Position numbers and translations under genes: made by a program
The notes under the pieces: model-generated
The model's database searches: none
Seen by the model: the letters and a program-made list of their open reading frames with translations, nothing else
Told to the model about the DNA's origin: nothing
Part shown: one piece after another, positions 1-52,063 of the stretch
Numbering within the stretch: position 1 is the first letter of the stretch
How the letters are laid out: each line of letters opens with the position of its first letter
DNA from: Haladaptatus sp. ZSTT2
Lineage (GTDB): Archaea > Halobacteriota > Halobacteria > Halobacteriales > Halococcaceae
NCBI RefSeq assembly: GCF_037081775.1
Contig: NZ_JBAMHQ010000003.1
Span: forward strand, 1-52,063
Length of the DNA: 52,063 bases
Direction: 5' to 3'

Positions 1-22
1 CACAGCGGTTTTCCTGAGTTAC
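1..22 (+). repeat. ORB-like repeat a
   Basis: Core CAGCGGTTTTCCTGAGTT, identical to the copy at 51945-51966. It is followed by a G-run, as in haloarchaeal origin recognition boxes. Likely Orc1 binding site. Confidence 0.7.
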
Positions 23-63
23 CCACACGAAGGTGGGGGTACCAGAGACGGTTCTACCTCTTA

Positions 64-85
64 CACAGCGGTTTTCCCGAGTTAC
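64..85 (+). repeat. ORB-like repeat b
   Basis: Core CAGCGGTTTTCCCGAGTT, one change from repeat a; the same sequence appears at 52008-52029 in the overlap. Same orientation as a. Likely Orc1 binding site. Confidence 0.7.
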
Positions 86-214
86 TCACTAGAGTAGGTA
101 GCGTCCACTTCAAGTCGAACCTGCGGTACTACTACTAGCTATCATAACTGTAACGGTAGTAGTAGTAGTTGCCGCTAGGTGATTAGAGAGAAACTGATAG
201 AGTTGGAGTCGTCT

Positions 215-236
215 GACAGCAGTTTTCCTGAGTTAG
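215..236 (+). repeat. ORB-like repeat c
   Basis: Core CAGCAGTTTTCCTGAGTT, a weaker match with a changed 5' end, same orientation as a and b. Likely a lower-affinity Orc1 site. Confidence 0.55.
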
Positions 237-311
237 GTGTTGCTGGTCCACCGCTCATTTATATATGTGTAGGGGAGTTGGAGACATTCACCACCGTACG
301 GACAATTGACG

Positions 312-333
312 TTGACTCAGGAAAACCGCTGTG
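312..333 (-). repeat. ORB-like repeat d, inverted
   Basis: Reverse complement of the repeat a core. With its flank it shares about 26 bp with the orc1-proximal copy (51939-51964), so the origin is bracketed by near-identical ORBs facing each other. This fits an Orc1-dependent origin with inverted boxes on either side of a melting region. Confidence 0.7.
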
Positions 334-383
334 TGAGAGGGGCGGAATCGCGACCTCGGTTAGATATTCGTCATCCCGTCCGG

Positions 384-698
384 TCACATCTCCCGATCGA
401 TTTCGAGCTTCCGCATGGCTCGTTCGAATACGTCCGGGTGACGATGGGCGAGATTCTCGAGATGATTCCGAATGGACTGGGCCGGATTGAGGTCGACATC
501 ATCTGTGTCCTGGAGTTCACGCCAGAACTGATGCATTTCTTCGCTTACGGAGACGCCAATCGTGTGGTCCTTCACGCCAGTGTTGAGTGCGTCGTAGTAG
601 GGTTCTGTATCGAAGTCCGACGAACCTTGCTGATCCACTCGGTCTTTTTCCTCCGCTGCGTCATCCATCGCTTCGCCGAATGGATTGTCGTTGCTCAT
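384..698 (-). CDS. Small acidic protein next to origin, putative partition/copy-control partner
   Basis: 104 aa, start ATG at 698. The protein is highly charged, with an acidic, disordered-looking N-terminus and a helical C-terminal half (around residues 45-100). I recognise no definite family; size and charge would suit a small DNA-binding adaptor. It lies 24 bp downstream of the AAA+ ATPase gene on the same strand, so the two are probably co-transcribed. An AT-rich dyad (704-728) sits just upstream of its start. An ATPase plus small partner beside the origin suggests segregation or copy control; no ParA/ParB pair is evident elsewhere in the window. Confidence 0.7.
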   Translation of the reverse strand: MSNDNPFGEAMDDAAEEKDRVDQQGSSDFDTEPYYDALNTGVKDHTIGVSVSEEMHQFWRELQDTDDVDLNPAQSIRNHLENLAHRHPDVFERAMRKLEIDREM

Positions 699-703
699 AC
701 ACT

Positions 704-728
704 CTTATTCTTAAGCTTAATATTAAAG
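704..728. repeat. AT-rich dyad, copy 1
   Basis: Contains TTCTTAAGCTTAATATTAA. It lies between the ATPase and its small partner gene. It belongs to a family built from TTAATCTTAA/ATATTAA units that recurs at seven other places here. Probable protein-binding site (operator or centromere-like); inference only. Confidence 0.5.
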
Positions 729-1652
729 ATATTCGTCTAACGTCTCATCCGTAATCTCGACGTCCTTTTTGGCTGAGAATTGCTGCGCACCAGCCCGGAA
801 TGCGTGATAGCACTTCTGTCGAGTATTACGCGGAGTCCCATCGCTGACTTCGACGACGGTCTCGATAGCACTCGCCGTGTAGGGGTCAGACGGATATCCA
901 GAATCGTACTCTTCCTCACGGGCCCAGGCAAGCCACCTGGCAATGAGTTCTTCTGTTTCTGCGAACCCGAACCGCTCCAGCGTCCGATCCTTCGCGACGA
1001 GTCGCGAACTGAGTGTCTCGCGCAGTTCGTCTATACGATTACCGGCACGTTCCGTTCCGAACAGGAAGAGAATGAATACAGGCTCACTTTCTCCGAGATC
1101 ACCAACGCTTTGCAACGCGGCTAGTAGCTGCTCGAAGGTCCGTGTATTCCGAGCTGCATCCTCGAGTTGATCGACCTGAATAATACACGCGATATCGAGG
1201 GCTTCGAGCTGGTCGGCAACCCCCTCGACGATCTGTCGAACTTCGTCTGTGGCGTGCGGGTAGGACTCTGGAATCTCAAGGTCATCGTACTCATTGAGCT
1301 CGTCGAGAAGGCGTGTATAGAAGCGACGTGTTGTGATGGACTCCACTTCGCGTATTCGAGCGACTCGAAAGTCTTCGCTCCGAGGGCCATCTGAAAGAGC
1401 GTCGTACACGAGATCACGGAAGTGAGATTTCCCAGCACCCCGTTCATCGATGATCGAGATGTGGCCAGCACGATTGAGTATGTGACTCGCTACTTCATTG
1501 AGCAGATCTTGATTGACTCGCACGGCGATACTGGCGTTCGGAAGGGTTTCGGCAGTGAAGGGAATCCGATCTGGCTTAATCCCCAGCTGTTTCGCGTACG
1601 CCGCTTGTGCCTCCTCCGTCTGGTCAAGGGCGTCGGTGAATTGATCGCTCAT
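723..1652 (-). CDS. AAA+ ATPase (Orc/Cdc6-like core), plasmid maintenance
   Basis: 309 aa, start ATG at 1652. A degenerate P-loop is visible as DERGAGKSHF (about residue 69), a Walker B-like strand ending IIQVDQLEDA (about 160), a sensor-1-like strand FILFLFGTERA, and a sensor-2-like segment GTPRNTRQ near the C-terminus. The arrangement resembles the AAA+ core of Orc1/Cdc6, but I see no C-terminal winged helix, so it is unlikely to be a second initiator. It probably works with the small gene downstream in segregation or replication control. AT-rich dyads lie just upstream (1676-1712) and just downstream (704-728), as if they were operators or a centromere. Confidence 0.8.
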   Translation of the reverse strand: MSDQFTDALDQTEEAQAAYAKQLGIKPDRIPFTAETLPNASIAVRVNQDLLNEVASHILNRAGHISIIDERGAGKSHFRDLVYDALSDGPRSEDFRVARIREVESITTRRFYTRLLDELNEYDDLEIPESYPHATDEVRQIVEGVADQLEALDIACIIQVDQLEDAARNTRTFEQLLAALQSVGDLGESEPVFILFLFGTERAGNRIDELRETLSSRLVAKDRTLERFGFAETEELIARWLAWAREEEYDSGYPSDPYTASAIETVVEVSDGTPRNTRQKCYHAFRAGAQQFSAKKDVEITDETLDEYL

Positions 1653-1675
1653 AGTGGCTCATCATACTGCTCCGA

Positions 1676-1712
1676 CTTAAATCTAAGCTGAAGATTAATC
1701 TTAAGATTAAGC
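1676..1712. repeat. AT-rich dyad, copy 2
   Basis: Contains the near-perfect palindrome TTAATCTTAAGATTAA, 24 bp or more upstream of the ATPase start. Probable operator or partition site of the downstream ATPase pair; inference. Confidence 0.5.
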
Positions 1713-1758
1713 TATAACTGTTTTTGACCTACTTCGGCCGACAATCGATGCCACCATC

Positions 1759-1799
1759 TTAACCAACAACCCACGCACGACATCAATTTTGTTGGTTAA
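1759..1799. repeat. TTAACCAACA inverted repeat, site N1
   Basis: Arms TTAACCAACA (1759-1768) and TGTTGGTTAA (1790-1799) separated by 21 bp. The right arm directly abuts the stop codon of the DUF6788-like gene. Five such sites exist on this molecule; function unknown. Confidence 0.7.
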
Positions 1800-2129
1800 T
1801 TATTCGCTCTGACTCACCGGCCCCTTATACTTCGACTTGATCTTCTCTCCATCTCTCCATTGCCAGTAGTAGTACTGGTTGTCGTTGATCTCCTTTACCG
1901 TGAGAGTGGCTTTCGTTGGAACGTCATTCGGAAGATCTTCAGGACGCTCGTCGACGCCTTCTGCGTTGCCCTCCTCAGCGTCGCGTAATCGCGCTTCACG
2001 TTCTCGATATTCTGCAAGTGCCTCGGCGTAGCTGCCAGCTGCGCGGAGTGTCTCAATATCACAGTTGTCGAGTTGCTCTACGAGTTGGGCTGGCAGTTCT
2101 GGTGGGGTTGTCGGTTCGGAGTACGGCAT
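1800..2129 (-). CDS. Small haloarchaeal protein (DUF6788-like)
   Basis: 109 aa from ATG at 2129 (MPYSEP); an upstream reading to 2303 is open but would overlap the dyad and looks non-coding. The N-terminal half is helical and charged; the C-terminal third has an aromatic strand (YYYWQWRDGEKIKSKYKGP), which I remember as typical of DUF6788 proteins of archaeal plasmids and viruses. Function unknown; the basic, aromatic end would suit nucleic-acid binding. The gene is bracketed by two copies of the TTAACCAACA inverted repeat (1759-1799 and 2153-2195), like a small cassette. Confidence 0.8.
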   Translation of the reverse strand: MPYSEPTTPPELPAQLVEQLDNCDIETLRAAGSYAEALAEYREREARLRDAEEGNAEGVDERPEDLPNDVPTKATLTVKEINDNQYYYWQWRDGEKIKSKYKGPVSQSE

Positions 2130-2152
2130 CGGACTCACCGTCCGGACAGGAC

Positions 2153-2195
2153 TTAACCAACAATATCGGGGGGTTCGCATAATTCTGTTGGTTAA
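2153..2195. repeat. TTAACCAACA inverted repeat, site N2
   Basis: Arms at 2153-2162 and 2186-2195, 23-bp spacer, 24 bp upstream of the DUF6788-like gene. It lies between that gene and the divergent SbcD-like gene, so it could be an operator for either. Confidence 0.7.
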
Positions 2196-2267
2196 TACGA
2201 TTGGACTTGTTCTGTCGTCTCGATAGACAGGAAACTTTGATATGAGCTTCACATGACAGTCAACTGA

Positions 2268-3620
2268 ATGGGAGTTACGTTCCTCCACACCGCGGATTTC
2301 CATCTCGGAAGTCCACTCCGCGCTGTGGAAGCGGCATCTGAATCATTGGCTGAGCGCCTGCAGCGAGCGACGCACGAAGCCCTCCGTCGAGTTATCCAGG
2401 TCGCCCTCGACGAGGACGTCGACTTCGTCGTTGTCGCTGGCGACCTCTACGATCAGCAAGCGCGCTCAGTCTACGCGAATGAATTTCTCGTCAATCAATT
2501 CGAACGGCTCGAAGACGCCGATATCCCGTGTTATGTTGTCCACGGGAATCACGATCCACTGGGAGCAGGGGCAGAGAAACTCCCCTTACCCGATAACGTC
2601 CACGTGTTCGGTGCAGACGACGTCGAGACGGTTCTGTACCCCAACGACGACGAGCCGGAGGCCCGCATCATGGGACAATCCTATGGAAGCCAGTGGGAGA
2701 GCAACTCTCTGTACTATCACTACACACCGCCGGATACAGCAATCCCGAATATTGGCCTGCTCCACACGGGCCTGAATCCGGATGGTCGGCGGTACGCCCC
2801 CTGTGGGCCCAGCGACTTAGCACAAAAGCAGATCGATTACTGGGCGCTCGGGCACATCCATACGCCACGGCTCGTCGACGGAGCGCCAGCGGCGTACGCT
2901 GGGATACCACAAGGACGAAATATTGGTGAAACTGCCATCGGCGGGTGTTTGCTCGTCGACGTGGATGCAGGTGGCGACCCTGACATCGAGTTCGTTCCGA
3001 CGAGCCCGATCGTCTGGCAGGAAATCGTAGTCGACCTCGGCACTGCGAGCACAGACGACGATACTCCCCTTCGCAACCTTGCAGATGCGGAAGGGTACCT
3101 CGAGGAGCGTATGTTAGACCTTCGGGTAGCGGACCAGGACTCTCTCACTGACACCCTTCCGATGCCGGTGGCTGAGACAGACTGGATGCCAGAGGGGTTC
3201 GTGTGTCGATGGACGCTGAGTGGCCGTGGAGAGCTATCTGAAGCGCTTGATGAGGAAGCGACGGATGTGCTTGCCAACCGTCTGCGGGAGCGCAGCAGTA
3301 GCGCTTCACCCTTTGTGTGGACCGAGTCCGTCCGTGATTACTCTGCGCCACCGCTTCCAGACCTTGAGACGTTAGTAGAGTCGGACGAGATCATCAGCGA
3401 ATTGGTTGAGCTTTCCAACGAGATACGAGCGGACGACGCGGCACGAGCTGCGCTGCGAGCGAGGACAGGTGACGTCTGGGAGTGGCGGACGGACGAAGAA
3501 CACGAAGACGTTTCAGAGGACCGGATTGCGTTGGACGAGGAACGGCTAGACGACCTGATTGACCGCGCCGTCACTCGGTCAATCGACGAACTTGCGACGC
3601 GGAGGGACAATGCGAATTAA
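2268..3620 (+). CDS. Metallophosphoesterase, SbcD/Mre11-like nuclease (YhaO-like)
   Basis: 450 aa. All calcineurin-type metal ligands are visible: TADFHLGS (D10, H12), VAGDLYD (D59), VVHGNHDP (N94-H95-D96), and LGHIHTP with its paired histidines near residue 195. This is the Mre11/SbcD nuclease fold; the partner order and length match bacterial YhaO more than chromosomal Mre11. The C-terminal 150 residues are acidic and probably hold the ATPase-binding and capping parts. The stop overlaps the next start by 11 bp (3610-3620), so translation with the SMC-like ATPase is coupled. The pair should form a membrane- or DNA-end-associated nuclease complex that opens blocked or hairpin DNA ends. Confidence 0.92.
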   Translation: MGVTFLHTADFHLGSPLRAVEAASESLAERLQRATHEALRRVIQVALDEDVDFVVVAGDLYDQQARSVYANEFLVNQFERLEDADIPCYVVHGNHDPLGAGAEKLPLPDNVHVFGADDVETVLYPNDDEPEARIMGQSYGSQWESNSLYYHYTPPDTAIPNIGLLHTGLNPDGRRYAPCGPSDLAQKQIDYWALGHIHTPRLVDGAPAAYAGIPQGRNIGETAIGGCLLVDVDAGGDPDIEFVPTSPIVWQEIVVDLGTASTDDDTPLRNLADAEGYLEERMLDLRVADQDSLTDTLPMPVAETDWMPEGFVCRWTLSGRGELSEALDEEATDVLANRLRERSSSASPFVWTESVRDYSAPPLPDLETLVESDEIISELVELSNEIRADDAARAALRARTGDVWEWRTDEEHEDVSEDRIALDEERLDDLIDRAVTRSIDELATRRDNAN

Positions 3621-6513
3621 GAACTTCGATCTGGACGATTTCGGATGCTTCAGGCGAGCTCGACTCCAAAATGTCGATGATGGATTGACCGTCATCGCTG
3701 GCCCGCAACGAGCGGGGAAAACGACGTTTATGGAAGCGGTTCGCCATCTCGGCTATGGGATTCCTCGCGGCAATGGTCTCCCGCCAGCAACGGACCAGTA
3801 TGACCTCACGGCCGACGTCGTCGTCGACGGCGCTGAATACGAACTGGCACTCACTGGCTATGGTGATCCTGCACTAGCGCCTGTCAATGGTGCCCCCGAT
3901 CGAGCACTCTCGGATGTGTTCGGCAATCTAGGGCCCGCACAGTACCAGCAGCTCTTCACCATTAGTCTCGACGAACTCCGGCGGTTGCCAACGAGTCTTG
4001 ATGACGACGTTAGCCTGTCAGCAATCCTACTCGGTGCAGCATATGGTGACGTCCTCAAAATCCCACAGATTCAAGAGGCATTCAGTGATCGGGCGAAATC
4101 GATCGGAGGCAAACACGGACGATCGGTCTATGACCTCAAAGGACCAATTAATGCGATTCAGTCGGGGGTCGATGCACGAGACGCCGCCGTCGCCCAGGTC
4201 GACGAGCACGACCGGAAACAGGCTGCTCGTGACGATGTGAATTCCCGCATCGCGGAACTTGATGAGGAGATTGCTGATCTAACAACGGAACAAACCCGTC
4301 TCAACACGGTCCTCACGGAATACGAGGAGTTCGAGTCGCTTCAGGAGCTGAATCTTGAACTTGATGGGGCCGACCTTGACAAAGTCGATGCGTTCCCGAC
4401 AGACCAACTTGACCGCGCTCGGCAACTGCAAAGTCAGCTAGCGGAAGGGCAGGAGGAATTGACGACTGCGGAAGAAGCGTTCGCTCGACAGGTTAGTGCG
4501 GAGGATCACGAAGCGTATCGCGACCGGTTACTGGATGCCACGTCTACGATACGGGCGTACAACAGGGAAATCGCTGGCTGGCGTGAGCGGGTAAATTCAC
4601 TACAAGAGCAACGGTCTGAGCTTGCGAAAGAGCGTCGAAAACTTCGCTCCCAGGCTGCGGACTTGCAACCTGGGTGGGATGGCGAGTCCTTGCTTGACCG
4701 GGTTCGTGATGTTGAGACCGACCTGTTCTCTCGCGATGAGGTTCGGTCGATTACGCGCTCCTGTGAGGATCTCAAATCCGAATTAGATGAGGTCAAGCGC
4801 AACCTGAACGAGAAAACGGCTCGTCACGAACAGCTGGAACAGGAAATCGACACTGCAACCGACTCATCATCTGAGGCGTCTCACACACTTCGTGACCAGC
4901 TTCCCGTCGCTGCGGGTGGGACGGTAGTCGCGCTGATTGTGGGGAGTGCGGTGGGCGTTGTTGGTGGCGCGATTCCTGGTGTCGTCATCACGCTCGTGAT
5001 AACCCTGATCGTCGGCGCGTATGCCGCGTCACGGCTTGAATTCGAGTCCCCTGGAGTCGATGGCGTATCTGTCGAGACGCTTCGAGCAGACAAACGCAGC
5101 CTGACTGCCGATATTGAAGGACTGCGCTCTCGAAAAGCGGATCTCGAAACAGAGTATTCGACCCCGACCGAGCAATTGGACTCCCTCCGAGAGAAGCTCG
5201 GACTCTCAAACGATACGAGTCCTGCTGCCGTACGAGAGTTCTATGCTGACATCTCCTCGCTCCGAGGCGATCTCACGACGCTGGAAGGAGACGTCGAAGC
5301 CCTCGATGAGAAGGAGGAAACCCTCCGTTCAGACCTCGCAGCAGCCGCCGATACCATGTCCGAACTCGGTGTTCTCGATACTGACGATATCGACCCGCTC
5401 GAAGACGCAGAGAAATTGTTCGCGACGATCGAAAATACCGAAGACGACCTCGACCTCGCACAGGCGGTCACGACAGCCCAACGGACCGTCACCAGTCACA
5501 AAGATGACCTCCGTGATCTCTTAACCGAGTGGGACGATGCACCAGATCTCACCACTGCTGATTCAGCTACTGTCGTTCGTACGGCCGACCAGTTCCTCGA
5601 ACGCGGTGAGAGCGTCACCGAGCTCGTAGAAGCGCGGGAACAGCGCGACGAGATTCGCGTCCGACTCAAGCGCCGACTGACGGCGTCAGCCATCGAACCA
5701 GCGTTTGAGTCGTACCGCGATTCAGAGGACGACGATGACGACTGGGCGCTTGCCGCGTTCGAGCGTGTCGTTGAGGCGTACGCTGATAGAGAGGCGATCG
5801 AGGAGCGACTTGATACGATTGGGGAAACCATCGAGAGCCTTGAAACGGAACGATCGGATTGTGTTGAAGACCGGGTTGAGCTCACGAGAGAGCTCGAAGA
5901 GCTCGCCTCTGATGACGATGTTCGCGAGGCACATGCGACGATCGAGGCGGGACGACGTCGGCTCGAACCGCTAGCCGAGGAGTATGCGACGTCTCGCATC
6001 GCCGAGTACCTGCTGAACGAACTCCACGAACGCTTTATTGACCGGACGACAGGTCCACTCCTCGACGAAGCCAGCGAGATTTTCGCGCGAATCACTGACA
6101 ACGCCTATACCGAGGTTGACTCCACTAACGAGTTCGACAATCTCGACTTCCAGTCGGTGCTCGCTGATGGCCAGACACAACGTACCGCGGAATTATCGCG
6201 AGCCACCGCCGAGCAGCTGTTCCTCGCGATTCGCCTTGCTCGGATTCGTCGCCATGAATCGTCGCTCCCTGTGTTGCTCGATGACTCGATGACGAATTTC
6301 GACCCCGCTCACCACGTTCGAACGCTGCAGACGATCTCCGAGTTGGCGGATACGAACCAGGTTTTCCTGCTGACGTGCCACCCGGAACTTCTTGAACGAG
6401 TCGATACGCACACAGATAGCGCCCAGTACTGGGGTCTTGACGATGGTCAGTTCGATGGGCCTTACTCTGAGCCAGACAAACCCTGCGAACTGCTGGAGCC
6501 AACCTGGTCGTAG
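3610..6513 (+). CDS. SMC/Rad50-like ATPase (YhaN-like, AAA_27)
   Basis: 967 aa from ATG at 3610 (MRIKNF). The Walker A GPQRAGKTT is at residues 31-39. Two long coiled-coil stretches surround a hydrophobic insert around residues 435-475 (Val/Ile/Gly-rich, probably two membrane helices). A signature-like ELSRATAEQLFLAI and Walker B LPVLLDDSMTNFD come near residue 900, followed by an H-loop-like LLTCHPELL. The transmembrane insert in place of a zinc hook is what separates YhaN proteins from Rad50/SbcC. It overlaps the nuclease gene and is convergent with the TPR gene, whose stop abuts its own. Likely regulates the nuclease subunit at DNA ends. Confidence 0.92.
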   Translation: MRIKNFDLDDFGCFRRARLQNVDDGLTVIAGPQRAGKTTFMEAVRHLGYGIPRGNGLPPATDQYDLTADVVVDGAEYELALTGYGDPALAPVNGAPDRALSDVFGNLGPAQYQQLFTISLDELRRLPTSLDDDVSLSAILLGAAYGDVLKIPQIQEAFSDRAKSIGGKHGRSVYDLKGPINAIQSGVDARDAAVAQVDEHDRKQAARDDVNSRIAELDEEIADLTTEQTRLNTVLTEYEEFESLQELNLELDGADLDKVDAFPTDQLDRARQLQSQLAEGQEELTTAEEAFARQVSAEDHEAYRDRLLDATSTIRAYNREIAGWRERVNSLQEQRSELAKERRKLRSQAADLQPGWDGESLLDRVRDVETDLFSRDEVRSITRSCEDLKSELDEVKRNLNEKTARHEQLEQEIDTATDSSSEASHTLRDQLPVAAGGTVVALIVGSAVGVVGGAIPGVVITLVITLIVGAYAASRLEFESPGVDGVSVETLRADKRSLTADIEGLRSRKADLETEYSTPTEQLDSLREKLGLSNDTSPAAVREFYADISSLRGDLTTLEGDVEALDEKEETLRSDLAAAADTMSELGVLDTDDIDPLEDAEKLFATIENTEDDLDLAQAVTTAQRTVTSHKDDLRDLLTEWDDAPDLTTADSATVVRTADQFLERGESVTELVEAREQRDEIRVRLKRRLTASAIEPAFESYRDSEDDDDDWALAAFERVVEAYADREAIEERLDTIGETIESLETERSDCVEDRVELTRELEELASDDDVREAHATIEAGRRRLEPLAEEYATSRIAEYLLNELHERFIDRTTGPLLDEASEIFARITDNAYTEVDSTNEFDNLDFQSVLADGQTQRTAELSRATAEQLFLAIRLARIRRHESSLPVLLDDSMTNFDPAHHVRTLQTISELADTNQVFLLTCHPELLERVDTHTDSAQYWGLDDGQFDGPYSEPDKPCELLEPTWS

Positions 6514-6894
6514 CTATCCCGATTTGTTCTCTGCTAGCTCTTTTGCCCGATGCAGTCGTTTCTGTAGGTCGTCTCGGGGTGAGCAAGCGTTGTTGAGGTA
6601 ACGCTCGATGATTTGAATCTCGTCGTCGTATCGGGTCTCCTTCCGATAGACGATTGCGAGATGTTTGTAATACCACGGCGCTGGATCGCCAAACTCCTCC
6701 TGTTCAGTTTGCTCAATGCACCAGAGGAGCAACGATTCGGCCTCGTCGTGGCGCTGCTCGCGCTTTAGCTGTTTGATCGTATCGACTGCACCGGTGTAGT
6801 GATCGAACGAACCAACCGAGGAAGCCGTCGCTGAATCCTTCTTTGGGCTAGCATCTCCTTTGCTTCCGAGGGCACGCAGTAATCGGCGGAACAT
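6514..6894 (-). CDS. TPR-like small helical protein
   Basis: 126 aa. After a basic Ser/Thr-rich N-terminus (residues 1-30) come two TPR-like helix pairs with the familiar A/Y spacing (ESLLLWCIEQTE, WYYKHLAIVYRK, IIERYLNN). The gene is convergent with the SMC-like ATPase and shares a zero-base boundary with it (6513/6514), and is divergent from the AddB-like operon 77 bp away. Its placement between the two end-processing operons suggests an adaptor for one of them, but nothing in the sequence proves it. Start ATG at 6894 gives a basic MFRRLLRALG opening. Confidence 0.75.
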   Translation of the reverse strand: MFRRLLRALGSKGDASPKKDSATASSVGSFDHYTGAVDTIKQLKREQRHDEAESLLLWCIEQTEQEEFGDPAPWYYKHLAIVYRKETRYDDEIQIIERYLNNACSPRDDLQKRLHRAKELAENKSG

Positions 6895-6971
6895 GGTTTC
6901 TCGCGTTATATCTCCGTCATCGTATAGTCGCGTGCTGAAGATTTATCAAATGGGATGCAGACGACAGTACT

Positions 6972-9047
6972 ATGTCTGCAATTGGTCACACAATGACGGA
7001 GCTTCCCGGTGAGCTTCATCTGTTCTCTCCAACCGGCCCCCCGATTGAGGAGCGAGTCGCACCTATCTTCGCCGAGTGTCTGCATGAACACGATGTCGGC
7101 GATATCCTCGTGTTGAAGCGGTTCCCGACTGGCATCGAGACGTTTACGGATGTCTTGGCCACTCACGTCGACTCGGTTGAACGACCAGAAGTGATGTCGC
7201 TCACGCGGTTCGCACGGACAATCCTCGAAGCGAGCCCAGAGAACCCGACGCTCGTCTCCCAGCATGAACGTGCTGCAGTTCTCGCGTCGGTCCTCTCCGA
7301 GTACGAATGGACCGACTCGTTTCTGCAACAAGCGTCGGCATTCGATGCCTTCGAAGACGACGTCGGTCGCTTTACCTTGGCAGCAGCGTGGCAAAATCAG
7401 AATGTCGACGCGACCGATTCGTCGCTCGCCGAATTATTCGATTTCACGGCGCATCTGCAGGAGGTTCTTGCGACGAACGGGTATGCTGAACGTGCGAGCA
7501 TCATCCCACGAGCATTGGAGTACATGGAGACGGAGACCGCAAGTCCACCGATTCTCGATCGGTTCGACGTGATTCTGACAGTAGAGGTCGAGGAGTTCTC
7601 CGCTCTGGAACGCCGATTCTTGGCAGCCGCGTCGACGGACACTGAACTGGTGTGTGTCGGAGAACGACATGGGAGTATTCAGCGGATCAGGAACGAACCT
7701 GGAGACATCACCGACTATCTCCAGATGGAAACCGTCGTCCACGATTCCTCGTCTCCCATCTCGGGCCCTGCCCAGGTAGCAGCGCATCTCGCGACCGGCG
7801 AAGCGCCACAACCGGAAGCTCCGGACGGTCTCTTCGAGATAATCGAGGGAACGTTCGCCGATCAGGTACAGACCGTCGCAGAAGAAATCGAACGCCGGCG
7901 AACGACAGAGGGGTGGTCGTACGATGAGTTCGCGGTCGTCCTCAAAGATTCGAGTTCGCCTATCCAAGAGACTGTCCGTATCTTACAGCAGGCAGGCATT
8001 CCGACGGCGTCCATCACCACGAGTGCGCTCTCTGATGACCCCGCTGCTCGGGAGCTGTATCACGTTGCTCGATATCTCGAGTCGGGCGGAGACGACCAAT
8101 CCCGAACGCTGCTCGAAGCCAGAGTCCCGGACTTCACGACGATTCTCGACGACGAGCTGGCGACTGCATCGGTTTCGGACGCCTTGACGACCTGGGTTCT
8201 CGACACAGACCTCAAGCAACGGGTCGCTTCGAACGAATCACGGCTGGAGGCTCGCATCCAGTTCCAGCACATCGAGCGTGTTCTCGACCTCGCACGGTTC
8301 GTTGAGGACTGCCCGCTGCTGGACTCTTCGTGGGACGCGTTCTGTCAAGCACTGGAGCGAGCATTCCGATACTCCGCGCCCGACTTCTACAGTGAGGTCG
8401 ACGTGAAGGAGGGCGGGGTCCTCGTCGACTCTGCCCGCGTGGTCAAAAACGCTTCCTGGAAGGCGGTGTTCGTCTTGAACGTCGTCGAGGAGGAGTACCC
8501 TGCAGTCCCACGGTTTTCGTCGCTCTTTCCGATTGCGCAGCTCAAATCGCTTCCCGAATATCCTGCTGTCACGAGTCCGACTCGGAACGAGGTTCGTGAG
8601 ACCTTCCCGACCGCAGACGACGACATCATCCATCCGTTCTCGGCGTACTATACTGAGCTGAGCCGACGGCTCCTCGCGGTTGGCGCCAACGCGGCGACGG
8701 ATCAACTGTACTTCTGTACCTATGCAGAGAACGCAGCAGATCCAGGAAAGTACAAACAGCCGTCCCGCTTCTTGCAACAACTTCGGGACCAGTTCGAGTT
8801 CGACTCGATCACCCACGAGGACGTCCATAGCCAGGGTCGTGCTGCAACGAGGGTCCTCTCCAGCGTTGAGCGTGCTCTCCAGGACGTACGGACAGCACCC
8901 GTCACTGGCGACGACGTCGACCTGGACGCGGTTGAGACGCAGTTCGGAGCGATTCAGCAGCTGTTGGATGAGACGGATGACCCCGAACTTGAAGCCGCAT
9001 TCGAAGCACATGTCGACTTCGCTGAAGGGAGGGTTCGCCGTGACTGA
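6972..9047 (+). CDS. AddB-like helicase-related subunit
   Basis: 691 aa, start ATG at 6972 (a second ATG at 6993 is possible). The length, an N-terminal Rossmann-like region without a real P-loop, and a C-terminal UvrD-like segment (VFVLNVVEEEYPAVPRF followed by SRRLLAVGANAATDQLYF, which mimics the helicase GLTRA motif) fit the inactive-helicase subunit of AddAB/RecBCD-type enzymes. The nuclease part normally fused to AddB is supplied by the next gene, which overlaps by 8 bp. So AddB appears split in two here. Expected role: DNA-end recognition and scaffold for processive resection together with the helicase at 9954. Confidence 0.75.
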   Translation: MSAIGHTMTELPGELHLFSPTGPPIEERVAPIFAECLHEHDVGDILVLKRFPTGIETFTDVLATHVDSVERPEVMSLTRFARTILEASPENPTLVSQHERAAVLASVLSEYEWTDSFLQQASAFDAFEDDVGRFTLAAAWQNQNVDATDSSLAELFDFTAHLQEVLATNGYAERASIIPRALEYMETETASPPILDRFDVILTVEVEEFSALERRFLAAASTDTELVCVGERHGSIQRIRNEPGDITDYLQMETVVHDSSSPISGPAQVAAHLATGEAPQPEAPDGLFEIIEGTFADQVQTVAEEIERRRTTEGWSYDEFAVVLKDSSSPIQETVRILQQAGIPTASITTSALSDDPAARELYHVARYLESGGDDQSRTLLEARVPDFTTILDDELATASVSDALTTWVLDTDLKQRVASNESRLEARIQFQHIERVLDLARFVEDCPLLDSSWDAFCQALERAFRYSAPDFYSEVDVKEGGVLVDSARVVKNASWKAVFVLNVVEEEYPAVPRFSSLFPIAQLKSLPEYPAVTSPTRNEVRETFPTADDDIIHPFSAYYTELSRRLLAVGANAATDQLYFCTYAENAADPGKYKQPSRFLQQLRDQFEFDSITHEDVHSQGRAATRVLSSVERALQDVRTAPVTGDDVDLDAVETQFGAIQQLLDETDDPELEAAFEAHVDFAEGRVRRD

Positions 9048-9954
9048 TTCTGGCCGGTCGCGACCGTTGTCTCCCTCCCGTCTGGGAACGTACACTCGGT
9101 GTCCGCGTCAGTACGAATATAAGCACGACCTCTCTGTCGCGAACCCCGATCAAACGCGCCGATATTTAGACCGTGGGCTGGCGCTGCACGGCACTATTGA
9201 GTATGTTTGTGAGACCATAGCAGGAGAGTCGGATGAAGAGATTCGTGCGCTCGCGCTCGATGCCTTCGCCGACGAGTGGGACGGTCGTACGAGTCGCACT
9301 GAGTACGCCACTGCTGCCCACTACGAGTACGATAAACAGCTCGCCCGTGCCGCTATTGAGGCTTACTTCTCGACCGGTCCAGGGCTCGATCACGTTCGTG
9401 GATCCGTTCTCACTGAGGTCGAACTCGAATGTGAACGAGATGGGATTTCCCTCCACGGATACGCTGATAACGTCGTCGGTACTGACGACGGCCTTCAGAT
9501 CATCGACTACAAACCATCCGTCAGATACGAGCTCTCGACGAGCGACCGCGCAAAGGAGAAGCTCCGCGAGCACCTTGCCGGCGAGGACTACCACCCTCGT
9601 ATCGTCAAGAGCGCAATTCAGGCAGCGACCTACATCGAGGGGATCCAGAATACAACCGTCTACGAACCGGGGATGGAGGTCGTCTTCACGTACTATGGAC
9701 TGATCGCCAACACGGATCTCGAAAAGAGTACTGCCGGCGTCCAACCCCGTGTTTCGGGCTACGGTCGCGATGTCGAGGAAACCTATTACAGCGAAGAAGA
9801 AACGATCTGGGGGCTGATACAGCGGGCACACGATGGGATCCGTGAGGACAACTACGAACCCATACGGTGGGACGCAATTCGTGAGAACGCCTGTGACCGG
9901 TGTGATTACCGCTCTATGTGTACCGATGCACTCGCAGAGGAGGTGCAGTTCTGA
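9040..9954 (+). CDS. PD-(D/E)XK nuclease with Fe-S cysteines (AddB C-terminal/Cas4-like)
   Basis: 304 aa from GTG at 9040 (VTDSGRS), overlapping the previous stop; the frame is open further upstream but runs inside the AddB-like gene. One cysteine near residue 21 (TRCPRQYEY) and three near the C-terminus (ACDRCDYRSMC) give the four-Cys iron-sulfur staple of AddB and Cas4. The nuclease core shows LHGYADNV and, after a turn, LQIIDYKPS, i.e. the D...DxK residues. Its stop overlaps the next start (TGATG), so all three genes are translationally coupled. It most likely cuts one strand during resection. Confidence 0.88.
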   Translation: MTDSGRSRPLSPSRLGTYTRCPRQYEYKHDLSVANPDQTRRYLDRGLALHGTIEYVCETIAGESDEEIRALALDAFADEWDGRTSRTEYATAAHYEYDKQLARAAIEAYFSTGPGLDHVRGSVLTEVELECERDGISLHGYADNVVGTDDGLQIIDYKPSVRYELSTSDRAKEKLREHLAGEDYHPRIVKSAIQAATYIEGIQNTTVYEPGMEVVFTYYGLIANTDLEKSTAGVQPRVSGYGRDVEETYYSEEETIWGLIQRAHDGIREDNYEPIRWDAIRENACDRCDYRSMCTDALAEEVQF

Positions 9955-12900
9955 TGTCGCCTCCTCCCGCTGAAGACGACCCCGACGATGAGCCGTCGCC
10001 GCGGATTCCCCAACAGCGTATCATCGAGTCTGGAGAATACCCAATGCGGGTGCTGGCCGGAGCTGGGACCGGGAAGACGTTCACGATGGTTCGGAAAATC
10101 GAGCACCTGATCGACGAACACGACGTCTCACCGGATCGAATCCTCGCATTAACGTTCACGAACAAGGCTGCAGACTCGATGCGCGAGAAGCTGAATGAGA
10201 AGCTTGGCGCACCGGGATACGACGTGAACGCATACACCTATCACTCAATCTGTCACGATATCCTTCGAGAGTATGCGTATCACGCTGCAATCGATCCGCA
10301 ATTCGATGTCGTGAATAACGCTGATCGAACCGCCCTCATTCACGAAGCGCTCGACGAAATCACCTATCGATTCACCAGCCCTGAAGTCTATGGCCCCGAC
10401 TCACATGCTGATGGGGCAGCAGGTAGCCTGCTCAAATTCATCTCCACGATGAAGAGCAAAGGAATCTCGCCAGGCACCATCGACACATTCCTTGGTGACG
10501 CTGACCGACTCCTGGAACTGGAGGCACTCGTCGACCGAATTGTCGACCGGGCGAATGAGACAGTCCGGGTCAGCTGGCGGGCCCCGTCTACAGACCGCCT
10601 CGAGGAGATGCGTGACGGCCTCGCCGACCTCCAGCAATCGATAGCATCCGAACGAACCGCGCTCGGCCAAACCGGTGTCGAACAGTCGGTCGCGACGTAT
10701 CTGCGCGGCATGGAGGAGACCTGTACCTCCCTCGACGAGCTATTAGAAACGGAGGAGGCGTCGATTATCGATGGTGAGCACAAGCCCGCGTTCCGTCTAC
10801 CGGCCTATCTGTTCGGGACGTACTCCAGTCCACCGAGCGGTATCCCCGACTCGATGTCCGTCACGCTCACCGGGAAACTTCGGTCGTTCGTCGAGGAATG
10901 CCAGGAAGCAGCCGATCTGGTCGCTGGCTATACCGCGTACGAGCAACGCCTCCGCGAGGCATCGCTGGTCGACTTTGCCGACTTGATCGGTGCGACGCTC
11001 GATCTCCTTGAGGATCCGGACATCCGTGCCGAGATTGCGGGACAGTATGATTACGTGTTCTGTGACGAATTCCAGGACACAGATGCTGTCCAATTCGAGC
11101 TGGTCGACCAGCTCGCGGACGATGACAAACTGTTCGTGGTCGGTGATGATGACCAGGCGATCTACGAGTGGCGTGGGGCGGCAGTCGAGAACATCGGGCA
11201 CCGACTCGAGGAACGCTACGAGACGCTGGTTCCAGAAACGCTTGAGGAGAACTTCCGCTCCAAGCAACCGATTCTGGATGTCGCGAACAACGTCATTGCA
11301 CAGCTAGAGGCCCGTGGAAGCGAGAAGGAACTCACCGCAGTCGGTGACGCTGCGGATGCGAGCGATGGCATTGCGACGATAACGGCAGCTGAGGACGATG
11401 AAGTGCAGGCTGAACAGATTGCGACTGCAATCGGCCACCTCCTTTCAGGGTCACTCGGTGACGTCGATGAAACGTATGATGCGGGCGACATCGCACTTCT
11501 CGTACGGAAAAATCGCCATGCAAAGCCGATCGTACGGGCGCTTGAAGAGCGCGGCATCCCGTATCAACTCGCTGGTGGACTCGCGGCCGATTCGGTTGGT
11601 GTTGAGACCGTCCTCGCGTATCTCAAAGCACTTGCGAACCCAACGGACGAGGTCAGTCTGAATCGTGTGTTGACGATGCGCTATCGGCTTCACGACGCTG
11701 ATATACGACTACTCAACACTGCCTCTGATTCGTTATCGGAGGCCTTGCAGTCGCTTCCACTCGACCAGTTTCGTGAACCTGAGCGCGTTCGTCGTGCCCG
11801 TGAAGATTTCCAGGCGCTACGTGCCAAGCGAGAGATCTACTCCGTAGCTCGTCTGTTCCGCGAGTTGAAAGAGCAGACGAATATCCACTGGTACCTGTCG
11901 CCACAAGAACGACGAGACCTACGAACCCTGGAGTCACTTATCGACTCCTTCGGAGAGGGCGCGCTCCAGCCAGCATTAGACGAGTCGTTCCTCGAACTGC
12001 TCTCCCTCATGGGGTCACTCGACGATAGCATCGCTGGCGTCCAAGACCAGGCTGACACGGTGCGTGACGCGGTCAACATCATGACCGTGCACAAGAGCAA
12101 GGGACTGGAGTTCCCGGTCGTCTTCCTCCCGAACCTTTCTGCTGACCAGTGGGAACCGAGTACGCGCTCGTACGATACACTCGGCCACACGCTCGAAGAG
12201 ACAGCTGCTACCCCGCTCGACCAAGACTTCGAAAAGCGCGACGAGTACGAAGCGCGCCGCATTTTCCACGTCGCCATGACGCGTGCGGAAGAACAACTCG
12301 TACTCGTTGGTCGGCACGCCGACGACGGCGGAGTTGATGACAGCGATCTCTCGCTATCGTTCATCGACTCCTGGCTCCCCGAGCAAATCCCTTGGCGGGC
12401 CACCGGCGCATCCTTCCCCATCTGGCAAGAGGTCACTGCTGGACTTCCACCGGCAGCCACAGATTGGACGGACAAGGTTGCTCCGACCGATGGCAGCGTC
12501 GATCCGACTATCTCTGTGGACGGCGAACCAGTACCCCAGTCAGCGGCCCGGGACCGCGTCCTGGCACTTGCTCGTGGTTTACTGAACGGGGACCTCGACT
12601 CTGTCTCACCTGCAACGGCTGGATTTGCCGTTGAAGCGCTATCGACGGATGGTGGTCCTGCGCTGAGTCACCGGCACAGCTATACTTCGCTCGAGAAGTA
12701 CAGCCAGTGTTCCCGGCGTCACTATCTCGATTATCTGGTTCGTGCGTTCGAGGATCCCCAGCGAGGTGCCACCGGTTCCGACACCGTGTCGATTCGTGAT
12801 ACGGGTATCCTCTTCCACGATACGGCTGAGCTAGCTGCGAAACGGAGTCTGACATCTCCTGAGGAATGGAACGATGTCTGCGACGAACTCGGCCGCCAGG

Positions 12901-13385
12901 AGAGTTACTCTGCTGATATCGTTGATCAGGCCAAGGACTGCATCGACCGGTACTTCAGCACTGGGGCAAGTTCGTGGGAGATCCTCAGTGCAGAACGGTC
13001 GTTCACGCTCGACATTGATGGTCATACGATTACGGGGAAAATTGACGCTGTCTGTCGCAACTCGGCTGGCAACCTCGTCGTCCTCGATTACAAGGCGACC
13101 ACGATGCAGCGCTCGCTCGATGACAACCTCCAGTTACCGATCTATCTGCTCGCCTGCCAACAGCTCTTCGACGAACGAATCGAGGAAGCTGGCTATGTCT
13201 ATGTCGGGTCGGTTGGCCCCGACATGAGTACTCGTGCGTTCTCTGATGATGAATTAGCGCAATGCCGAGAAGACCTCCTCACACGGTTACAAGCGGCTGA
13301 AGACTCGACCTTTGACGACTACACTGCGGGCGATCACTGCCAGTGGTGTCCCCACCGTAGCCTGTCCTGCAGCCAAACTCACTAA
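9954..13385 (+). CDS. UvrD/AddA-like helicase with C-terminal RecB-type nuclease
   Basis: 1143 aa. SF1A motifs in order: VLAGAGTGKTFTMV (Walker A, K41), LTFTNKAADSMREK (Ia), YDYVFCDEFQDTD (II), VVGDDDQAIYEWRGA (III), FRSKQPILDVAN (IV), VNIMTVHKSKGLEFPVVF (V) and IFHVAMTRAEEQLVLVG (VI). The last 230 residues are a PD-(D/E)XK domain: SLEKYSQCSRRHYLDY, GKIDAVCRN, LVVLDYKATT, ending with a cysteine cluster (HCQWCPHRSLSC), so a second Fe-S nuclease. It forms an operon with the two genes before it (TGATG overlap at 9952-9956). Expected activity: ATP-driven unwinding and degradation of linear DNA, as in AddAB. Confidence 0.92.
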   Translation: MSPPPAEDDPDDEPSPRIPQQRIIESGEYPMRVLAGAGTGKTFTMVRKIEHLIDEHDVSPDRILALTFTNKAADSMREKLNEKLGAPGYDVNAYTYHSICHDILREYAYHAAIDPQFDVVNNADRTALIHEALDEITYRFTSPEVYGPDSHADGAAGSLLKFISTMKSKGISPGTIDTFLGDADRLLELEALVDRIVDRANETVRVSWRAPSTDRLEEMRDGLADLQQSIASERTALGQTGVEQSVATYLRGMEETCTSLDELLETEEASIIDGEHKPAFRLPAYLFGTYSSPPSGIPDSMSVTLTGKLRSFVEECQEAADLVAGYTAYEQRLREASLVDFADLIGATLDLLEDPDIRAEIAGQYDYVFCDEFQDTDAVQFELVDQLADDDKLFVVGDDDQAIYEWRGAAVENIGHRLEERYETLVPETLEENFRSKQPILDVANNVIAQLEARGSEKELTAVGDAADASDGIATITAAEDDEVQAEQIATAIGHLLSGSLGDVDETYDAGDIALLVRKNRHAKPIVRALEERGIPYQLAGGLAADSVGVETVLAYLKALANPTDEVSLNRVLTMRYRLHDADIRLLNTASDSLSEALQSLPLDQFREPERVRRAREDFQALRAKREIYSVARLFRELKEQTNIHWYLSPQERRDLRTLESLIDSFGEGALQPALDESFLELLSLMGSLDDSIAGVQDQADTVRDAVNIMTVHKSKGLEFPVVFLPNLSADQWEPSTRSYDTLGHTLEETAATPLDQDFEKRDEYEARRIFHVAMTRAEEQLVLVGRHADDGGVDDSDLSLSFIDSWLPEQIPWRATGASFPIWQEVTAGLPPAATDWTDKVAPTDGSVDPTISVDGEPVPQSAARDRVLALARGLLNGDLDSVSPATAGFAVEALSTDGGPALSHRHSYTSLEKYSQCSRRHYLDYLVRAFEDPQRGATGSDTVSIRDTGILFHDTAELAAKRSLTSPEEWNDVCDELGRQESYSADIVDQAKDCIDRYFSTGASSWEILSAERSFTLDIDGHTITGKIDAVCRNSAGNLVVLDYKATTMQRSLDDNLQLPIYLLACQQLFDERIEEAGYVYVGSVGPDMSTRAFSDDELAQCREDLLTRLQAAEDSTFDDYTAGDHCQWCPHRSLSCSQTH

Positions 13386-13513
13386 GCTGCTGTCGATTTT
13401 TTCGACTCACCTCGAGTTGGTCATTCGCTATTGTTGTCGACGCCAGCTTAGCCGCAATTGCAATATCGGTTTCAAATCCATTGCTTCGTTAGAAAATATC
13501 GAACGAGCGCCAC

Positions 13514-14602
13514 TTAGGAAAGTTCCTTTATCGTCTTCTTGTCGTGGTCTGTGAGGAGTTGGACGTCGTATTCGTCCTCCATCGTAGCAATGTTCTGGAG
13601 GAGTTCAAGGGCCATGTTTTCGTTACCCTTCTTGAGGTGGTACTTGGCCTGCTTCCGCTGAACCTTGGCAACGCCTTTTTTCCCATCGTGCCATGGAAGA
13701 ATCTCCATGTAGTACATCTTGGCTTGGTTGAGATTTGCCCACCACTCGTCGGTGTCACCCTCTTCTTTCCATATCTCTTTGGCAAGCTTCCAGTGTGTCT
13801 CTGCGAGTTCCCGAGCCACCGGCTTTTTCTCGTACTCGCCGTTCGCAAGTTCGTAGGCCTCCTCAAGAAGTTCTAGAGCTTCCTCCAGATCAGCTTCTTC
13901 CCCACTTGCTCGAAGTTCTTCATAACGATCCTTCCGTACAAGTTCCTCGCTCCGCCACACCGTTTCACCGTCGAGATTTATTGCACGATACCGAGAGTCA
14001 CCATCCAGCAGATACAATACCTCTTCGCCTTCGTGACTTCCAAACTTCTGTTGTGGGCCGTTCAGATTGGGCGTCTCGTATTCCGTCACAACTTCGCCCG
14101 TATCAGTGTCGAAGATGTACACCGTCCGATCTGGGTTGTGGGTCGCCGTTGAAGCGTATCGTCCGTTGTCAGTGATCGCACACCTCCAGATGTTTGCGTC
14201 GAACTCGTGTTCAACGATCGGCTCACCATTAGAATCGACGACAACAAGTGTCCCACGTAGATCCTGGTCGGTAGCGTCACCGATGTCAGTTACTACTATA
14301 GTTCCATTGTTGGCTACAGCAGCATCCTCTACACGAGTGACGCTGAAGGCGTGTGCAACTTGGCTGGAAGAGTTCACTAGCACAATTGGTGCGCCATCAT
14401 CTGATCCAGAACTGGCATAGAGGCAGTGCCATTCACCGTTGGGAGATTCCACCGACTGGAACATCACTCTTGATCCACGGAAGTTACCGGAGATAAACTC
14501 AGAACTCAGAGAATCCTCGATTACTATATCGGGACTCGGCTCCGCTGACTTTTCCGATTTGGAGGAAGAGCGCTTACCAAATATCTTGTCAAATATTCCC
14601 AT
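13514..14602 (-). CDS. Beta-propeller plus TPR-like protein
   Basis: 362 aa from ATG at 14602 (MGIFDKIFGK). Residues about 40-230 form repeated strands with blade-like signatures (GTLVVVDSNGEP, TVYIFDTDTGEVV, RYRAINLDGETVW), typical of WD40/PQQ-like propellers. Residues 240-362 are helical repeats (EEALELLEEAYELA, AKYHLKKGNENMALELL), probably TPR-like. The N-terminus MGIFDKIFGKRSSSK resembles that of the TPR protein at 6514-6894 in being short, hydrophobic then basic. It is convergent with the AddA-like gene. Likely a scaffold; no catalytic residues are seen and there is no signal peptide. Confidence 0.75.
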   Translation of the reverse strand: MGIFDKIFGKRSSSKSEKSAEPSPDIVIEDSLSSEFISGNFRGSRVMFQSVESPNGEWHCLYASSGSDDGAPIVLVNSSSQVAHAFSVTRVEDAAVANNGTIVVTDIGDATDQDLRGTLVVVDSNGEPIVEHEFDANIWRCAITDNGRYASTATHNPDRTVYIFDTDTGEVVTEYETPNLNGPQQKFGSHEGEEVLYLLDGDSRYRAINLDGETVWRSEELVRKDRYEELRASGEEADLEEALELLEEAYELANGEYEKKPVARELAETHWKLAKEIWKEEGDTDEWWANLNQAKMYYMEILPWHDGKKGVAKVQRKQAKYHLKKGNENMALELLQNIATMEDEYDVQLLTDHDKKTIKELS

Positions 14603-14992
14603 ATCTGATGTTGACAATCCTGAGTGTTTAAACATACTGTCGAAGAGACAGTGCGATATTTTGGACAGGGACTATCATAGCCAAGATAGCGCCCACCGGC
14701 AGACCCGATCACAGCGAAGCAGACCGATTGTATCTCTGGCGTTCTCCACCTGCCACTTAATCTTAATCCTAATATTAAATTGCTACCACTCTCTCCGTTT
14801 TAATCTCGGAGCCCTGGAACCTCGTCCGTCTTAGCGAGCTACGCGTTCTCAGTTGTTCAGGGATGACACCGCTCGTGGATTTCGAAAAGGTAGAACGAAT
14901 TCAACTTGACCCGACTTTACGCGGGAACTTCGATAAGCAGTTCCTGAACGCTCGGAATGTTAATCCTCGACGCCTCGTTGTGGGGGTGCAAC
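14603..14992. other. Non-coding stretch with an AT-rich dyad
   Basis: About 390 bp between divergent genes. It contains one AT-rich dyad (14756-14779). The frame from 14863 has an ATG and reads sensibly for about 45 codons but is +1 to the next gene and then degrades, so it may be the remains of an N-terminus. No RNA gene is seen. Confidence 0.5.
14756..14779. repeat. AT-rich dyad, copy 3
   Basis: Reads TTAATCTTAATCCTAATATTAAA in part; same family as the sites at 704 and 1676. About 150 bp upstream of the propeller gene start. Confidence 0.45.
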
Positions 14993-15586
14993 ATGACCTG
15001 CCCACGCACTCATGTCGACCATCGCAATCCCGATCACCACGAGGCACTCCACCCAACCCGGAATATCGGCAACGCCCACGTCGTCGCTGGCGAATTTCTC
15101 ACGTCACGGTACCACGACGCCCTTCAAACTGTCCTCCATCCGCTCGGTGAGTCTCTCGAGACCCACGATCGGCACGCCCTCAACGACCTCGGCATCGTCC
15201 ACGCAAATGGTACCCTCAATGATCTCTCTCCGATTGTTCGCACCTACGTCAAGCTCGACGATTTTTGGACACGCACCCACCGTATTGCGCTCGATGAGTT
15301 ATTCGCTGCTCGACGCGCCCACTTGCTAAGCTGCTGTACCCGCAGTTTTCTTTCCCAATTTCCACGTCATACACTCGAGGTCGAGTCTGGGCGTACCGGT
15401 GCCGCGCTAGATGCGACGCTAGCTCCGCTTCTCGACAATGGCTTCCTCTCGTGGACGGACGATGAGGAGGCCACCTGCACCGTTGATGAACATCATGCGT
15501 TATATCGGCCCACTGAGCGCCTCTTTGACTCCCTGCTTGAACAAGCGCCCATCCTCTGTGACCTCCTCCCGCCAACCGACCTCTAG
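14993..15586 (+). CDS. Hypothetical haloarchaeal protein
   Basis: 197 aa from ATG at 14993 (MTCPRTHVDH); the open frame reaches 14957 but that start is less natural. His-rich N-terminus, otherwise a compact mixed protein with the segment FWTRTHRIALDEL and a C-terminal winged-helix-like part (LAPLLDNGFLSWTDDEEATCTV followed by LYRPTERL, like an HTH wing reading out). I do not recognise the family. It stands alone between the end-processing block and the toxin-antitoxin pair, and is convergent with the HEPN gene. Confidence 0.6.
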   Translation: MTCPRTHVDHRNPDHHEALHPTRNIGNAHVVAGEFLTSRYHDALQTVLHPLGESLETHDRHALNDLGIVHANGTLNDLSPIVRTYVKLDDFWTRTHRIALDELFAARRAHLLSCCTRSFLSQFPRHTLEVESGRTGAALDATLAPLLDNGFLSWTDDEEATCTVDEHHALYRPTERLFDSLLEQAPILCDLLPPTDL

Positions 15587-15699
15587 TAGAGCGGTTCCGT
15601 CCAATTCCTCTTCATCCAACCCCGAGACCGTCACGTGATCGACCCTTGCCCTTACCTTACTTTCACTCAGAGCCAATAAAAGAGACCGTAGCTGATGGG

Positions 15700-15725
15700 T
15701 TAACCTTAATATTAGACTTAAGCTT
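15700..15725. repeat. AT-rich dyad, copy 4
   Basis: Contains CCTTAATATTAGACTTAAG; lies directly downstream of the HEPN stop codon. One of five copies that cluster between 14.7 and 17.8 kb. Confidence 0.45.
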
Positions 15726-15726
15726 G

Positions 15727-16221
15727 TCACCCTCGTGTGCAGATGCACTCGTGGCCGATCGAGAGATAGTCGAGAATATACTGGTGAACCGCGGTCGCGA
15801 GCTCGAGCATGGCGTCGGCCTGTGTCTCTCCGCCGACGGCCTGTCGATAGTAGGTTTTCGAACGATTCTCCCGCCAGAGTTGGAGGAATTGGTCTCCCAG
15901 CGACTCGCTGTACAAGTTCGCCTCGGCACCCCGTTCGTAGACGTCCGAATGGGTGACGAACTCCGTGCTGTCCATCCCAGTTGCGTGAAGGAGATAGAAG
16001 TGAATACTGCGTTCGATGGCGATGAATGAACTTTCGATGACGACGGTGTAGTACCCGTTCTGTGTTCGCAGGAAGCGGGCTGCATCGAGGAGGCGACATG
16101 CCTTCCGGAGCTGCAGGAGTGCATCGTCGTCGGTGTCGAGTCCGGACTCTTTGCGCACTGGTTCACGCTCGAACGCTCGCTGAGCGTCCGTGAGTGCATC
16201 TTCAACGTAACTACTGTCCAT
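15727..16221 (-). CDS. HEPN-domain protein (toxin half of MNT-HEPN pair)
   Basis: 164 aa, all-helical. The HEPN pattern is visible: a long helix YYTVVIESSFIAIERSIHFYLL followed later by the RNase-type loop WRENRSKTYYRQ (Arg, polar spacer, aromatic), where many HEPN proteins have RX4-6H. Its start overlaps the stop of the nucleotidyltransferase gene by 11 bp, so the two are translated as a pair. In studied MNT-HEPN (HepT/MntA) systems the HEPN protein is an RNase toxin and the nucleotidyltransferase neutralises it, sometimes by AMPylating the tyrosine of the loop; that tyrosine position is present here. Confidence 0.85.
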   Translation of the reverse strand: MDSSYVEDALTDAQRAFEREPVRKESGLDTDDDALLQLRKACRLLDAARFLRTQNGYYTVVIESSFIAIERSIHFYLLHATGMDSTEFVTHSDVYERGAEANLYSESLGDQFLQLWRENRSKTYYRQAVGGETQADAMLELATAVHQYILDYLSIGHECICTRG

Positions 16222-16891
16222 TCGTCAGTACCTCTTGCTTGGCGGTTTGGAGGTCCTCAGTTCCGTGGAGAACGATACCCTCGGTGAAGATCTCGCGGAG
16301 TCGATCGCCGATGTTGGTAACGCTCTCTACTGATTCGGCGAGTACCTGGAACTGGTAGCGGTCGCCAGCGAATCGCTCCTCCTCTAAGTCGCGTGCGACT
16401 TCGTGAGCGATTCGCTGGGCAGTCGCCTTCTCCTCGGTGACGAGAACAAAGCAGTCGACGTCGCTCGACCGGTCAGCCTCGCCACGAGCGACACTGCCGA
16501 AGACGAGGATGCCAGCAATGTTGTCAATCCGGCTGCGCAACCTGTCCACGAGGGTTCGAACCGGATCGTGGAACTCGGATTGCGGGATCTGGAGAACTGG
16601 GTCGTCTGGCTTTGTGAGGCGTTCGCGATTGATCTGGACGAGCTTCCTGTTCCCTTCTCGTGTAATATGGACGAGGTCGGTTTCAGCTAACAGGTCGACT
16701 GTATCGGTCACGCTGCTTGGGCTATGATCGGTCGCCCGTCGGATGTCCCTGATGCTGAACCGTGTATGTGGGTTGTTTGCGAGCAGTGTGAGGATGTCGC
16801 CTGTTGCTGCGTATCGGAATAGCCGGCTGTTCGGCACCGGTACTGGGATTGTAAGCTCCATCCCTGAAGTTTGTTCGCTGAGGGCTACCAT
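16211..16891 (-). CDS. MNT nucleotidyltransferase with N-terminal winged helix (antitoxin)
   Basis: 226 aa. Residues about 25-90 form a winged helix (FSIRDIRRATDHSPSSVTDTV), followed by the minimal nucleotidyltransferase motif FGSVARGEADRSSDVD (GSxxRG...SDxD) near residue 130. The DNA-binding domain suggests that the antitoxin autoregulates the operon. Two exactly inverted 22-bp AT-rich sequences (16977-16998 and 17123-17144) lie upstream and are good candidate operators. Coupled to the HEPN gene by overlap. The first ATG (16891) gives MVALSEQTSG; a later in-frame ATG (MELTIPV) is also plausible. Confidence 0.88.
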   Translation of the reverse strand: MVALSEQTSGMELTIPVPVPNSRLFRYAATGDILTLLANNPHTRFSIRDIRRATDHSPSSVTDTVDLLAETDLVHITREGNRKLVQINRERLTKPDDPVLQIPQSEFHDPVRTLVDRLRSRIDNIAGILVFGSVARGEADRSSDVDCFVLVTEEKATAQRIAHEVARDLEEERFAGDRYQFQVLAESVESVTNIGDRLREIFTEGIVLHGTEDLQTAKQEVLTNGQ

Positions 16892-16976
16892 GGTCGCTCT
16901 TAGCTACCAATACTCTTGTAGATTTTGGTGAGTCTCAAGTGGGACTGCGAGAAGAGACGACGTAAACCACAGAATC

Positions 16977-16998
16977 TAATCTTAAGAATAAGATTAAA
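16977..16998. repeat. AT-rich dyad, copy 5
   Basis: TAATCTTAAGAATAAGATTA core; its reverse complement occurs at 17123-17144. Upstream of the MNT gene. Confidence 0.6.
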
Positions 16999-17122
16999 CC
17001 AGCTATCTACTACTTTGTGATCCTGTAGCCCCAATACAGGTCTGTCGTTCACATGGGCGACTAGTAGTGAATTACTGACGATTCAGTCTACTCCATAATC
17101 ACCGGATTACTAATCTCAAAGG

Positions 17123-17144
17123 TTTAATCTTATTCTTAAGATTA
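17123..17144. repeat. AT-rich dyad, copy 6
   Basis: Exact inverted copy of 16977-16998 (22 of 22 bases). The two could be bound together by a looping regulator. Confidence 0.6.
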
Positions 17145-17235
17145 ACCATACCCGCTCAAACGGAGATCCTCTGTCCGAAGGGCTAGGTGAATAGGAATCC
17201 GGTAAGGCTCGACAGTGATGGACGCCGTGGCAGGC

Positions 17236-17622
17236 TCAATCCTCGATTTCAGTCGCGGCACGATTCAGTATTCTATTGAAATCGTGACGGAGGCGGGCCG
17301 GTTTGGTTTCATACTCGCCAGCATCCTCGTATATGTTGAGAACACAGGCTCGAATATCACCTTCACTCCGATCCATAGCCTCGGCAACATCGTTCCAGGC
17401 TCTGTCCATTCGTGTCTCATCAATCGAGCGGAGATGTCCGTTGTCATCTCGCCTCGGTGGATTCCCATCGCGTTTCCGGTAGCTCTCTAGCAGGTGTTCT
17501 CTGTACTTCGGAGCAACTCGGCCCTCAATGAAGAATCCCGGAATGACGTCTGCTGCTGCGTCTCCCACTTCTTCGGGGAGAACTCTACTCCGACGCTGTT
17601 TGATCAGGTCTCTGAGACCCAT
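17236..17622 (-). CDS. Hypothetical protein
   Basis: 128 aa from ATG at 17622 (MGLRDLIKQRR); a further in-frame start exists at 17649. Basic N-terminus, then helical and charged, with a segment APKYREHLLESYRKRDGNPP and a conserved-looking FNRILNRAATEIED end. No family recognised. It stands alone between the dyad cluster and the recombinase gene; AT-rich dyad copy 7 lies upstream. Confidence 0.55.
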   Translation of the reverse strand: MGLRDLIKQRRSRVLPEEVGDAAADVIPGFFIEGRVAPKYREHLLESYRKRDGNPPRRDDNGHLRSIDETRMDRAWNDVAEAMDRSEGDIRACVLNIYEDAGEYETKPARLRHDFNRILNRAATEIED

Positions 17623-17786
17623 ATGCTTGCTATAAACCCGGGAGGACATATAGGGTCAAACCTGTGTTATCGATTTCTAGGAGGAGTAGAGCCAGATTCA
17701 GATAATACGGGCACTGTGTTTTATATAGGGGTTTCCCAGGTGCGTCTCTGGATTCTCTCGGGGCCCTCTAAAGGCAGCTAATACCC

Positions 17787-17819
17787 GTAATCTTAATATT
17801 AGGATTAACATTAGGGTTA
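17787..17819. repeat. AT-rich dyad, copy 7
   Basis: Contains TAATCTTAATATTAGGATTA. Just downstream of the recombinase gene and upstream of the 128-aa gene. Confidence 0.45.
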
Positions 17820-17869
17820 TGACGCCTCCTCAACCAACGTCCTACTGCTGCATCCATGCGTTGGTTGAG

Positions 17870-18994
17870 TCACTCGCCAAGAAGGTCGTCGACTTGCTTC
17901 GCGGTTTCAGCTGCTTGGATGTCGGAGTACGACTCGTGGGTCGTCTCGATGCTCGCGTGTCGGAGTGCTGATTGGGCGAGTTCGGCGTGGCCGCTCGCGT
18001 AGAGTTCGTGACCAAGCCCTCGACGGGCACCGTGTGGCTTCAGGTAGTCACCGTCGACGTCGAGGTCAGCGTCATCACACAGCCGCTTCATCAGGTTGCG
18101 AGCACCGTTCGTCGAGAGCGCTGGTGGGATGATCCCATGTTCTCGGAGCACCGTCTCGATATCGCTGCGCTCGAGAATGGTCTCGATCTCGTCGTCCGAA
18201 ACTCCCTCGTGGGCAAGCTGCTCGCGAACGGCGCGATATTTCGACGGGACGTGGCCGCTGGGAAAGACCGGCCACTCGTCAGTCGGTGGATCGAGGACAG
18301 TCCTGTACCGCTCTAATGCCGTGGCGGCCCGCTCGGGAAGCTGTGCGTACTCGTACTCTCGTGACTTCCCGAGGACGCGGACGGCACCGGAGTCGAGTTG
18401 GACGTCTCCCCAGGTGATGCCGTTGCGCTTGTCGTCCGAGGGTTCAGCGAACACCTCCGCGCCGCGAACGCCCGAGAGTCCCAGGAGATAGACGATTGCT
18501 CGGTCGCGAAAGGCCCGCTCACGACTCACGTCCGCTTCCTCGTCAAGGGCGTGGTCGACACGTTCGTCGACATAGCGCATGATCGCCCGCCGCTCCTTTT
18601 CCCGCCAGAACTGCCGGTCGGCGTCACCGAGATCCTCGGGGAGCTCGTCGGTGGCACGCTTCGCTTTGGCCGGATTCGTATCGAGGAGTTCGTCTGCCAC
18701 GCAGAACGTGAGGAACGCGCGGACGTACGCGTAGTAGGTGGTCGCGGTACTCGCTTTCAAATCACCGTCGCGGGCCTGCTTTTTGAGATGACGCGCGTAT
18801 CGGCGGCAGTCGAGGACGTCCAGGTCCTCGAGGTCCGTCACACCGCGCTCCTCGCGCAGCCAGGTTCGCCACGTCGCGAGGGTCGACGCGAAGTTCTTCC
18901 TGGAGTTACCAGCCTCGACACTGTCGAGGTACTGCTGGATGGCCGTCTCGACCGGTGTTCCCCCGGGTGTAGCGTCGCCCTCGTCGGGTTCCAT
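17870..18994 (-). CDS. Tyrosine recombinase/integrase (XerC/D-like)
   Basis: 374 aa from ATG at 18994 (MEPDEGDA); the frame is open to 19063. An N-terminal SAM-like domain (about 20-110) is followed by the catalytic domain with GLSGVRGAEVF (first Arg), VRVLGKSREYEY (Lys), LKPHGARRG (HxxR), ALRHASIETTHESY (His and the nucleophilic Tyr). All residues are in place, so it should be active. Codon use is more GC-rich than in neighbouring genes. It could resolve plasmid multimers, integrate the plasmid, or act in trans on the small islands at 29.4 and 39.7 kb, which carry no recombinase of their own. Confidence 0.92.
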   Translation of the reverse strand: MEPDEGDATPGGTPVETAIQQYLDSVEAGNSRKNFASTLATWRTWLREERGVTDLEDLDVLDCRRYARHLKKQARDGDLKASTATTYYAYVRAFLTFCVADELLDTNPAKAKRATDELPEDLGDADRQFWREKERRAIMRYVDERVDHALDEEADVSRERAFRDRAIVYLLGLSGVRGAEVFAEPSDDKRNGITWGDVQLDSGAVRVLGKSREYEYAQLPERAATALERYRTVLDPPTDEWPVFPSGHVPSKYRAVREQLAHEGVSDDEIETILERSDIETVLREHGIIPPALSTNGARNLMKRLCDDADLDVDGDYLKPHGARRGLGHELYASGHAELAQSALRHASIETTHESYSDIQAAETAKQVDDLLGE

Positions 18995-19382
18995 GGTTCG
19001 TGCTCGACCGACGGCGGCGACCCATGTAAATCTACTGTGTACAACTGGGATAATACACAGCAATTCTAAATTCTTAAATTCTTCCTATATCGAAGGGTAC
19101 ACAGGCTATAACGGTGATATTCTATTTTATGAACTGTATGTGGCTATACAAAATGCCGGGTGGGCTGAGGCCACAGATTCGGAGGATTCGTAGCTACAAA
19201 TCATCATCATCATGGCCGACTGGCTGCGAAAAAGACGCCTAATCGGTAGGGAGCGAGGGATTGGCGGATTCATCCTTGATGAAGACGACGTGAATCCCTA
19301 ATACAGCCTCCAGTCGGTCACGATTCCCGCACATGTGGTATTTGGCTGCCGAGACAACCTTTTCGAGAGTATTGGAATGCGG
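18995..19382. other. AT-rich intergenic stretch
   Basis: About 390 bp. A 29-codon frame (19214-19303 region, starting MADWLRKRR) is open but too short to support. No repeat shared with other gaps and no tRNA-like end was found beside the recombinase gene. Confidence 0.4.
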
Positions 19383-19886
19383 TCAATCCGTTTGAATACG
19401 GCCGAACGGCGGTTCTAGATCGGACTCTAAGCGGAATAATTCTTCCAATGTGCTTTTGGTAATTTCTGGGTGGCGGTACATCGCCCGGCCGATTGTTTGG
19501 AAGCGTTCGTCAGCCGTGGTCCAGTTTCGTATCTCTTCTAGATCGAAGTCGGGGTCATCGCGGTAGTCTCGAAGTTCCCACGCCACACTGCGAGCCTCGT
19601 CGATTGTCAACCGGACGTCGTCAACAGCGGTCGGATTCTCTAGCTCGCCGTGGTTGCCGATCTCGGTGTTTGTTAGCGCTGAAATGTTACTGATGAGGTT
19701 TTGACTGAGTTCAGTCACGTCTGCTTTCAGCTTCTCGTCGTGATGGGCTGCGACGAGTTGTAAGTACAAGAGCGCCGACATGGTATCCTGCGATACATAC
19801 ACGACTTGGTGGACGGATTGGACGTTCTCGAACGCTTCGTACGCGTCTTCGAGCTGAATTTGCGCTTCTGTCAGGATATCTCCCAT
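19383..19886 (-). CDS. Hypothetical helical protein
   Basis: 167 aa from ATG at 19886 (MGDILTEAQ); the longer open frame would run into the helicase gene. Almost entirely helical, e.g. QIQLEDAYEAFENVQSV and SALLYLQLVAAHHDEKL. No family recognised. It lies 70 bp downstream of the DNA2-like helicase on the same strand and may be co-transcribed with it. Helical small partners of this kind accompany many defence helicases, but this one carries no diagnostic motif. Confidence 0.65.
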   Translation of the reverse strand: MGDILTEAQIQLEDAYEAFENVQSVHQVVYVSQDTMSALLYLQLVAAHHDEKLKADVTELSQNLISNISALTNTEIGNHGELENPTAVDDVRLTIDEARSVAWELRDYRDDPDFDLEEIRNWTTADERFQTIGRAMYRHPEITKSTLEELFRLESDLEPPFGRIQTD

Positions 19887-19956
19887 CAAATCGAACGACA
19901 AAATGTGCTCGTATATACTTTCTCCCCCTGGTTGGCGGACTATGGGCGCTGAGAGA

Positions 19957-22272
19957 TCAACGTGATCTCGATACCAGCACGTCCTTTTCGATAAAGTACT
20001 CACTAAGACGGGCGAATGTGTCCGCACAACTGTCTTCCTCGTCTCGAAACGCTGCGGTGTTCGAGAGCGTGTCCCAATCACCGATCACCACAAGTCGCTT
20101 TTTCGCACGAGTGAGGGCAACGTTCAGCCGTTTGCGGCCATCATCCCGAGGTGATTCAAGGAATCCAGAATCGTTGCTTGCATTCGACCGGACAAACGAC
20201 ACGATAATCACTTCTCGCTGACCACCCTGGAACTTGTCAATGGTTTCGACGTCAACACCGTTCCCGACTTCGCTATCAAGTTCCGTCCGAATTTGACTAC
20301 GAATGTAATCCCGTTGCGCGCTATACCCAGTAATCACCCCGACATCTGATGGAGCCACACCATGTTGAAGCGCCTTGTTCACTTGCGCAACCACGTATTG
20401 TGCTTCTGTAGGGTTGTAGTAGGAATAATCGTCCTGTTGCTCATCGCCAGAATCATCGATCCCAAGCAGCGGTGTGAGCCCATCAATGGTCTCGGCCCGA
20501 TTTGCTTCTCCATGTTCGAGGTTCCCGTCGTAGAACTCCTGACTGGCGAACGCTGCAATGTCCTCATGCATACGGTATTGCCGATGGAGGGTCTGCGCGA
20601 GGTCGTCCCCGTATACGTTCAAGAGGTGCTCGAAAAGCGACGTGTGTAGCTCTTGATCTCGCATCTCAGGGTCAGACACAAATGGTGGGAGTTGTTTGTG
20701 ATCACCCGCAAGCACGGTCCGGAGACCATATGGACGGGGGTACTCCTCATCCTCGTCTAGTCGGCGTCCCCGACCGAATGGAACTGCCGTTGCAGGCCCT
20801 GAAGCTTGCGTCGCTTCGTCAATCACCACCAAGTCGAATGCGATCTCGCTCTGGTTTTCCAGCGTCGCAGCAGTATTGGTCGTTGAAGCAATGATATCAG
20901 TATCACCAAGGTTCCCATTCAACTGGTTTGACTGTTGGAAATACCGCCTGCCTACGAAGCTATTGACATCTCGCCTTGAACTTCCGACTCGAGCCATCGA
21001 TACATCGAGATCGTCAAATTCCTCTACCACGTTGTGGAGCGACGCCCGATCAATTTCGTTCTCAGTGCTTTCCCCGGCTACGATGTTATCGACTGCCTGG
21101 TTAGAATGAGCGCAGACAAGCACTCGTTGGCCCTGCTTCACTGCATGAGCGACAACCGTGACAAGCGTCCGTGTTTTCCCCGTCCCCGGTGGGCCATGAA
21201 TACAAAAGACGTCATCCGTTCGTAGTGCGTCCACAGCGGCGCGTTCTTGATACGTGTTCAAGTTGAGGAACGACTCGAACTTTTCCCGTAGAGGTGAGCA
21301 GAACGAGATCTCGCGGTTCCCAGCGAGAAGATCACGGTGGTTGGCCGCAATCGACTCAAATGCTTCGTACTCTCGTTTTTCGGCGATCCCTTTCGTTATC
21401 ACACGAAGAGAGCACTCATCGATTCCACCAAGGTTGACGTCACTGAAGTCAACCGCACCGAAAGCAGGGTCGATAGTAATAGACGATGATCCAATCGCCG
21501 TTACCAGTCCATCGAGATACGTCTCCTCACCCGTATTGGACTCCCACACAAGTAGCACGGTATTCCCTTCGAAAACACCGTACTCGCTTTGAACCTGATT
21601 ATACCTCTGCCCGGGCGAATTCGCAGGTGGGACGTAGACGCTACAGGAGATTTCGCTACCTTGGACTCTCGGTCGCGCGGACTGGATCTTCCCACCACCC
21701 GAACTCTCAACTTCTACCCCTCGGCTAACGACCGTGTCTAACTCCTCTTCATGGGTTCGAAGGAGTTCAGTCCGAACGAATTGAAGCGTATCGTTGACGT
21801 AATCGGTGTAGTCCTCGTCGTCCAAGGCCTGCTGAGCGGTAATCGGCTCAGATCTGTACGGAGGTCGATCATCGATCAAATCCAACTCGACGTCGTCTGG
21901 CAGATCGAAATGGCGATCCCAAAATCTGAGTCTGTAAGCCAATCCCGACCGAGCAGCCTCTTCGAACTCAATAAATTCGTCGAGATCTCCTTCTGTGTCG
22001 TAGTAATGCAGTGCTTCGCCGTACTCGTCCTTCCGATAGGCGATATACTCACCCGTCAGCTCGGGGTGGTCTGTCTCATGGACCGGAAGCATAACGACAT
22101 CACCCGTTCCAAGCCCCCGCCGGTTAAACACGGTAACGAGGTGGTCGAGAGCCACATCGGGGTCACCGTTCTGCCAGAGATCGCAAATCTCCGCGTCGTC
22201 TGTTGAAAGTTCTATTTGAGTTGGCGAGTTAGAACGTAGTTGAGCCGCGATATCTTCCAAATACGTATCCAT
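19957..22272 (-). CDS. DNA2/UPF1-like SF1B helicase
   Basis: 771 aa from ATG at 22272 (a GTG two codons earlier is an alternative). The first 320 residues carry no motif I know. Then SF1B motifs follow: FCIHGPPGTGKTRTLV (I), FDLVVIDEATQASG (II), TVLAGDHKQLPPFV (III), LHRQYRMHEDIAAF (IV), VETIDKFQGGQREVIIVSF (V), LNVALTRAKKRLVVIGD (VI). This set matches UPF1/DNA2/SMUBP2-type helicases with an OB-like N-terminal part. No nuclease domain is visible. It is downstream of, and on the same strand as, the minus-strand CBASS operon (70 bp gap), so it may be part of the same transcript. Confidence 0.9.
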   Translation of the reverse strand: MDTYLEDIAAQLRSNSPTQIELSTDDAEICDLWQNGDPDVALDHLVTVFNRRGLGTGDVVMLPVHETDHPELTGEYIAYRKDEYGEALHYYDTEGDLDEFIEFEEAARSGLAYRLRFWDRHFDLPDDVELDLIDDRPPYRSEPITAQQALDDEDYTDYVNDTLQFVRTELLRTHEEELDTVVSRGVEVESSGGGKIQSARPRVQGSEISCSVYVPPANSPGQRYNQVQSEYGVFEGNTVLLVWESNTGEETYLDGLVTAIGSSSITIDPAFGAVDFSDVNLGGIDECSLRVITKGIAEKREYEAFESIAANHRDLLAGNREISFCSPLREKFESFLNLNTYQERAAVDALRTDDVFCIHGPPGTGKTRTLVTVVAHAVKQGQRVLVCAHSNQAVDNIVAGESTENEIDRASLHNVVEEFDDLDVSMARVGSSRRDVNSFVGRRYFQQSNQLNGNLGDTDIIASTTNTAATLENQSEIAFDLVVIDEATQASGPATAVPFGRGRRLDEDEEYPRPYGLRTVLAGDHKQLPPFVSDPEMRDQELHTSLFEHLLNVYGDDLAQTLHRQYRMHEDIAAFASQEFYDGNLEHGEANRAETIDGLTPLLGIDDSGDEQQDDYSYYNPTEAQYVVAQVNKALQHGVAPSDVGVITGYSAQRDYIRSQIRTELDSEVGNGVDVETIDKFQGGQREVIIVSFVRSNASNDSGFLESPRDDGRKRLNVALTRAKKRLVVIGDWDTLSNTAAFRDEEDSCADTFARLSEYFIEKDVLVSRSR

Positions 22273-22342
22273 TATCACTCGCCGTGGTTTTCAAACACAA
22301 AAATCGTACTGTTCGGTCGGGCTTCGAACCAGACTCAGAGGG

Positions 22343-22618
22343 TCAGACACCGCCAACGCCATCGTCATCGTCGTCAGTCGAGAGGACGAGACCCGCCAGA
22401 CCGCCGATCAACGCACCGGCTGGCCCACCGATGGCGAAACCAGCCGCGGCCCCGCCCGCACCCCCGAGTGTCTGGCGCTGGCCCTGCGTCAACTTCTCGT
22501 GCATCCCGCGACTGACAGTCCCCGATCCGTTGCACTTGGGACAGTCACCGTAGCCTGTCTGCGGGTCAGCCGTTGCACCACTCCCGTTGCAGGTGGGGCA
22601 CTTCTTCGTCTCAGTCAT
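22343..22618 (-). CDS. Small zinc-finger plus glycine-zipper protein
   Basis: 91 aa. The N-terminus has two DnaJ-type half fingers, CPTCNGSG and CPKCNGSG (residues about 7-34), enough for one zinc site. The C-terminal half is a glycine-zipper hydrophobic stretch (GGAGGAAAGFAIGGPAGALIGG) followed by an acidic tail, so it probably inserts in or sits against the membrane. It lies 38 bp downstream of the Cap15-like gene on the same strand, inside the CBASS operon. It is not a known CBASS component; it could be a chaperone-like or membrane accessory of the effector. Confidence 0.75.
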   Translation of the reverse strand: MTETKKCPTCNGSGATADPQTGYGDCPKCNGSGTVSRGMHEKLTQGQRQTLGGAGGAAAGFAIGGPAGALIGGLAGLVLSTDDDDDGVGGV

Positions 22619-22656
22619 AATCGGTAGTGTCTGTCAAGATGGCAAAGATGTTCCGG

Positions 22657-23301
22657 TCAGTCGGCCCGTTCGAAGTACATGAGACCGTTGTTCTCACGTC
22701 CAGGGCCAGTGTAGTAGAGCCCTTCGAGGGTCTCTGTGTCGCTCTCATCACGGTATTCGAGGGACGCAGTTCCGAAGTGCATGTTCAGCCCCTTGACGAG
22801 TGGCGAGCCCTCGTTCTCGTACTGGTAACTGACACTTGGCCACTTTCCTTCGTCAGTCAGCATCGTCGCACCGTTGCTGTCTGAAGGCGTCTGCGTCGTC
22901 TCGAAGTGGACGTTGATCTTTCGCCACGTCTGATCGATGTCAAGCCAGGCCTTCAGTTTCTGGCCATCCTGGCTGTGGTCGTTATCGGGATGAAGCGCCT
23001 CGTCGGGGATTTCTCCTTCATACGATGTGACGATCCACCCCTCCCACTTCCCGTTAAGATTTGGAACGCAAGTGATACCGAGCGCCTGGGCGATTCGAGT
23101 CTTCCAGAACCACCGGTCGTGGATCTTCCAGACAGCAGCGAAGGCGAGTCCCCATGAGACAACGAATCCCGCCGCAAATGGAAGGACAGTTGAGAGCGCC
23201 GAGGTAACCAGCTCGACGAGGATCGTGATGCCGTAGGCGAGCAAAGCCAGGCCGCCGTATATCTTCGGGCGGAGATCATTGTCCGTGGAGTACGTGTGCA
23301 T
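22657..23301 (-). CDS. cap15: CBASS effector, Cap15-like (two TM helices plus beta-barrel)
   Basis: 214 aa. Two transmembrane helices lie in residues about 13-60 (IYGGLALLAYGITILVEL and a second Leu/Ala/Phe-rich one). They are followed by a beta-barrel with the pattern I recall for Cap15 nucleotide-receptor domains: LNGKWEGWIVTSYEG, a W-x-K-I-N-V-H-F-E-T strand, a SxSxxA turn, an SYQYENE strand, and LEGLYYTGPGR near the end. Known Cap15 proteins oligomerise in the membrane after binding a cyclic nucleotide and kill the infected cell. The start is 3 bp after the CD-NTase stop. A second, diverged copy faces it at 25234-25920. Confidence 0.85.
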   Translation of the reverse strand: MHTYSTDNDLRPKIYGGLALLAYGITILVELVTSALSTVLPFAAGFVVSWGLAFAAVWKIHDRWFWKTRIAQALGITCVPNLNGKWEGWIVTSYEGEIPDEALHPDNDHSQDGQKLKAWLDIDQTWRKINVHFETTQTPSDSNGATMLTDEGKWPSVSYQYENEGSPLVKGLNMHFGTASLEYRDESDTETLEGLYYTGPGRENNGLMYFERAD

Positions 23302-23304
23302 AGG

Positions 23305-24186
23305 TTACCAGTTGTCCCAGAGTGTGACCATCGCGTCGATGTACCGGCCCGCGTACCGGGTGTTCCACTCCGCGGGGCCCGACCCGAATATGTCGGTGAT
23401 GCCGTTCTGGCAGGTCCAGTCACTATAGTCCGTCGAATTCAGGTATCGGAGAATTTTCGCGACTCGGTCCTGTTTGTTATAGGTATATCGTCCGTCTGGG
23501 ACGTTGTACAGGAGGTTCTCGATGAAGTACGATGGGACGTTCTCCTTGTTCAGTTCGTTATTATCGACGAGGTAGTTCCGTGCGCGCTTGAAGATGCGCA
23601 CGGTCTCTTTGAACCGGTTGCTGGTGCTTGACTGCCTGGTGCTGCCGTTGTTGATGTGTTGTTTCGGGTAGTTTACGATCTTCGTGTTGTTGAGGTTGAA
23701 GAACGCGATGCCCGAGTGGTAGCCGTTCGGATAGTGGTAGTAGTCGCGGTGGTCCGCACAGACGAGCACGTCGGCGTCCAGCGGCAGTTTACCCGCTTCC
23801 ACTTCGATTGCTTTCCCGACCGGATCGACAGCCGAGGAGCCGAAGCGCGACTCCAGTACGTCAACGACATCGGACCGGAACTCGTGCCAGCTGTAGTCCG
23901 GGTCGCCGGAGTTGCGCCGCCAATGATCCCGCTCGGCGGGGCTGAGCCCGGACAGATCAACGTAGTACATGTCCGTAAGCTGGACCACGATGTCCACATC
24001 GGAACTGGCCCGGACGATGGTGTAGTTCGCATAGGAGCCCTGCAGATAGGTGTCGAAGTCCGCGTGGGCGAGCGTTTCGCTGGACTGCAATTCCTTCTGG
24101 ATTCGGCTGTGGGTCCGCTTCGCGGAATCGATGGGGGCGCTCTCGTATTGCGCCCACGATTCCAGTGTCCCTGTATCTATCGGCAT
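23305..24186 (-). CDS. CD-NTase, cyclic-nucleotide synthase of CBASS operon A
   Basis: 293 aa. Nucleotidyltransferase active site: QGSYANYTIVRASSDVDIVV gives G50-S51 and Asp63/Asp65; the third acid is in LPLDADVLVC (Asp137/139). The C-terminal helical core ends FGSGPAEWNTRYAGRYIDAM. This is the CD-NTase/OAS-like layout, and the directly following Cap15-like gene makes the assignment firm. On phage attack it should make a cyclic oligonucleotide that opens the effector. Start ATG at 24186. It shares the 158-bp divergent control region with CD-NTase B and aligns with it from the first residues (MxIDxxTLESW). Confidence 0.9.
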   Translation of the reverse strand: MPIDTGTLESWAQYESAPIDSAKRTHSRIQKELQSSETLAHADFDTYLQGSYANYTIVRASSDVDIVVQLTDMYYVDLSGLSPAERDHWRRNSGDPDYSWHEFRSDVVDVLESRFGSSAVDPVGKAIEVEAGKLPLDADVLVCADHRDYYHYPNGYHSGIAFFNLNNTKIVNYPKQHINNGSTRQSSTSNRFKETVRIFKRARNYLVDNNELNKENVPSYFIENLLYNVPDGRYTYNKQDRVAKILRYLNSTDYSDWTCQNGITDIFGSGPAEWNTRYAGRYIDAMVTLWDNW

Positions 24187-24344
24187 TAATGGGAGTTACA
24201 CGCCTCTTTCTGACCGACCGCTAAAACCCCCCCGATTCCACTTCCACCGTGCTCTGCGAACCGTTAAGGGACCGTAGCAGGCAATTAGAATCGTGACCGT
24301 CCCGTCTCCTATCGAAACTCTGCCAATTTCTCTTGGTGGTGGCT
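24187..24344. promoter_or_regulatory. Shared control region of two divergent CBASS operons
   Basis: Only 158 bp separate the start codons of the two CD-NTase genes, so both promoters lie here back to back. A TATA-like GTTTTAGC is readable on the minus strand (about 24218-24225), some 32-39 bp before the first start. I see no operator-like dyad and no regulator gene beside it. Confidence 0.55.
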
Positions 24345-25250
24345 ATGGCAATCGATGAGGATACCCTCGAAAGCTGGACCGACCCGAAGCGAGCCGCCGT
24401 GAAATCAGCGGAGAAAACTCACAAGAAGATCCGGAACGCGCTCAACGACAGCGATACGCTCGCTGACGTCGAGTTCCACGACTTCCTCCAAGGGTCGTAC
24501 GCGAACCACACGATCATCCGCGATTCGAGCGACGTCGATATCGTCGTTCGCCTCGACGAGTTCCAGTACTTCAACCTCCACGACCTCGACCCGGAAGACC
24601 AGGAGGATGTAGATGTCGAAGATTACGATTACGACTACGACGAGTTCCGAGACGACGTGCTGAGCGTTCTGCAGGACACCTACCCTGAGGGGACGTTCGA
24701 CCCGTCCGGGAACGCTATCGAGATTTCGGCACCGGGTCTACCACTCGACGCCGACGTGCTGGTATGCGTTCAGTACAAGCACTACTACAACTATCCCCAA
24801 GGGTACGATGGGATCCTTTTCTGGCCGACCGATTCGATCTCCTCGGTCGTGAACTATCCGACGCGACACAAGGACCACGGATCGGACAAGCAGGACGACA
24901 CCGACGACCTGTATAAAGAGACTGTGCGGATGTTCAAGAACGCCCGCAAGGAGATCGTCGCGGACGGGTACATCACCGACGACATCGTAGCGTCCTACTT
25001 CATCGAGTGTCTCCTGTACAACGTCCCACCGGGCCGGTACGTGGACGACCTGCAAGAACGGTATGTCAAGATCGTCGATTACCTGAAGGACGCGGACTTC
25101 TCCGGGTGGAAGTGCCAAAATGGTGTGACCGATCTCTTCGGGCGTGGCCGCACGAAGTGGGACACCTGGCACGCCAAGCTGTTCGTCGATGCTTTGGAAA
25201 CGTACTGGGAGAACGCCAGCACCAACAGCATAAATGCACGTCTATTCTAG
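24345..25250 (+). CDS. CD-NTase, cyclic-nucleotide synthase of CBASS operon B
   Basis: 301 aa from ATG at 24345 (MAIDEDTLESW), chosen because it lines up with CD-NTase A; upstream TTG/GTG codons are open. Active-site signature QGSYANHTIIRDSSDVDIVV has G50-S51 and Asp63/Asp65 at the same numbers as A; the third acid is in LPLDADVLVC. An acidic insert DYDYDYDEFRDD follows around residue 92. The end matches A too (FGRGRTKWDTWHAKLFVDAL). So A and B are diverged paralogues, each with its own effector. The stop overlaps the next gene by 17 bp. Confidence 0.9.
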   Translation: MAIDEDTLESWTDPKRAAVKSAEKTHKKIRNALNDSDTLADVEFHDFLQGSYANHTIIRDSSDVDIVVRLDEFQYFNLHDLDPEDQEDVDVEDYDYDYDEFRDDVLSVLQDTYPEGTFDPSGNAIEISAPGLPLDADVLVCVQYKHYYNYPQGYDGILFWPTDSISSVVNYPTRHKDHGSDKQDDTDDLYKETVRMFKNARKEIVADGYITDDIVASYFIECLLYNVPPGRYVDDLQERYVKIVDYLKDADFSGWKCQNGVTDLFGRGRTKWDTWHAKLFVDALETYWENASTNSINARLF

Positions 25251-25920
25251 CGATAACGAGTTCCGCCCGACGTTCCTAGCGACCCTGGGCGTCGTCGCGT
25301 TCGTCGTCGTGATCGCACTGAACGCTTACGTCTTCCCGTGGCTCTACCAGCAAATCCCGTTCGAAATTCCATCACTGATAGTTCCCGGTCTCGCCTTCGG
25401 GGTTGTGTTCGGCCTGTTTCGCCGAGTGTTCGACCGACGGCTGTGGAACAAGGCCTGGATGCCAGACTTCATTGCCGCCGTTCCCGATCTCACTGGCCAC
25501 TGGGAGGGCGGAATCAAGACCAGCTACGAGGGTGAAATCTCAGACGACTACCTCGCCGACGGAGGCCATCGGCCGATGACGGCTACACTGGACATCGAGC
25601 AGACGTGGAGCAAGATCATCATCCACTTCGAAACAGATCGTTCTCAGTCGGTCAGCACGGCGGCCAACTTCCAGACCGAGGGGACGCTCCATCCAAAGCT
25701 CTCATACCTATTCGAGAACGAGGGTGCAGATGTTGACGAGCAGGCGGCAGACGAAGGACCATACGACGGGACGACACGGTTCACGTATCGGGAATCGAAC
25801 GACCGACTCGTGGGCTATTACTACACTGGGCCTGCCCGTGCTTCGGAGCAAGGCGATGGCCAAAAGACGACGTATGGGACAGCGGAGTTCACTCGTATGA
25901 GCGACGAGTCCCAGAAATAG
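25234..25920 (+). CDS. cap15: CBASS effector, Cap15-like (second copy)
   Basis: 228 aa. The opening MHVYSSDNEFRP matches MHTYSTDNDLRP of the other effector. Two TM helices (about residues 14-62) precede a beta-barrel: LTGHWEGGIKTSYEG, WSKIIIHFETDRSQS, LSYLFENEG, LVGYYYTGPAR, YGTAEFTRM. An extra acidic loop (DVDEQAADEGPYD) sits before the last strands. Same predicted membrane-disrupting role as copy A, driven by CD-NTase B. The gene begins inside the CD-NTase reading frame, so the pair is translationally coupled. Confidence 0.85.
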   Translation: MHVYSSDNEFRPTFLATLGVVAFVVVIALNAYVFPWLYQQIPFEIPSLIVPGLAFGVVFGLFRRVFDRRLWNKAWMPDFIAAVPDLTGHWEGGIKTSYEGEISDDYLADGGHRPMTATLDIEQTWSKIIIHFETDRSQSVSTAANFQTEGTLHPKLSYLFENEGADVDEQAADEGPYDGTTRFTYRESNDRLVGYYYTGPARASEQGDGQKTTYGTAEFTRMSDESQK

Positions 25921-25922
25921 TG

Positions 25923-26024
25923 TTAACGCACTGCTTGGTTTGGAACTCGTGGCCGGTCGTTTTCCCAAGAGGCGGCATCAGCGAGTTCCACGAGATCGGT
26001 AATCCGCTGGTCAAACACGTTCAT
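25923..26024 (-). CDS. Very short ORF, possibly a truncated gene
   Basis: 33 codons from ATG at 26024, opening MNVFDQRITDLVELADAASW, a plausible amphipathic helical start. It ends 3 bp from the stop of the Cap15-like gene. That may be the remaining N-terminus of a backbone gene cut off when the CBASS block arrived, or a small complete gene. No evidence separates the two. Confidence 0.3.
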   Translation of the reverse strand: MNVFDQRITDLVELADAASWENDRPRVPNQAVR

Positions 26025-26082
26025 GCGTGATATTGAGGAGCAGCTGACGCAACGCTAGCTTCCCAGGGCTTTGGTCTAGCCC

Positions 26083-26109
26083 ATTCTTAACATTAAGAAT
26101 AAGATTAAG
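26083..26109. repeat. AT-rich dyad, copy 8
   Basis: Contains ATTAAGAATAAGATTAAG, very close to copy 5 at 16977. Just downstream of the SWIM gene, at the border of the CBASS block. Confidence 0.5.
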
Positions 26110-26122
26110 TACTGCTGACATC

Positions 26123-26989
26123 CTACAGTATCGAATTTGGCTTTTGTTCCGATTCTGTGCGAGGGAGGCGTCCGTCTGGTCGGGGAACGTGCCCTGCATC
26201 GATTTCGATATCGACGCGGCGCATATGCTTACAGCCCCCCTCAGGTTCGCGTCGCTGCCAGTCGAGACATGTACACGTCTCAGCGGCGACATCGACATCG
26301 TAGAAATTCCCGGACTCTGAATGAACCTCGTACACGCCGCCCTTCTTCAAGAGTGAGACGTCCATCTCTTCGTCGCATGCTCGCCGCGTTCGCGGTGCGA
26401 GCTCATCGGCTGAAGGTTCTGCCGAAACCGTATCTGTCTCTGGTTTGATGGCGCTTTGGGTGTCTCTAGTTGCCACCCATCCACCGTCCGGGGCGAGATC
26501 GGGGTCGTTTGGTTCCACGAGGCGAGCCAGGTGCTCCTCAATCGGGTGATTGTAGTGGAGGAGAAAGTGTGCTTCGCGTCGACCGCGATGATCGTAGGAG
26601 CCACACGCTGCAGCTGGCCCCTCCCAGACGCGCCACGCGCCGAGTGCCGTCATCACCTCCAACGCCCGTCGCGGCAACTCGTCCTGGTCTAACTGCTCGT
26701 AGAAGATGCGAAACCGAGTACAGTGCTCTTGCGGTTCGATGTCGGTCCACCACTCAACCTCGTCTCTCCAGTGATCGAACATCGCCGCATCGTTCCCATA
26801 CCCGACCGTGATCCCTGGAACACGTGATTCGCCCGTATGGGTGTCTTCAGCCTCGTTCTCCAGCAGCCGGAGTACCGCGAAACGCAGGTGTTCGTGGAGT
26901 GGCTGTTCGGTTCCGTAGCCGACTTGCGGATGGCTCTCGATTGTCTGGCGGGCTTCGTTGAGAACCGTCGTGAGGTACTGTTGAGTCAT
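26123..26989 (-). CDS. SWIM zinc-finger protein
   Basis: 288 aa. The SWIM motif CTCLDWQRREPEGGCKH (CxC...CxH) is at about residue 240. The N-terminal 150 residues are helical and acidic, with the segment HFLLHYNHPIEEHLARL; the middle is a disordered linker. SWIM domains bind DNA or proteins and occur in recombination mediators; families of this make-up are common on haloarchaeal plasmids. It begins the leader-hairpin gene series (hairpin at 27025-27047, 35 nt before the start). Confidence 0.85.
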   Translation of the reverse strand: MTQQYLTTVLNEARQTIESHPQVGYGTEQPLHEHLRFAVLRLLENEAEDTHTGESRVPGITVGYGNDAAMFDHWRDEVEWWTDIEPQEHCTRFRIFYEQLDQDELPRRALEVMTALGAWRVWEGPAAACGSYDHRGRREAHFLLHYNHPIEEHLARLVEPNDPDLAPDGGWVATRDTQSAIKPETDTVSAEPSADELAPRTRRACDEEMDVSLLKKGGVYEVHSESGNFYDVDVAAETCTCLDWQRREPEGGCKHMRRVDIEIDAGHVPRPDGRLPRTESEQKPNSIL

Positions 26990-27024
26990 GGATTCGTTCT
27001 ATCCCGGTCGACGCACGATCACGC

Positions 27025-27047
27025 GCGCCGCCACCCTTCCGCGGCGC
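27025..27047 (-). promoter_or_regulatory. Leader stem-loop 1
   Basis: Seven-pair stem GCGCCGC/GCGGCGC with loop (transcript sense) GGAAGGGTG, 35 nt before the SWIM start codon. It is preceded on the transcript by a T-containing tract. One of a family of stem-loops before minus-strand genes. Confidence 0.65.
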
Positions 27048-27099
27048 AATAGAAACTCACGGCGATGTGGAGAGCCGTTCATCGACGCGCTATACTGAC

Positions 27100-28026
27100 C
27101 TACCCATCGATCACGTCGATGATCTCCTCTGCGGTGCTGCTAATCCGTCCGAAACGATCTTGGATCGACTCTGGTTCGTCATCCTGCCACGCGGCGAGAT
27201 AGAACGCTGAGCCGCTCGTTTCAAGGCCGCAATACCGACCAACGATGTACGCGACGGCTTCTGCTTCGACTTCGCGCTTTGCCCGTTCGGCCTCATCGTC
27301 GACGTCGAAATGGAGCAGCGCGTGCGCGAACTCGTGAATGAGCGTGACCGCGAGGTCGGCCTGGTTCGTCCGTCCTTTCGCCTCAACGATCGGCGTGAAA
27401 TCATGGATATCCCGCTGTTTGCAGACCCCCTTTGCGTCGCCGTGCTCCCACTCGTCAGCGTCGACGATGCGAACCGTCACGCCGAGCTCATCCGCTGCTG
27501 CTGTGAGTGCTGGTACGAGGTCCTCAGCATCGCCTGTCGCCTCCGTTTCTAGCTCGGGAAGCGGCTCTCCCTCGGTCTGCGAGACATCGAAGACAGCGGC
27601 TGGTTTGAATCCCACGAGCCCTTTCGACCACTCCTCGGGTGGCGTCTCGTCGTACTCACAACCGCTGTTCTCGTGGTAGCTGGGCGAATTCTCACACTCT
27701 GGACATCGCTTGATGATGATCGGTGCCCAGATCCAGATCGCCTGTTCGCCCTCCTGGACGTGCCGGTCGAACTCATTCCGCCAGGTGTTGAAGCCAGCGA
27801 CCTTCGTCGCCTCGGGACACTGGAGTTTGATGAGCAGCGTGTTGCGATGGGAGTAATCGTGGAACCGACTCTGGACGTCGAGCCACTCTTGGAACTCATC
27901 GCTGGTCTGTGCCGCATCAACGTCGCCAACGAGTTCGTCGATCCATGCTTTAATCGTACTGTGCATCTCGTCTGTTCGTGTGTCGGTCTCCTCGAAGGAG
28001 GCCGACGAGTCGCTAGTCGTAGCCAT
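27100..28026 (-). CDS. ArdC-like protein: ssDNA-binding domain plus zinc metallopeptidase
   Basis: 308 aa. The first 130 residues match the ArdC N-terminal domain (WLDVQSRFHDYSHRNTLLI, VAGFNTWRNEF), followed by a cysteine-containing insert (CPECENSP...CEY) and then an ImmA/IrrE-type peptidase with TLIHEFAHALLH (HExxH) and a downstream VEAEAVAYIVG glutamate. ArdC proteins protect incoming plasmid DNA against restriction during transfer, so this hints at mobility. Start ATG at 28026, with leader stem-loop 2 in front. Confidence 0.9.
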   Translation of the reverse strand: MATTSDSSASFEETDTRTDEMHSTIKAWIDELVGDVDAAQTSDEFQEWLDVQSRFHDYSHRNTLLIKLQCPEATKVAGFNTWRNEFDRHVQEGEQAIWIWAPIIIKRCPECENSPSYHENSGCEYDETPPEEWSKGLVGFKPAAVFDVSQTEGEPLPELETEATGDAEDLVPALTAAADELGVTVRIVDADEWEHGDAKGVCKQRDIHDFTPIVEAKGRTNQADLAVTLIHEFAHALLHFDVDDEAERAKREVEAEAVAYIVGRYCGLETSGSAFYLAAWQDDEPESIQDRFGRISSTAEEIIDVIDG

Positions 28027-28070
28027 GATGTTCTGAGATTCGCCTTACTGCGATCGCTTCGATTCAGTCC

Positions 28071-28091
28071 GCGCCGCACCCTTCAGGGCGC
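28071..28091 (-). promoter_or_regulatory. Leader stem-loop 2
   Basis: Stem GCGCC/GGCGC, loop (transcript sense) containing TGAAGGGTGC, preceded on the transcript by GTTTTTC, 44 nt before the ArdC-like start. Confidence 0.65.
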
Positions 28092-28113
28092 GAAAAACAA
28101 CTCCCCTTGAGAG

Positions 28114-28446
28114 TTACCGGAGTTCGTATGGTTCGTCCGCGAATCCGACTGTAACGAGATATTCGAGATACGCGTCGAACCGCTCGACGTCGCTCGGCGT
28201 GTCTATCGCGAGGTGCCGTGTCCACTCGATGGCCCACCGGAACGCGGGATCGGACCCACCTTTGCCGTGGATGTACCACCACCGAGCTGCTTTGAGAACC
28301 ACGAGTGGATTCGTCGGCGGCTGTTCACTCGCCAGTCCGCGAGTGATGGATTCGATCTCCGCAGGAACATCACCTGGATCGATTTCCCCGGACTGTGTGT
28401 TCGAGATATCGATTGGAATCTCATCGACCGAAACGTCGTTCGCATG
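28114..28446 (-). pseudogene. Small haloarchaeal plasmid protein, probably frameshifted near its start
   Basis: The frame is open for 110 codons and reads like a real protein (ITRGLASEQPPTNPLVVLK, AARWWYIHGKGG, DPAFRWAIEWTRHLA). But it has no ATG: the codon before the open frame is TAG, and the only ATG at the distance expected from the leader stem-loop (28443-28445) is in the +1 frame. A GTG at 28302 would allow 62 residues. A one-base indel near the start codon is the best explanation; translation from the GTG is the alternative. Family unknown to me beyond haloarchaeal plasmids. Confidence 0.55.
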
Positions 28447-28492
28447 CTATCGCTGACTCACTTGATTCACCTCTGGATGAAGACTCTCGATG

Positions 28493-28516
28493 GAGCCTTC
28501 GGCCTCTCAGGGGCTC
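28493..28516 (-). promoter_or_regulatory. Leader stem-loop 3
   Basis: Stem GAGCC/GGCTC with a 14-nt loop, preceded on the transcript by GTTTTTCGA, 48 nt before the out-of-frame ATG of the small gene. Same family as the others but with a longer loop. Confidence 0.55.
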
Positions 28517-28533
28517 GAAAAACACTCTCCGAG

Positions 28534-29463
28534 TCACGCCGGTGGGAAGTGGGTGCCCTGATCACCGGCAATCTCCTCGAGATTGTTCCGATGGCGATGC
28601 GAGAAGTAGCAGTCGTAGCTGCAGTATCCACAGACATCTCCCGTATCATATTCGGCAACAAAGGGACCACGAGGGGCTCGCCAGACATTCGCCCCGCATC
28701 CAGTACAGGCAGCACCGTCGAGCTCACTCGGTGACGGCCCCTCGTACTCTACATCCAGACCGGCATCTTGCGGTGTCGAATCTGGCCAGACGCCGTGTTG
28801 CTGCCAGAACTCTCGGAGTCGACCAAGGCTGTGACGAACGGTCTTCCGAACCGTGACGTGGTCAGCGTCCCGGCCGCTGTCGTCCCATCCGGCAGCTGTC
28901 CAGAACTCTCCGAACTGCGCCCCGCGATGCAGACCATTCCAGTCGAGGCCGACGATATCTGCGGGTGGGTCATTCGTGAGCGTCGGTCGGGTCAACTGCT
29001 GAATGACGTCAAGCTGTTTCGGCGGGCTCCCCCCGAGGATGTGGACGCGTCGGCCACGCCAGTCGGTCGGCTCGGAGAACTCGTGGGCCAACCGATCAGC
29101 GTAGCCCCGGGAGTAGCCGAGCACGATGTCGTCTGGAATCATCTCGATCACCTCCTGGCACTTGGGCACGATGACGAGCTCTGCATCGGTGTAGCTCGCT
29201 TGGATTTCGCGAGGGGCAGCGACGTAGTCATCGACATCGTCGGGCTCGTATGCGTCCCCAATAACGCCGACTCGCGGATCGTGTTCGAAAAACCGGTCGA
29301 CGTATCGAGTCAGGTCGGGATTTCGAAAGTCGTTATCGAGCATCCCGACGGGAATCTCTAACCCCTGAAATTGGGATTGCTGATAACTACAGTCTTCACG
29401 ATAGCCGGGCAGGAAGCCGAGTGTGAAGGCGTCCAGCGCGAACGGGGCCCGATGCAGGAACGC
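28534..29463 (-). pseudogene. Backbone gene (DUF6610-like), C-terminal part, split by an island
   Basis: The frame is open from 29463 (an in-frame TAA follows at 29464-29466) to the stop at 28534, about 309 codons with no normal start codon at its head. The first residues, AFLHRAPFALDAFTLGFLPG, continue exactly where an N-terminal fragment at 31295-31382 stops (DYVAFLHRGP). Further along are VGMLDNDFRNPDLTRYVDRF and a C-terminal four-Cys site (CTGCGANVW, CGYCSYDC). I recall this make-up from haloarchaeal DUF6610 proteins. An ATG at 29343 could give a 269-aa product. Island 1 interrupts the gene. Confidence 0.8.
29448..29463. repeat. Direct repeat, left end of island 1
   Basis: CCCGATGCAGGAACGC; it recurs with one change at 31295-31310, 1,847 bp away. 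Both copies encode FLHR of the same split gene, so this looks like an att core or target duplication. Confidence 0.75.
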
Positions 29464-29737
29464 TTACAAACATCTTGGTGAGATGTCGTGCAACAGACCG
29501 TTGAGAAAAATAATACGATTGATTGACAAATTAGAGTAGTCTAGACTACTGATGTGCTTGTATTGCCTTGGAAAATTGGATGAATTTAGTACATTTTGAA
29601 ATCATCAATGAAACCAACAGATTAGATAATTCCGACACAACATATTTCGATTGTTTCTATCATTATCCCACTCCTTTATTTCGACTACTGAGCAAGGGAA
29701 AAGTTGATAGTAAATAAACGAATTTATTTAACGTACA

Positions 29738-30130
29738 ATGAATGGCTCAATTCTAGCCATCCCGATTTTTTTCACGGTGTTAATGGGAATCTCAGTAGGT
29801 GTTTGGACGTATCTCGACGCAGATAGCCGCAATGCCGTCTACGCAGAGATTATCGCTGCAATTGTGGCAGTATTTATACCAGCTATTCTGGTGTATCTCT
29901 TCTATAGAAATAGAATCGGGCCACGTACTACTGAAATCAAACTCGTTCAAAAAGTCGCTGGTATTCTTGGCGTTGGGAGTATATTCACGGTACTTTTAGC
30001 GCAGTCTTTAACTCCCCTAGACCCGTTTTCGGCGGCATACTCTATGCTGTATCTTGCTCCTGTAGGTGTAGTAGTCGGGTATCTCTGGATATATCAAGTC
30101 AGCCCACGAATATTTAACACTTCTTCGTAA
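29738..30130 (+). CDS. Four-helix membrane protein
   Basis: 130 aa with four hydrophobic segments, about residues 4-25, 36-57, 71-92 and 100-122; loops are short. No family recognised. It is carried by island 1 opposite the secreted protein gene, and the two stops are 28 bp apart. A toxin-immunity or secreted-effector/membrane-partner relation is conceivable but only a guess. AT-rich codon use like the rest of the island. Confidence 0.75.
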   Translation: MNGSILAIPIFFTVLMGISVGVWTYLDADSRNAVYAEIIAAIVAVFIPAILVYLFYRNRIGPRTTEIKLVQKVAGILGVGSIFTVLLAQSLTPLDPFSAAYSMLYLAPVGVVVGYLWIYQVSPRIFNTSS

Positions 30131-30158
30131 ATTCGCCTCCTTACCATTTCAAGATATA

Positions 30159-31220
30159 CTATACTTCTATTAGTTGGTAATTTAATAGATTGAAATGGCC
30201 ATTATGAGCGCCACCAGGCATATCCGCCGCAGAAATTGCGGTTTGAGAGGTTCCAATCGCTGCTGCGAGTGAAGATCCCTGCATATAAACATCAAAGGTT
30301 GATGGAGGATTAGAGAGGTATATCCCTTTTTCATACTCTTTTACCACATGCCAATAGTCACCGAGGAATGTACTCCTTTTTAACGCATATGTTTGAGCGA
30401 TTGTCTGGTTGTTTGACTTAATATAGAATTGTAATTCAATCTCTGAGTTGGCTAGTGCGTTCCAAGCCGCGGCATCATATTCTCCTTTGAAATTTATTAC
30501 CAGAGGGCCATTTGACCATTGATGGCTACTCCATGCCTGAGCGTACCCAGAACCGTACCCAGCTACGGAAGCATCAGCGGCCGTATTTGCGTAGTCATAC
30601 CCTGCATCGTTATACGCGCCACCCAAGAATGGAATTGATAGGCTCGTTTCGTATGAATCATCAAACCCCCAATACGTGGTAGACTGGGCACTCACGTCAC
30701 TGGTAACTAAGTCTGTTTCACTAGTTTCCGACCACATAGTGGTTTGAGGTGAGTTAGATTCATCTTGAAATTCAGAAATTGAGTGGGGTAGTCCGATTTC
30801 TTCTTTTGCCTTTCTCATACGTTTGTTCAACACTCTCTCAACTTCAGCACAGCCCATCTTGAATAGACGATCATCGATATGAATCTCGATTACAGAGCCG
30901 TCGTCACTAACTAGGGATTGAGGGATGATGGTTCCATCGTCGAACTCTTGTTCCTCGACAGATACCAAATCTAGATCTGGATCATACAGTTTAGAAACGT
31001 CACCCATCTCCGGCATTTCATCGACGATATGAACGTCACCTCTTCTACTTATTGCTCCATCCTGATCTTGAATTCTGCCGTGTCTGTGAACTAGTTCTTT
31101 GCAGTATTTTTCGTAATCCACTAACCCACCATCTTTCGTAGAAGCGGCGTTTGCGGTTCCAAAGAGGGTATTACTGAGTGCAATTCCACCAAGAGACTTT
31201 AATGCAGCCCTTCTCTTCAT
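30159..31220 (-). CDS. Tat-secreted protein of unknown function
   Basis: 353 aa. The N-terminus MKRRAALKSLGGIALS with an Ala-x-Ala site after residue 25 is a twin-arginine signal. The mature protein has an acidic N-terminal half and a C-terminal half rich in Ser, Tyr, Ala and Gly (GYDYANTAADASVAGYGSG) that looks like a beta-rich extracellular domain. A single Cys; no catalytic motif seen. It could be a secreted toxin (halocin-like) or an adhesin; family unknown. Island 1 cargo. Confidence 0.8.
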   Translation of the reverse strand: MKRRAALKSLGGIALSNTLFGTANAASTKDGGLVDYEKYCKELVHRHGRIQDQDGAISRRGDVHIVDEMPEMGDVSKLYDPDLDLVSVEEQEFDDGTIIPQSLVSDDGSVIEIHIDDRLFKMGCAEVERVLNKRMRKAKEEIGLPHSISEFQDESNSPQTTMWSETSETDLVTSDVSAQSTTYWGFDDSYETSLSIPFLGGAYNDAGYDYANTAADASVAGYGSGYAQAWSSHQWSNGPLVINFKGEYDAAAWNALANSEIELQFYIKSNNQTIAQTYALKRSTFLGDYWHVVKEYEKGIYLSNPPSTFDVYMQGSSLAAAIGTSQTAISAADMPGGAHNGHFNLLNYQLIEV

Positions 31221-31294
31221 AATGTATATTATCTAACTAATTGTAATAAAAACGAATATAGTGGCAATATTTATCCCTATATTTGCTTGTGGAC

Positions 31295-31310
31295 CCCGAT
31301 GGAGGAACGC
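31295..31310. repeat. Direct repeat, right end of island 1
   Basis: CCCGATGGAGGAACGC, 15 of 16 bases as at 29448-29463. Confidence 0.75.
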
Positions 31311-31382
31311 CACGTAGTCAGTTTGCTTTGCAGCGTCAATCTCACGTGCAGTGCTGCTGCTGGGACTGATATCGAGCGACAT
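31295..31382 (-). pseudogene. N-terminal fragment of the split backbone gene
   Basis: From ATG at 31382: MSLDISPSSSTAREIDAAKQ, then TDYVAFLHRG, after which the frame runs into AT-rich island sequence. Its last residues overlap the first residues of the fragment at 28534-29463, in the same frame. Leader stem-loop 4 (31414-31433) lies 32 nt upstream, as expected for a backbone gene. So the start and control region of the interrupted gene are preserved here. Confidence 0.75.
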
Positions 31383-31413
31383 GAGTAGGGCCCGGAACGG
31401 CCACTTCTGGCCG

Positions 31414-31433
31414 CCCCGCACCCCCTTCCGGGG
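31414..31433 (-). promoter_or_regulatory. Leader stem-loop 4
   Basis: Stem CCCCG/CGGGG, loop (transcript sense) GAAGGGGGTG, 32 nt before the start of the split gene. A second hairpin (GGCCACTTCTGGCC, from 31399) lies between it and the start. Confidence 0.6.
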
Positions 31434-31460
31434 AATATATAACTGGGTTACTAGAAGATG

Positions 31461-31502
31461 TTAACCAACACAAGCGGTAGAGATGGGGTGTCTATTGGTT
31501 AA
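31461..31502. repeat. TTAACCAACA inverted repeat, site N3
   Basis: Arms TTAACCAACA (31461-31470) and TATTGGTTAA (31493-31502), 22-bp spacer, one arm mismatch. It sits just beyond the split gene's leader. Confidence 0.65.
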
Positions 31503-31812
31503 CAACCTGAACGAAGCCAAAGCTAGACTGCCCTTCACCGATTACTCGCTGGAGGGGTGTCGTCGGCGTACCTACTCCGGATTCGGCACCCAGGGATGGG
31601 TCTCCCAGCGTGCGAAGCTGCTCTTCTATAAGCAGAAGTTCTCATACAATCGATTGACGTGCTTCACTGTGGTTGATAAATGGGCCGTGCTGAATACAGC
31701 GCGCAAATCGGTCAGTGGGGGTGACTCACCGGTTCCGTCGAAGCTCAGATGCTGTCCTTTTTGATGAAAATACAGTTCTGTAACTCCACCCAGATAGCTG
31801 CACACTGAAGAA
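31503..31812. other. Gap with an IS-end-like remnant
   Basis: About 310 bp without a convincing gene. It contains GGCCGTGCTGAATACAGCGC (around 31690-31712), a motif found at five other places and probably a leftover insertion-sequence end. Confidence 0.5.
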
Positions 31813-32652
31813 CTAGTCTTTGATGTCGTATGAATAATCGAGGTTCACACGTAGCCAATGGAGTGCAGAAACCACTTTCTTCCCCTGCTCCCCGTGAGGC
31901 AGTCCAATTTGATCTGGTGGAGTTGCTGCCTCGGAATCGAGAACTCGCCAGATTGTTCGACGAACTAGCGACTCCTCAGACGACGGTCTCCAATCAAGGT
32001 ACAGGGCATTTTCCGAGAATTGAACGACAACGTGTTGTAGTCGCTCCAAATCATACCCAACGTAAGCATCTTTTCCAGTGTGCTGGTAGAGAGCGTTCCA
32101 ATCTAGCTTGTACTCTTTGGCTTCAGTTGTCCACGAGACGAGCCCATCGAATGGCACAACGGCCGATCCTCTCACTTGTTCCAGCGCCTCGTTCAGTTTC
32201 TGTATCACCCCGTCGTGTTCTGTGGCGTTTATTTCTCGAGTGTGAGCCTCATGTGGAACTGAGCGATACACCCATGACCGCCCGTTCAGAATCGCAAATT
32301 CGGTTAGGTAGAAGGTGCGGTCAACCCATTCATCGGTTTCACCAGTGGAAATTTCCAGTAAGGATTCGACGAGCGCACGGTTTTTTCGAATCGACACTTG
32401 ATACTCCTGATCAGACCCAATGATGGTTCGCTCCGACTCTGGAACCCGTGTGAATTTGTTTTGGACAGTCTTGAACCGACTGTGCTTTGGGTCAAGACAG
32501 AGGTGGACAGTAGTGCCATACTCCAGCAGAATCGCTATGACTTGGTTCTCAACGGTTACCCCTCCGGCTTCGTCCCAGTCTTTAACTCCGGAAAGATTCC
32601 GAGTAACGAGCTTGTGTGTCGGGTCATCAGCATTGACTCGGTCAGAGAACAT
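31813..32652 (-). CDS. Hypothetical protein
   Basis: 279 aa, start ATG at 32652. Soluble, mixed alpha/beta, acidic; segments VTVENQVIAILLEYGTTVHL and WVYRSVPHEAHTREI look like a well-folded core. No family recognised and no signal peptide. It is followed only by non-coding DNA and lies in the stretch between the split gene and island 2 that also holds several insertion-sequence remnants, so it was probably brought in with them. Confidence 0.65.
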   Translation of the reverse strand: MFSDRVNADDPTHKLVTRNLSGVKDWDEAGGVTVENQVIAILLEYGTTVHLCLDPKHSRFKTVQNKFTRVPESERTIIGSDQEYQVSIRKNRALVESLLEISTGETDEWVDRTFYLTEFAILNGRSWVYRSVPHEAHTREINATEHDGVIQKLNEALEQVRGSAVVPFDGLVSWTTEAKEYKLDWNALYQHTGKDAYVGYDLERLQHVVVQFSENALYLDWRPSSEESLVRRTIWRVLDSEAATPPDQIGLPHGEQGKKVVSALHWLRVNLDYSYDIKD

Positions 32653-32880
32653 TGTTACTCAATCACCAACCCTGTTGGATGAGATTCGTTGCTGTGGAGG
32701 AAGCGGCATAGGAGAACCAAGTCTACTGCGCCGGTGAAAATATAATCTCTGGTAATTCGCACAAATCTGCTAGCATCCCGAAGTTGATCATGACCGATAC
32801 ACTCTCTGAGTCTTGCAGGCGACTTCTGGCAGTGTTTGGTGAGGTTTCTGCGAACGTGCTGAATAGAGAGCGCAAGTCGG

Positions 32881-33246
32881 TCATTGACCATCAGTTGGAA
32901 GTGGACGAAGTACGCCATACCAGAACCGGTAGCAAAGTCTTCCAAGACTATCGCCGAGTGCGAAATCATGGAACGTCGATTTCGATGTCAATGAGCCTAA
33001 TACCACGCCAACGATAGCTAGCAATAACCCAAGCAATCCACGATGTTTCCAGTTTGATCGAATCCCTCTCACGTCACGGTCACGGGCCCATGAACTGCTG
33101 ATAGCGTATATTACACCAGCAACAAGCCATTCTCTTCGCAACGGGATTCCTTCTTTCCGTGCTGTCTGTTGCTTACTCACCTCGTGAATCAAGCGAATTA
33201 GTTGTCCTACGAAAGCAATTCGTGCATAGGTACGGCGATCAATCAT
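32881..33246 (-). CDS. Small putative membrane protein
   Basis: 121 aa from ATG at 33246. Basic N-terminal half (YARIAFVGQLIRLIHEVSKQQ) and one clear hydrophobic helix, LLGLLLAIVGVVLGSL, near residue 70. The last residues run into an insertion-sequence-end-like motif, so the C-terminus may not be original. It lies between two inward-facing copies of that motif (about 32848 and 33362). Moderate confidence that it is expressed. Confidence 0.4.
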   Translation of the reverse strand: MIDRRTYARIAFVGQLIRLIHEVSKQQTARKEGIPLRREWLVAGVIYAISSSWARDRDVRGIRSNWKHRGLLGLLLAIVGVVLGSLTSKSTFHDFALGDSLGRLCYRFWYGVLRPLPTDGQ

Positions 33247-33329
33247 ACGTGTATATTCTCTGCCGCATATAAAATATCAATACCACAATAGAAACCACGT
33301 CGTCCAGCCCAATTTTTCTGCAACATACA

Positions 33330-33366
33330 TCCTCTATATTCAGCACGCCGATTTCAACAGATAGGA
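33330..33366 (-). repeat. IS-end-like motif, reverse copy
   Basis: In minus sense CTATCTGTTGAAATCGGCGT continuing GCTGAATATAGAGG. Similar motifs on the plus strand at 31690, 32855, 38135 and 43090, and reversed at 38812. No intact transposase belongs to them. Confidence 0.45.
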
Positions 33367-33407
33367 AATCTGCAATGACGAGGAGTATGCAAGACTTCTG
33401 CGAATTC

Positions 33408-33479
33408 CTATAACGCGAACGAGCTGGATTCCTCGGCCGCACTCGTCGCGAAGTGATCGAGAGTCGCTTTCTGAGTCAT
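33408..33479 (-). pseudogene. Truncated N-terminus of a gene
   Basis: 23 codons (MTQKATLDHFATSAAEESSS...) whose ATG overlaps the stop of the gene before it (ATGA, 33476-33479). Such coupling suggests a real two-gene operon whose second member was cut about 40 bp before an insertion-sequence-end motif. Confidence 0.35.
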
Positions 33480-33823
33480 GCTGACCACTGCTCAACTGTC
33501 GTCTGCCTCCGGTCGTGACCGGCGGGCACCTCACACACGAATCGCCATTTTGGCGTCTCACGAATCTGCTTGTCCGGTCGATTCCCTGCTTGGCCTGTCC
33601 CCGTCTTTCTCGTACAGTGCCAGCCCTTGGCCCGGAGTGCTTTCACCATCGATCCCTCGAAATCGGCGCGAACGAACGTCAGGAGGAGTCGAATCCCGCG
33701 TCGACGTGCTTCACGCCGAAGAACTAATCTATCTACTACCAATCCGACTTTGCGAGAGTGTTCGACGTCTGAAACAGATATTTGTCTGACTTTCTGAAGT
33801 ATAGGTAATCTTGGCATTTTCAC
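33476..33823 (-). CDS. Hypothetical small basic protein
   Basis: 115 aa, strongly basic in the middle (VVDRLVLRREARRRGIRLLL) and C-terminus, unlike most haloarchaeal proteins. No family recognised; a transposase remnant is possible but I see no catalytic triad. The stop is coupled to a truncated downstream frame by an ATGA overlap. Start ATG at 33823 or 33817. Confidence 0.4.
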   Translation of the reverse strand: MKMPRLPILQKVRQISVSDVEHSRKVGLVVDRLVLRREARRRGIRLLLTFVRADFEGSMVKALRAKGWHCTRKTGTGQAGNRPDKQIRETPKWRFVCEVPAGHDRRQTTVEQWSA

Positions 33824-33924
33824 ATCCCAGTGCTATAAGAGTGTCAAGAAGGCTCTATTCAGTATCGATTGGGAGCTTAGGTGTTCCAACTGCTCTTTTG
33901 CTTCGTTCTCGAATCATCAATAGA

Positions 33925-34185
33925 TTATTGTGGCTTATTAATGAATAGATACCCTAGAGTCCCTACTCCAACAATAAAGAATACTGGCCCCATTCCTACT
34001 GTACAGACGCGCACTTCGTCTATTGCGTATGTGATGGTGAATCCTGTAAAGCCGATAATTTCTATCCCCTCCGTTGTAGGCTCATCGACCCCCAAATCAT
34101 CGCACGTTCTCCAAAAAAATGGAGGGGCAAGTAGAATTAATAGAATTCCTACTACTGCCAACCGCCCCCTCCATTTCTGGTTCAT
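33925..34185 (-). CDS. Two-helix membrane protein
   Basis: 86 aa from ATG at 34185 (a TTG two codons earlier is open). Helices at about residues 8-27 (LAVVGILLILLAPPFFW) and 58-78 (VFFIVGVGTLGYLFI), with an outer loop carrying two Cys. No family recognised. First gene of AT-rich island 2. The plus-strand frame over the same bases is a shadow. Confidence 0.55.
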   Translation of the reverse strand: MNQKWRGRLAVVGILLILLAPPFFWRTCDDLGVDEPTTEGIEIIGFTGFTITYAIDEVRVCTVGMGPVFFIVGVGTLGYLFINKPQ

Positions 34186-34253
34186 ACTCAATTTTTCAGT
34201 TCTAATGTAATTAAATCATGGCTTGTGATGTCTTGTTCCAGCGTGTTACCATT

Positions 34254-35006
34254 TTAATTGATGATCTCCCAAGTTACGGTACATCGCAGAGTTTCCAGGC
34301 TTTCGTCACCTCTTACATAGGGCATCTCTATCACAAGGTGGTATTTTCCGATGGGGAACTCAATACTCTGAGAAATTCCTGGCCATTTCTCACGGATCTC
34401 GTACCGTTCCGTCATACTCTCACCCCCATCGAGTTTTGTTGTTAGCTCGATATCTGCACTTGAAATTCCTTCTTCACTAATCTCGACATATTCGCTTTCT
34501 GTGTATGATTCACTCCAAAGTGGAATATGACGATTATCTGGCGCGTCCGCTGAAAGAACACCGAACGGTGCAGGTGGCCCGCTTTTAATCATGATAGGAT
34601 CTCCAAGCTGATTTCTCACAGTAAAATCTATTATCGCAGGGTCCTCACCCTCAAAACTCCCCTCTCGAATATCTATATTGAAATTAAGTGCGGAGTCATC
34701 ACATGACGTCATATCGTAGCTTGATAGTTTGAAGTAACCCTTATATCTATCTCCACATGATTCACACGTCACGTACTCGAAGTTTGCAAGAACCTCTTTA
34801 AGTTCTTCAGAAACATTATCCACTTGTAATTCTCCTTGTAAGATCGCTTCAATGATAATCTCCTTCACGTTTCCCGAGAGATTGGCTGTATCGATAACAG
34901 ATGCACTATTCCCAATCTCATGCTCCTGTGCTTCGACGATAACGACTTGAGATTTAGTTGATTTCGTGATACGAGTTGTCTTCTCTACATTCATCATTGT
35001 CGCCAT
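34254..35006 (-). CDS. Hypothetical protein with C-terminal beta-sandwich
   Basis: 250 aa. The N-terminal 70 residues are helical; a CESCGDRYKG pair of Cys follows; from about residue 110 on come alternating strands (AIIDFTVRNQLGDPIMIKSG, GKYHLVIEMPYV) that resemble an Ig-like or proteinase-inhibitor-type sandwich. No signal peptide. It lies 154 bp downstream of the Tat serine protease on the same strand, which makes a protease inhibitor or partner an attractive but unproven idea. Confidence 0.65.
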   Translation of the reverse strand: MATMMNVEKTTRITKSTKSQVVIVEAQEHEIGNSASVIDTANLSGNVKEIIIEAILQGELQVDNVSEELKEVLANFEYVTCESCGDRYKGYFKLSSYDMTSCDDSALNFNIDIREGSFEGEDPAIIDFTVRNQLGDPIMIKSGPPAPFGVLSADAPDNRHIPLWSESYTESEYVEISEEGISSADIELTTKLDGGESMTERYEIREKWPGISQSIEFPIGKYHLVIEMPYVRGDESLETLRCTVTWEIIN

Positions 35007-35160
35007 ACATGTATTTAATGTCGGCTCATTAGTTGTGCTCTCTGTTTCTTGAGACTCGGTTGTGAATTCTTTGAGGATTCCAGCGCTATCTCAATACGAC
35101 CCCCACAAAGTATTCTAAAACCAGCTTCAATGGCTGAAGATAGGTAGAGACTTTACTCAC

Positions 35161-36240
35161 CTATGGGTAGAGTTGTGCATCTACGGCGCTAAGGGCCTGG
35201 TGGCCCGCTGAACCCACATCGTATATACTACCTAACCACGGATCAACCCATCCACTGTGTACGGCGACTAGATTTCCATTGTTATCCATCCACGGGCCAC
35301 CTGAGTCTCCACCAGTAGCGTTTCGGCTACCCATGTTCACCTGATGATATACTCTGAGGCCACCTCGCCGGGTTCCGACTGCTTCGTTGTTAGCAGTACA
35401 GCTCCCAGCGCCAGAAACGGTACATCCGACGGGACCATTATTGTAGATCTCATCAGCCAATCCGAAGAAGTCCCACGTTCCCGTGGCGTTGGGAACAGAG
35501 ATGATGCTTCGTGAGAATGCGCTAATGCCACTTTCCAAGATGTATGAAGCGACGTCTTCTCCGGTGTCTTTGGGACTCCATTGATGGAAACTCCCGACAG
35601 TTCTACTGCTACCCGCAGGTTGGTACATCTCGGATGCGCCATCCATCACGTGACCGGACCCTACTAATACTTCATCCCCATCTGAATTGTAACAGGCAAG
35701 AGTGAGTGTCCCTCCAGCCGATGTCGAACTGTCTCCGTTAACCTTGATTCCACCCTGCATGTAGGTATATTGATTGTTCCGGCTGGAACAGTCATCTCCG
35801 GTCTTAGTTTGCTCAGTAGTCATTTCGATGGGGATGTTCGTAACCTTCGCTTTCGCGGCTTGACGAATTTGTGAAATCTCATCCTCGTGATCTTCCTCGA
35901 CGAACACTTCAATCGCGAGGTCAGTGGCGTCGTTAGAAAGCGGCTTGATTCCGACGCCGTTAATTCCTTCTCGCTGTAGGAACTGGTCTGGGAAGTTTTT
36001 CAGTGCCATAATCCTTCGATAACGTTCTTCGGGGATTATCCGAACTCGATTGGGGTTCCCCTTCGTGTCGTACGTGTGAACGATGGGCGTTCCTTCTGGT
36101 TCTTTTCCATAGACTTCAGTAATTGCTTGCTGCAGTCCAATTACACCTGCTCCGCTTGCCCCTAGGAATTTGAGGAAGTGTCGACGTGACAGTTGGCTCA
36201 AATGGACCGGTTCTCCAATCTCCAGACGTTCCTTCGTCAT
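35161..36240 (-). CDS. Tat-secreted chymotrypsin-like serine protease
   Basis: 359 aa. A twin-arginine signal SRRHFLKFLGASGAG begins at residue 18. The pro-region (about 45-150) is acidic. The protease domain shows LVGSGHVMDG (catalytic His region), DTGEDVASYIL (likely catalytic Asp) and ATGGDSGGPWMDNNG (Ser), in S1-family order, with paired Cys as in trypsin folds (CTVSGAGSC). Expected to be folded in the cytoplasm and exported by Tat, as is usual in haloarchaea, and to cut proteins outside the cell. Upstream DNA is extremely AT-rich. Confidence 0.88.
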   Translation of the reverse strand: MTKERLEIGEPVHLSQLSRRHFLKFLGASGAGVIGLQQAITEVYGKEPEGTPIVHTYDTKGNPNRVRIIPEERYRRIMALKNFPDQFLQREGINGVGIKPLSNDATDLAIEVFVEEDHEDEISQIRQAAKAKVTNIPIEMTTEQTKTGDDCSSRNNQYTYMQGGIKVNGDSSTSAGGTLTLACYNSDGDEVLVGSGHVMDGASEMYQPAGSSRTVGSFHQWSPKDTGEDVASYILESGISAFSRSIISVPNATGTWDFFGLADEIYNNGPVGCTVSGAGSCTANNEAVGTRRGGLRVYHQVNMGSRNATGGDSGGPWMDNNGNLVAVHSGWVDPWLGSIYDVGSAGHQALSAVDAQLYP

Positions 36241-36661
36241 ACCTCAGAAAATATGATTAAGACCTAATAAATATATTCTTACATATAAATATATTGTTTA
36301 TTTGAAGTTATTGTGTCTAATCCAACTTATATCTAAATTTGATTTTTAGACCATATATCCAATATTTAATCAATTTCTGGTAATTATTTGTGGGAGTTTT
36401 AATATAGTTAATGGAAAACAAAAATAAAATTTCGTTATTAAATTAAATTATTTAAATATTTATATTTCCGTATGTCACGACTGGTATCAATTCAAGTGTT
36501 AGTTGTTGGTGATTCGAGTGAGGTTTCGACGCTCGTCTCTGTGACTTGGACTTGGCCATCAACTCCAAACGCGACCTGTCGCTGGATTTCGATCTCGGCC
36601 GGTCGCTAATTTGATTGAGTCTCCACCCATAACAACGCTGACCAACAACCCAATAACAGAT
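36241..36661. other. Very AT-rich gap ending in a coding remnant
   Basis: About 420 bp. The first 240 bp are over 75% AT by eye and show no gene. At 36490-36602 a minus-strand frame reads RPAEIEIQRQVAFGVDGQ and ends ESPTTNT, like the C-terminus of a backbone gene whose front is lost. This marks the right border of island 2. Confidence 0.5.
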
Positions 36662-36880
36662 TCAGTCTGTTGAGCAGATATCGTCGGCCTGCTGCTTGAA
36701 CTGGCGAAGAATCCGAACACGCTGCTGATTCGCGTTCTCGTAGGCGACACACGCTCGCAGCGTCTCCATATCGTGAATCGTCACGATTCCCGCGTTGATG
36801 AGTCGCGAGTTTGGCGGTTCGAGTCGCTGTGCCGGCGACAGTTCGTTCGACTCTCGTTTTTGCTCTCCTGTGTCGCTCAC
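36662..36880 (-). CDS. Small hypothetical backbone protein
   Basis: 72 aa, start ATG at 36880. Ser/Glu-rich N-terminus, then a helix-turn-helix-like stretch (INAGIVTIHDMETLRACVAY) and a final helix. Common size and style of small genes on haloarchaeal plasmids; function unknown. Leader stem-loop 5 is only 9 nt from the start. Confidence 0.6.
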   Translation of the reverse strand: MSDTGEQKRESNELSPAQRLEPPNSRLINAGIVTIHDMETLRACVAYENANQQRVRILRQFKQQADDICSTD

Positions 36881-36888
36881 TGATGATC

Positions 36889-36908
36889 GCCTCCGCTCCT
36901 ATAGAGGC
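36889..36908 (-). promoter_or_regulatory. Leader stem-loop 5
   Basis: Stem GCCTC/GAGGC, loop (transcript sense) TATAGGAGCG, which contains a Shine-Dalgarno-like GGAG; 9 nt before the 36880 start. Confidence 0.6.
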
Positions 36909-36929
36909 GAAATAGACCGCACCTGCCCG

Positions 36930-37208
36930 CTACTCGTCGTCTTCCCCCGGTTGGATTTGGCGGGCGTCTTCGGCGAGGTCGTGGATGTACCTCCGAAGCG
37001 TCTCCATGTCCTCGCGAGCCTCTTCGAGCGTTTTCGCTTTCACTTTGGCAGTGATCTTGTCCTGATCGCGAGTCCCAGTACCGCGAGTCAGCTTCACGGT
37101 GAGGGAGACCCCGACATCGCTTCGCTCGACGTATTCAGTAGGAGTCTGTTGCGCATTGTTCTCGGTCGATTCTACGTTCGTACGGGACCGCTGGGTGTGG
37201 TCTGACAT
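36930..37208 (-). CDS. Conserved haloarchaeal plasmid protein (DUF7389-like)
   Basis: 92 aa. Disordered Gln/Asn/Thr-rich N-terminus, then SDVGVSLTVKLTRGTGTRDQ and AKTLEEAREDMETLRRYIHD, a strand-helix unit I associate, from memory, with a haloarchaeal DUF7389 family. Function unknown. It lies between two other small backbone genes with 17-50 bp gaps, so it is probably in one transcript with them. Confidence 0.75.
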   Translation of the reverse strand: MSDHTQRSRTNVESTENNAQQTPTEYVERSDVGVSLTVKLTRGTGTRDQDKITAKVKAKTLEEAREDMETLRRYIHDLAEDARQIQPGEDDE

Positions 37209-37225
37209 AGATTACTCTCTGACTG

Positions 37226-37579
37226 TTAGTTGACGGACGGTGCGACTGGCTCGTCGACTGTCTCGCGAAGCGCCGCATCTATCTCGTGTCCTGTGAGTCC
37301 CCAGCGCTGTTTGGGACCACCACACTCCAATCGGCTCACTACTTCGTCCTTGAACGCCATGTACTCCGCCAGTGCGACGTCCTCGTCGTCGGTGTAATCG
37401 AGCAGGAGGGCGAGCGCGAGTTGCGCTGGGCCACTGCCACAGTATCCTGACTCGAACCCACTCGGACTGTGATTGGCGAGTTCAAGGCTTCTCTCTGGTG
37501 TCAGCCGTGTTCCTTCAGGCACTCGCGTGACAATCAGCTGTCCTCGGCGTCGTTCGCCGACGTAGGCCTCCGGTGTCAT
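37226..37579 (-). CDS. DUF6166-like protein
   Basis: 117 aa. The block LELANHSPSGFESGYCGSGP followed by AQLALALLLDY is the recognisable DUF6166 signature, a small family seen in many plasmids and phages, function unknown. Start ATG at 37579. Its start region and leader stem-loop 6 lie inside the 3' end of the HNH gene. Confidence 0.8.
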   Translation of the reverse strand: MTPEAYVGERRRGQLIVTRVPEGTRLTPERSLELANHSPSGFESGYCGSGPAQLALALLLDYTDDEDVALAEYMAFKDEVVSRLECGGPKQRWGLTGHEIDAALRETVDEPVAPSVN

Positions 37580-38060
37580 TTGAACCGCCCCCGTTCATCG
37601 CGTTCTCGTTGAAGATCCCCTCATTCCTTTTTGAGGGGCGAATATCCGTCCCAAAGCCGTGTCGCTGGGCGTGCTCGCCCCGTGTGAGGAGTTCGAGATT
37701 TTCCGGACGGTTGTCAAACCGAATCCCGTTTCCGTGGTGGACGTCTTTCCCGGCGACGGCGTCGAATCCGTGCTCGGCAACCATAACCAGCCGGTGGATG
37801 CCGACTGATTTGGTCGATCCACGGTAGTTCGACGCGCAGATCACGTATCCGCGGTCGGTGAAAACAGCTGGGTGAAGACGTCTATTCGTGGCTGCCTCGT
37901 ACGAACTGCGACGGGGAATGTCGAAGCGTTCCATCCAACTCCAGATGGTCGCTTGCTCACACCCCAACTCGTCGGCGATCTCATTCGTACTCAGATGCTG
38001 TTGCCAGTAGAGTTCGTAAAGGAGCGATTCATCTCTCCACGGTGTTTCCGTGTTCGTCAT
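37515..38060 (-). CDS. HNH endonuclease with N-terminal HTH
   Basis: 181 aa. Residues about 10-50 are a helix-turn-helix (LSTNEIADELGCEQATIWSW). The HNH domain reads GIHRLVMVAEHG, GKDVHHGNGIRFDNRPENL and GEHAQRH: the His-Asn-His set of HNH_3 homing-type nucleases. The last 45 residues run 65 bp into the next gene and cover its leader stem-loop. Sister genes end soon after the HAQRH motif, so the original stop was probably lost. Likely a mobile or DNA-modifying nuclease of the plasmid backbone. Confidence 0.85.
   Translation of the reverse strand: MTNTETPWRDESLLYELYWQQHLSTNEIADELGCEQATIWSWMERFDIPRRSSYEAATNRRLHPAVFTDRGYVICASNYRGSTKSVGIHRLVMVAEHGFDAVAGKDVHHGNGIRFDNRPENLELLTRGEHAQRHGFGTDIRPSKRNEGIFNENAMNGGGSNDTGGLRRRTTPRTADCHASA
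37617..37638 (-). promoter_or_regulatory. Leader stem-loop 6
   Basis: Stem CCCCTCA/TGAGGGG, loop (transcript sense) AAAAGGAA, 38 nt before the DUF6166-like start. The usual TTTTTC tract is ATATTC here, and the element lies inside the HNH reading frame. Confidence 0.6.
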
Positions 38061-38088
38061 AGTTCAGTTCGCGAGATGCTCGTTTGAG

Positions 38089-38112
38089 CACCCCCGCACC
38101 CCTCTGGGGGTG
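38089..38112 (-). promoter_or_regulatory. Leader stem-loop 7
   Basis: Stem CACCCCC/GGGGGTG, loop (transcript sense) AGAGGGGTGC region, preceded by GTTTTTCA, 29 nt before the HNH start. Confidence 0.65.
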
Positions 38113-38134
38113 AAAAACTGCCCAACGAACAGCT

Positions 38135-38205
38135 ATCTGGCTCTGTTGAACTCCCTAATTACTGGTAGGTTGTTGAGGCTGTGCTGTATACAGCGCGCAT
38201 ATCTT
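38135..38205 (+). repeat. IS-end-like motif, forward copy
   Basis: TATCTGGCTCTGTTGAA, then GAGGCTGTGCTGTATACAGC. The same pair of blocks recurs at 43090-43145, in both cases just upstream of a backbone gene's leader stem-loop. A reverse copy near 38812 faces it across the lipoprotein gene, so the two could bound a small former transposable unit. Confidence 0.5.
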
Positions 38206-38237
38206 GCAGAGCGTAGGTATGGTTCGAATTATGTGGC

Positions 38238-38702
38238 TCATGCCGATGGGAATCGTTCGTCCTCACTCGCGACCCAGTAATCTTGGTAGTATCCGTACCG
38301 AGTCCAGCGGGATGCCCTTGATGGAACACTGTTCCCCCAGATGTTGGGTGTCCAGATGTCGGGCGATTCGATGATGACGTAAGTTGGCAAGCGGTCGGTC
38401 GTGATGTTGACCGGTTGTCTGGTCGGATACGGTCCTTCGGAGTGACTCGAAATCGACCCTACGGGCATGCGGTCGATGACCGTCTGGTTCTCGTCATACA
38501 GCACCACGGCCACGTCGGTTACATCCCGCCTATTCGTTCCATCGACGAACACGGTACCCGCCATGCGGAACTGCCCGTCAATGCGCTCAATGTCGCCGCT
38601 GAACTCAACGCTATTCTCGCTCGCCGACGGGTACGTGCAGCCGGAAATAGCGGTAAGTCCGATGAGGGCGAAGACAGCGAACAGTAGCGGGAGGCGAGTC
38701 AT
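38238..38702 (-). CDS. Secreted lipoprotein
   Basis: 154 aa. N-terminus MTRLPLLFAVFALIGLTAIS followed by GCTYPSAS: a Sec-type signal with a lipobox cysteine near residue 22. The mature part is beta-rich (VAVVLYDENQTVIDRM, PTYVIIESPDIWTPN) like small Ig-fold surface lipoproteins. It lacks the leader stem-loop of the backbone genes and lies between two inverted insertion-end motifs, so it is likely a passenger gene. Confidence 0.75.
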   Translation of the reverse strand: MTRLPLLFAVFALIGLTAISGCTYPSASENSVEFSGDIERIDGQFRMAGTVFVDGTNRRDVTDVAVVLYDENQTVIDRMPVGSISSHSEGPYPTRQPVNITTDRLPTYVIIESPDIWTPNIWGNSVPSRASRWTRYGYYQDYWVASEDERFPSA

Positions 38703-38874
38703 CGGATTACACAGTCAGGAGTCTTCGATACTGGCGGCGTATCGGCGTCCCTCCGTGCCCACCTCTCGGCTGCTCTCATAATATCCCTTATTCATCTGAT
38801 ATGATGAATGTAACCTCTCTATTCAGCACGCCATATCTATCAAGATCTGAGGATTTCCACAGAAACCCCTCTCC

Positions 38875-39270
38875 TCACGCCAAGTGAGACACCTCAGCAG
38901 GTTCTTCGATGTTGTCGAACTCACCGCGCTCGACCGGCTCCCAGTCCTCGTCCGGTTTTGGACTCCACCAGTCGATCTCGTAGGCACCCGGTGCGCCGAA
39001 GATCTTCACCCGCGCCGACCCATCAGGCAGGTTGCGGCGCAGTTTCTCGTCGACGTGGAGATTCCAGGTCGTGTCGGTATCGAAGCAGGCGAGGACAGCT
39101 TCCTCGTAGCCACGAGCCTCTTGCGACTCTTGGAGTTCCACCTGAGTGTTGCAGTCCTGGCAGAACACGCCCTCGAAGGGGATGTGGCTGAACACCTCGT
39201 GCCCGCAGACGGGACACCAGAGGAACTCGAACAGTGCTTCGCTGTGACGGTTGATGACGTCCAGACTCAT
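38875..39270 (-). CDS. Zinc-ribbon backbone protein (DUF7567-like)
   Basis: 131 aa from ATG at 39270 (MSLDVINRHSEALFEFLW); a longer frame to 39324 reads through the leader stem-loop and is unlikely. A zinc ribbon CPVCGHEVF...CQDC (about residues 19-41) precedes a compact domain with KLRRNLPDGSARVKIFGAPG. I recall this family as DUF7567 from haloarchaeal plasmids and viruses; function unknown. It lies with the DUF7568-like gene in conserved order. Confidence 0.8.
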   Translation of the reverse strand: MSLDVINRHSEALFEFLWCPVCGHEVFSHIPFEGVFCQDCNTQVELQESQEARGYEEAVLACFDTDTTWNLHVDEKLRRNLPDGSARVKIFGAPGAYEIDWWSPKPDEDWEPVERGEFDNIEEPAEVSHLA

Positions 39271-39295
39271 CTGTAGATCGGGCCCGTGTGACTCA

Positions 39296-39312
39296 GGCCA
39301 CCCCTTCTGGCC
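39296..39312 (-). promoter_or_regulatory. Leader stem-loop 8
   Basis: Stem GGCCA/TGGCC, loop (transcript sense) GAAGGGG, preceded by GTTTTTC, 26 nt before the 39270 start; supports that start over 39324. Confidence 0.65.
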
Positions 39313-39345
39313 CCAGAAAAACACTCTCGCTGGCGGTTCGGGGTT

Positions 39346-39711
39346 TCATCGTTCCGCGCCGTAGACGATCTTCGAGCGAGCTTCGTAGCCACAATCGGGA
39401 CAGTCGAACCAACGCTGGACCTTCGCCCCGTCAGATGCCTTCTCACCGACGAGAACGTCGCCGTTCGGGCACTCAGGGCAGCTCAACTCGGGGAGTGGTC
39501 TGTCTCGAAGAGCGTCCCGAAAGACTGTCGCCTGCTTGGTTTCGAAGCCACGTGACCAGACCGGGTAGCCGTCGACAAGGATTGCTGCCCGCCACGTGTA
39601 CCGGTACGATCCGGGTGCACGATGGAGAACGGCTCGGGCTTCAGTCTCGGTGTTTCGATACGCGAACGACGGCGTTCGACTTTCCCGTGTCCAGTTGGTG
39701 ATTCGGGGCAT
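39346..39711 (-). CDS. Zinc-ribbon backbone protein (DUF7568-like)
   Basis: 121 aa. A basic N-terminus (MPRITNWTRESRTPSFAYRN) and a strand pair around TWRAAILVDGYPVWSRGF precede a C-terminal zinc ribbon with CPECPNGD and FDCPDCGYEAR. Recalled as the DUF7568 partner of the gene downstream. The stop-proximal sequence upstream of its start (39715-39747) still encodes the C-terminus of the gene that used to precede it, now displaced by island 3. Confidence 0.8.
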   Translation of the reverse strand: MPRITNWTRESRTPSFAYRNTETEARAVLHRAPGSYRYTWRAAILVDGYPVWSRGFETKQATVFRDALRDRPLPELSCPECPNGDVLVGEKASDGAKVQRWFDCPDCGYEARSKIVYGAER

Positions 39712-39724
39712 CGGTTAGAAGTGG

Positions 39725-39747
39725 ACGTCGGCGGGCACGATCCGGAG
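39725..39747. repeat. Direct repeat, left end of island 3
   Basis: ACGTCGGCGGGCACGATCCG and three more bases; recurs at 42016-42038 with 2 of 23 changes. On the minus strand it encodes RIVPADVHF and then TAA, an orphan C-terminus equal to that of the gene at 42006. Confidence 0.75.
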
Positions 39748-39933
39748 AGTTCTGGTAAAGGGAGTACGGCTTTATCTCCGAGTCTCGTTCGTAATTTTTG
39801 ACATCAGAAATAATAACAACACTACCAGTTCCATCACCTCAACCGAGACACTCTCCCCACTAATACCTGAAAATTACGATATTTGAATAGATGACCAAAA
39901 AGTTCATGTTGTGATAAATTCAAAAAATAATAT

Positions 39934-40338
39934 ATGGAATTATCCCGTCGCACATTCCTTGGATCTACTGCCGGACTTATTGCAATTAGTTCCGGGTGTG
40001 TTTCCCAATTCACTTCCTCTACAAACGACGACGAATACGCTCGATTAATCGTTGTTAACGGAACTGATAAGAGCATTACGGCAAATATCAAAATTACTCC
40101 CTCTAAGTCCGGTAATGATGCTCCAATTTTTGAAGAGCAATTGATTATCTCTCCAGAAGAAGATGAACGGTTTGACGGAATTCTTGAAAGAGGTATTGAG
40201 TATACGTTTATTGTTGAAACAAATCTTGGATTGAAAGAAACAGATACATTTACGGCCTGCCGGCAAGGTGATAGTGGGTGTTATATCGAAATATTCCTCT
40301 CAGAAAATGAGATCAGCATGCGTAAAATATTCTCATAA
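39934..40338 (+). CDS. Tat lipoprotein
   Basis: 134 aa. MELSRRTFLGSTAGLIAISS then GCVSQFTS: twin-arginine signal with a lipobox cysteine at residue 22. Mature domain beta-rich (ARLIVVNGTDKSITANIKI), possibly an Ig-like fold, with a CRQGDSGC cysteine pair near the end. Likely anchored outside the membrane. It is convergent with the metzincin gene (stops 5 bp apart); could shield the producer or bind a target, unknown. Confidence 0.8.
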   Translation: MELSRRTFLGSTAGLIAISSGCVSQFTSSTNDDEYARLIVVNGTDKSITANIKITPSKSGNDAPIFEEQLIISPEEDERFDGILERGIEYTFIVETNLGLKETDTFTACRQGDSGCYIEIFLSENEISMRKIFS

Positions 40339-40343
40339 TGTGC

Positions 40344-40970
40344 TTAGTCTAAACCCCAATAATCCATATAATACCGGATGTCGGTTACTGAACAACTATG
40401 GAAATCACCTCGACGGGTTCTATAGTCGCTGGTTCCACCCGAGCAAGTCTCGTTCCCTCGGTTCCCCATAACAGTGTGTTCAGCGACCCCCCAAATTTCA
40501 TGTCGAGGATGTCGGCCACCGTATAAATGACCTACCTCATGAGTTTCTAAGTCTGCAGAAAGTGTGAATGAGCTATACGCTACACAATCATCTGCATCAA
40601 TGCTACCTGCAGCAAACCATATACGCGAATCAAATGGCGTTGGTCCACCGCCCGGAGCAAGTCCGGCAGTAGCACCGGGGAAATTACGGGAATCTCTTAC
40701 GAGTATAGCATCGTACGTGTGCAACTCAGATTGATAATTGGTGTCCATATAATCCACAGCTTGCCTCCTTGCATCACTAATATCAGATGGTGAGTTGAGT
40801 ACAACTGGAGAGGAATAATCGGACGTGGCGAACATCTGGTATTTTCCTGTGGAATCCTTAATGTAGCTGTTCCAGTTCGTTTCGATATGGGTTGCCACAT
40901 CCGACAGTTGCCCGCTTGAGTATCCGTCATTTTTATACTCTTGAGTCGGGAGCACGAGTAAATTGGTCAT
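40344..40970 (-). CDS. Metzincin-type zinc metalloprotease
   Basis: 208 aa. The zinc site THEVGHLYGGRH (HExxHxxGxxH) is at about residue 143, and a Met-turn-like VAEHTVMGNRG follows; two Cys near the end (CSGGT, HSCS) may pair. The N-terminal part (YDAILVRDSRNFPGATAGLA) fits the small metzincin fold. It has no signal peptide of its own. It starts directly at the stop of the Tat-signal gene before it, so the two may leave the cell together, the partner supplying the Tat signal. Confidence 0.85.
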   Translation of the reverse strand: MTNLLVLPTQEYKNDGYSSGQLSDVATHIETNWNSYIKDSTGKYQMFATSDYSSPVVLNSPSDISDARRQAVDYMDTNYQSELHTYDAILVRDSRNFPGATAGLAPGGGPTPFDSRIWFAAGSIDADDCVAYSSFTLSADLETHEVGHLYGGRHPRHEIWGVAEHTVMGNRGNETCSGGTSDYRTRRGDFHSCSVTDIRYYMDYWGLD

Positions 40971-41729
40971 TTATTTACCTCCGTTAACTACTTGAATCCC
41001 GTAGACGTTTTGGTCTGGATACTCTGTAATTTCGAGTGACCTGTGTGTCGCGCTTCCAGTGACTGAGGTGGAGACAGATTCGTCGGTGAAGTTCTTCTTC
41101 ATAATGTCTAATGATTTAATTGAGGTGGGCGTTTTTGGGAATAGCGTTTGAGACGGATGCGCAAGAATGGTTTTCTGACCGTAGTTACGCACATGTGCTT
41201 CAACTCCCAAGTCTGTACGAGTAGTTTGAGCACTTTCTCCGGCAGGAATACGCTTAGTGTCGCCGTCCACCGACAGCTCAATGTCGGCTCCAGCATACTT
41301 GATTGAAACTGGCGGAGCGTCGATCTCATCTAATTGGGTGTGATAGGCTGGATTTAGTGGGAGGACTGGGAGATTTCGAATAACTTTGTTACGGGAAACA
41401 GCCTCGATTCCAGTTGTCGTTTCAAGAACTACATCTGCGTGTTGGAGTTGTTGAGACGCAGAATCGTACGAGGATATCACGAGAGTTTGCGAATCCTCAA
41501 CATTTCCATGCAGCGGCTGAACTTGCGGAAAATCAGTACATGTTGACAAGAGTCTACCCTGATACGCTTTGTCATCTGCTCGCATCTCTAGTTTAACAAA
41601 TTCAATATTTTTGATGAGGAGGTTCTCACTTGCCCCCGCCTGAAGTACCAGTGGCAACTTTCCAACTGTGTTACTCCCAATGGCTAGACCCAATCCTGCG
41701 AGAACGCTTCGTCTTGTTGTAATGTCCAT
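40971..41729 (-). CDS. Tat-signal partner protein of the metzincin
   Basis: 252 aa. N-terminus DITTRRSVLAGLGLAIGSNT is a twin-arginine signal. The mature part has long strands (LLIKNIEFVKLEMRADDKAY, VVLETTTGIEAVSRNKVI) and no catalytic residues I can name. Its stop touches the metzincin start (40970/40971), so they form a tight operon. A carrier, propeptide-like inhibitor or immunity role for the protease is plausible. Confidence 0.75.
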   Translation of the reverse strand: MDITTRRSVLAGLGLAIGSNTVGKLPLVLQAGASENLLIKNIEFVKLEMRADDKAYQGRLLSTCTDFPQVQPLHGNVEDSQTLVISSYDSASQQLQHADVVLETTTGIEAVSRNKVIRNLPVLPLNPAYHTQLDEIDAPPVSIKYAGADIELSVDGDTKRIPAGESAQTTRTDLGVEAHVRNYGQKTILAHPSQTLFPKTPTSIKSLDIMKKNFTDESVSTSVTGSATHRSLEITEYPDQNVYGIQVVNGGK

Positions 41730-42005
41730 ACAATATAATATTAAAAATTTAAATATATAATAATTTCTATTTTGATGTTTAAAATATTATTTGGTAAGGA
41801 TGCCTAGGTAGATGACTGTTAGCATAACTAAAACTCGTTTGAAGCATGGGTCTAAGAATAGAAAATAGACCAGTGAATAGGATAATCCCGATATCTATCG
41901 GCATCTGTGATGTTGTCTACGAATTACGTACAATTGCTGTCGTTGACAACGGAAGTCACACCTACTCTGAGAAAACGGAGAGGTTACTGCACTCTTATTA
42001 ATTCG

Positions 42006-42497
42006 TCAATAATGAACGTCGGCGGGGACGATCCAGAGGTCTTCACTCTCTTCGAGGAGTCGATCCAGCTGTCCACGATGCCGGATGCCGCTCGCATGCT
42101 GATCGTACAGGAACACCGACGGCCCGTCGTACGCACCGACTTGGTGGAACGCATGCCGAGAGAGGTTCTCATCGCGCATGATTTCCTCGTCGGAGAGTTC
42201 GTTGATGGCTTCCTTTACGCGTTCGAGATTGCGCTCGAACTCTTCTTTCGTCGCTTCCCACCCTTGGTCGAGTAGGTCCTGCCCATCGTCCGAGTCAACG
42301 GGGGCTGCGGTCGGTAACTCACCCCATCGAGCCTTGCCCGCAACCGTCGTGTTCTCCTCGTCGAAGGACACATAGTAGTCGAACACGGCGGATGAATGTG
42401 GATCCGCTCCCACTAGTCGGTCGAACACCGTCTTCCCAGTGGCCAACGCGTCGTTCTGTGTCGATGCCTCTACCAGTGCGTAAATGACCATGTGCAT
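42006..42497 (-). CDS. Hypothetical backbone protein, host gene of island 3
   Basis: 163 aa, ATG at 42497 (or 42491). Ferredoxin-like start MVIYALVEASTQNDALATG, a long charged helix (ATKEEFERNLERVKEAINEL), and the end LWIVPADVHY. Function unknown. Its last codons lie in the right-hand repeat of island 3, and an alternative original end (RIVPADVHF) is left at 39715-39747. So the gene's C-terminus was swapped on insertion with little change. Confidence 0.75.
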   Translation of the reverse strand: MHMVIYALVEASTQNDALATGKTVFDRLVGADPHSSAVFDYYVSFDEENTTVAGKARWGELPTAAPVDSDDGQDLLDQGWEATKEEFERNLERVKEAINELSDEEIMRDENLSRHAFHQVGAYDGPSVFLYDQHASGIRHRGQLDRLLEESEDLWIVPADVHY

Positions 42498-42553
42498 CGG
42501 TTTTCACCTTCGTCTGCCGACGCACGCGACTGCACACTGCCTCGCTACGTGAT

Positions 42554-42576
42554 GCGCCGGCACCCATCGCCGGCGC
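42554..42576 (-). promoter_or_regulatory. Leader stem-loop 9
   Basis: Stem GCGCCGG/CCGGCGC, loop (transcript sense) CGATGGGTG, preceded by a TTTTTTGA tract, 57 nt before the 42497 start. Confidence 0.65.
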
Positions 42577-42602
42577 TCAAAAAATAGTGCTGACGACGCT
42601 GG

Positions 42603-43043
42603 CTAGACGTTCTCGAACTCCGACTGGCAATCCTCCTCCTCGACGGTGATCGTCAGGTCTCCGCTCTCGTAGTCGGCCTCGAACTCAACTGAGAACGTAT
42701 CCGAGTTGTAGGCGGCGTGGTACGCACGATGTCGCTTGAGCGACCCGGTCGCCTTGAAGTGGAAGAAGGCAGCAGCTGTGTAGGGTTTGCTTGCTGTTTC
42801 GATTTGCGCTTCGACTGATGCTGGGAGTGCGATGTGCGGCGTGTCACTGTCGATTCCGGCGGCGAAGGCTCGAGCTTCGTCGACGCTTGCTTGCGAATGT
42901 GCTGGTGTCTCACCGGTCAACACATTCACGGGTGTTTCCGTCTCGTCTGTGAATAGTACGTCTTCGAAGGTGTGAGTGCCGAGGATCGCGTCGGGGCTCA
43001 GTTCACACTCCTCAAACGGATCGTTCGATGGTTGTTCAGACAT
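42603..43043 (-). CDS. Hypothetical backbone protein
   Basis: 146 aa from ATG at 43043 (MSEQPSNDPFEE), chosen because it is 17 nt after leader stem-loop 10; the longer frame to 43073 would read through it. Acidic, with strands VLFTDETETPVNVLTGE and FSVEFEADYESGDLTITVEE at the ends and a helix FFHFKATGSLKRHRAYH between. No family recognised; gene style typical of haloarchaeal plasmids. Confidence 0.7.
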   Translation of the reverse strand: MSEQPSNDPFEECELSPDAILGTHTFEDVLFTDETETPVNVLTGETPAHSQASVDEARAFAAGIDSDTPHIALPASVEAQIETASKPYTAAAFFHFKATGSLKRHRAYHAAYNSDTFSVEFEADYESGDLTITVEEEDCQSEFENV

Positions 43044-43059
43044 TGAATCACGAAGCCCT

Positions 43060-43082
43060 GAGGGCTCAGTCATTCAGCCCTC
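43060..43082 (-). promoter_or_regulatory. Leader stem-loop 10
   Basis: Stem GAGGGCT/AGCCCTC, loop (transcript sense) GAATGACTG, preceded by GTTTTTC, 17 nt before the 43043 start. Confidence 0.65.
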
Positions 43083-43198
43083 GAAAAACAGGATATCTGG
43101 CTCTGTTGCTGGTGGTTTGTTGAGGCCGTGCTGCATACACAGCAGTGAGAATCAGACGCCTGGGATTTGTTTGGGTCAGGAAGCGTAGGCCAGCGCCA

Positions 43199-43648
43199 CT
43201 ATAGGTCCAATTCGTCGAATGCCTGTCCAGGTGGTCGGGGTTTTGCGTTCAGTTCCCACTCCACGTCGTACCTGTCAAGAAAGATCCGGTGGTGAGGAGC
43301 GTTCTCCTCTACGTTGCACCCAAGGGTGTTGGCACGTTCAGTAATCGCGTCAAATGCTTCCTCATCAACGGCCAGCGCGATGTGGTCGAGTCGGCCAGTT
43401 CCCTGTTGATCTGATGCACCGGCGACCGCGAGATAAAACTCATCGCGCCCAAGGAACGACATATACGGTGTGACTCCCTCTCTAAGAGCTTCGTCCCAAG
43501 AGAGGTCGTCTGGAACGGTTCCAGGTTCACCATCGAGCGCTGCCTCGCGGAATAGTAGCTCAAGATCGAACAGTTCTTTGTAGTACGATTCACCGCCTGG
43601 AACGTCGTCAACAAGCAGAACGAGGTGATGGACACCGTTGACGTGCAT
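43199..43648 (-). CDS. VOC/glyoxalase-fold protein
   Basis: 149 aa. Two beta-alpha-beta-beta-beta halves of the vicinal oxygen chelate fold are visible: VNGVHHLVLLVDDVPGGESY with LFDLELLFRE, then GRLDHIALAVDEEAFDAI and a closing strand RYDVEWELNAKP. Metal ligands could be His7/8, the second-half His and Glu of VEWEL. Activity cannot be told from sequence (lactoylglutathione lyase, dioxygenase or resistance protein). It lacks the leader stem-loop and sits beside an insertion-end remnant, so it is probably a passenger. Confidence 0.85.
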   Translation of the reverse strand: MHVNGVHHLVLLVDDVPGGESYYKELFDLELLFREAALDGEPGTVPDDLSWDEALREGVTPYMSFLGRDEFYLAVAGASDQQGTGRLDHIALAVDEEAFDAITERANTLGCNVEENAPHHRIFLDRYDVEWELNAKPRPPGQAFDELDL

Positions 43649-43771
43649 ACATTCGGACTGTCGGCAAAGCGTATAGGTCTCTGGTATAGCTCACCTGTCC
43701 CGGCTGTCCTATCTTGAAAAATGCTTCAAAATATCCCGATTTCTACATTCCGTAGTGAAATCTGTTTTCAG

Positions 43772-44152
43772 CTACTCCTCTATCGGATTGAGGGTGCTGA
43801 GGTCCGCGTAGAGGACCTCGCCGTCGCGAACCACGTATCGCTTCGCCAGAACCGGGAACCGACACTTCGTGTACCCCGCGGTCTGGATGTCGAGTTCTTC
43901 ACCGGGCTCGAGATAGTTGGCCAGCTTTCGGAGGAACTCGTGAGTGACGAGACCACCTTCGTAGTCCGGAAGTCCATCCTCACGAGTTTCGTAGATCTCG
44001 AAGGCGTCGTAGCCCCAGATGATGAGCTCTCCTTCTTCGTCTACTTCCCAATTCAGGGTCCCGAAGCAATGTGCTTCGCAGAGCTGGCGGACTGCCTGTG
44101 CATCGGTTACGGTCGCGCCGGTCGATGTCGTCGTTGCTTGGAGTGTTGCCAT
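43772..44152 (-). CDS. Hypothetical backbone protein
   Basis: 126 aa from ATG at 44152 (MATLQATTTSTG), downstream of the stem-loop region at 44178-44200; longer frames read through it. Segments FGTLNWEVDEEGELIIWGYD and LVTHEFLRKLANYLEPGEEL suggest a small alpha/beta domain. No family recognised; gene style and leader place it with the backbone series. Confidence 0.7.
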   Translation of the reverse strand: MATLQATTTSTGATVTDAQAVRQLCEAHCFGTLNWEVDEEGELIIWGYDAFEIYETREDGLPDYEGGLVTHEFLRKLANYLEPGEELDIQTAGYTKCRFPVLAKRYVVRDGEVLYADLSTLNPIEE

Positions 44153-44177
44153 TGTTAGTCCTCGAGGGCGCTTTCCT

Positions 44178-44200
44178 ACCCCCGCACCCCCTCGTGGGAC
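44178..44200 (-). promoter_or_regulatory. Leader stem-loop 11 (weak)
   Basis: Same order of parts (GTTTTTCGTCCC, then purine-rich GAGGGGGTGC), but the stem is only a few imperfect pairs. It precedes the 44152 start by about 26 nt. Confidence 0.4.
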
Positions 44201-44231
44201 GAAAAACAACAACCGCGGTCGGGGTGCCTAG

Positions 44232-45101
44232 CTACCGGAGTCGAATCGTATCTCCGCCGCGCTCGAGAATCTGCTTTGCAATGAGTCGGTCAATCGCGCC
44301 GTCGACGGCACCTTCTTGCTCGTCCGAAAGCGCCCGTACATTCGCGAGGACTCGCTCCCGGATTGCTTCGACGTCACTGATCCCATCGTCAACAGCCCCC
44401 AGCACAGTGCATTCGACTTCGAACTCGGTCGCAAACTCTTCGATACGAGCAGTGAACGTGTTTGGAAGTCCCGAGAGTGAGTTCACCGCCATCTCGATCG
44501 CGAACAGCGGGTGTGAGCGGTCACGGATCTGCCGTGCTTCAGTCGCGCCGGTGTTGAACGGTCGCTGCTCGTCGATTTCGGTCAGAATCACATCGTAGTC
44601 CAACCCCCGCTGGGCGTACGTCCGCATGTCTTCGATGTCGCGTCGACGACCACTCGCTAGGTCACCACCGGAAACCGCTTTGAGCAAGAACATATCTTCA
44701 TCGGCGAGGACGAATGCCATTGCGCGATTCCCCGTCCAGAACTCCTCCGCTCGGTCGTGCATCCGGTTGGTGATCCACACTTTCCCGACGACTTGCCGTT
44801 CGAAGATATCGATCTGGAAGCCGCGCTCCTTGTGGTGCAGCTCGACAGTTTTCCCGACACCCTCAAACGACTCCGTTGGCTCGCTGACGACCGCGAATCC
44901 CTGCGACGTGAGTGTCTGGTAGACGTGCTCGAATTCGGATACCACACCCAACGCGAGATCGATATCCTCGGTCTGGTCCTTTAAGCCCCGAACCGTCATC
45001 GCAGACCCACCAAGGAGATACACAGTTACAGACTCTGAGAGCCAGTTGTCGAACTCCTCGAGAAACGCTTTGATCGCCTCGCCACCCCTGAATGCAGTCA
45101 T
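44232..45101 (-). CDS. Nucleotidyltransferase-fold protein (AbiEii/DUF6036-like)
   Basis: 289 aa. The N-terminus carries VYLLGGSAMTVRGLKDQTED and IDLAL: the GGS...DxD pattern of AbiEii/DUF6036 nucleotidyltransferases. Then come a helical body and a C-terminal HTH-like end (GAIDRLIAKQILERGGDTIRL). Its start overlaps the stop of the regulator gene by 4 bp (ATGA), so the two form a bicistron like AbiEi-AbiEii. In characterised AbiE systems the AbiEii protein is a toxin that blocks growth of infected cells. Confidence 0.82.
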   Translation of the reverse strand: MTAFRGGEAIKAFLEEFDNWLSESVTVYLLGGSAMTVRGLKDQTEDIDLALGVVSEFEHVYQTLTSQGFAVVSEPTESFEGVGKTVELHHKERGFQIDIFERQVVGKVWITNRMHDRAEEFWTGNRAMAFVLADEDMFLLKAVSGGDLASGRRRDIEDMRTYAQRGLDYDVILTEIDEQRPFNTGATEARQIRDRSHPLFAIEMAVNSLSGLPNTFTARIEEFATEFEVECTVLGAVDDGISDVEAIRERVLANVRALSDEQEGAVDGAIDRLIAKQILERGGDTIRLR

Positions 45102-46048
45102 GATACTTCGTACTGCTCTTTGAGCGCCATGAATTCTGCTTCACTCGGGAGGACGACGGGGGAGTCATCCGACACATCGAACGCTCCCTCAAGTGGTCGA
45201 TACATCGCAGCTACTGTGGATTCCAACTCGTACCACTGTGCAGTCTCCGTCAGCGTCTCTTGGTCGATGTCCAGCTTCTCGATCAAGAGCATTGCATAAC
45301 TGACGCGGCGGGAGCCGCTATCGAGGACGAGCGTGTGGCACACCACGTCGGCAGGTGTGAGTTCCTCGTCGGGGGCATACCAGAACGCGGGTTCGCCCGC
45401 GAGGAAGAACTGCAGGCCGTACGCTGCAAACCGAGCGAGTCCGGTCAGTTGCCAGTCGGAGGCTGCCTCAAGTGCCTCCGTATCCGCGGCTGTCTGGACG
45501 CGGATGAGCGCCCGTTTCGGATCACACCATTCGAGGGTCGCACTCGGCGCGAGTGCCCGGACTCGCGCCCGGTGCTCGTGTCGTACGACAGCACGGGCGA
45601 ACGCCAGCAGCGGAGAGAGATCTTCACTCAACGCGTACTCCGGGCCGGACGGGGACAGCATCGCCCGATGCTTGAGCGGCGACAGCGCCTTGTGAACGCC
45701 CTGGCGTGTAATCTCGAGTCGCGCTGCGATCTCGGACACCCGACGAGGCTCGTCGAGGTACCAGCACACTCGGAGTGTGGCCGGCGAGAGGAGGTCGGCC
45801 CACTCGACGTGGTCGAGTTCCGACTGGAGGGTCCGGTACGCTTCGACGACCGGATGGTCCGTGACATGGACCCACCGCTGGTTATTGGGCCCACGACGTT
45901 CGGCGAGAAGTCCCGCTTCGAGCAACTCATCGAGGACGTCGTAGAGGTGTACCTGCGAATACTCGATTTCTGTCGCCAGCTCGGCTGCTGTCGCTTCCCG
46001 GCCAGTACTCAATGCGTCAATGACGGCGAGTCCGGCCTTGGTGAGCAT
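45098..46048 (-). CDS. Winged-helix regulator, probable antitoxin half of AbiE-like pair
   Basis: 316 aa. Two helix-turn-helix regions: LATEIEYSQVHLYDVLDEL near residue 25 and VSEIAARLEITRQGVHKAL near 105, so it should bind DNA as an ArsR/MarR-style repressor. The C-terminal 180 residues are a mixed domain (LARFAAYGLQFFLAGEPAFW) recalling AbiEi-type antitoxins. ATGA overlap with the nucleotidyltransferase. A TATA box at 46073-46080 stands about 29 nt before the start, so the mRNA is probably leaderless. Confidence 0.82.
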   Translation of the reverse strand: MLTKAGLAVIDALSTGREATAAELATEIEYSQVHLYDVLDELLEAGLLAERRGPNNQRWVHVTDHPVVEAYRTLQSELDHVEWADLLSPATLRVCWYLDEPRRVSEIAARLEITRQGVHKALSPLKHRAMLSPSGPEYALSEDLSPLLAFARAVVRHEHRARVRALAPSATLEWCDPKRALIRVQTAADTEALEAASDWQLTGLARFAAYGLQFFLAGEPAFWYAPDEELTPADVVCHTLVLDSGSRRVSYAMLLIEKLDIDQETLTETAQWYELESTVAAMYRPLEGAFDVSDDSPVVLPSEAEFMALKEQYEVS

Positions 46049-46072
46049 CTATGTCTACTCTAAACCTCATTC

Positions 46073-46080
46073 GTATAAAT
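46073..46080 (-). promoter_or_regulatory. TATA box of the AbiE-like operon
   Basis: ATTTATAC on the minus strand, with a purine-rich BRE-like GAAACG just upstream, centred 29 nt from the ATG at 46048. This spacing puts transcription start at or next to the start codon. Confidence 0.6.
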
Positions 46081-46109
46081 ACGTTTCTTGATTTAGGTTG
46101 ACGATTTAG

Positions 46110-46226
46110 TTATTCGGTGACGAGATCTGCGAGCGCGTGCTCTAGCTCTTTGCTTTCCTCGTTGCTGTCGAAGAGCAACGAAGCGAACGTGGAACGTTTA
46201 TCCTCTGCACGCGTCGGACTCACCAT
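46110..46226 (-). CDS. Very small acidic ORF
   Basis: 38 codons (MVSPTRAEDKRSTFASLLFD, then an acidic helix ending ALADLVTE). Codon use and acidity suit a haloarchaeal protein, but nothing else supports it. It lies between the AbiE-like promoter and the propeller lipoprotein gene. Confidence 0.25.
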   Translation of the reverse strand: MVSPTRAEDKRSTFASLLFDSNEESKELEHALADLVTE

Positions 46227-46296
46227 CTCTCATGTCGTTTCGATTCAGCCAATTCTCGTGTGCGATGCTGATGGACTCACTGTTGCGAGACCCGGT

Positions 46297-47547
46297 TCAG
46301 TTGGCCAGTGCCACTAGTGTCCCGCCGCTCTCTCTGTCGAGGGTGAAGTCCCAAAGGACCGGAACGTAGAGCCGTCCGTCCGCTGCGACCGCGTCGTAGC
46401 CGATGTTCCCGGGCTGTTCGCGTCGCCAGCGGACCTCCCCGTTCCGGCGGTCGACGGCGAACGTGTTTGCCGGCTCATCAACTCCCGGCTTCTCAGTAGT
46501 GACGATGACAGACCGTTCGGTCACGAGCGGGCGAGTCCGGAGGAAGACGCCCTCTTCGGAGGCAAGGGAGACACGCCAGCGCTCGGTGCCATCCGCGGTG
46601 TCGAGCGCCACCAGCGCCCCGTCATCGGTCGGGAGGTAGAGCCGGTCCCCGTCGGTCGAGACGCCGGCTGTCGATCGTACGGGGGCCGTCCAGCGAACCT
46701 CCCCGGTCGTGGCCGACAGTGCGTGGAGCTGGTCGCCAGGGATATATGCGTCGCCATCAACCACGGTTGGGGTCTCGAAGTCGGTCTCTCCGGGTGCGTA
46801 CCGCCACTCCGTCAGCGGGTCCCCAACAGTGCCGGGCTGGATGGCGACGACGCTCCCAAGCACCCGTGTCGTGTAGAGGACGTAGCCGCTGCCAGCAGCG
46901 GGGACGGCCGTCGAGAACCGGTCGTCGCCGGTGGTGTAGGTCCAGCCCTCTTGGCCGCGCGTGTCGAGGGCCAGCAGCGTCTCGCCAGTAGAGGCGAATA
47001 CCCGACCATCGCGGCCGAGGACTGCCTCGTTCACCGATCCGGAAGTTTCCCGACTCCACCGCGGACTCCCGTCGCGGGCGTCGAGCGCGTACACCCCATC
47101 TAGGCCGCCGACGTACACAGAGCCACGGTGGACGACCGGGGGACACCCAGATGACCCGCCGCCTCCACCCGGCAGCGTCCGCCGCCAGCGTTCTTCGCCG
47201 TCCCCGTCGAGGGCGAGCACCGTGCCAGCTTCGCCCGACTCCGGGGCCGGCCCGGCGTGAACGAACACTCGATCCTCGACCACGGCCGGGGAGGTCAGGC
47301 CCCCCTCGAAGCTGACCGACCAGACCGGGTCAGGGTCATCGACCCGGACCTCGGGGGCGAACCCCGCATGGCCGGGCGTGCGTCCGAACTGCGCCCAGCC
47401 GCGTTCCTCACCGGGAAGTGGGTCGGTTGTCGTCTCAGTAGTTCGGGGCCAGCCACCGCCGAACCGCTCGGTTGAGCAGCCGGCGAGGGCGGCGCCACCG
47501 GCGACCCCGATGGCCGCAAGTAGTCGGCGTCTCGTATGAAGGGACAC
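46297..47547 (-). CDS. PQQ-type beta-propeller lipoprotein (Tat)
   Basis: 416 aa from GTG at 47547 (SLHTRRRLLAAIGVAGGAAL then AGCSTE): twin-arginine signal with lipobox cysteine near residue 23. About seven propeller blades follow, each with an AxDxxxGxxxW-like repeat (VLALDGDGEERWRRTL, VYALDARDGSPRWSRE, LHALSATTGEVRW, LVALDTADGTERWRVSL, FAVDRRNGEVRWRRE). BamB/PQQ-like families; usually a scaffold or lipoprotein-sorting role outside the membrane, no cofactor ligand seen. GC-richer than the rest of the window, suggesting a chromosomal origin. Confidence 0.88.
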   Translation of the reverse strand: MSLHTRRRLLAAIGVAGGAALAGCSTERFGGGWPRTTETTTDPLPGEERGWAQFGRTPGHAGFAPEVRVDDPDPVWSVSFEGGLTSPAVVEDRVFVHAGPAPESGEAGTVLALDGDGEERWRRTLPGGGGGSSGCPPVVHRGSVYVGGLDGVYALDARDGSPRWSRETSGSVNEAVLGRDGRVFASTGETLLALDTRGQEGWTYTTGDDRFSTAVPAAGSGYVLYTTRVLGSVVAIQPGTVGDPLTEWRYAPGETDFETPTVVDGDAYIPGDQLHALSATTGEVRWTAPVRSTAGVSTDGDRLYLPTDDGALVALDTADGTERWRVSLASEEGVFLRTRPLVTERSVIVTTEKPGVDEPANTFAVDRRNGEVRWRREQPGNIGYDAVAADGRLYVPVLWDFTLDRESGGTLVALAN

Positions 47548-47656
47548 TGTTACTACTGCTGTAGCCGAGAAAATAATGCTGTCGACAAAGTCAGAGGGTT
47601 CCAACAGAACCGATTGAGAGAGAGGCTAAATCGGTGCTGTTCGACCGATCCTTTCC

Positions 47657-47845
47657 TCAGGATTCGACCTTGGTGTTTGCTTTCTCCGAAGCACCTGGCC
47701 GGGTGAGCAGTCCTACTTGTTCCAGAAGCGTGGTGGCCTCAACGATTCGCTCTCGGTCGGGTGAGTCCAGTTGCTCGATGTCGATGCTGTTGAGGTTGCT
47801 GAGTGCGCGATGCAGTCGGTATCCTGGTGTGTCTCGTGGGTCCAT
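47657..47845 (-). CDS. Small hypothetical protein
   Basis: 62 aa from ATG at 47845, helical (YRLHRALSNLNSIDIEQL, RIVEATTLLEQVGLL). Function unknown. Two strong tandem hairpins and a GTTTTTC tract lie just upstream in transcript sense, recalling the backbone leaders, so it likely belongs to the same gene class. Confidence 0.55.
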   Translation of the reverse strand: MDPRDTPGYRLHRALSNLNSIDIEQLDSPDRERIVEATTLLEQVGLLTRPGASEKANTKVES

Positions 47846-47874
47846 GATGTACGCCTCCGCCGACTTCTGGCGTT

Positions 47875-47924
47875 AACGAGACGCAAAGCGTCTCGTTCGC
47901 ACACCAGAACGCTCTGCGTTCTGG
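47875..47924 (-). promoter_or_regulatory. Tandem hairpins before the 62-aa gene
   Basis: A 10-pair stem with a 3-nt loop (47875-47897; arm AACGAGACGC) and a 9-pair stem with a 3-nt loop (47904-47924; arm CCAGAACGC), followed upstream by GTTTTTC. Both stems are perfect. Either a strong terminator-like pair or an elaborate leader. Confidence 0.65.
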
Positions 47925-47983
47925 GGACGCAGAAAAACGAAGCAGGTACGCTGATGTCTCCCGCTGAAGCCCTGCACCAGCCT

Positions 47984-48022
47984 TAACCAACAGACTTCGT
48001 GTAGACATCCTATGTTGGTTAA
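47984..48022. repeat. TTAACCAACA inverted repeat, site N4
   Basis: Arms at 47984-47993 and 48013-48022, 19-bp spacer, in the 315-bp gap before the TnpB gene. The rest of that gap shows short G/A-rich stretches and no gene. Confidence 0.7.
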
Positions 48023-48160
48023 GGTGTTGTTCAACCGATAGCGGTCGTGCGGAGTCCTTCCTCAAGAAGCGACTGAAGGGAGTGAGTAAGGAGGAGAGGA
48101 GCGCGTTCAGATCGGTTACAAACGCCAACCAACAAGTAGCTGCTCGTCTACATTGAAACT

Positions 48161-49417
48161 GTGGCAGACGACTACGTGCGTCGGACGGCAATCACTCGTC
48201 TCGAAGTTACTGACGAGCAACGTGATCTCCTCGAAGAGACCATCTCCGAGTGGAAGCGTGGTTGCCAACTCGCCACCGATATGGCGTGGGGAAAGTGCAA
48301 CGCCAAAAGCGACGTACAGCCCCTCGCCTACGACGACGTGCGCGAATGCACAGACCTCGGTAGTCAGCACGCGATTCTCGCCACCCACCAAGCCGCCCAA
48401 GCCATCACCGGTTGCATCGAACGCCGCTCGAAAGGCAAGAAGGCCAGCAAGCCGACTTTCACCGCACCCACGGTGAAGTACGACACCCGGACAATGACGC
48501 TGTTTGACGACGATACGGTGTCTCTCTCCACTACGGAGAGCCGAGTCCGGTGTCCACTTGTTCTTCCCGACGCCAACGATGGCTACCAACGGCAGTACCT
48601 CGACTCCGACAAATGGAGCGTCACGGAAAGTACACTCACCCCCCGTGACGGCAACTACTTCTTGCACATCGGCTTCCGCCGAGCCAAGAACGACACTGAA
48701 CGGACCACCGCCGAGGACGGAACGGTTCTCGGGGTTGACCTCGGTATCGAAAACCTCGCCGTCACCAGCACCGCCTTCTTCTTCAACGGGCGGGAGTTGA
48801 CCCACGACCTCCGCGAGTTCGAGAAAGTACGCGCCGGACTCCAACAGACAGGCACTCGAAGCGCTCACCGAACGCTCGAACAGTCGAGTGGTCGGGAACT
48901 TCGCTACGTCCGTGACGTACTGCACCGAGCGTCGAACGCGATAGTGAACGAAGCACTTCGGTACGAATGTAACGTGATCGCGTTCGAGGACTTAACCCAT
49001 ATCCGTGAGCGGACGGGTGCGTCGTGGGGTCACAAATGGGCGTTCCGAACGTTGTACGAACAGGTAGAATATAAAGCCGAAGCTGTCGGTATCTCGGTGA
49101 AGCAAGTCGGGTCGGCGTACACGTCGAAGCGGTGCGCCGAGTGTGGCTTCACAGCGAACGAGAATCGCTTGACTCGTGACGATTTCCGGTGTGTGAAGTG
49201 CGGGGCCGAAGCGAATGCAGATTACAACGCGGCAAAGAACATCGGGATGCGATACGTCCGTCGAGGCCATCAGTCGTCTCGGCGGACGGGCAACAGTCAG
49301 CTTGCCCTGAAGTCTGGAACTGTGACGCCGAGCGGCGGGTTCACCGCCCACCCTGATGGGTTCGAGGCCGAGTTCATGGACAAGCCCCACCCTCCACGAG
49401 CGACCCCGTCAAGGTGA
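48161..49417 (+). CDS. tnpB: TnpB, RNA-guided nuclease of IS200/IS605-type element (orphan)
   Basis: 418 aa from GTG at 48161. RuvC residues: VLGVDLGIENLAV (Asp), NVIAFEDLTHI (Glu) and ANADYNAAKNIG (Asp). The zinc ribbon is CAECGFTANEN...CVKCGAE. The N-terminal helical region opens VRRTAITRLEVTDEQ, as in haloarchaeal TnpB. All catalytic residues are intact. No tnpA is nearby, so the element cannot move by itself; TnpB with its guide RNA could still cut empty sites and preserve the insertion. It abuts a truncated gene on its right. Confidence 0.92.
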   Translation: MADDYVRRTAITRLEVTDEQRDLLEETISEWKRGCQLATDMAWGKCNAKSDVQPLAYDDVRECTDLGSQHAILATHQAAQAITGCIERRSKGKKASKPTFTAPTVKYDTRTMTLFDDDTVSLSTTESRVRCPLVLPDANDGYQRQYLDSDKWSVTESTLTPRDGNYFLHIGFRRAKNDTERTTAEDGTVLGVDLGIENLAVTSTAFFFNGRELTHDLREFEKVRAGLQQTGTRSAHRTLEQSSGRELRYVRDVLHRASNAIVNEALRYECNVIAFEDLTHIRERTGASWGHKWAFRTLYEQVEYKAEAVGISVKQVGSAYTSKRCAECGFTANENRLTRDDFRCVKCGAEANADYNAAKNIGMRYVRRGHQSSRRTGNSQLALKSGTVTPSGGFTAHPDGFEAEFMDKPHPPRATPSR

Positions 49418-49436
49418 GCGAAGTAGGGTGGGGTAG
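49330..49436 (+). ncRNA. Probable right end/omega-RNA region of the TnpB element
   Basis: The 3' end of tnpB and the next 20 bases contain a perfect 9-pair stem: CCCCACCCT (49385-49393) with AGGGTGGGG (49425-49433). In IS605-type elements the guide-RNA scaffold overlaps the tnpB 3' end and its last stem lies at the element end, with the guide taken from flanking DNA beyond. Exact RNA ends cannot be read here. Confidence 0.55.
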
Positions 49437-49682
49437 TTGACGCACCTGTACCGCTTCGGCGCGAGAACTCTTGAGCGGAAACACGCGGTCGAAATCGACC
49501 TGACTGCATACGAGCTGGATATGTACCCGAGCGAGGCGAAGGTCGTCTACGCGGAGCAGCACGAAAACCTCTGGATCGAGTTCGTCGAGGAGGCCGTCGA
49601 ACGCGCAGGCTATCCGGAGCTGAAGGAAACGCCGGGGCTATCGAAAGCAGAGTTTGCTGAAAAGATTCGGAACCTCGACTAA
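49437..49682 (+). pseudogene. 5'-truncated gene at the TnpB element boundary
   Basis: The frame starts exactly where the TnpB element ends (stop TAG just before) and has no ATG, only TTG at 49437. It reads LYRFGARTLERKHAVEIDLT and then a helical acidic stretch (WIEFVEEAVERAGYPELKE, GLSKAEFAEKIRNLD). This looks like the last 80 residues of a real protein whose front was lost on insertion or later deletion. Family not recognised. Confidence 0.5.
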
Positions 49683-49691
49683 GCGGCGCTG

Positions 49692-49796
49692 TTAGTCTTG
49701 AAGCGTGGCGACTGTTCGGCCCGTTTCCTCGGCCTCTTCGCTGCGCGACATATTGTACGTCGCGAGCGCTTCGTCAACCGCCTCATCAAGACTCAT
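49692..49796 (-). CDS. Very small ORF with its own promoter
   Basis: 34 codons from ATG at 49796 (MSLDEAVDEALATYNMSRSE...). A TATA-like TTTATACG (49824-49831) stands about 31 nt upstream, right for a leaderless haloarchaeal mRNA. Helical and acidic like small antitoxins, but no motif. It would be missed by a 60-residue cut-off. Confidence 0.45.
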   Translation of the reverse strand: MSLDEAVDEALATYNMSRSEEAEETGRTVATLQD

Positions 49797-50020
49797 TGGT
49801 CAACCTAATCTTGACCCTTCTAACGTATAAACGCTTGCATGACCAAGAAGAGACGCTAAGGGATCGAAATCAAGCGTTACGGGCATTGAAGTGCAAATTT
49901 CACCCACTGTTTGCTCCGAGAGTCACTTCGTGAGATTTGGCAACATGAGCGCTGGACGCCTACTTATACCAGGTTTCCATTAGGCGACGGTCATCCAGAA
50001 TTCTGGATTTGGAAGGGACA

Positions 50021-50139
50021 CACCTCTATCGATTTGTTGTGATAGAGACCACCAAACCCTAGAGACGCACCCCTATCGACTTGTTATCGATGTCGAGAAA
50101 ACTAGACCGCTGCAGCACCCTCGCCCCTATCGATTTGTT
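50021..50139 (+). repeat. Iterons R1-R3 (direct)
   Basis: CACCTCTATCGATTTGTT (50021-50038), CACCCCTATCGACTTGTT (50068-50085) and CGCCCCTATCGATTTGTT (50122-50139), starts 47 and 54 bp apart, about five helical turns. Consensus CRCCYCTATCGAYTTGTT. Confidence 0.8.
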
Positions 50140-50275
50140 CTGCATTGATTCTGTCCCTCGAAAATGCCAGAGAGATGGTTATAAAAGGATGGAATTCGAG
50201 AAGAGTTTCTAATCACGGTATATTCCATAAAATCCCCCGGTTCCAAACTGCCCACGCGCCACCTTTTCCTGAGAG

Positions 50276-50337
50276 AACAAATCGATAAAGGCGACTATGG
50301 GTACACGAGTGGTCTCGATGAACAAGTCGATAGGGTG
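50276..50337 (-). repeat. Iterons R4-R5 (inverted)
   Basis: AACAAATCGATAAAGGCG (50276-50293) and AACAAGTCGATAGGGTG (50321-50337), the reverse complement of R1-R3, 45 bp apart. The two arrays point at each other across about 135 bp (50140-50275). Confidence 0.75.
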
Positions 50338-50451
50338 AGCCTCTGCATTCAGGTGATTAGAATGAATTCATCAGGATCTACGTTACTATAGCGTTGGTGC
50401 GCGCACTCCCTCTGTCACCGATTACAAGGCGATTTGTGCCTCTCCATCCAG

Positions 50452-50493
50452 TTAACCAACAAAAAGCTGCCTTTCAACAGTTTCGTTGGTTAA
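50452..50493. repeat. TTAACCAACA inverted repeat, site N5
   Basis: Arms TTAACCAACA (50452-50461) and CGTTGGTTAA (50484-50493), 22-bp spacer, one mismatch; in the non-coding region downstream of orc1. Confidence 0.65.
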
Positions 50494-50557
50494 ATAAGAT
50501 TGCGCTAATGTCGACCGCCAGAGTTTGATACTCAGAATGATCCTCCAGTGGGGTCCC

Positions 50558-50579
50558 CACAGCGGTTTTCCTGAGTTAC
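50558..50579 (+). repeat. ORB-like repeat e at the orc1 stop
   Basis: CAGCGGTTTTCCTGAGTT core identical to repeat a, overlapping the orc1 stop codon. A perfect ORB on the far side of the initiator gene, about 1.4 kb from the origin repeats. Confidence 0.7.
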
Positions 50580-51889
50580 TCTTTGATTCCGCGGACATCG
50601 ATATTCAGCCATTCGAGGTTGCGATCCTCAAACGCATCCCTCACCTTCTGCGGGTCAACATCATCGCTGAACTGGTGTTCATTCCACTGTCCACCGCCCA
50701 CGCCTTTGTTGTGATCGATGGTATTCACAAACCCGAACATCACTAGTTTCGAGAGATGATTGAACATCCCGCGTTGAGTGAGCGGATCCTTCCCCGTCGT
50801 CGTATTATAGGAACGGACCACACGAGAGTAGGCAGCGTGAATCGTACGTGTCCGAGCTGGCGTAAGGCCAGCTCTATCGAGATGAGCAAGTGCCTTCAGA
50901 ATGTAGAGCTTCTCGTCGTCCTGGTCAACGATCGATTCGACGATGTTGCCATACTCCAAGTCCTTGTCGGCTTGTCGAATATGACTCTCTTCGATTAGGT
51001 CCGAGCCATTTTCTTCAGCGGTCTCCGCAGATCGGCGAAGGAGTCGGATCGCCCGACGAGCACTTCCTGACGCCTCCTGATAGGCGAGCGCTGAACAGAG
51101 AGAAATCGTCTCCTCAGTATAGGCATCATCGTAGAGAGCGAGTTTTGCACGTGCGCTGAGGATGTCAGAGAGCTCTGTCGCGTTGTATGCAGGGAATTTG
51201 ATCTCGGTTTCACACAGGCTGTCTTTCACCTTCGGAGAGAGGTTCTTTCGGAAAGTGTAATCGTTACTGATGCCGATAACGCCAACGCGGACGTTTTCGA
51301 CATAGCCGATATCGCGAGAGCGTGGGAGTTCGTAGAGGAGTGTATCGTCGTTCCCGATCTTGTCGACTTCGTCTAAAATCACGAGGACGGTTCCCTCGAG
51401 GTTGTCGAGCTCCTCGTACATGATGTCATAGACGTCCTGTGGGGCATAGCCAGTCCCCGTGATCCGATTTCCTTTATCTCGGAGTCGATTTACGATCCCC
51501 ACGGCGACTTGGTACGACGAGGTCTTGTGGTCTCCCGTGGTGAAATTCTCGCAGTTAATCCAAACGACGTTGAGGGTGATCTGTTCGTCTTCGGGAAGTT
51601 GTTCGTTCTTCCGCTCGATGTCATGTTCGAGATTTTCTCGAAGGTACTTCGTCGCCGCGGTCTTCCCGACGCCCGTATCGCCGTAGAGAAACGCGTTCTG
51701 CGGTGGTCGACCCTTGTAGATTGGCTTGAAAACACTCGTGTACTGCTGGAGGACGTCGTCCCGACAGAGGATTTCATCGGGAGTGTAATCTTCTTCGAGT
51801 ACGTCGGCGTTCCTGATCAGCTCGACATCATCGGCGAAGATTGAATCGACGTCGTCCATGATAGGAAAGACTGACGTATCCAACGACAT
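50576..51889 (-). CDS. orc1: Orc1/Cdc6 replication initiator
   Basis: 437 aa from ATG at 51889 (MSLDTSVFPIMDDVD); the frame is open to 51970 but that would run through origin repeats. AAA+ motifs: AFLYGDTGVGKTAATKYL (Walker A), TVLVILDEVDKIG (Walker B), VGVIGISNDYTFRKNL (sensor 1) and GSARRAIRLLRRSAE (sensor 2). A C-terminal winged helix (LTQRGMFNHLSKLVMFGFV) binds the ORB repeats. It reads away from the origin. As the only complete initiator seen, it should drive replication of the plasmid. Confidence 0.95.
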   Translation of the reverse strand: MSLDTSVFPIMDDVDSIFADDVELIRNADVLEEDYTPDEILCRDDVLQQYTSVFKPIYKGRPPQNAFLYGDTGVGKTAATKYLRENLEHDIERKNEQLPEDEQITLNVVWINCENFTTGDHKTSSYQVAVGIVNRLRDKGNRITGTGYAPQDVYDIMYEELDNLEGTVLVILDEVDKIGNDDTLLYELPRSRDIGYVENVRVGVIGISNDYTFRKNLSPKVKDSLCETEIKFPAYNATELSDILSARAKLALYDDAYTEETISLCSALAYQEASGSARRAIRLLRRSAETAEENGSDLIEESHIRQADKDLEYGNIVESIVDQDDEKLYILKALAHLDRAGLTPARTRTIHAAYSRVVRSYNTTTGKDPLTQRGMFNHLSKLVMFGFVNTIDHNKGVGGGQWNEHQFSDDVDPQKVRDAFEDRNLEWLNIDVRGIKE

Positions 51890-51908
51890 TAATCTTTCCC
51901 GAGTTTCA

Positions 51909-51925
51909 TGAGTTTCCTGAGTTGC
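51909..51925 (+). repeat. Imperfect ORB-like repeat f
   Basis: GAGTTTCCTGAGTTGCC resembles the 3' half of the ORB core; it lies 20 bp upstream of the orc1 start and may serve in autoregulation. Confidence 0.4.
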
Positions 51926-52063
51926 CCGAAAACCCCACCTCTCACACAGCGGTTTTCCTGAGTTACCCACACGAAGGTGGGGGTACCAGAGACGGTTCTA
52001 CCTCTTACACAGCGGTTTTCCCGAGTTACTCACTAGAGTAGGTAGCGTCCACTTCAAGTCGAA

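Follow-up and report, generated by a model that had tools for sequence, protein, structure and literature searches.

Gene content of the plasmid

The DNA analysed here (the window) was a whole contig (C3) of a four-contig haloarchaeal genome and comprised exactly 52,063 bases. The perfect repeat at its two ends corresponds to the overlap of a circular assembly, and therefore the contig is a circular plasmid of about 51,944 bp (51.9 kb). Together with the Orc1/Cdc6 gene, this repeat bears out the preliminary description, in which the locus was called plasmid-borne. An integrase gene was also present. The features of the plasmid considered below were as follows.

1..119, no strand: direct repeat identical to 51945-52063 (perfect 119-nt terminal repeat)
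2268..3620 (+): Mre11/SbcD/YhaO-like metallophosphoesterase nuclease, 450 aa (Pfam Metallophos, 1.2e-14)
3610..6513 (+): YhaN-like SMC/Rad50-type ATPase, 967 aa (Pfam AAA_27, 5e-15; 56 bits against a cut-off of 22)
6514..6894 (-): 126-aa ORF between the modules, kept in the closest relatives, no Pfam match
6972..9047 (+): B, predicted AddB-type subunit of helicase fold, lacking Walker A and nuclease, 691 aa (AlphaFold, Foldseek)
9040..9954 (+): N, AddB-type Fe-S PD-(D/E)XK nuclease, encoded separately, 304 aa (Pfam PDDEXK_1, 6.4e-23)
9954..13385 (+): A, UvrD-type SF1 helicase with a C-terminal Fe-S PD-(D/E)XK nuclease, 1143 aa (Pfam)
50576..51970 (-): Orc1/Cdc6 replication initiator of the plasmid (Pfam Cdc6_lid, Cdc6_C)

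The plasmid is rich in defence genes. Two CBASS operons (CD-NTase plus a Cap15-type (Cap15/2TM) effector) lie head to head at 22660-25917. Furthermore, a Mokosh-like SF1 helicase with AAA_11/AAA_12 is encoded at 19960-22278, matching MkoA over its C-terminal part with 260 bits, and an ArdC-N-domain protein is encoded as well. The two CBASS operons are divergent, and their cyclase genes are partly alike, as inverted copies. An IS605-type TnpB/Cas12f1-like gene was found at 48161-49414.

The plasmid of Halomarina sp. BCD28 (L303) has the same backbone as window positions 384-2133 and 17859-19060. In that plasmid, the interval between the shared flanks holds a different PD-(D/E)XK and helicase pair, of 860 and 965 aa. 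Because the slot holds another pair there, it seems to accept alternative helicase-nucleases, as an interchangeable cargo site.

Organization of the five genes

All five reading frames were open, with the coordinates and overlaps first described. The most probable starts are ATG 3610 for the SMC-like gene, GTG 9040 for N and ATG 9954 for A. The SMC-like gene overlaps the preceding Mre11-like gene by 11 bp, N overlaps B by 8 bp, and the N/A junction reads TGATG. The five genes had been taken as one block. Their adjacency was confirmed, but not the single unit: two separable modules were found, since the trio B-N-A almost always occurs without the Mre11-SMC pair and the pair was also found without the trio.

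The Mre11-like protein has the motifs DxH, GD, GNHD and GHIH all intact. The SMC-like protein shows a Walker A (GPQRAGKT), an ABC-type signature and a Walker B, read from the sequence, and a hydrophobic insert in the middle of the coiled coil (about 4905-5040), which was present in 22 of 22 relatives examined. A metallophosphoesterase gene followed by an SMC-like AAA_27 ATPase with a membrane insert is the arrangement of YhaO-YhaN, and the YhaNO-like assignment made at first sight was upheld by these domains and the conserved insert. The pair differs from SbcCD and Mre11-Rad50, as it stayed below the equivalog cut-offs for SbcD (TIGR00619, 72.9 bits against 77.65), Mre11 (Mre11_Halo, 36.6 against 550) and Rad50 (Rad50_Halo, 32 against 1000). 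Beyond the closest relatives, the Mre11-like protein was 30-50% identical to other haloarchaeal ones. A relative of it was found in 18 of 292 genomes, and a large SMC-like gene followed it in all 17 further loci read. In L163, L166 and L167, the pair recurs in a four-gene cassette, its neighbours there encoding an RNaseH_2-HHH protein (485 aa) and a DEAD/MZB helicase (855 aa).

The Mre11-SMC pair is a separate, independent module. It would probably be a membrane-held end or structure nuclease, which could create ends or hand them over. It is improbable that all five genes form one system, in which Mre11-SMC would find or cut the target for degradation by the AddAB-like trio. On three other replicons (the Natrinema zhouii plasmid L032, L036 and L037), pair and trio are neighbours in the order of the window, the pair being 90-95% identical, and in the distant relatives G046, G157 and G010 a single contig carries both at a distance of 17-29 kb. 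Moreover, the trio was present in 11 of the 18 genomes with the Mre11-like gene (Fisher p 0.026, kinship ignored). However, adjacency was restricted to the window and these three close relatives, and in L037 a 2.9-kb insertion sits exactly between pair and trio. About 100 trios had no pair nearby, and the pair also occurs alone.

Identification of the helicase-nuclease A

The A protein matched Pfam UvrD (2.2e-64), UvrD_C (3.6e-39) and PDDEXK_1 (3.1e-25). Its Walker A lies at residues 36-42 and DEFQDTD at 371, and the nuclease site is formed by D1031, D1045 and K1047, with cysteines at 919, 1129, 1132 and 1139. Across 102 loci, the helicase motifs, the nuclease D-D-Y-K and the four cysteines were kept at close to 100%. 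With the NCBIfam models, A scored 301 bits as PcrA and 182 bits as AddA (cut-off 707.65), and B had no match.

Gabija was considered and rejected, as the GajB match of A covered the shared UvrD core only, and B and N had no GajA match. The SMC protein matched the GajA models over its first ~65 residues (the P-loop) only, with E about 1e-3.

B and N as the two halves of AddB

No significant Pfam match was obtained for B from the single sequence, and a PDB search with the single sequence likewise gave nothing useful. The identification of B came only from the family profile and the predicted structure. Compared with solved structures, the profile of 44 homologues matched AddB (3u44_B, 3e-8), AdnA (2.8e-5) and UvrD1 (5e-9), and individual members of the family matched Pfam UvrD_C and ADDB_N. 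The AlphaFold model of B (pLDDT 86) had AddB (4cej_B, E 6e-24) as its top Foldseek match. In VIA-align, it was superposed on AddB with a Z of 24.8 and an rmsd of 5.2 over 605 residues, spanning AddB 2-767. UvrD chains gave the top Z (28.4), but with an rmsd of 6.7 and fewer residues. B was assigned to AddB despite this higher Z because of the Foldseek rank, the coverage and the complementary match of N.

The N model (pLDDT 89) matched AdnA with a Z of 16.7 (residues 788-1039) and AddB with a Z of 16.3 (residues 782-1138), and the N family profile gave no match to PDB sequences. The catalytic residues of N are D143, D156 and K158, and its cysteines lie at 21, 285, 288 and 294. Since B corresponds to AddB 2-768 and N to AddB 782-1138, the gene boundary falls between AddB residues 768 and 782. 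Furthermore, B and N aligned to consecutive stretches of the fused AddBs of other archaea, at columns 11-566 (E 1e-16) and 720-1023 (E 7e-7). No Walker A was found in B among the sampled members across the family alignment.

B and N are thus predicted to be the two halves of AddB. The suggestion that the AddB nuclease domain had become its own gene was in agreement with the Foldseek result and the complementary structure alignments. The other outcome foreseen, that the gene at 6972 belonged to an unrelated family, was not found; B matched AddB by both profile and structure.

Comparison with known systems

The trio was compared with the AddAB of Bacillus (PDB 3u44/4cej). Like the A subunit of AddAB, the window A joins an SF1A helicase to a C-terminal PD-(D/E)XK nuclease. 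The helicase fold and Fe-S nuclease of the B subunit were likewise found, as two genes, with B plus N equalling AddB; the one-polypeptide AddB was absent, B and N being separate genes in all loci extracted. One subunit thus combines motor and nuclease, and the whole has two nucleases and one motor. The haloarchaeal proteins differ from the AddAB of Bacillus in further respects: B has no Walker A, the nuclease of A has four conserved cysteines, A scores higher as PcrA than as AddA, and the tree does not group the haloarchaeal A with archaeal or cyanobacterial AddA. Neither A nor B reached the NCBIfam AddA/AddB equivalog cut-offs.

AdnAB of mycobacteria (PDB 6ppj/9np6) also has a UvrD-like motor and a nuclease in one subunit, with a partner of motor and nuclease, and its AdnA nuclease domain was the best structural match of N. 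However, AdnAB consists of two polypeptides with AdnA unsplit and has two motor-with-nuclease subunits, whereas the haloarchaeal form has three genes and a partner motor (B) without Walker A.

A third group, the UvrD-Cas4 fusions, occurs in many bacteria and mesophilic archaea and has been tied to defence loci (Hudaiberdiev et al. 2017, PMC5704561). Like A, these proteins join a UvrD helicase to a Cas4-like Fe-S nuclease. They were described as standing alone or in non-conserved contexts (PMC5704561), whereas the haloarchaeal A always comes together with B and N, and such fusions from other archaeal classes fell outside the haloarchaeal A clade. Compared with these systems, B-N-A is a split-AddB, AddAB/AdnAB-type enzyme of haloarchaea. 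In the literature searched, no account of an AddAB-type enzyme in haloarchaea was found.

Distribution and origin

A match to B was found in 141 of 391 Halobacteria genomes, and all 80 B loci among the matches listed belonged to Halobacteria. An A homologue lay downstream of B on the same strand in 104 of 104 fetched regions, with a third ORF (N) between them and overlaps of mostly 8 or 4 bp. Three loci were left out of the alignments: L049 (A gene looks broken), L078 (B looks broken) and L079 (cut by the contig end). Since B-N-A occurs as three genes throughout the extracted loci, the split is the rule for the haloarchaeal lineage. In haloarchaea, the three-gene form is both old and widespread.

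In the A tree, all haloarchaeal members grouped in a single clade (support 100), which splits into two subclades and contains no bacterial row; the tree has long bacterial branches, and only this clade was used, the deep order being set aside. Matches covering 80% or more of A came from only 15 plasmid records, and the bacterial plasmid matches span mainly the helicase core.

AddAB and YhaNO are familiar chiefly from bacteria, and two-gene relatives occur on plasmids of cyanobacteria and Agrobacterium, from which a recent acquisition of AddAB by the plasmid from bacteria could be proposed, as in the preliminary description. This origin is very improbable. Against it stand the single haloarchaeal A clade, the Halobacteria-only matches listed, the wide spread in Halobacteria and the helicase-core nature of the bacterial plasmid matches. 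As no bacterial row falls in the clade, a bacterial origin is unsupported only as a recent event; an old transfer from bacteria into the haloarchaeal ancestor is possible.

Two-gene operons of a fused AddB (about 1020-1050 aa) and AddA were found in non-haloarchaeal classes of the phylum (L199-L205, L208 and L209), and NCBIfam described the proteins of the fused-AddB operons of other archaeal classes as AddB-like and AddA-like. Another haloarchaeal AddAB-like pair, in which AddB is fused, lies next to a BrxA-family gene on two Natrinema plasmids (L219 and L220); this pair is closer to the AddA of other archaea. In viral contigs, no relative of B was found with narrow search patterns.

Two subfamilies of the trio

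N has kept its catalytic D..DYK at 54 loci and no longer has it at 48, and the cysteines of N were kept in nearly all loci. The degenerate N (e.g., L044-L047, L105, L118 and L130) retains the Fe-S cysteines without the DYK and belongs to a chromosomal subfamily, whose core neighbours are ProRS, NUDIX, UvrA, folP-type, TPP enzyme and ADH genes. Such neighbours were found at 25 of the 48 loci with degenerate N and at 1 of the 54 with intact N (Fisher 1e-9, kinship ignored). The intact-N subfamily, which includes the trio of the window, lies on plasmids or beside defence-type genes: PIWI, PLD, methylases, BREX-5 and restriction-modification. In the window copy, the nuclease sites of A and N are both intact. 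Chromosomal relatives in a housekeeping context, named beforehand as evidence against the preliminary reading, were half confirmed: many members are chromosomal and stand beside core genes. The loss of the N active site on chromosomes and its retention beside defence genes provide a natural experiment on the purpose of the second nuclease.

Proposed function

Domains, folds, split point, catalytic residues, gene coupling and distribution were read directly. By analogy with AddAB and AdnAB, B, N and A would form a complex that loads on free duplex ends, unwinds them and cuts both strands. A would be the only motor, of the 3'-5' UvrD type, carrying one nuclease. B, helicase-shaped and motor-dead, would hold the end of the duplex; like RecC and AddB, it may also read the emerging strand in search of a stop sequence. 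N would be the second nuclease, a separate polypeptide docked where the nuclease domain of AddB itself would be, and A and N would cut the two strands. With the N site lost, the chromosomal enzyme would be left with a single nuclease, like RecBCD, and the retention of both nucleases in the mobile lineage would fit a more destructive enzyme.

We consider it rather likely that B-N-A acts as one AddAB/AdnAB-type helicase-nuclease, with A as sole motor, B as motor-dead partner and N as docked second nuclease, and that on the plasmid it serves mainly to destroy invader DNA that is linear or broken, repair being a side effect. From the gene neighbourhoods, invader-DNA destruction seems to fit the context better than plasmid recombination. 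Defence neighbours can, however, be mere co-residents of an island.

Bacterial AddAB and RecBCD do both repair and defence. It is accordingly worth weighing whether the trio serves recombination and repair, through RecBCD-like resection for RadA, and is used for the plasmid's own repair or replication completion, its part in defence being incidental. The core genes next to the sister subfamily (ProRS, UvrA, folP-type and others) point to repair as the task of some family members at least, and the plasmid that bears the trio of the window is a replicating one, with genes for Orc1/Cdc6 and an integrase. However, the chromosomal members, whose N is degenerate, branch as a clade of their own, and the clade of the window has defence-type neighbours and a plasmid location. 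Furthermore, the host genome already has a NurA-domain gene (G000:C1:1095827-1096741) and a second Mre11-like gene, so the trio is not its only end-processing route. Repair as the main role of the trio is therefore unlikely, and destruction of invader DNA is preferred. The premise of the preliminary description that archaea resect ends with Mre11-Rad50-HerA-NurA needs care, as the host itself also has a NurA-domain gene.

Of 31 relatives, 25 likewise had NurA-domain genes, as did the Haloferax volcanii control; the idea that the trio fills the gap of a missing NurA was rejected on this basis. The detection in H. volcanii contrasts with a review (2020) in which HerA and NurA were stated to be absent from this species (PMC7776575).

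Association with the Argonaute operon

A PIWI gene (883-895 aa) was found in 12 regions. Behind it usually come a PLD gene and then B-N-A, all reading the same way. One of the PIWI proteins was run in PADLOC and was recognized as pAgo with 1081 bits. Measured at 11 loci, the PIWI-PLD gap came to 54-63 bp; 10 of these loci have 5 bp between the PLD gene and B. The arrays were as follows.

L065, L068, L070, L073, L075, L082, L085, L087, L091, L096: five-gene ago-agaP-B-N-A array, PLD-B gap 5 bp
L064, L090: further loci with a co-directional ago-agaP-B-N-A array

Piwi genes occurred in 45 of 382 genomes, and the trio was present in 29 of these 45 compared with 112 of the 337 without Piwi (p 6e-5, kinship ignored). 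No Argonaute was found in the window, and no Piwi match was obtained in its genome (G000) either. Hence the long-A Argonaute plus PLD operon of APAP (ago-agaP) is missing from the window genome and adjoins the trio in relatives.

Experiments have established ago-agaP as an immunity system; only ago and agaP were tested in that work, which also mentions a helicase gene near some ago-agaP operons (PMC11442185). As the trio directly follows ago-agaP in relatives, it is probably the "helicase-encoding gene" of that study. A UvrD-PD-(D/E)XK orthogroup near pAgos had been noted earlier (PMC6299218). In the literature searched, the three-gene AddAB nature and the 5-bp coupling to ago-agaP were not found described.

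A broader and more tentative proposal may be made from these arrays. Haloarchaea would have a private AddAB lineage with AddB permanently split, part of which would be built into Argonaute immunity as ago-agaP-B-N-A; the helicase-nuclease would unwind and chop invader ends, supplying ssDNA targets and small DNA guides to Argonaute. On plasmids like that of the window, the same engine would be paired with the membrane-held Mre11/YhaN-like nuclease. For bacterial pAgos in E. coli, RecBCD was reported to shape the distribution of small guide DNA and not to be required for making it (PMC10269773). The ago-agaP-B-N-A operon makes it testable whether an end-resecting helicase-nuclease feeds Argonaute. 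What may surprise a specialist is the breadth of the split-AddB form and the Argonaute operon, the latter in relatives and not in the window. In the two closest relatives of the window block (G185:C41 and G358:C35), a PIWI gene lies 17-23 kb off on the same contig.

What the first reader, a model, noticed from the sequence alone, without database searches (positions are those of the whole stretch)
22343..25920. Two head-to-head CBASS operons on a haloarchaeal plasmid
Seen: two CD-NTase genes start 158 bp apart in opposite directions, each directly followed by a Cap15-like gene (two TM helices, then a barrel with WEG, HFET and YYTG signatures). Active-site residues sit at the same positions (G50-S51, D63, D65). 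Known: Cap15 is a CBASS effector that acts in the membrane after binding a cyclic nucleotide. Inferred: a duplicated, then diverged pair with one shared control region, perhaps making different signals so that a phage nuclease acting on one does not silence the other. I know of no described twin of this kind in archaea.
Basis: partly seen in the sequence, partly recalled or inferred. Interest (0 to 1): 0.9.

Follow-up and report, generated by a model that had tools for sequence, protein, structure and literature searches.

The report
Paired CBASS defence cassette in haloarchaea
A salt-loving archaeon's plasmid carries two complete virus-alarm operons back to back, and this pair, with a fifth small gene, recurs in other species as one conserved unit, which hints that two linked alarms work better than one.

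Summary
Window 22343-25920 carries two intact clade-E CD-NTases, A and B (48% identical), reading outward from a 158-bp gap. Each is followed by a Cap15-type effector; both predicted folds match solved Cap15 best.

With a fifth gene (zf91: zinc finger plus glycine zipper) they form a cassette, conserved over 22350-25916, found in seven loci but only three genomic backgrounds, under purifying selection. A and B are sister clades, an old duplication; the effector tree is unresolved. Haloarchaea also hold an unrelated tail-to-tail pair and tandem synthases with one effector. Of 28 haloarchaeal genomes with such synthases, 9 carry a pair; no second synthase gene was seen at 46 other loci (one has two fused domains) or in 7 non-haloarchaeal archaea.

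'Different signals' is not supported: at known product-setting residues A and B differ only at lid 3 (Ala/Thr). B instead has a very acidic segment. Best reading: two type I CBASS arms, probably with different triggers and a similar uridine-containing signal, both damaging the membrane. I found no paired CBASS in the papers searched. Nothing was tested by experiment.

The parts
22343..22618 (-). zf91: 91-aa protein with two CxxCxGxG repeats (DnaJ-type zinc site) and a glycine-zipper hydrophobic segment; third gene of the A operon
   Evidence: ORF; weak, below-cut-off Pfam similarity to Anti-TRAP and DnaJ central domain; present in 7 of 7 head-to-head loci at 75-100% identity, no hit in the two half loci; dN/dS 0.11 (window/CSM-61) and 0.10 (CSM-61/G233), other pairs have saturated or zero dS; 9 of 292 genomes match at E <= 0.001, of which only the 4 with the intact pair at E < 1e-40
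22657..23301 (-). effector A: Cap15-type, two TM helices plus beta-barrel
   Evidence: Cap15_CD_rec 4.9e-23; PADLOC 2TM effector 2.2e-47; model pLDDT 81.8; Foldseek top hit Cap15 7n34, E 1.5e-6
23305..24186 (-). CD-NTase A: clade-E (CdnE) synthase, catalytic G50-S51, D63, D65 and the third Asp intact
   Evidence: PADLOC Cyclase 2.9e-97; RmCdnE 6e0k 2.2e-51; residues
24187..24344 (.). 158-bp intergenic region between the two start codons, presumed shared control region
   Evidence: gap is 134-158 bp in the seven head-to-head loci
24239..24268 (.). conserved core CACTTyCACC..GCT.TGCGAA...TTAA inside the gap; BRE/TATA-like reading towards B (my reading, no promoter scan run)
   Evidence: alignment of seven head-to-head loci (three backgrounds); not kept in the half loci G225 and YIM A00010
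24345..25250 (+). CD-NTase B: clade-E synthase with a strongly acidic segment (alternative GTG/TTG starts at 24336/24333)
   Evidence: PADLOC Cyclase 2.8e-88; 48% identical to A; segment net charge -19
25234..25920 (+). effector B: Cap15-type, two TM helices plus beta-barrel; start overlaps the end of B
   Evidence: Cap15_CD_rec 2.5e-19; PADLOC 2TM effector 4.7e-34; model pLDDT 76.6; Foldseek top hit Cap15 7n34, E 3.9e-7

Best explanation
The locus is a five-gene defence cassette: two complete type I CBASS arms (CdnE A with Cap15 A and zf91; CdnE B with Cap15 B) reading outward from one short control region and inherited as a unit. In each arm the synthase is switched on during virus infection and makes a uridine-containing cyclic dinucleotide, most likely with a purine partner as in RmCdnE. 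The Cap15 barrel binds it, Cap15 assembles in the membrane, and the infected cell dies or stops before virus release. Gene identity, arrangement, intact catalytic residues, purifying selection and co-inheritance are shown by sequence; the product class is inferred from known specificity residues; the mechanism is taken from characterised CdnE-Cap15 systems. The most likely reason for two arms (inference) is two different infection sensors feeding a similar output: the product-setting residues hardly differ between A and B, whereas the charge of one segment and of the C-terminal lobe differs consistently. zf91 probably adds a membrane-anchored accessory function (inference). I am about 0.95 sure of the identity and about 0.45 of the whole statement, the two-sensor reason included.
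For: Identity. Unit: blastn of window 15000-32000 against the Halorubrum CSM-61, Halorarius, Halosimplex, Natronomonas and G233 loci gives one main block, 22350-25916 (25914 in G233), at about 80% and no match outside the cassette; Halobium matches 21604-29463 at 94%, one side limited by its contig end. All five genes are present in 7 of 7 loci. dN/dS is 0.05-0.12 in 14 of 15 gene comparisons among window, CSM-61 and G233; the other has saturated dS. A and B are sister clades of 8 rows each. Specificity residues N/H/C in 14 of 14 A and B rows (rules from PMC10442399); lid 3 Ala in 8 of 8 A and Thr in 8 of 8 B. B has net charge -16 to -19 at Rm positions 67-116 in 8 of 8 rows, A -4 to -9 in 8 of 8; the B rows are the 8 most acidic of 47 haloarchaeal rows. 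In G251 and Halomarina BND7 two synthases precede a single effector, so two synthases can share one output. A CdnE03-Cap15 system senses a viral RNA through a basic surface (PMC10686824, abstract and passages). A review calls the Cap15 barrel a sensor of uracil-containing cyclic dinucleotides (PMC10419184, passages).
Against: No activity, trigger or product has been measured. The excess of A/B-fixed differences in the acidic segment (11 of 23 fixed columns against 40 of 135 elsewhere) is not significant (Fisher p = 0.095), and acidic drift could be salt adaptation, though A in the same cells lacks it. The N-terminal region that binds RNA in CdnE03 is net acidic in both A and B. The CdnE03-Cap15 system signals with cGAMP (PMC10686824), so Cap15 does not always imply a uracil signal. 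Half cassettes survive with open frames: B alone in G225, A alone in YIM A00010, so an arm can persist by itself. The fixed lid 3 Ala/Thr difference could tune the product. The seven loci amount to three genomic backgrounds.
Confidence: 0.45

Rival explanations
1. The two arms make different cyclic nucleotides, so that a viral nuclease or sponge that removes one signal leaves the other.
For: Lid 3, a donor-site residue, is Ala in 8 of 8 A and Thr in 8 of 8 B; in the tail-to-tail pair the donor gate is Val in 5 of 5 C rows and Gln in 6 of 6 D rows. Effectors A and B are only 39% identical.
Against: Acceptor lid (N), lid 2 (H) and donor gate (C) are identical in the 14 A and B rows, and neither has the (R/Q)xW motif. 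In G251 and Halomarina two synthases precede one effector. No viral Acb gene was searched for here.
Confidence: 0.2
2. The arms are independent CBASS operons kept side by side only by shared transfer on plasmids, with no functional link.
For: Each half occurs alone with open frames (G225, YIM A00010). Adjacent defence genes are common (recalled). The cassette moves between families: 99.6-100% identity per protein with Halobium salinum (G258), a different family.
Against: Orientation, a 134-158-bp gap with a conserved core, and the fifth gene are kept in 7 of 7 loci while the flanks differ between the three backgrounds. Pairs of these synthases arose in at least two unrelated forms in haloarchaea, and no second synthase gene was seen at 46 other loci.
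Confidence: 0.25
3. One arm works in reverse, like Panoptes: its synthase is always on and its product holds its 2TM-beta effector off, so viruses that remove cyclic nucleotides to block the other arm set it off.
For: Panoptes effectors are Cap15 relatives with the opposite response and co-locate with CBASS (PMC12657230, PMC12657218, passages). Effector B has a longer stem branch than effector A (1.06 against 0.41).
Against: Both synthases are CD-NTases, not mCpol. No marker residues for the reversed response were tested. Effector B keeps the Cap15 signatures.
Confidence: 0.07

Closest known systems
Type I CBASS with CdnE and Cap15 (EfCdnE/ClCdnE/LpCdnE operons; staphylococcal CdnE03-Cap15)
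   Same: Same two genes in the same order, same catalytic residues, same effector fold (operons described in passages of PMC10442399 and PMC10686824)
   Different: Two paralogous operons joined head to head, with a fifth gene, inherited as one cassette
Panoptes (mCpol/OptS with 2TM-beta/OptE)
   Same: Effector of the Cap15 / S-2TM-beta kind
   Different: The synthase is a Cas10-like mCpol there and a CD-NTase here
Tail-to-tail pair of CdnE-Cap15 operons in Haloarcula vallismortis, Halapricum, Haloglomus, Salinigranum, G125 and G318 (found here)
   Same: Two CdnE-Cap15 operons side by side in haloarchaea
   Different: Opposite orientation, and two different synthase lineages instead of a duplicated pair
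Two CBASS systems of Haloferax 48N (PMC12714723)
   Same: Two CBASS in one haloarchaeon, plasmid-borne (passages seen)
   Different: The passages do not say that they are adjacent or of the same kind

Membership tests
CBASS type I | CD-NTase with the conserved GS...DxD...D active site | tested here: met
   All 14 A and B rows keep G, S and the three Asp; PADLOC Cyclase E <= 2.8e-88
CBASS type I | Effector gene next to the CD-NTase | tested here: met
   Cap15 gene directly downstream in both arms
CBASS type I | No Cap2/Cap3 or HORMA/TRIP13 helper genes (definition recalled) | tested here: met
   Pfam and PADLOC scans of the five cassette proteins and five neighbours show none (PADLOC lists were capped at 25 for A, B and the helicase)
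CBASS type I | Anti-viral protection with cyclic nucleotide signal | not testable with these tools
   needs expression and virus challenge
CdnE (clade E CD-NTase) | Closest kin among solved CD-NTases is CdnE, with lid-1 Asn | tested here: met
   6e0k, 7x4f, 7x4c, 6e0m and 7x4a are the five matches to the A+B profile at E <= 0.001; N at lid 1
Cyclic di-pyrimidine CdnE subgroup | (R/Q)xW motif and Glu donor gate | tested here: not met
   A has AxW, B has TxW, both have Cys at the gate
[quoted passage not shown]
   Models: two long helices then eight strands; best PDB match Cap15; Cap15_CD_rec. Ligand binding itself not tested
Cap15 | Ligand-induced assembly that breaks the membrane | not testable with these tools
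   needs biochemistry
Panoptes | mCpol synthase with a 2TM-beta effector | tested here: not met
   The synthases are CD-NTases

The most novel reading that the evidence does not exclude
Paired CdnE-Cap15 is a distinct kind of CBASS in haloarchaea, arisen at least twice (a duplicated head-to-head pair and a tail-to-tail pair of different lineages). The two arms, with zf91 in the head-to-head form, act as one unit: two sensors or a mutual-guard pair whose protection exceeds either arm alone.
Probability: 0.25. Interest if true: 0.8.

Novelty: new variant of a known kind. Interest (0 to 1): 0.6.

Why it matters
CBASS is usually described as one synthase feeding one effector. A conserved two-arm cassette, with a second and differently built pair in the same group of archaea, suggests that selection has more than once favoured two linked alarms. 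It gives a compact system in which to ask whether the second arm adds a trigger, a signal or a back-up. It also supplies a candidate third component (zf91) and a haloarchaeal model for cyclic-nucleotide immunity.

Tried and rejected
Effector swap: the effector trees put effector A nearer the tail-to-tail effector C and leave effector B outside, while the synthases A and B are sisters. A swap would be exciting, but an AU test does not reject effectors A and B as one clade (p = 0.163), so I do not claim it.

In-frame TAG codons reported for some tail-to-tail synthases looked like possible recoding. The ORFs are open over their whole 298 aa, so I read the stop as lying in the tail of the aligned stretch. 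Rejected.

Bacterial pairs: the Pediococcus plasmid with three places is a record in which the same roughly 13-kb unit, with the same protein accessions, is repeated three times. The Staphylococcus plasmid with two places (49,839 bp) is twice the length of its 24.9-kb relatives and is probably a dimer (judged by length only). Neither is counted as a pair.

Basic N-terminal RNA-binding surface as in CdnE03: A and B are both net acidic in this region (-4 to -8). No support for RNA sensing by that surface in either arm.

A single position or product switch that would explain the pair was not found: 51 fixed differences against 107 fixed identities are spread over the protein.

A phage home: no match to B among 50,697 phage records.
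Full report
What is there. The 52,063-bp contig is a plasmid: its two ends share 119 identical bases, implying a 51,944-bp circle, and it carries an Orc1/Cdc6 gene at 50576-51970. At 22343-25920 five genes form a compact block: zf91 (22343-22618, -), effector A (22657-23301, -), CD-NTase A (23305-24186, -), a 158-bp gap, CD-NTase B (24345-25250, +) and effector B (25234-25920, +). A and B are 48% identical; the effectors are 39% identical. In the whole assembly the only matches at E <= 0.001 to Cap15_CD_rec and to SMODS are these two pairs.

Identity. Both synthases hit PADLOC Cyclase models at E <= 2.8e-88. The A+B profile matches five distinct PDB sequences at E <= 0.001, all CdnE. Both effectors pass the Cap15_CD_rec cut-off. 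AlphaFold models (pLDDT 81.8 and 76.6, 20 sequences each) show two long helices then eight strands, and the only PDB matches at E <= 0.001 are the three Cap15 chains 7n34, 7n35_A and 7n35_B.

The pair is a conserved cassette. A search of 391 genomes of the class, drawn evenly from a larger group, found CdnE matches in 28, and 9 of the 28 carry two: head to head in G000, G258, G226 and G233; tail to tail in G125, G318, G322 and, across a contig break, G051; tandem in G251. Named loci add the head-to-head form in Halobium salinum, Halorubrum sp. CSM-61, Halorarius halobius, Halosimplex salinum and Natronomonas marina. Blastn of window 15000-32000 against CSM-61, Halorarius, Halosimplex, Natronomonas and G233 gives one main block at about 80% identity, 22350-25916 (25914 in G233), with nothing outside the cassette; Halobium matches further, 21604-29463, at 94%, one side limited by its contig end. 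The seven loci are not independent: the Halorarius and Natronomonas plasmids are 99.99% identical over 14.9 kb, and the CSM-61, Halorarius and Halosimplex loci are about 96-97% identical over 10-14 kb. I count three backgrounds (window with Halobium; the CSM-61 group; G233).

Selection and partial loss. Among window, CSM-61 and G233, dN/dS is 0.05-0.12 for 14 of 15 gene comparisons; the remaining one (zf91, window against G233) has saturated dS. Two half loci exist: G225 has B with effector B, and YIM A00010 has A with effector A. Both halves have open frames, and neither shows zf91 within the stretch fetched. Upstream of the lone A lies an ORF that I read by eye as a transposase. In what I saw, zf91 is thus tied to the complete pair: 9 of 292 genomes match at E <= 0.001, four of them below 1e-40, all four with the intact pair; the next, G097 at 49% identity, has no CdnE match.

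Origins. In a 66-row synthase tree, A and B are sister clades of 8 rows each (100/99), and joining A with C or B with C is rejected. The head-to-head pair is thus an old duplication. The tail-to-tail pair joins two different lineages, C and D; holding C and D together is rejected (p = 7.6e-5; the two G251 rows were not in the tested set, which adds to the penalty). The tree program flagged long branches. G251 carries D-like and C-like synthases in tandem with a single effector, and the Halomarina BND7 plasmid a tandem pair with a single effector; the Halomarina 437-aa synthase dropped out of the tree because only the first listed stretch of each protein was kept and it was short. The effector tree is not resolved for A and B (AU p = 0.163; 11 of 57 rows, ten bacterial or other loci and G340, were dropped for that tree).

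How unusual. No second synthase gene appears at any of the 46 non-haloarchaeal loci among the 56 (arrangements). Several are limited by contig ends; the two hits at L084 are pieces that I take for one gene; and L077 holds two CdnE-like domains fused in one protein, which is a pairing of another sort. In the phylum search of 392 genomes, 13 had a match; the 7 outside the class each had one. Fisher's test on 9 of 28 genomes against 0 of 46 loci gives p = 6e-5, but loci are related; with pairs counted as three origins against 19 single genomes it is 0.03. The order-level search (392 genomes, 26 with a match) added three genomes and no new pair. Among plasmid records, five haloarchaeal ones have two places (Natronomonas, Halorarius, Halomarina, Haloglomus, Salinigranum), out of eight haloarchaeal records among the 40 listed of 46.

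Product. Known rules (PMC10442399, abstract and passages): lid-1 Asn selects a uridine acceptor; a Glu gate with (R/Q)xW restricts the donor to pyrimidine; RmCdnE with Cys and Glu there takes a purine. A has N, H, C and AxW (7 of 7 rows); B has N, H, C and TxW (7 of 7); C has N, H, V, TxW (5 of 5); D has N, H, Q, TxW (6 of 6). With 8 and 8 rows, lid 3 is fixed as Ala in A and Thr in B. So A and B look like uridine-plus-purine makers, and known rules predict no clear difference in product. A review describes the Cap15 barrel as a sensor of uracil-containing cyclic dinucleotides (PMC10419184, passages), which fits; against this, the staphylococcal CdnE03-Cap15 system uses cGAMP (PMC10686824).

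Where A and B differ. Of 158 columns fixed in both groups, 51 differ. The richest region after the short C-terminus is Rm 67-116. There B carries net charge -16 to -19 in 8 of 8 rows and A -4 to -9 in 8 of 8; the B rows are the 8 most acidic of 47 haloarchaeal rows. The C lobe (Rm 186-244) is +2 to +5 in A and -5 to 0 in B. A known CdnE03-Cap15 system senses a structured viral RNA through a basic surface (PMC10686824, abstract and passages), so a change of surface charge is a reasonable sign of a change of trigger. This is inference; the enrichment of differences in that segment is not significant (p = 0.095), the N-terminal region that binds RNA in CdnE03 is net acidic in both A and B, and I have no structure that shows the segment at the surface.

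Control region. The gap is 134-158 bp in the seven loci, with a core CACTTyCACC..GCT.TGCGAA...TTAA in all seven and not in the two half loci. Its use as a shared promoter is inferred.

Literature. Searches over the held open library showed no description of adjacent paired CBASS operons; the listings showed 20 of 35, 15 of 58 and 15 of 145 papers. In the passages I saw, an archaeal defence survey (PMC12988326) treats CBASS by prevalence and origin, and a Haloferax strain with two CBASS systems (PMC12714723) is not said to have them adjacent. The library lacks most subscription papers, and I did not read the original Cap15 paper.

Verdict. The parts are known; the conserved two-arm, five-gene unit and the second, differently built pair in the same group of archaea are, as far as I could search, undescribed.

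Noticed in passing
L077 (Elusimicrobia MAG STD1_184) 1913-3757: A 614-aa protein made of two CdnE-like domains in one chain; by eye the first has lost catalytic Asp residues while the second keeps its DxD: a natural fusion of an apparently dead and a live synthase.
   Followed up: partly
L104 (Halomarina sp. BND7 plasmid) 4809-8610: Tandem of a 288-aa unknown, a 437-aa CD-NTase with a long acidic N-terminal extension, a second CD-NTase and one Cap15.
   Followed up: partly
L041 (G251) 5844-8514: D-like and C-like synthases overlapping by four bases with one C-like Cap15 behind them: two synthases, one effector.
   Followed up: partly
L012 843-1507 and L054 8903-9567 (Natronococcus sp. A-GB7): The Cap15 gene is split into two overlapping reading frames (78 and 169 aa), probably a frameshifted effector.
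   Followed up: no
window 2268-13385: A run of genes: calcineurin-like phosphoesterase, SbcC/Rad50-like AAA protein, a 691-aa unknown, and a UvrD helicase with a PD-(D/E)XK nuclease domain; looks like a recombination or defence cluster.
   Followed up: no
window 19957-22278: An SF1 helicase next to the cassette, kept in Halobium as far as its contig goes (first 225 residues, 99.6%); its helicase part matches MkoA/Mokosh models.
   Followed up: no
window 27100-28026: An ArdC-N / M78-peptidase-like protein, possibly anti-restriction, beside the CBASS cassette.
   Followed up: no
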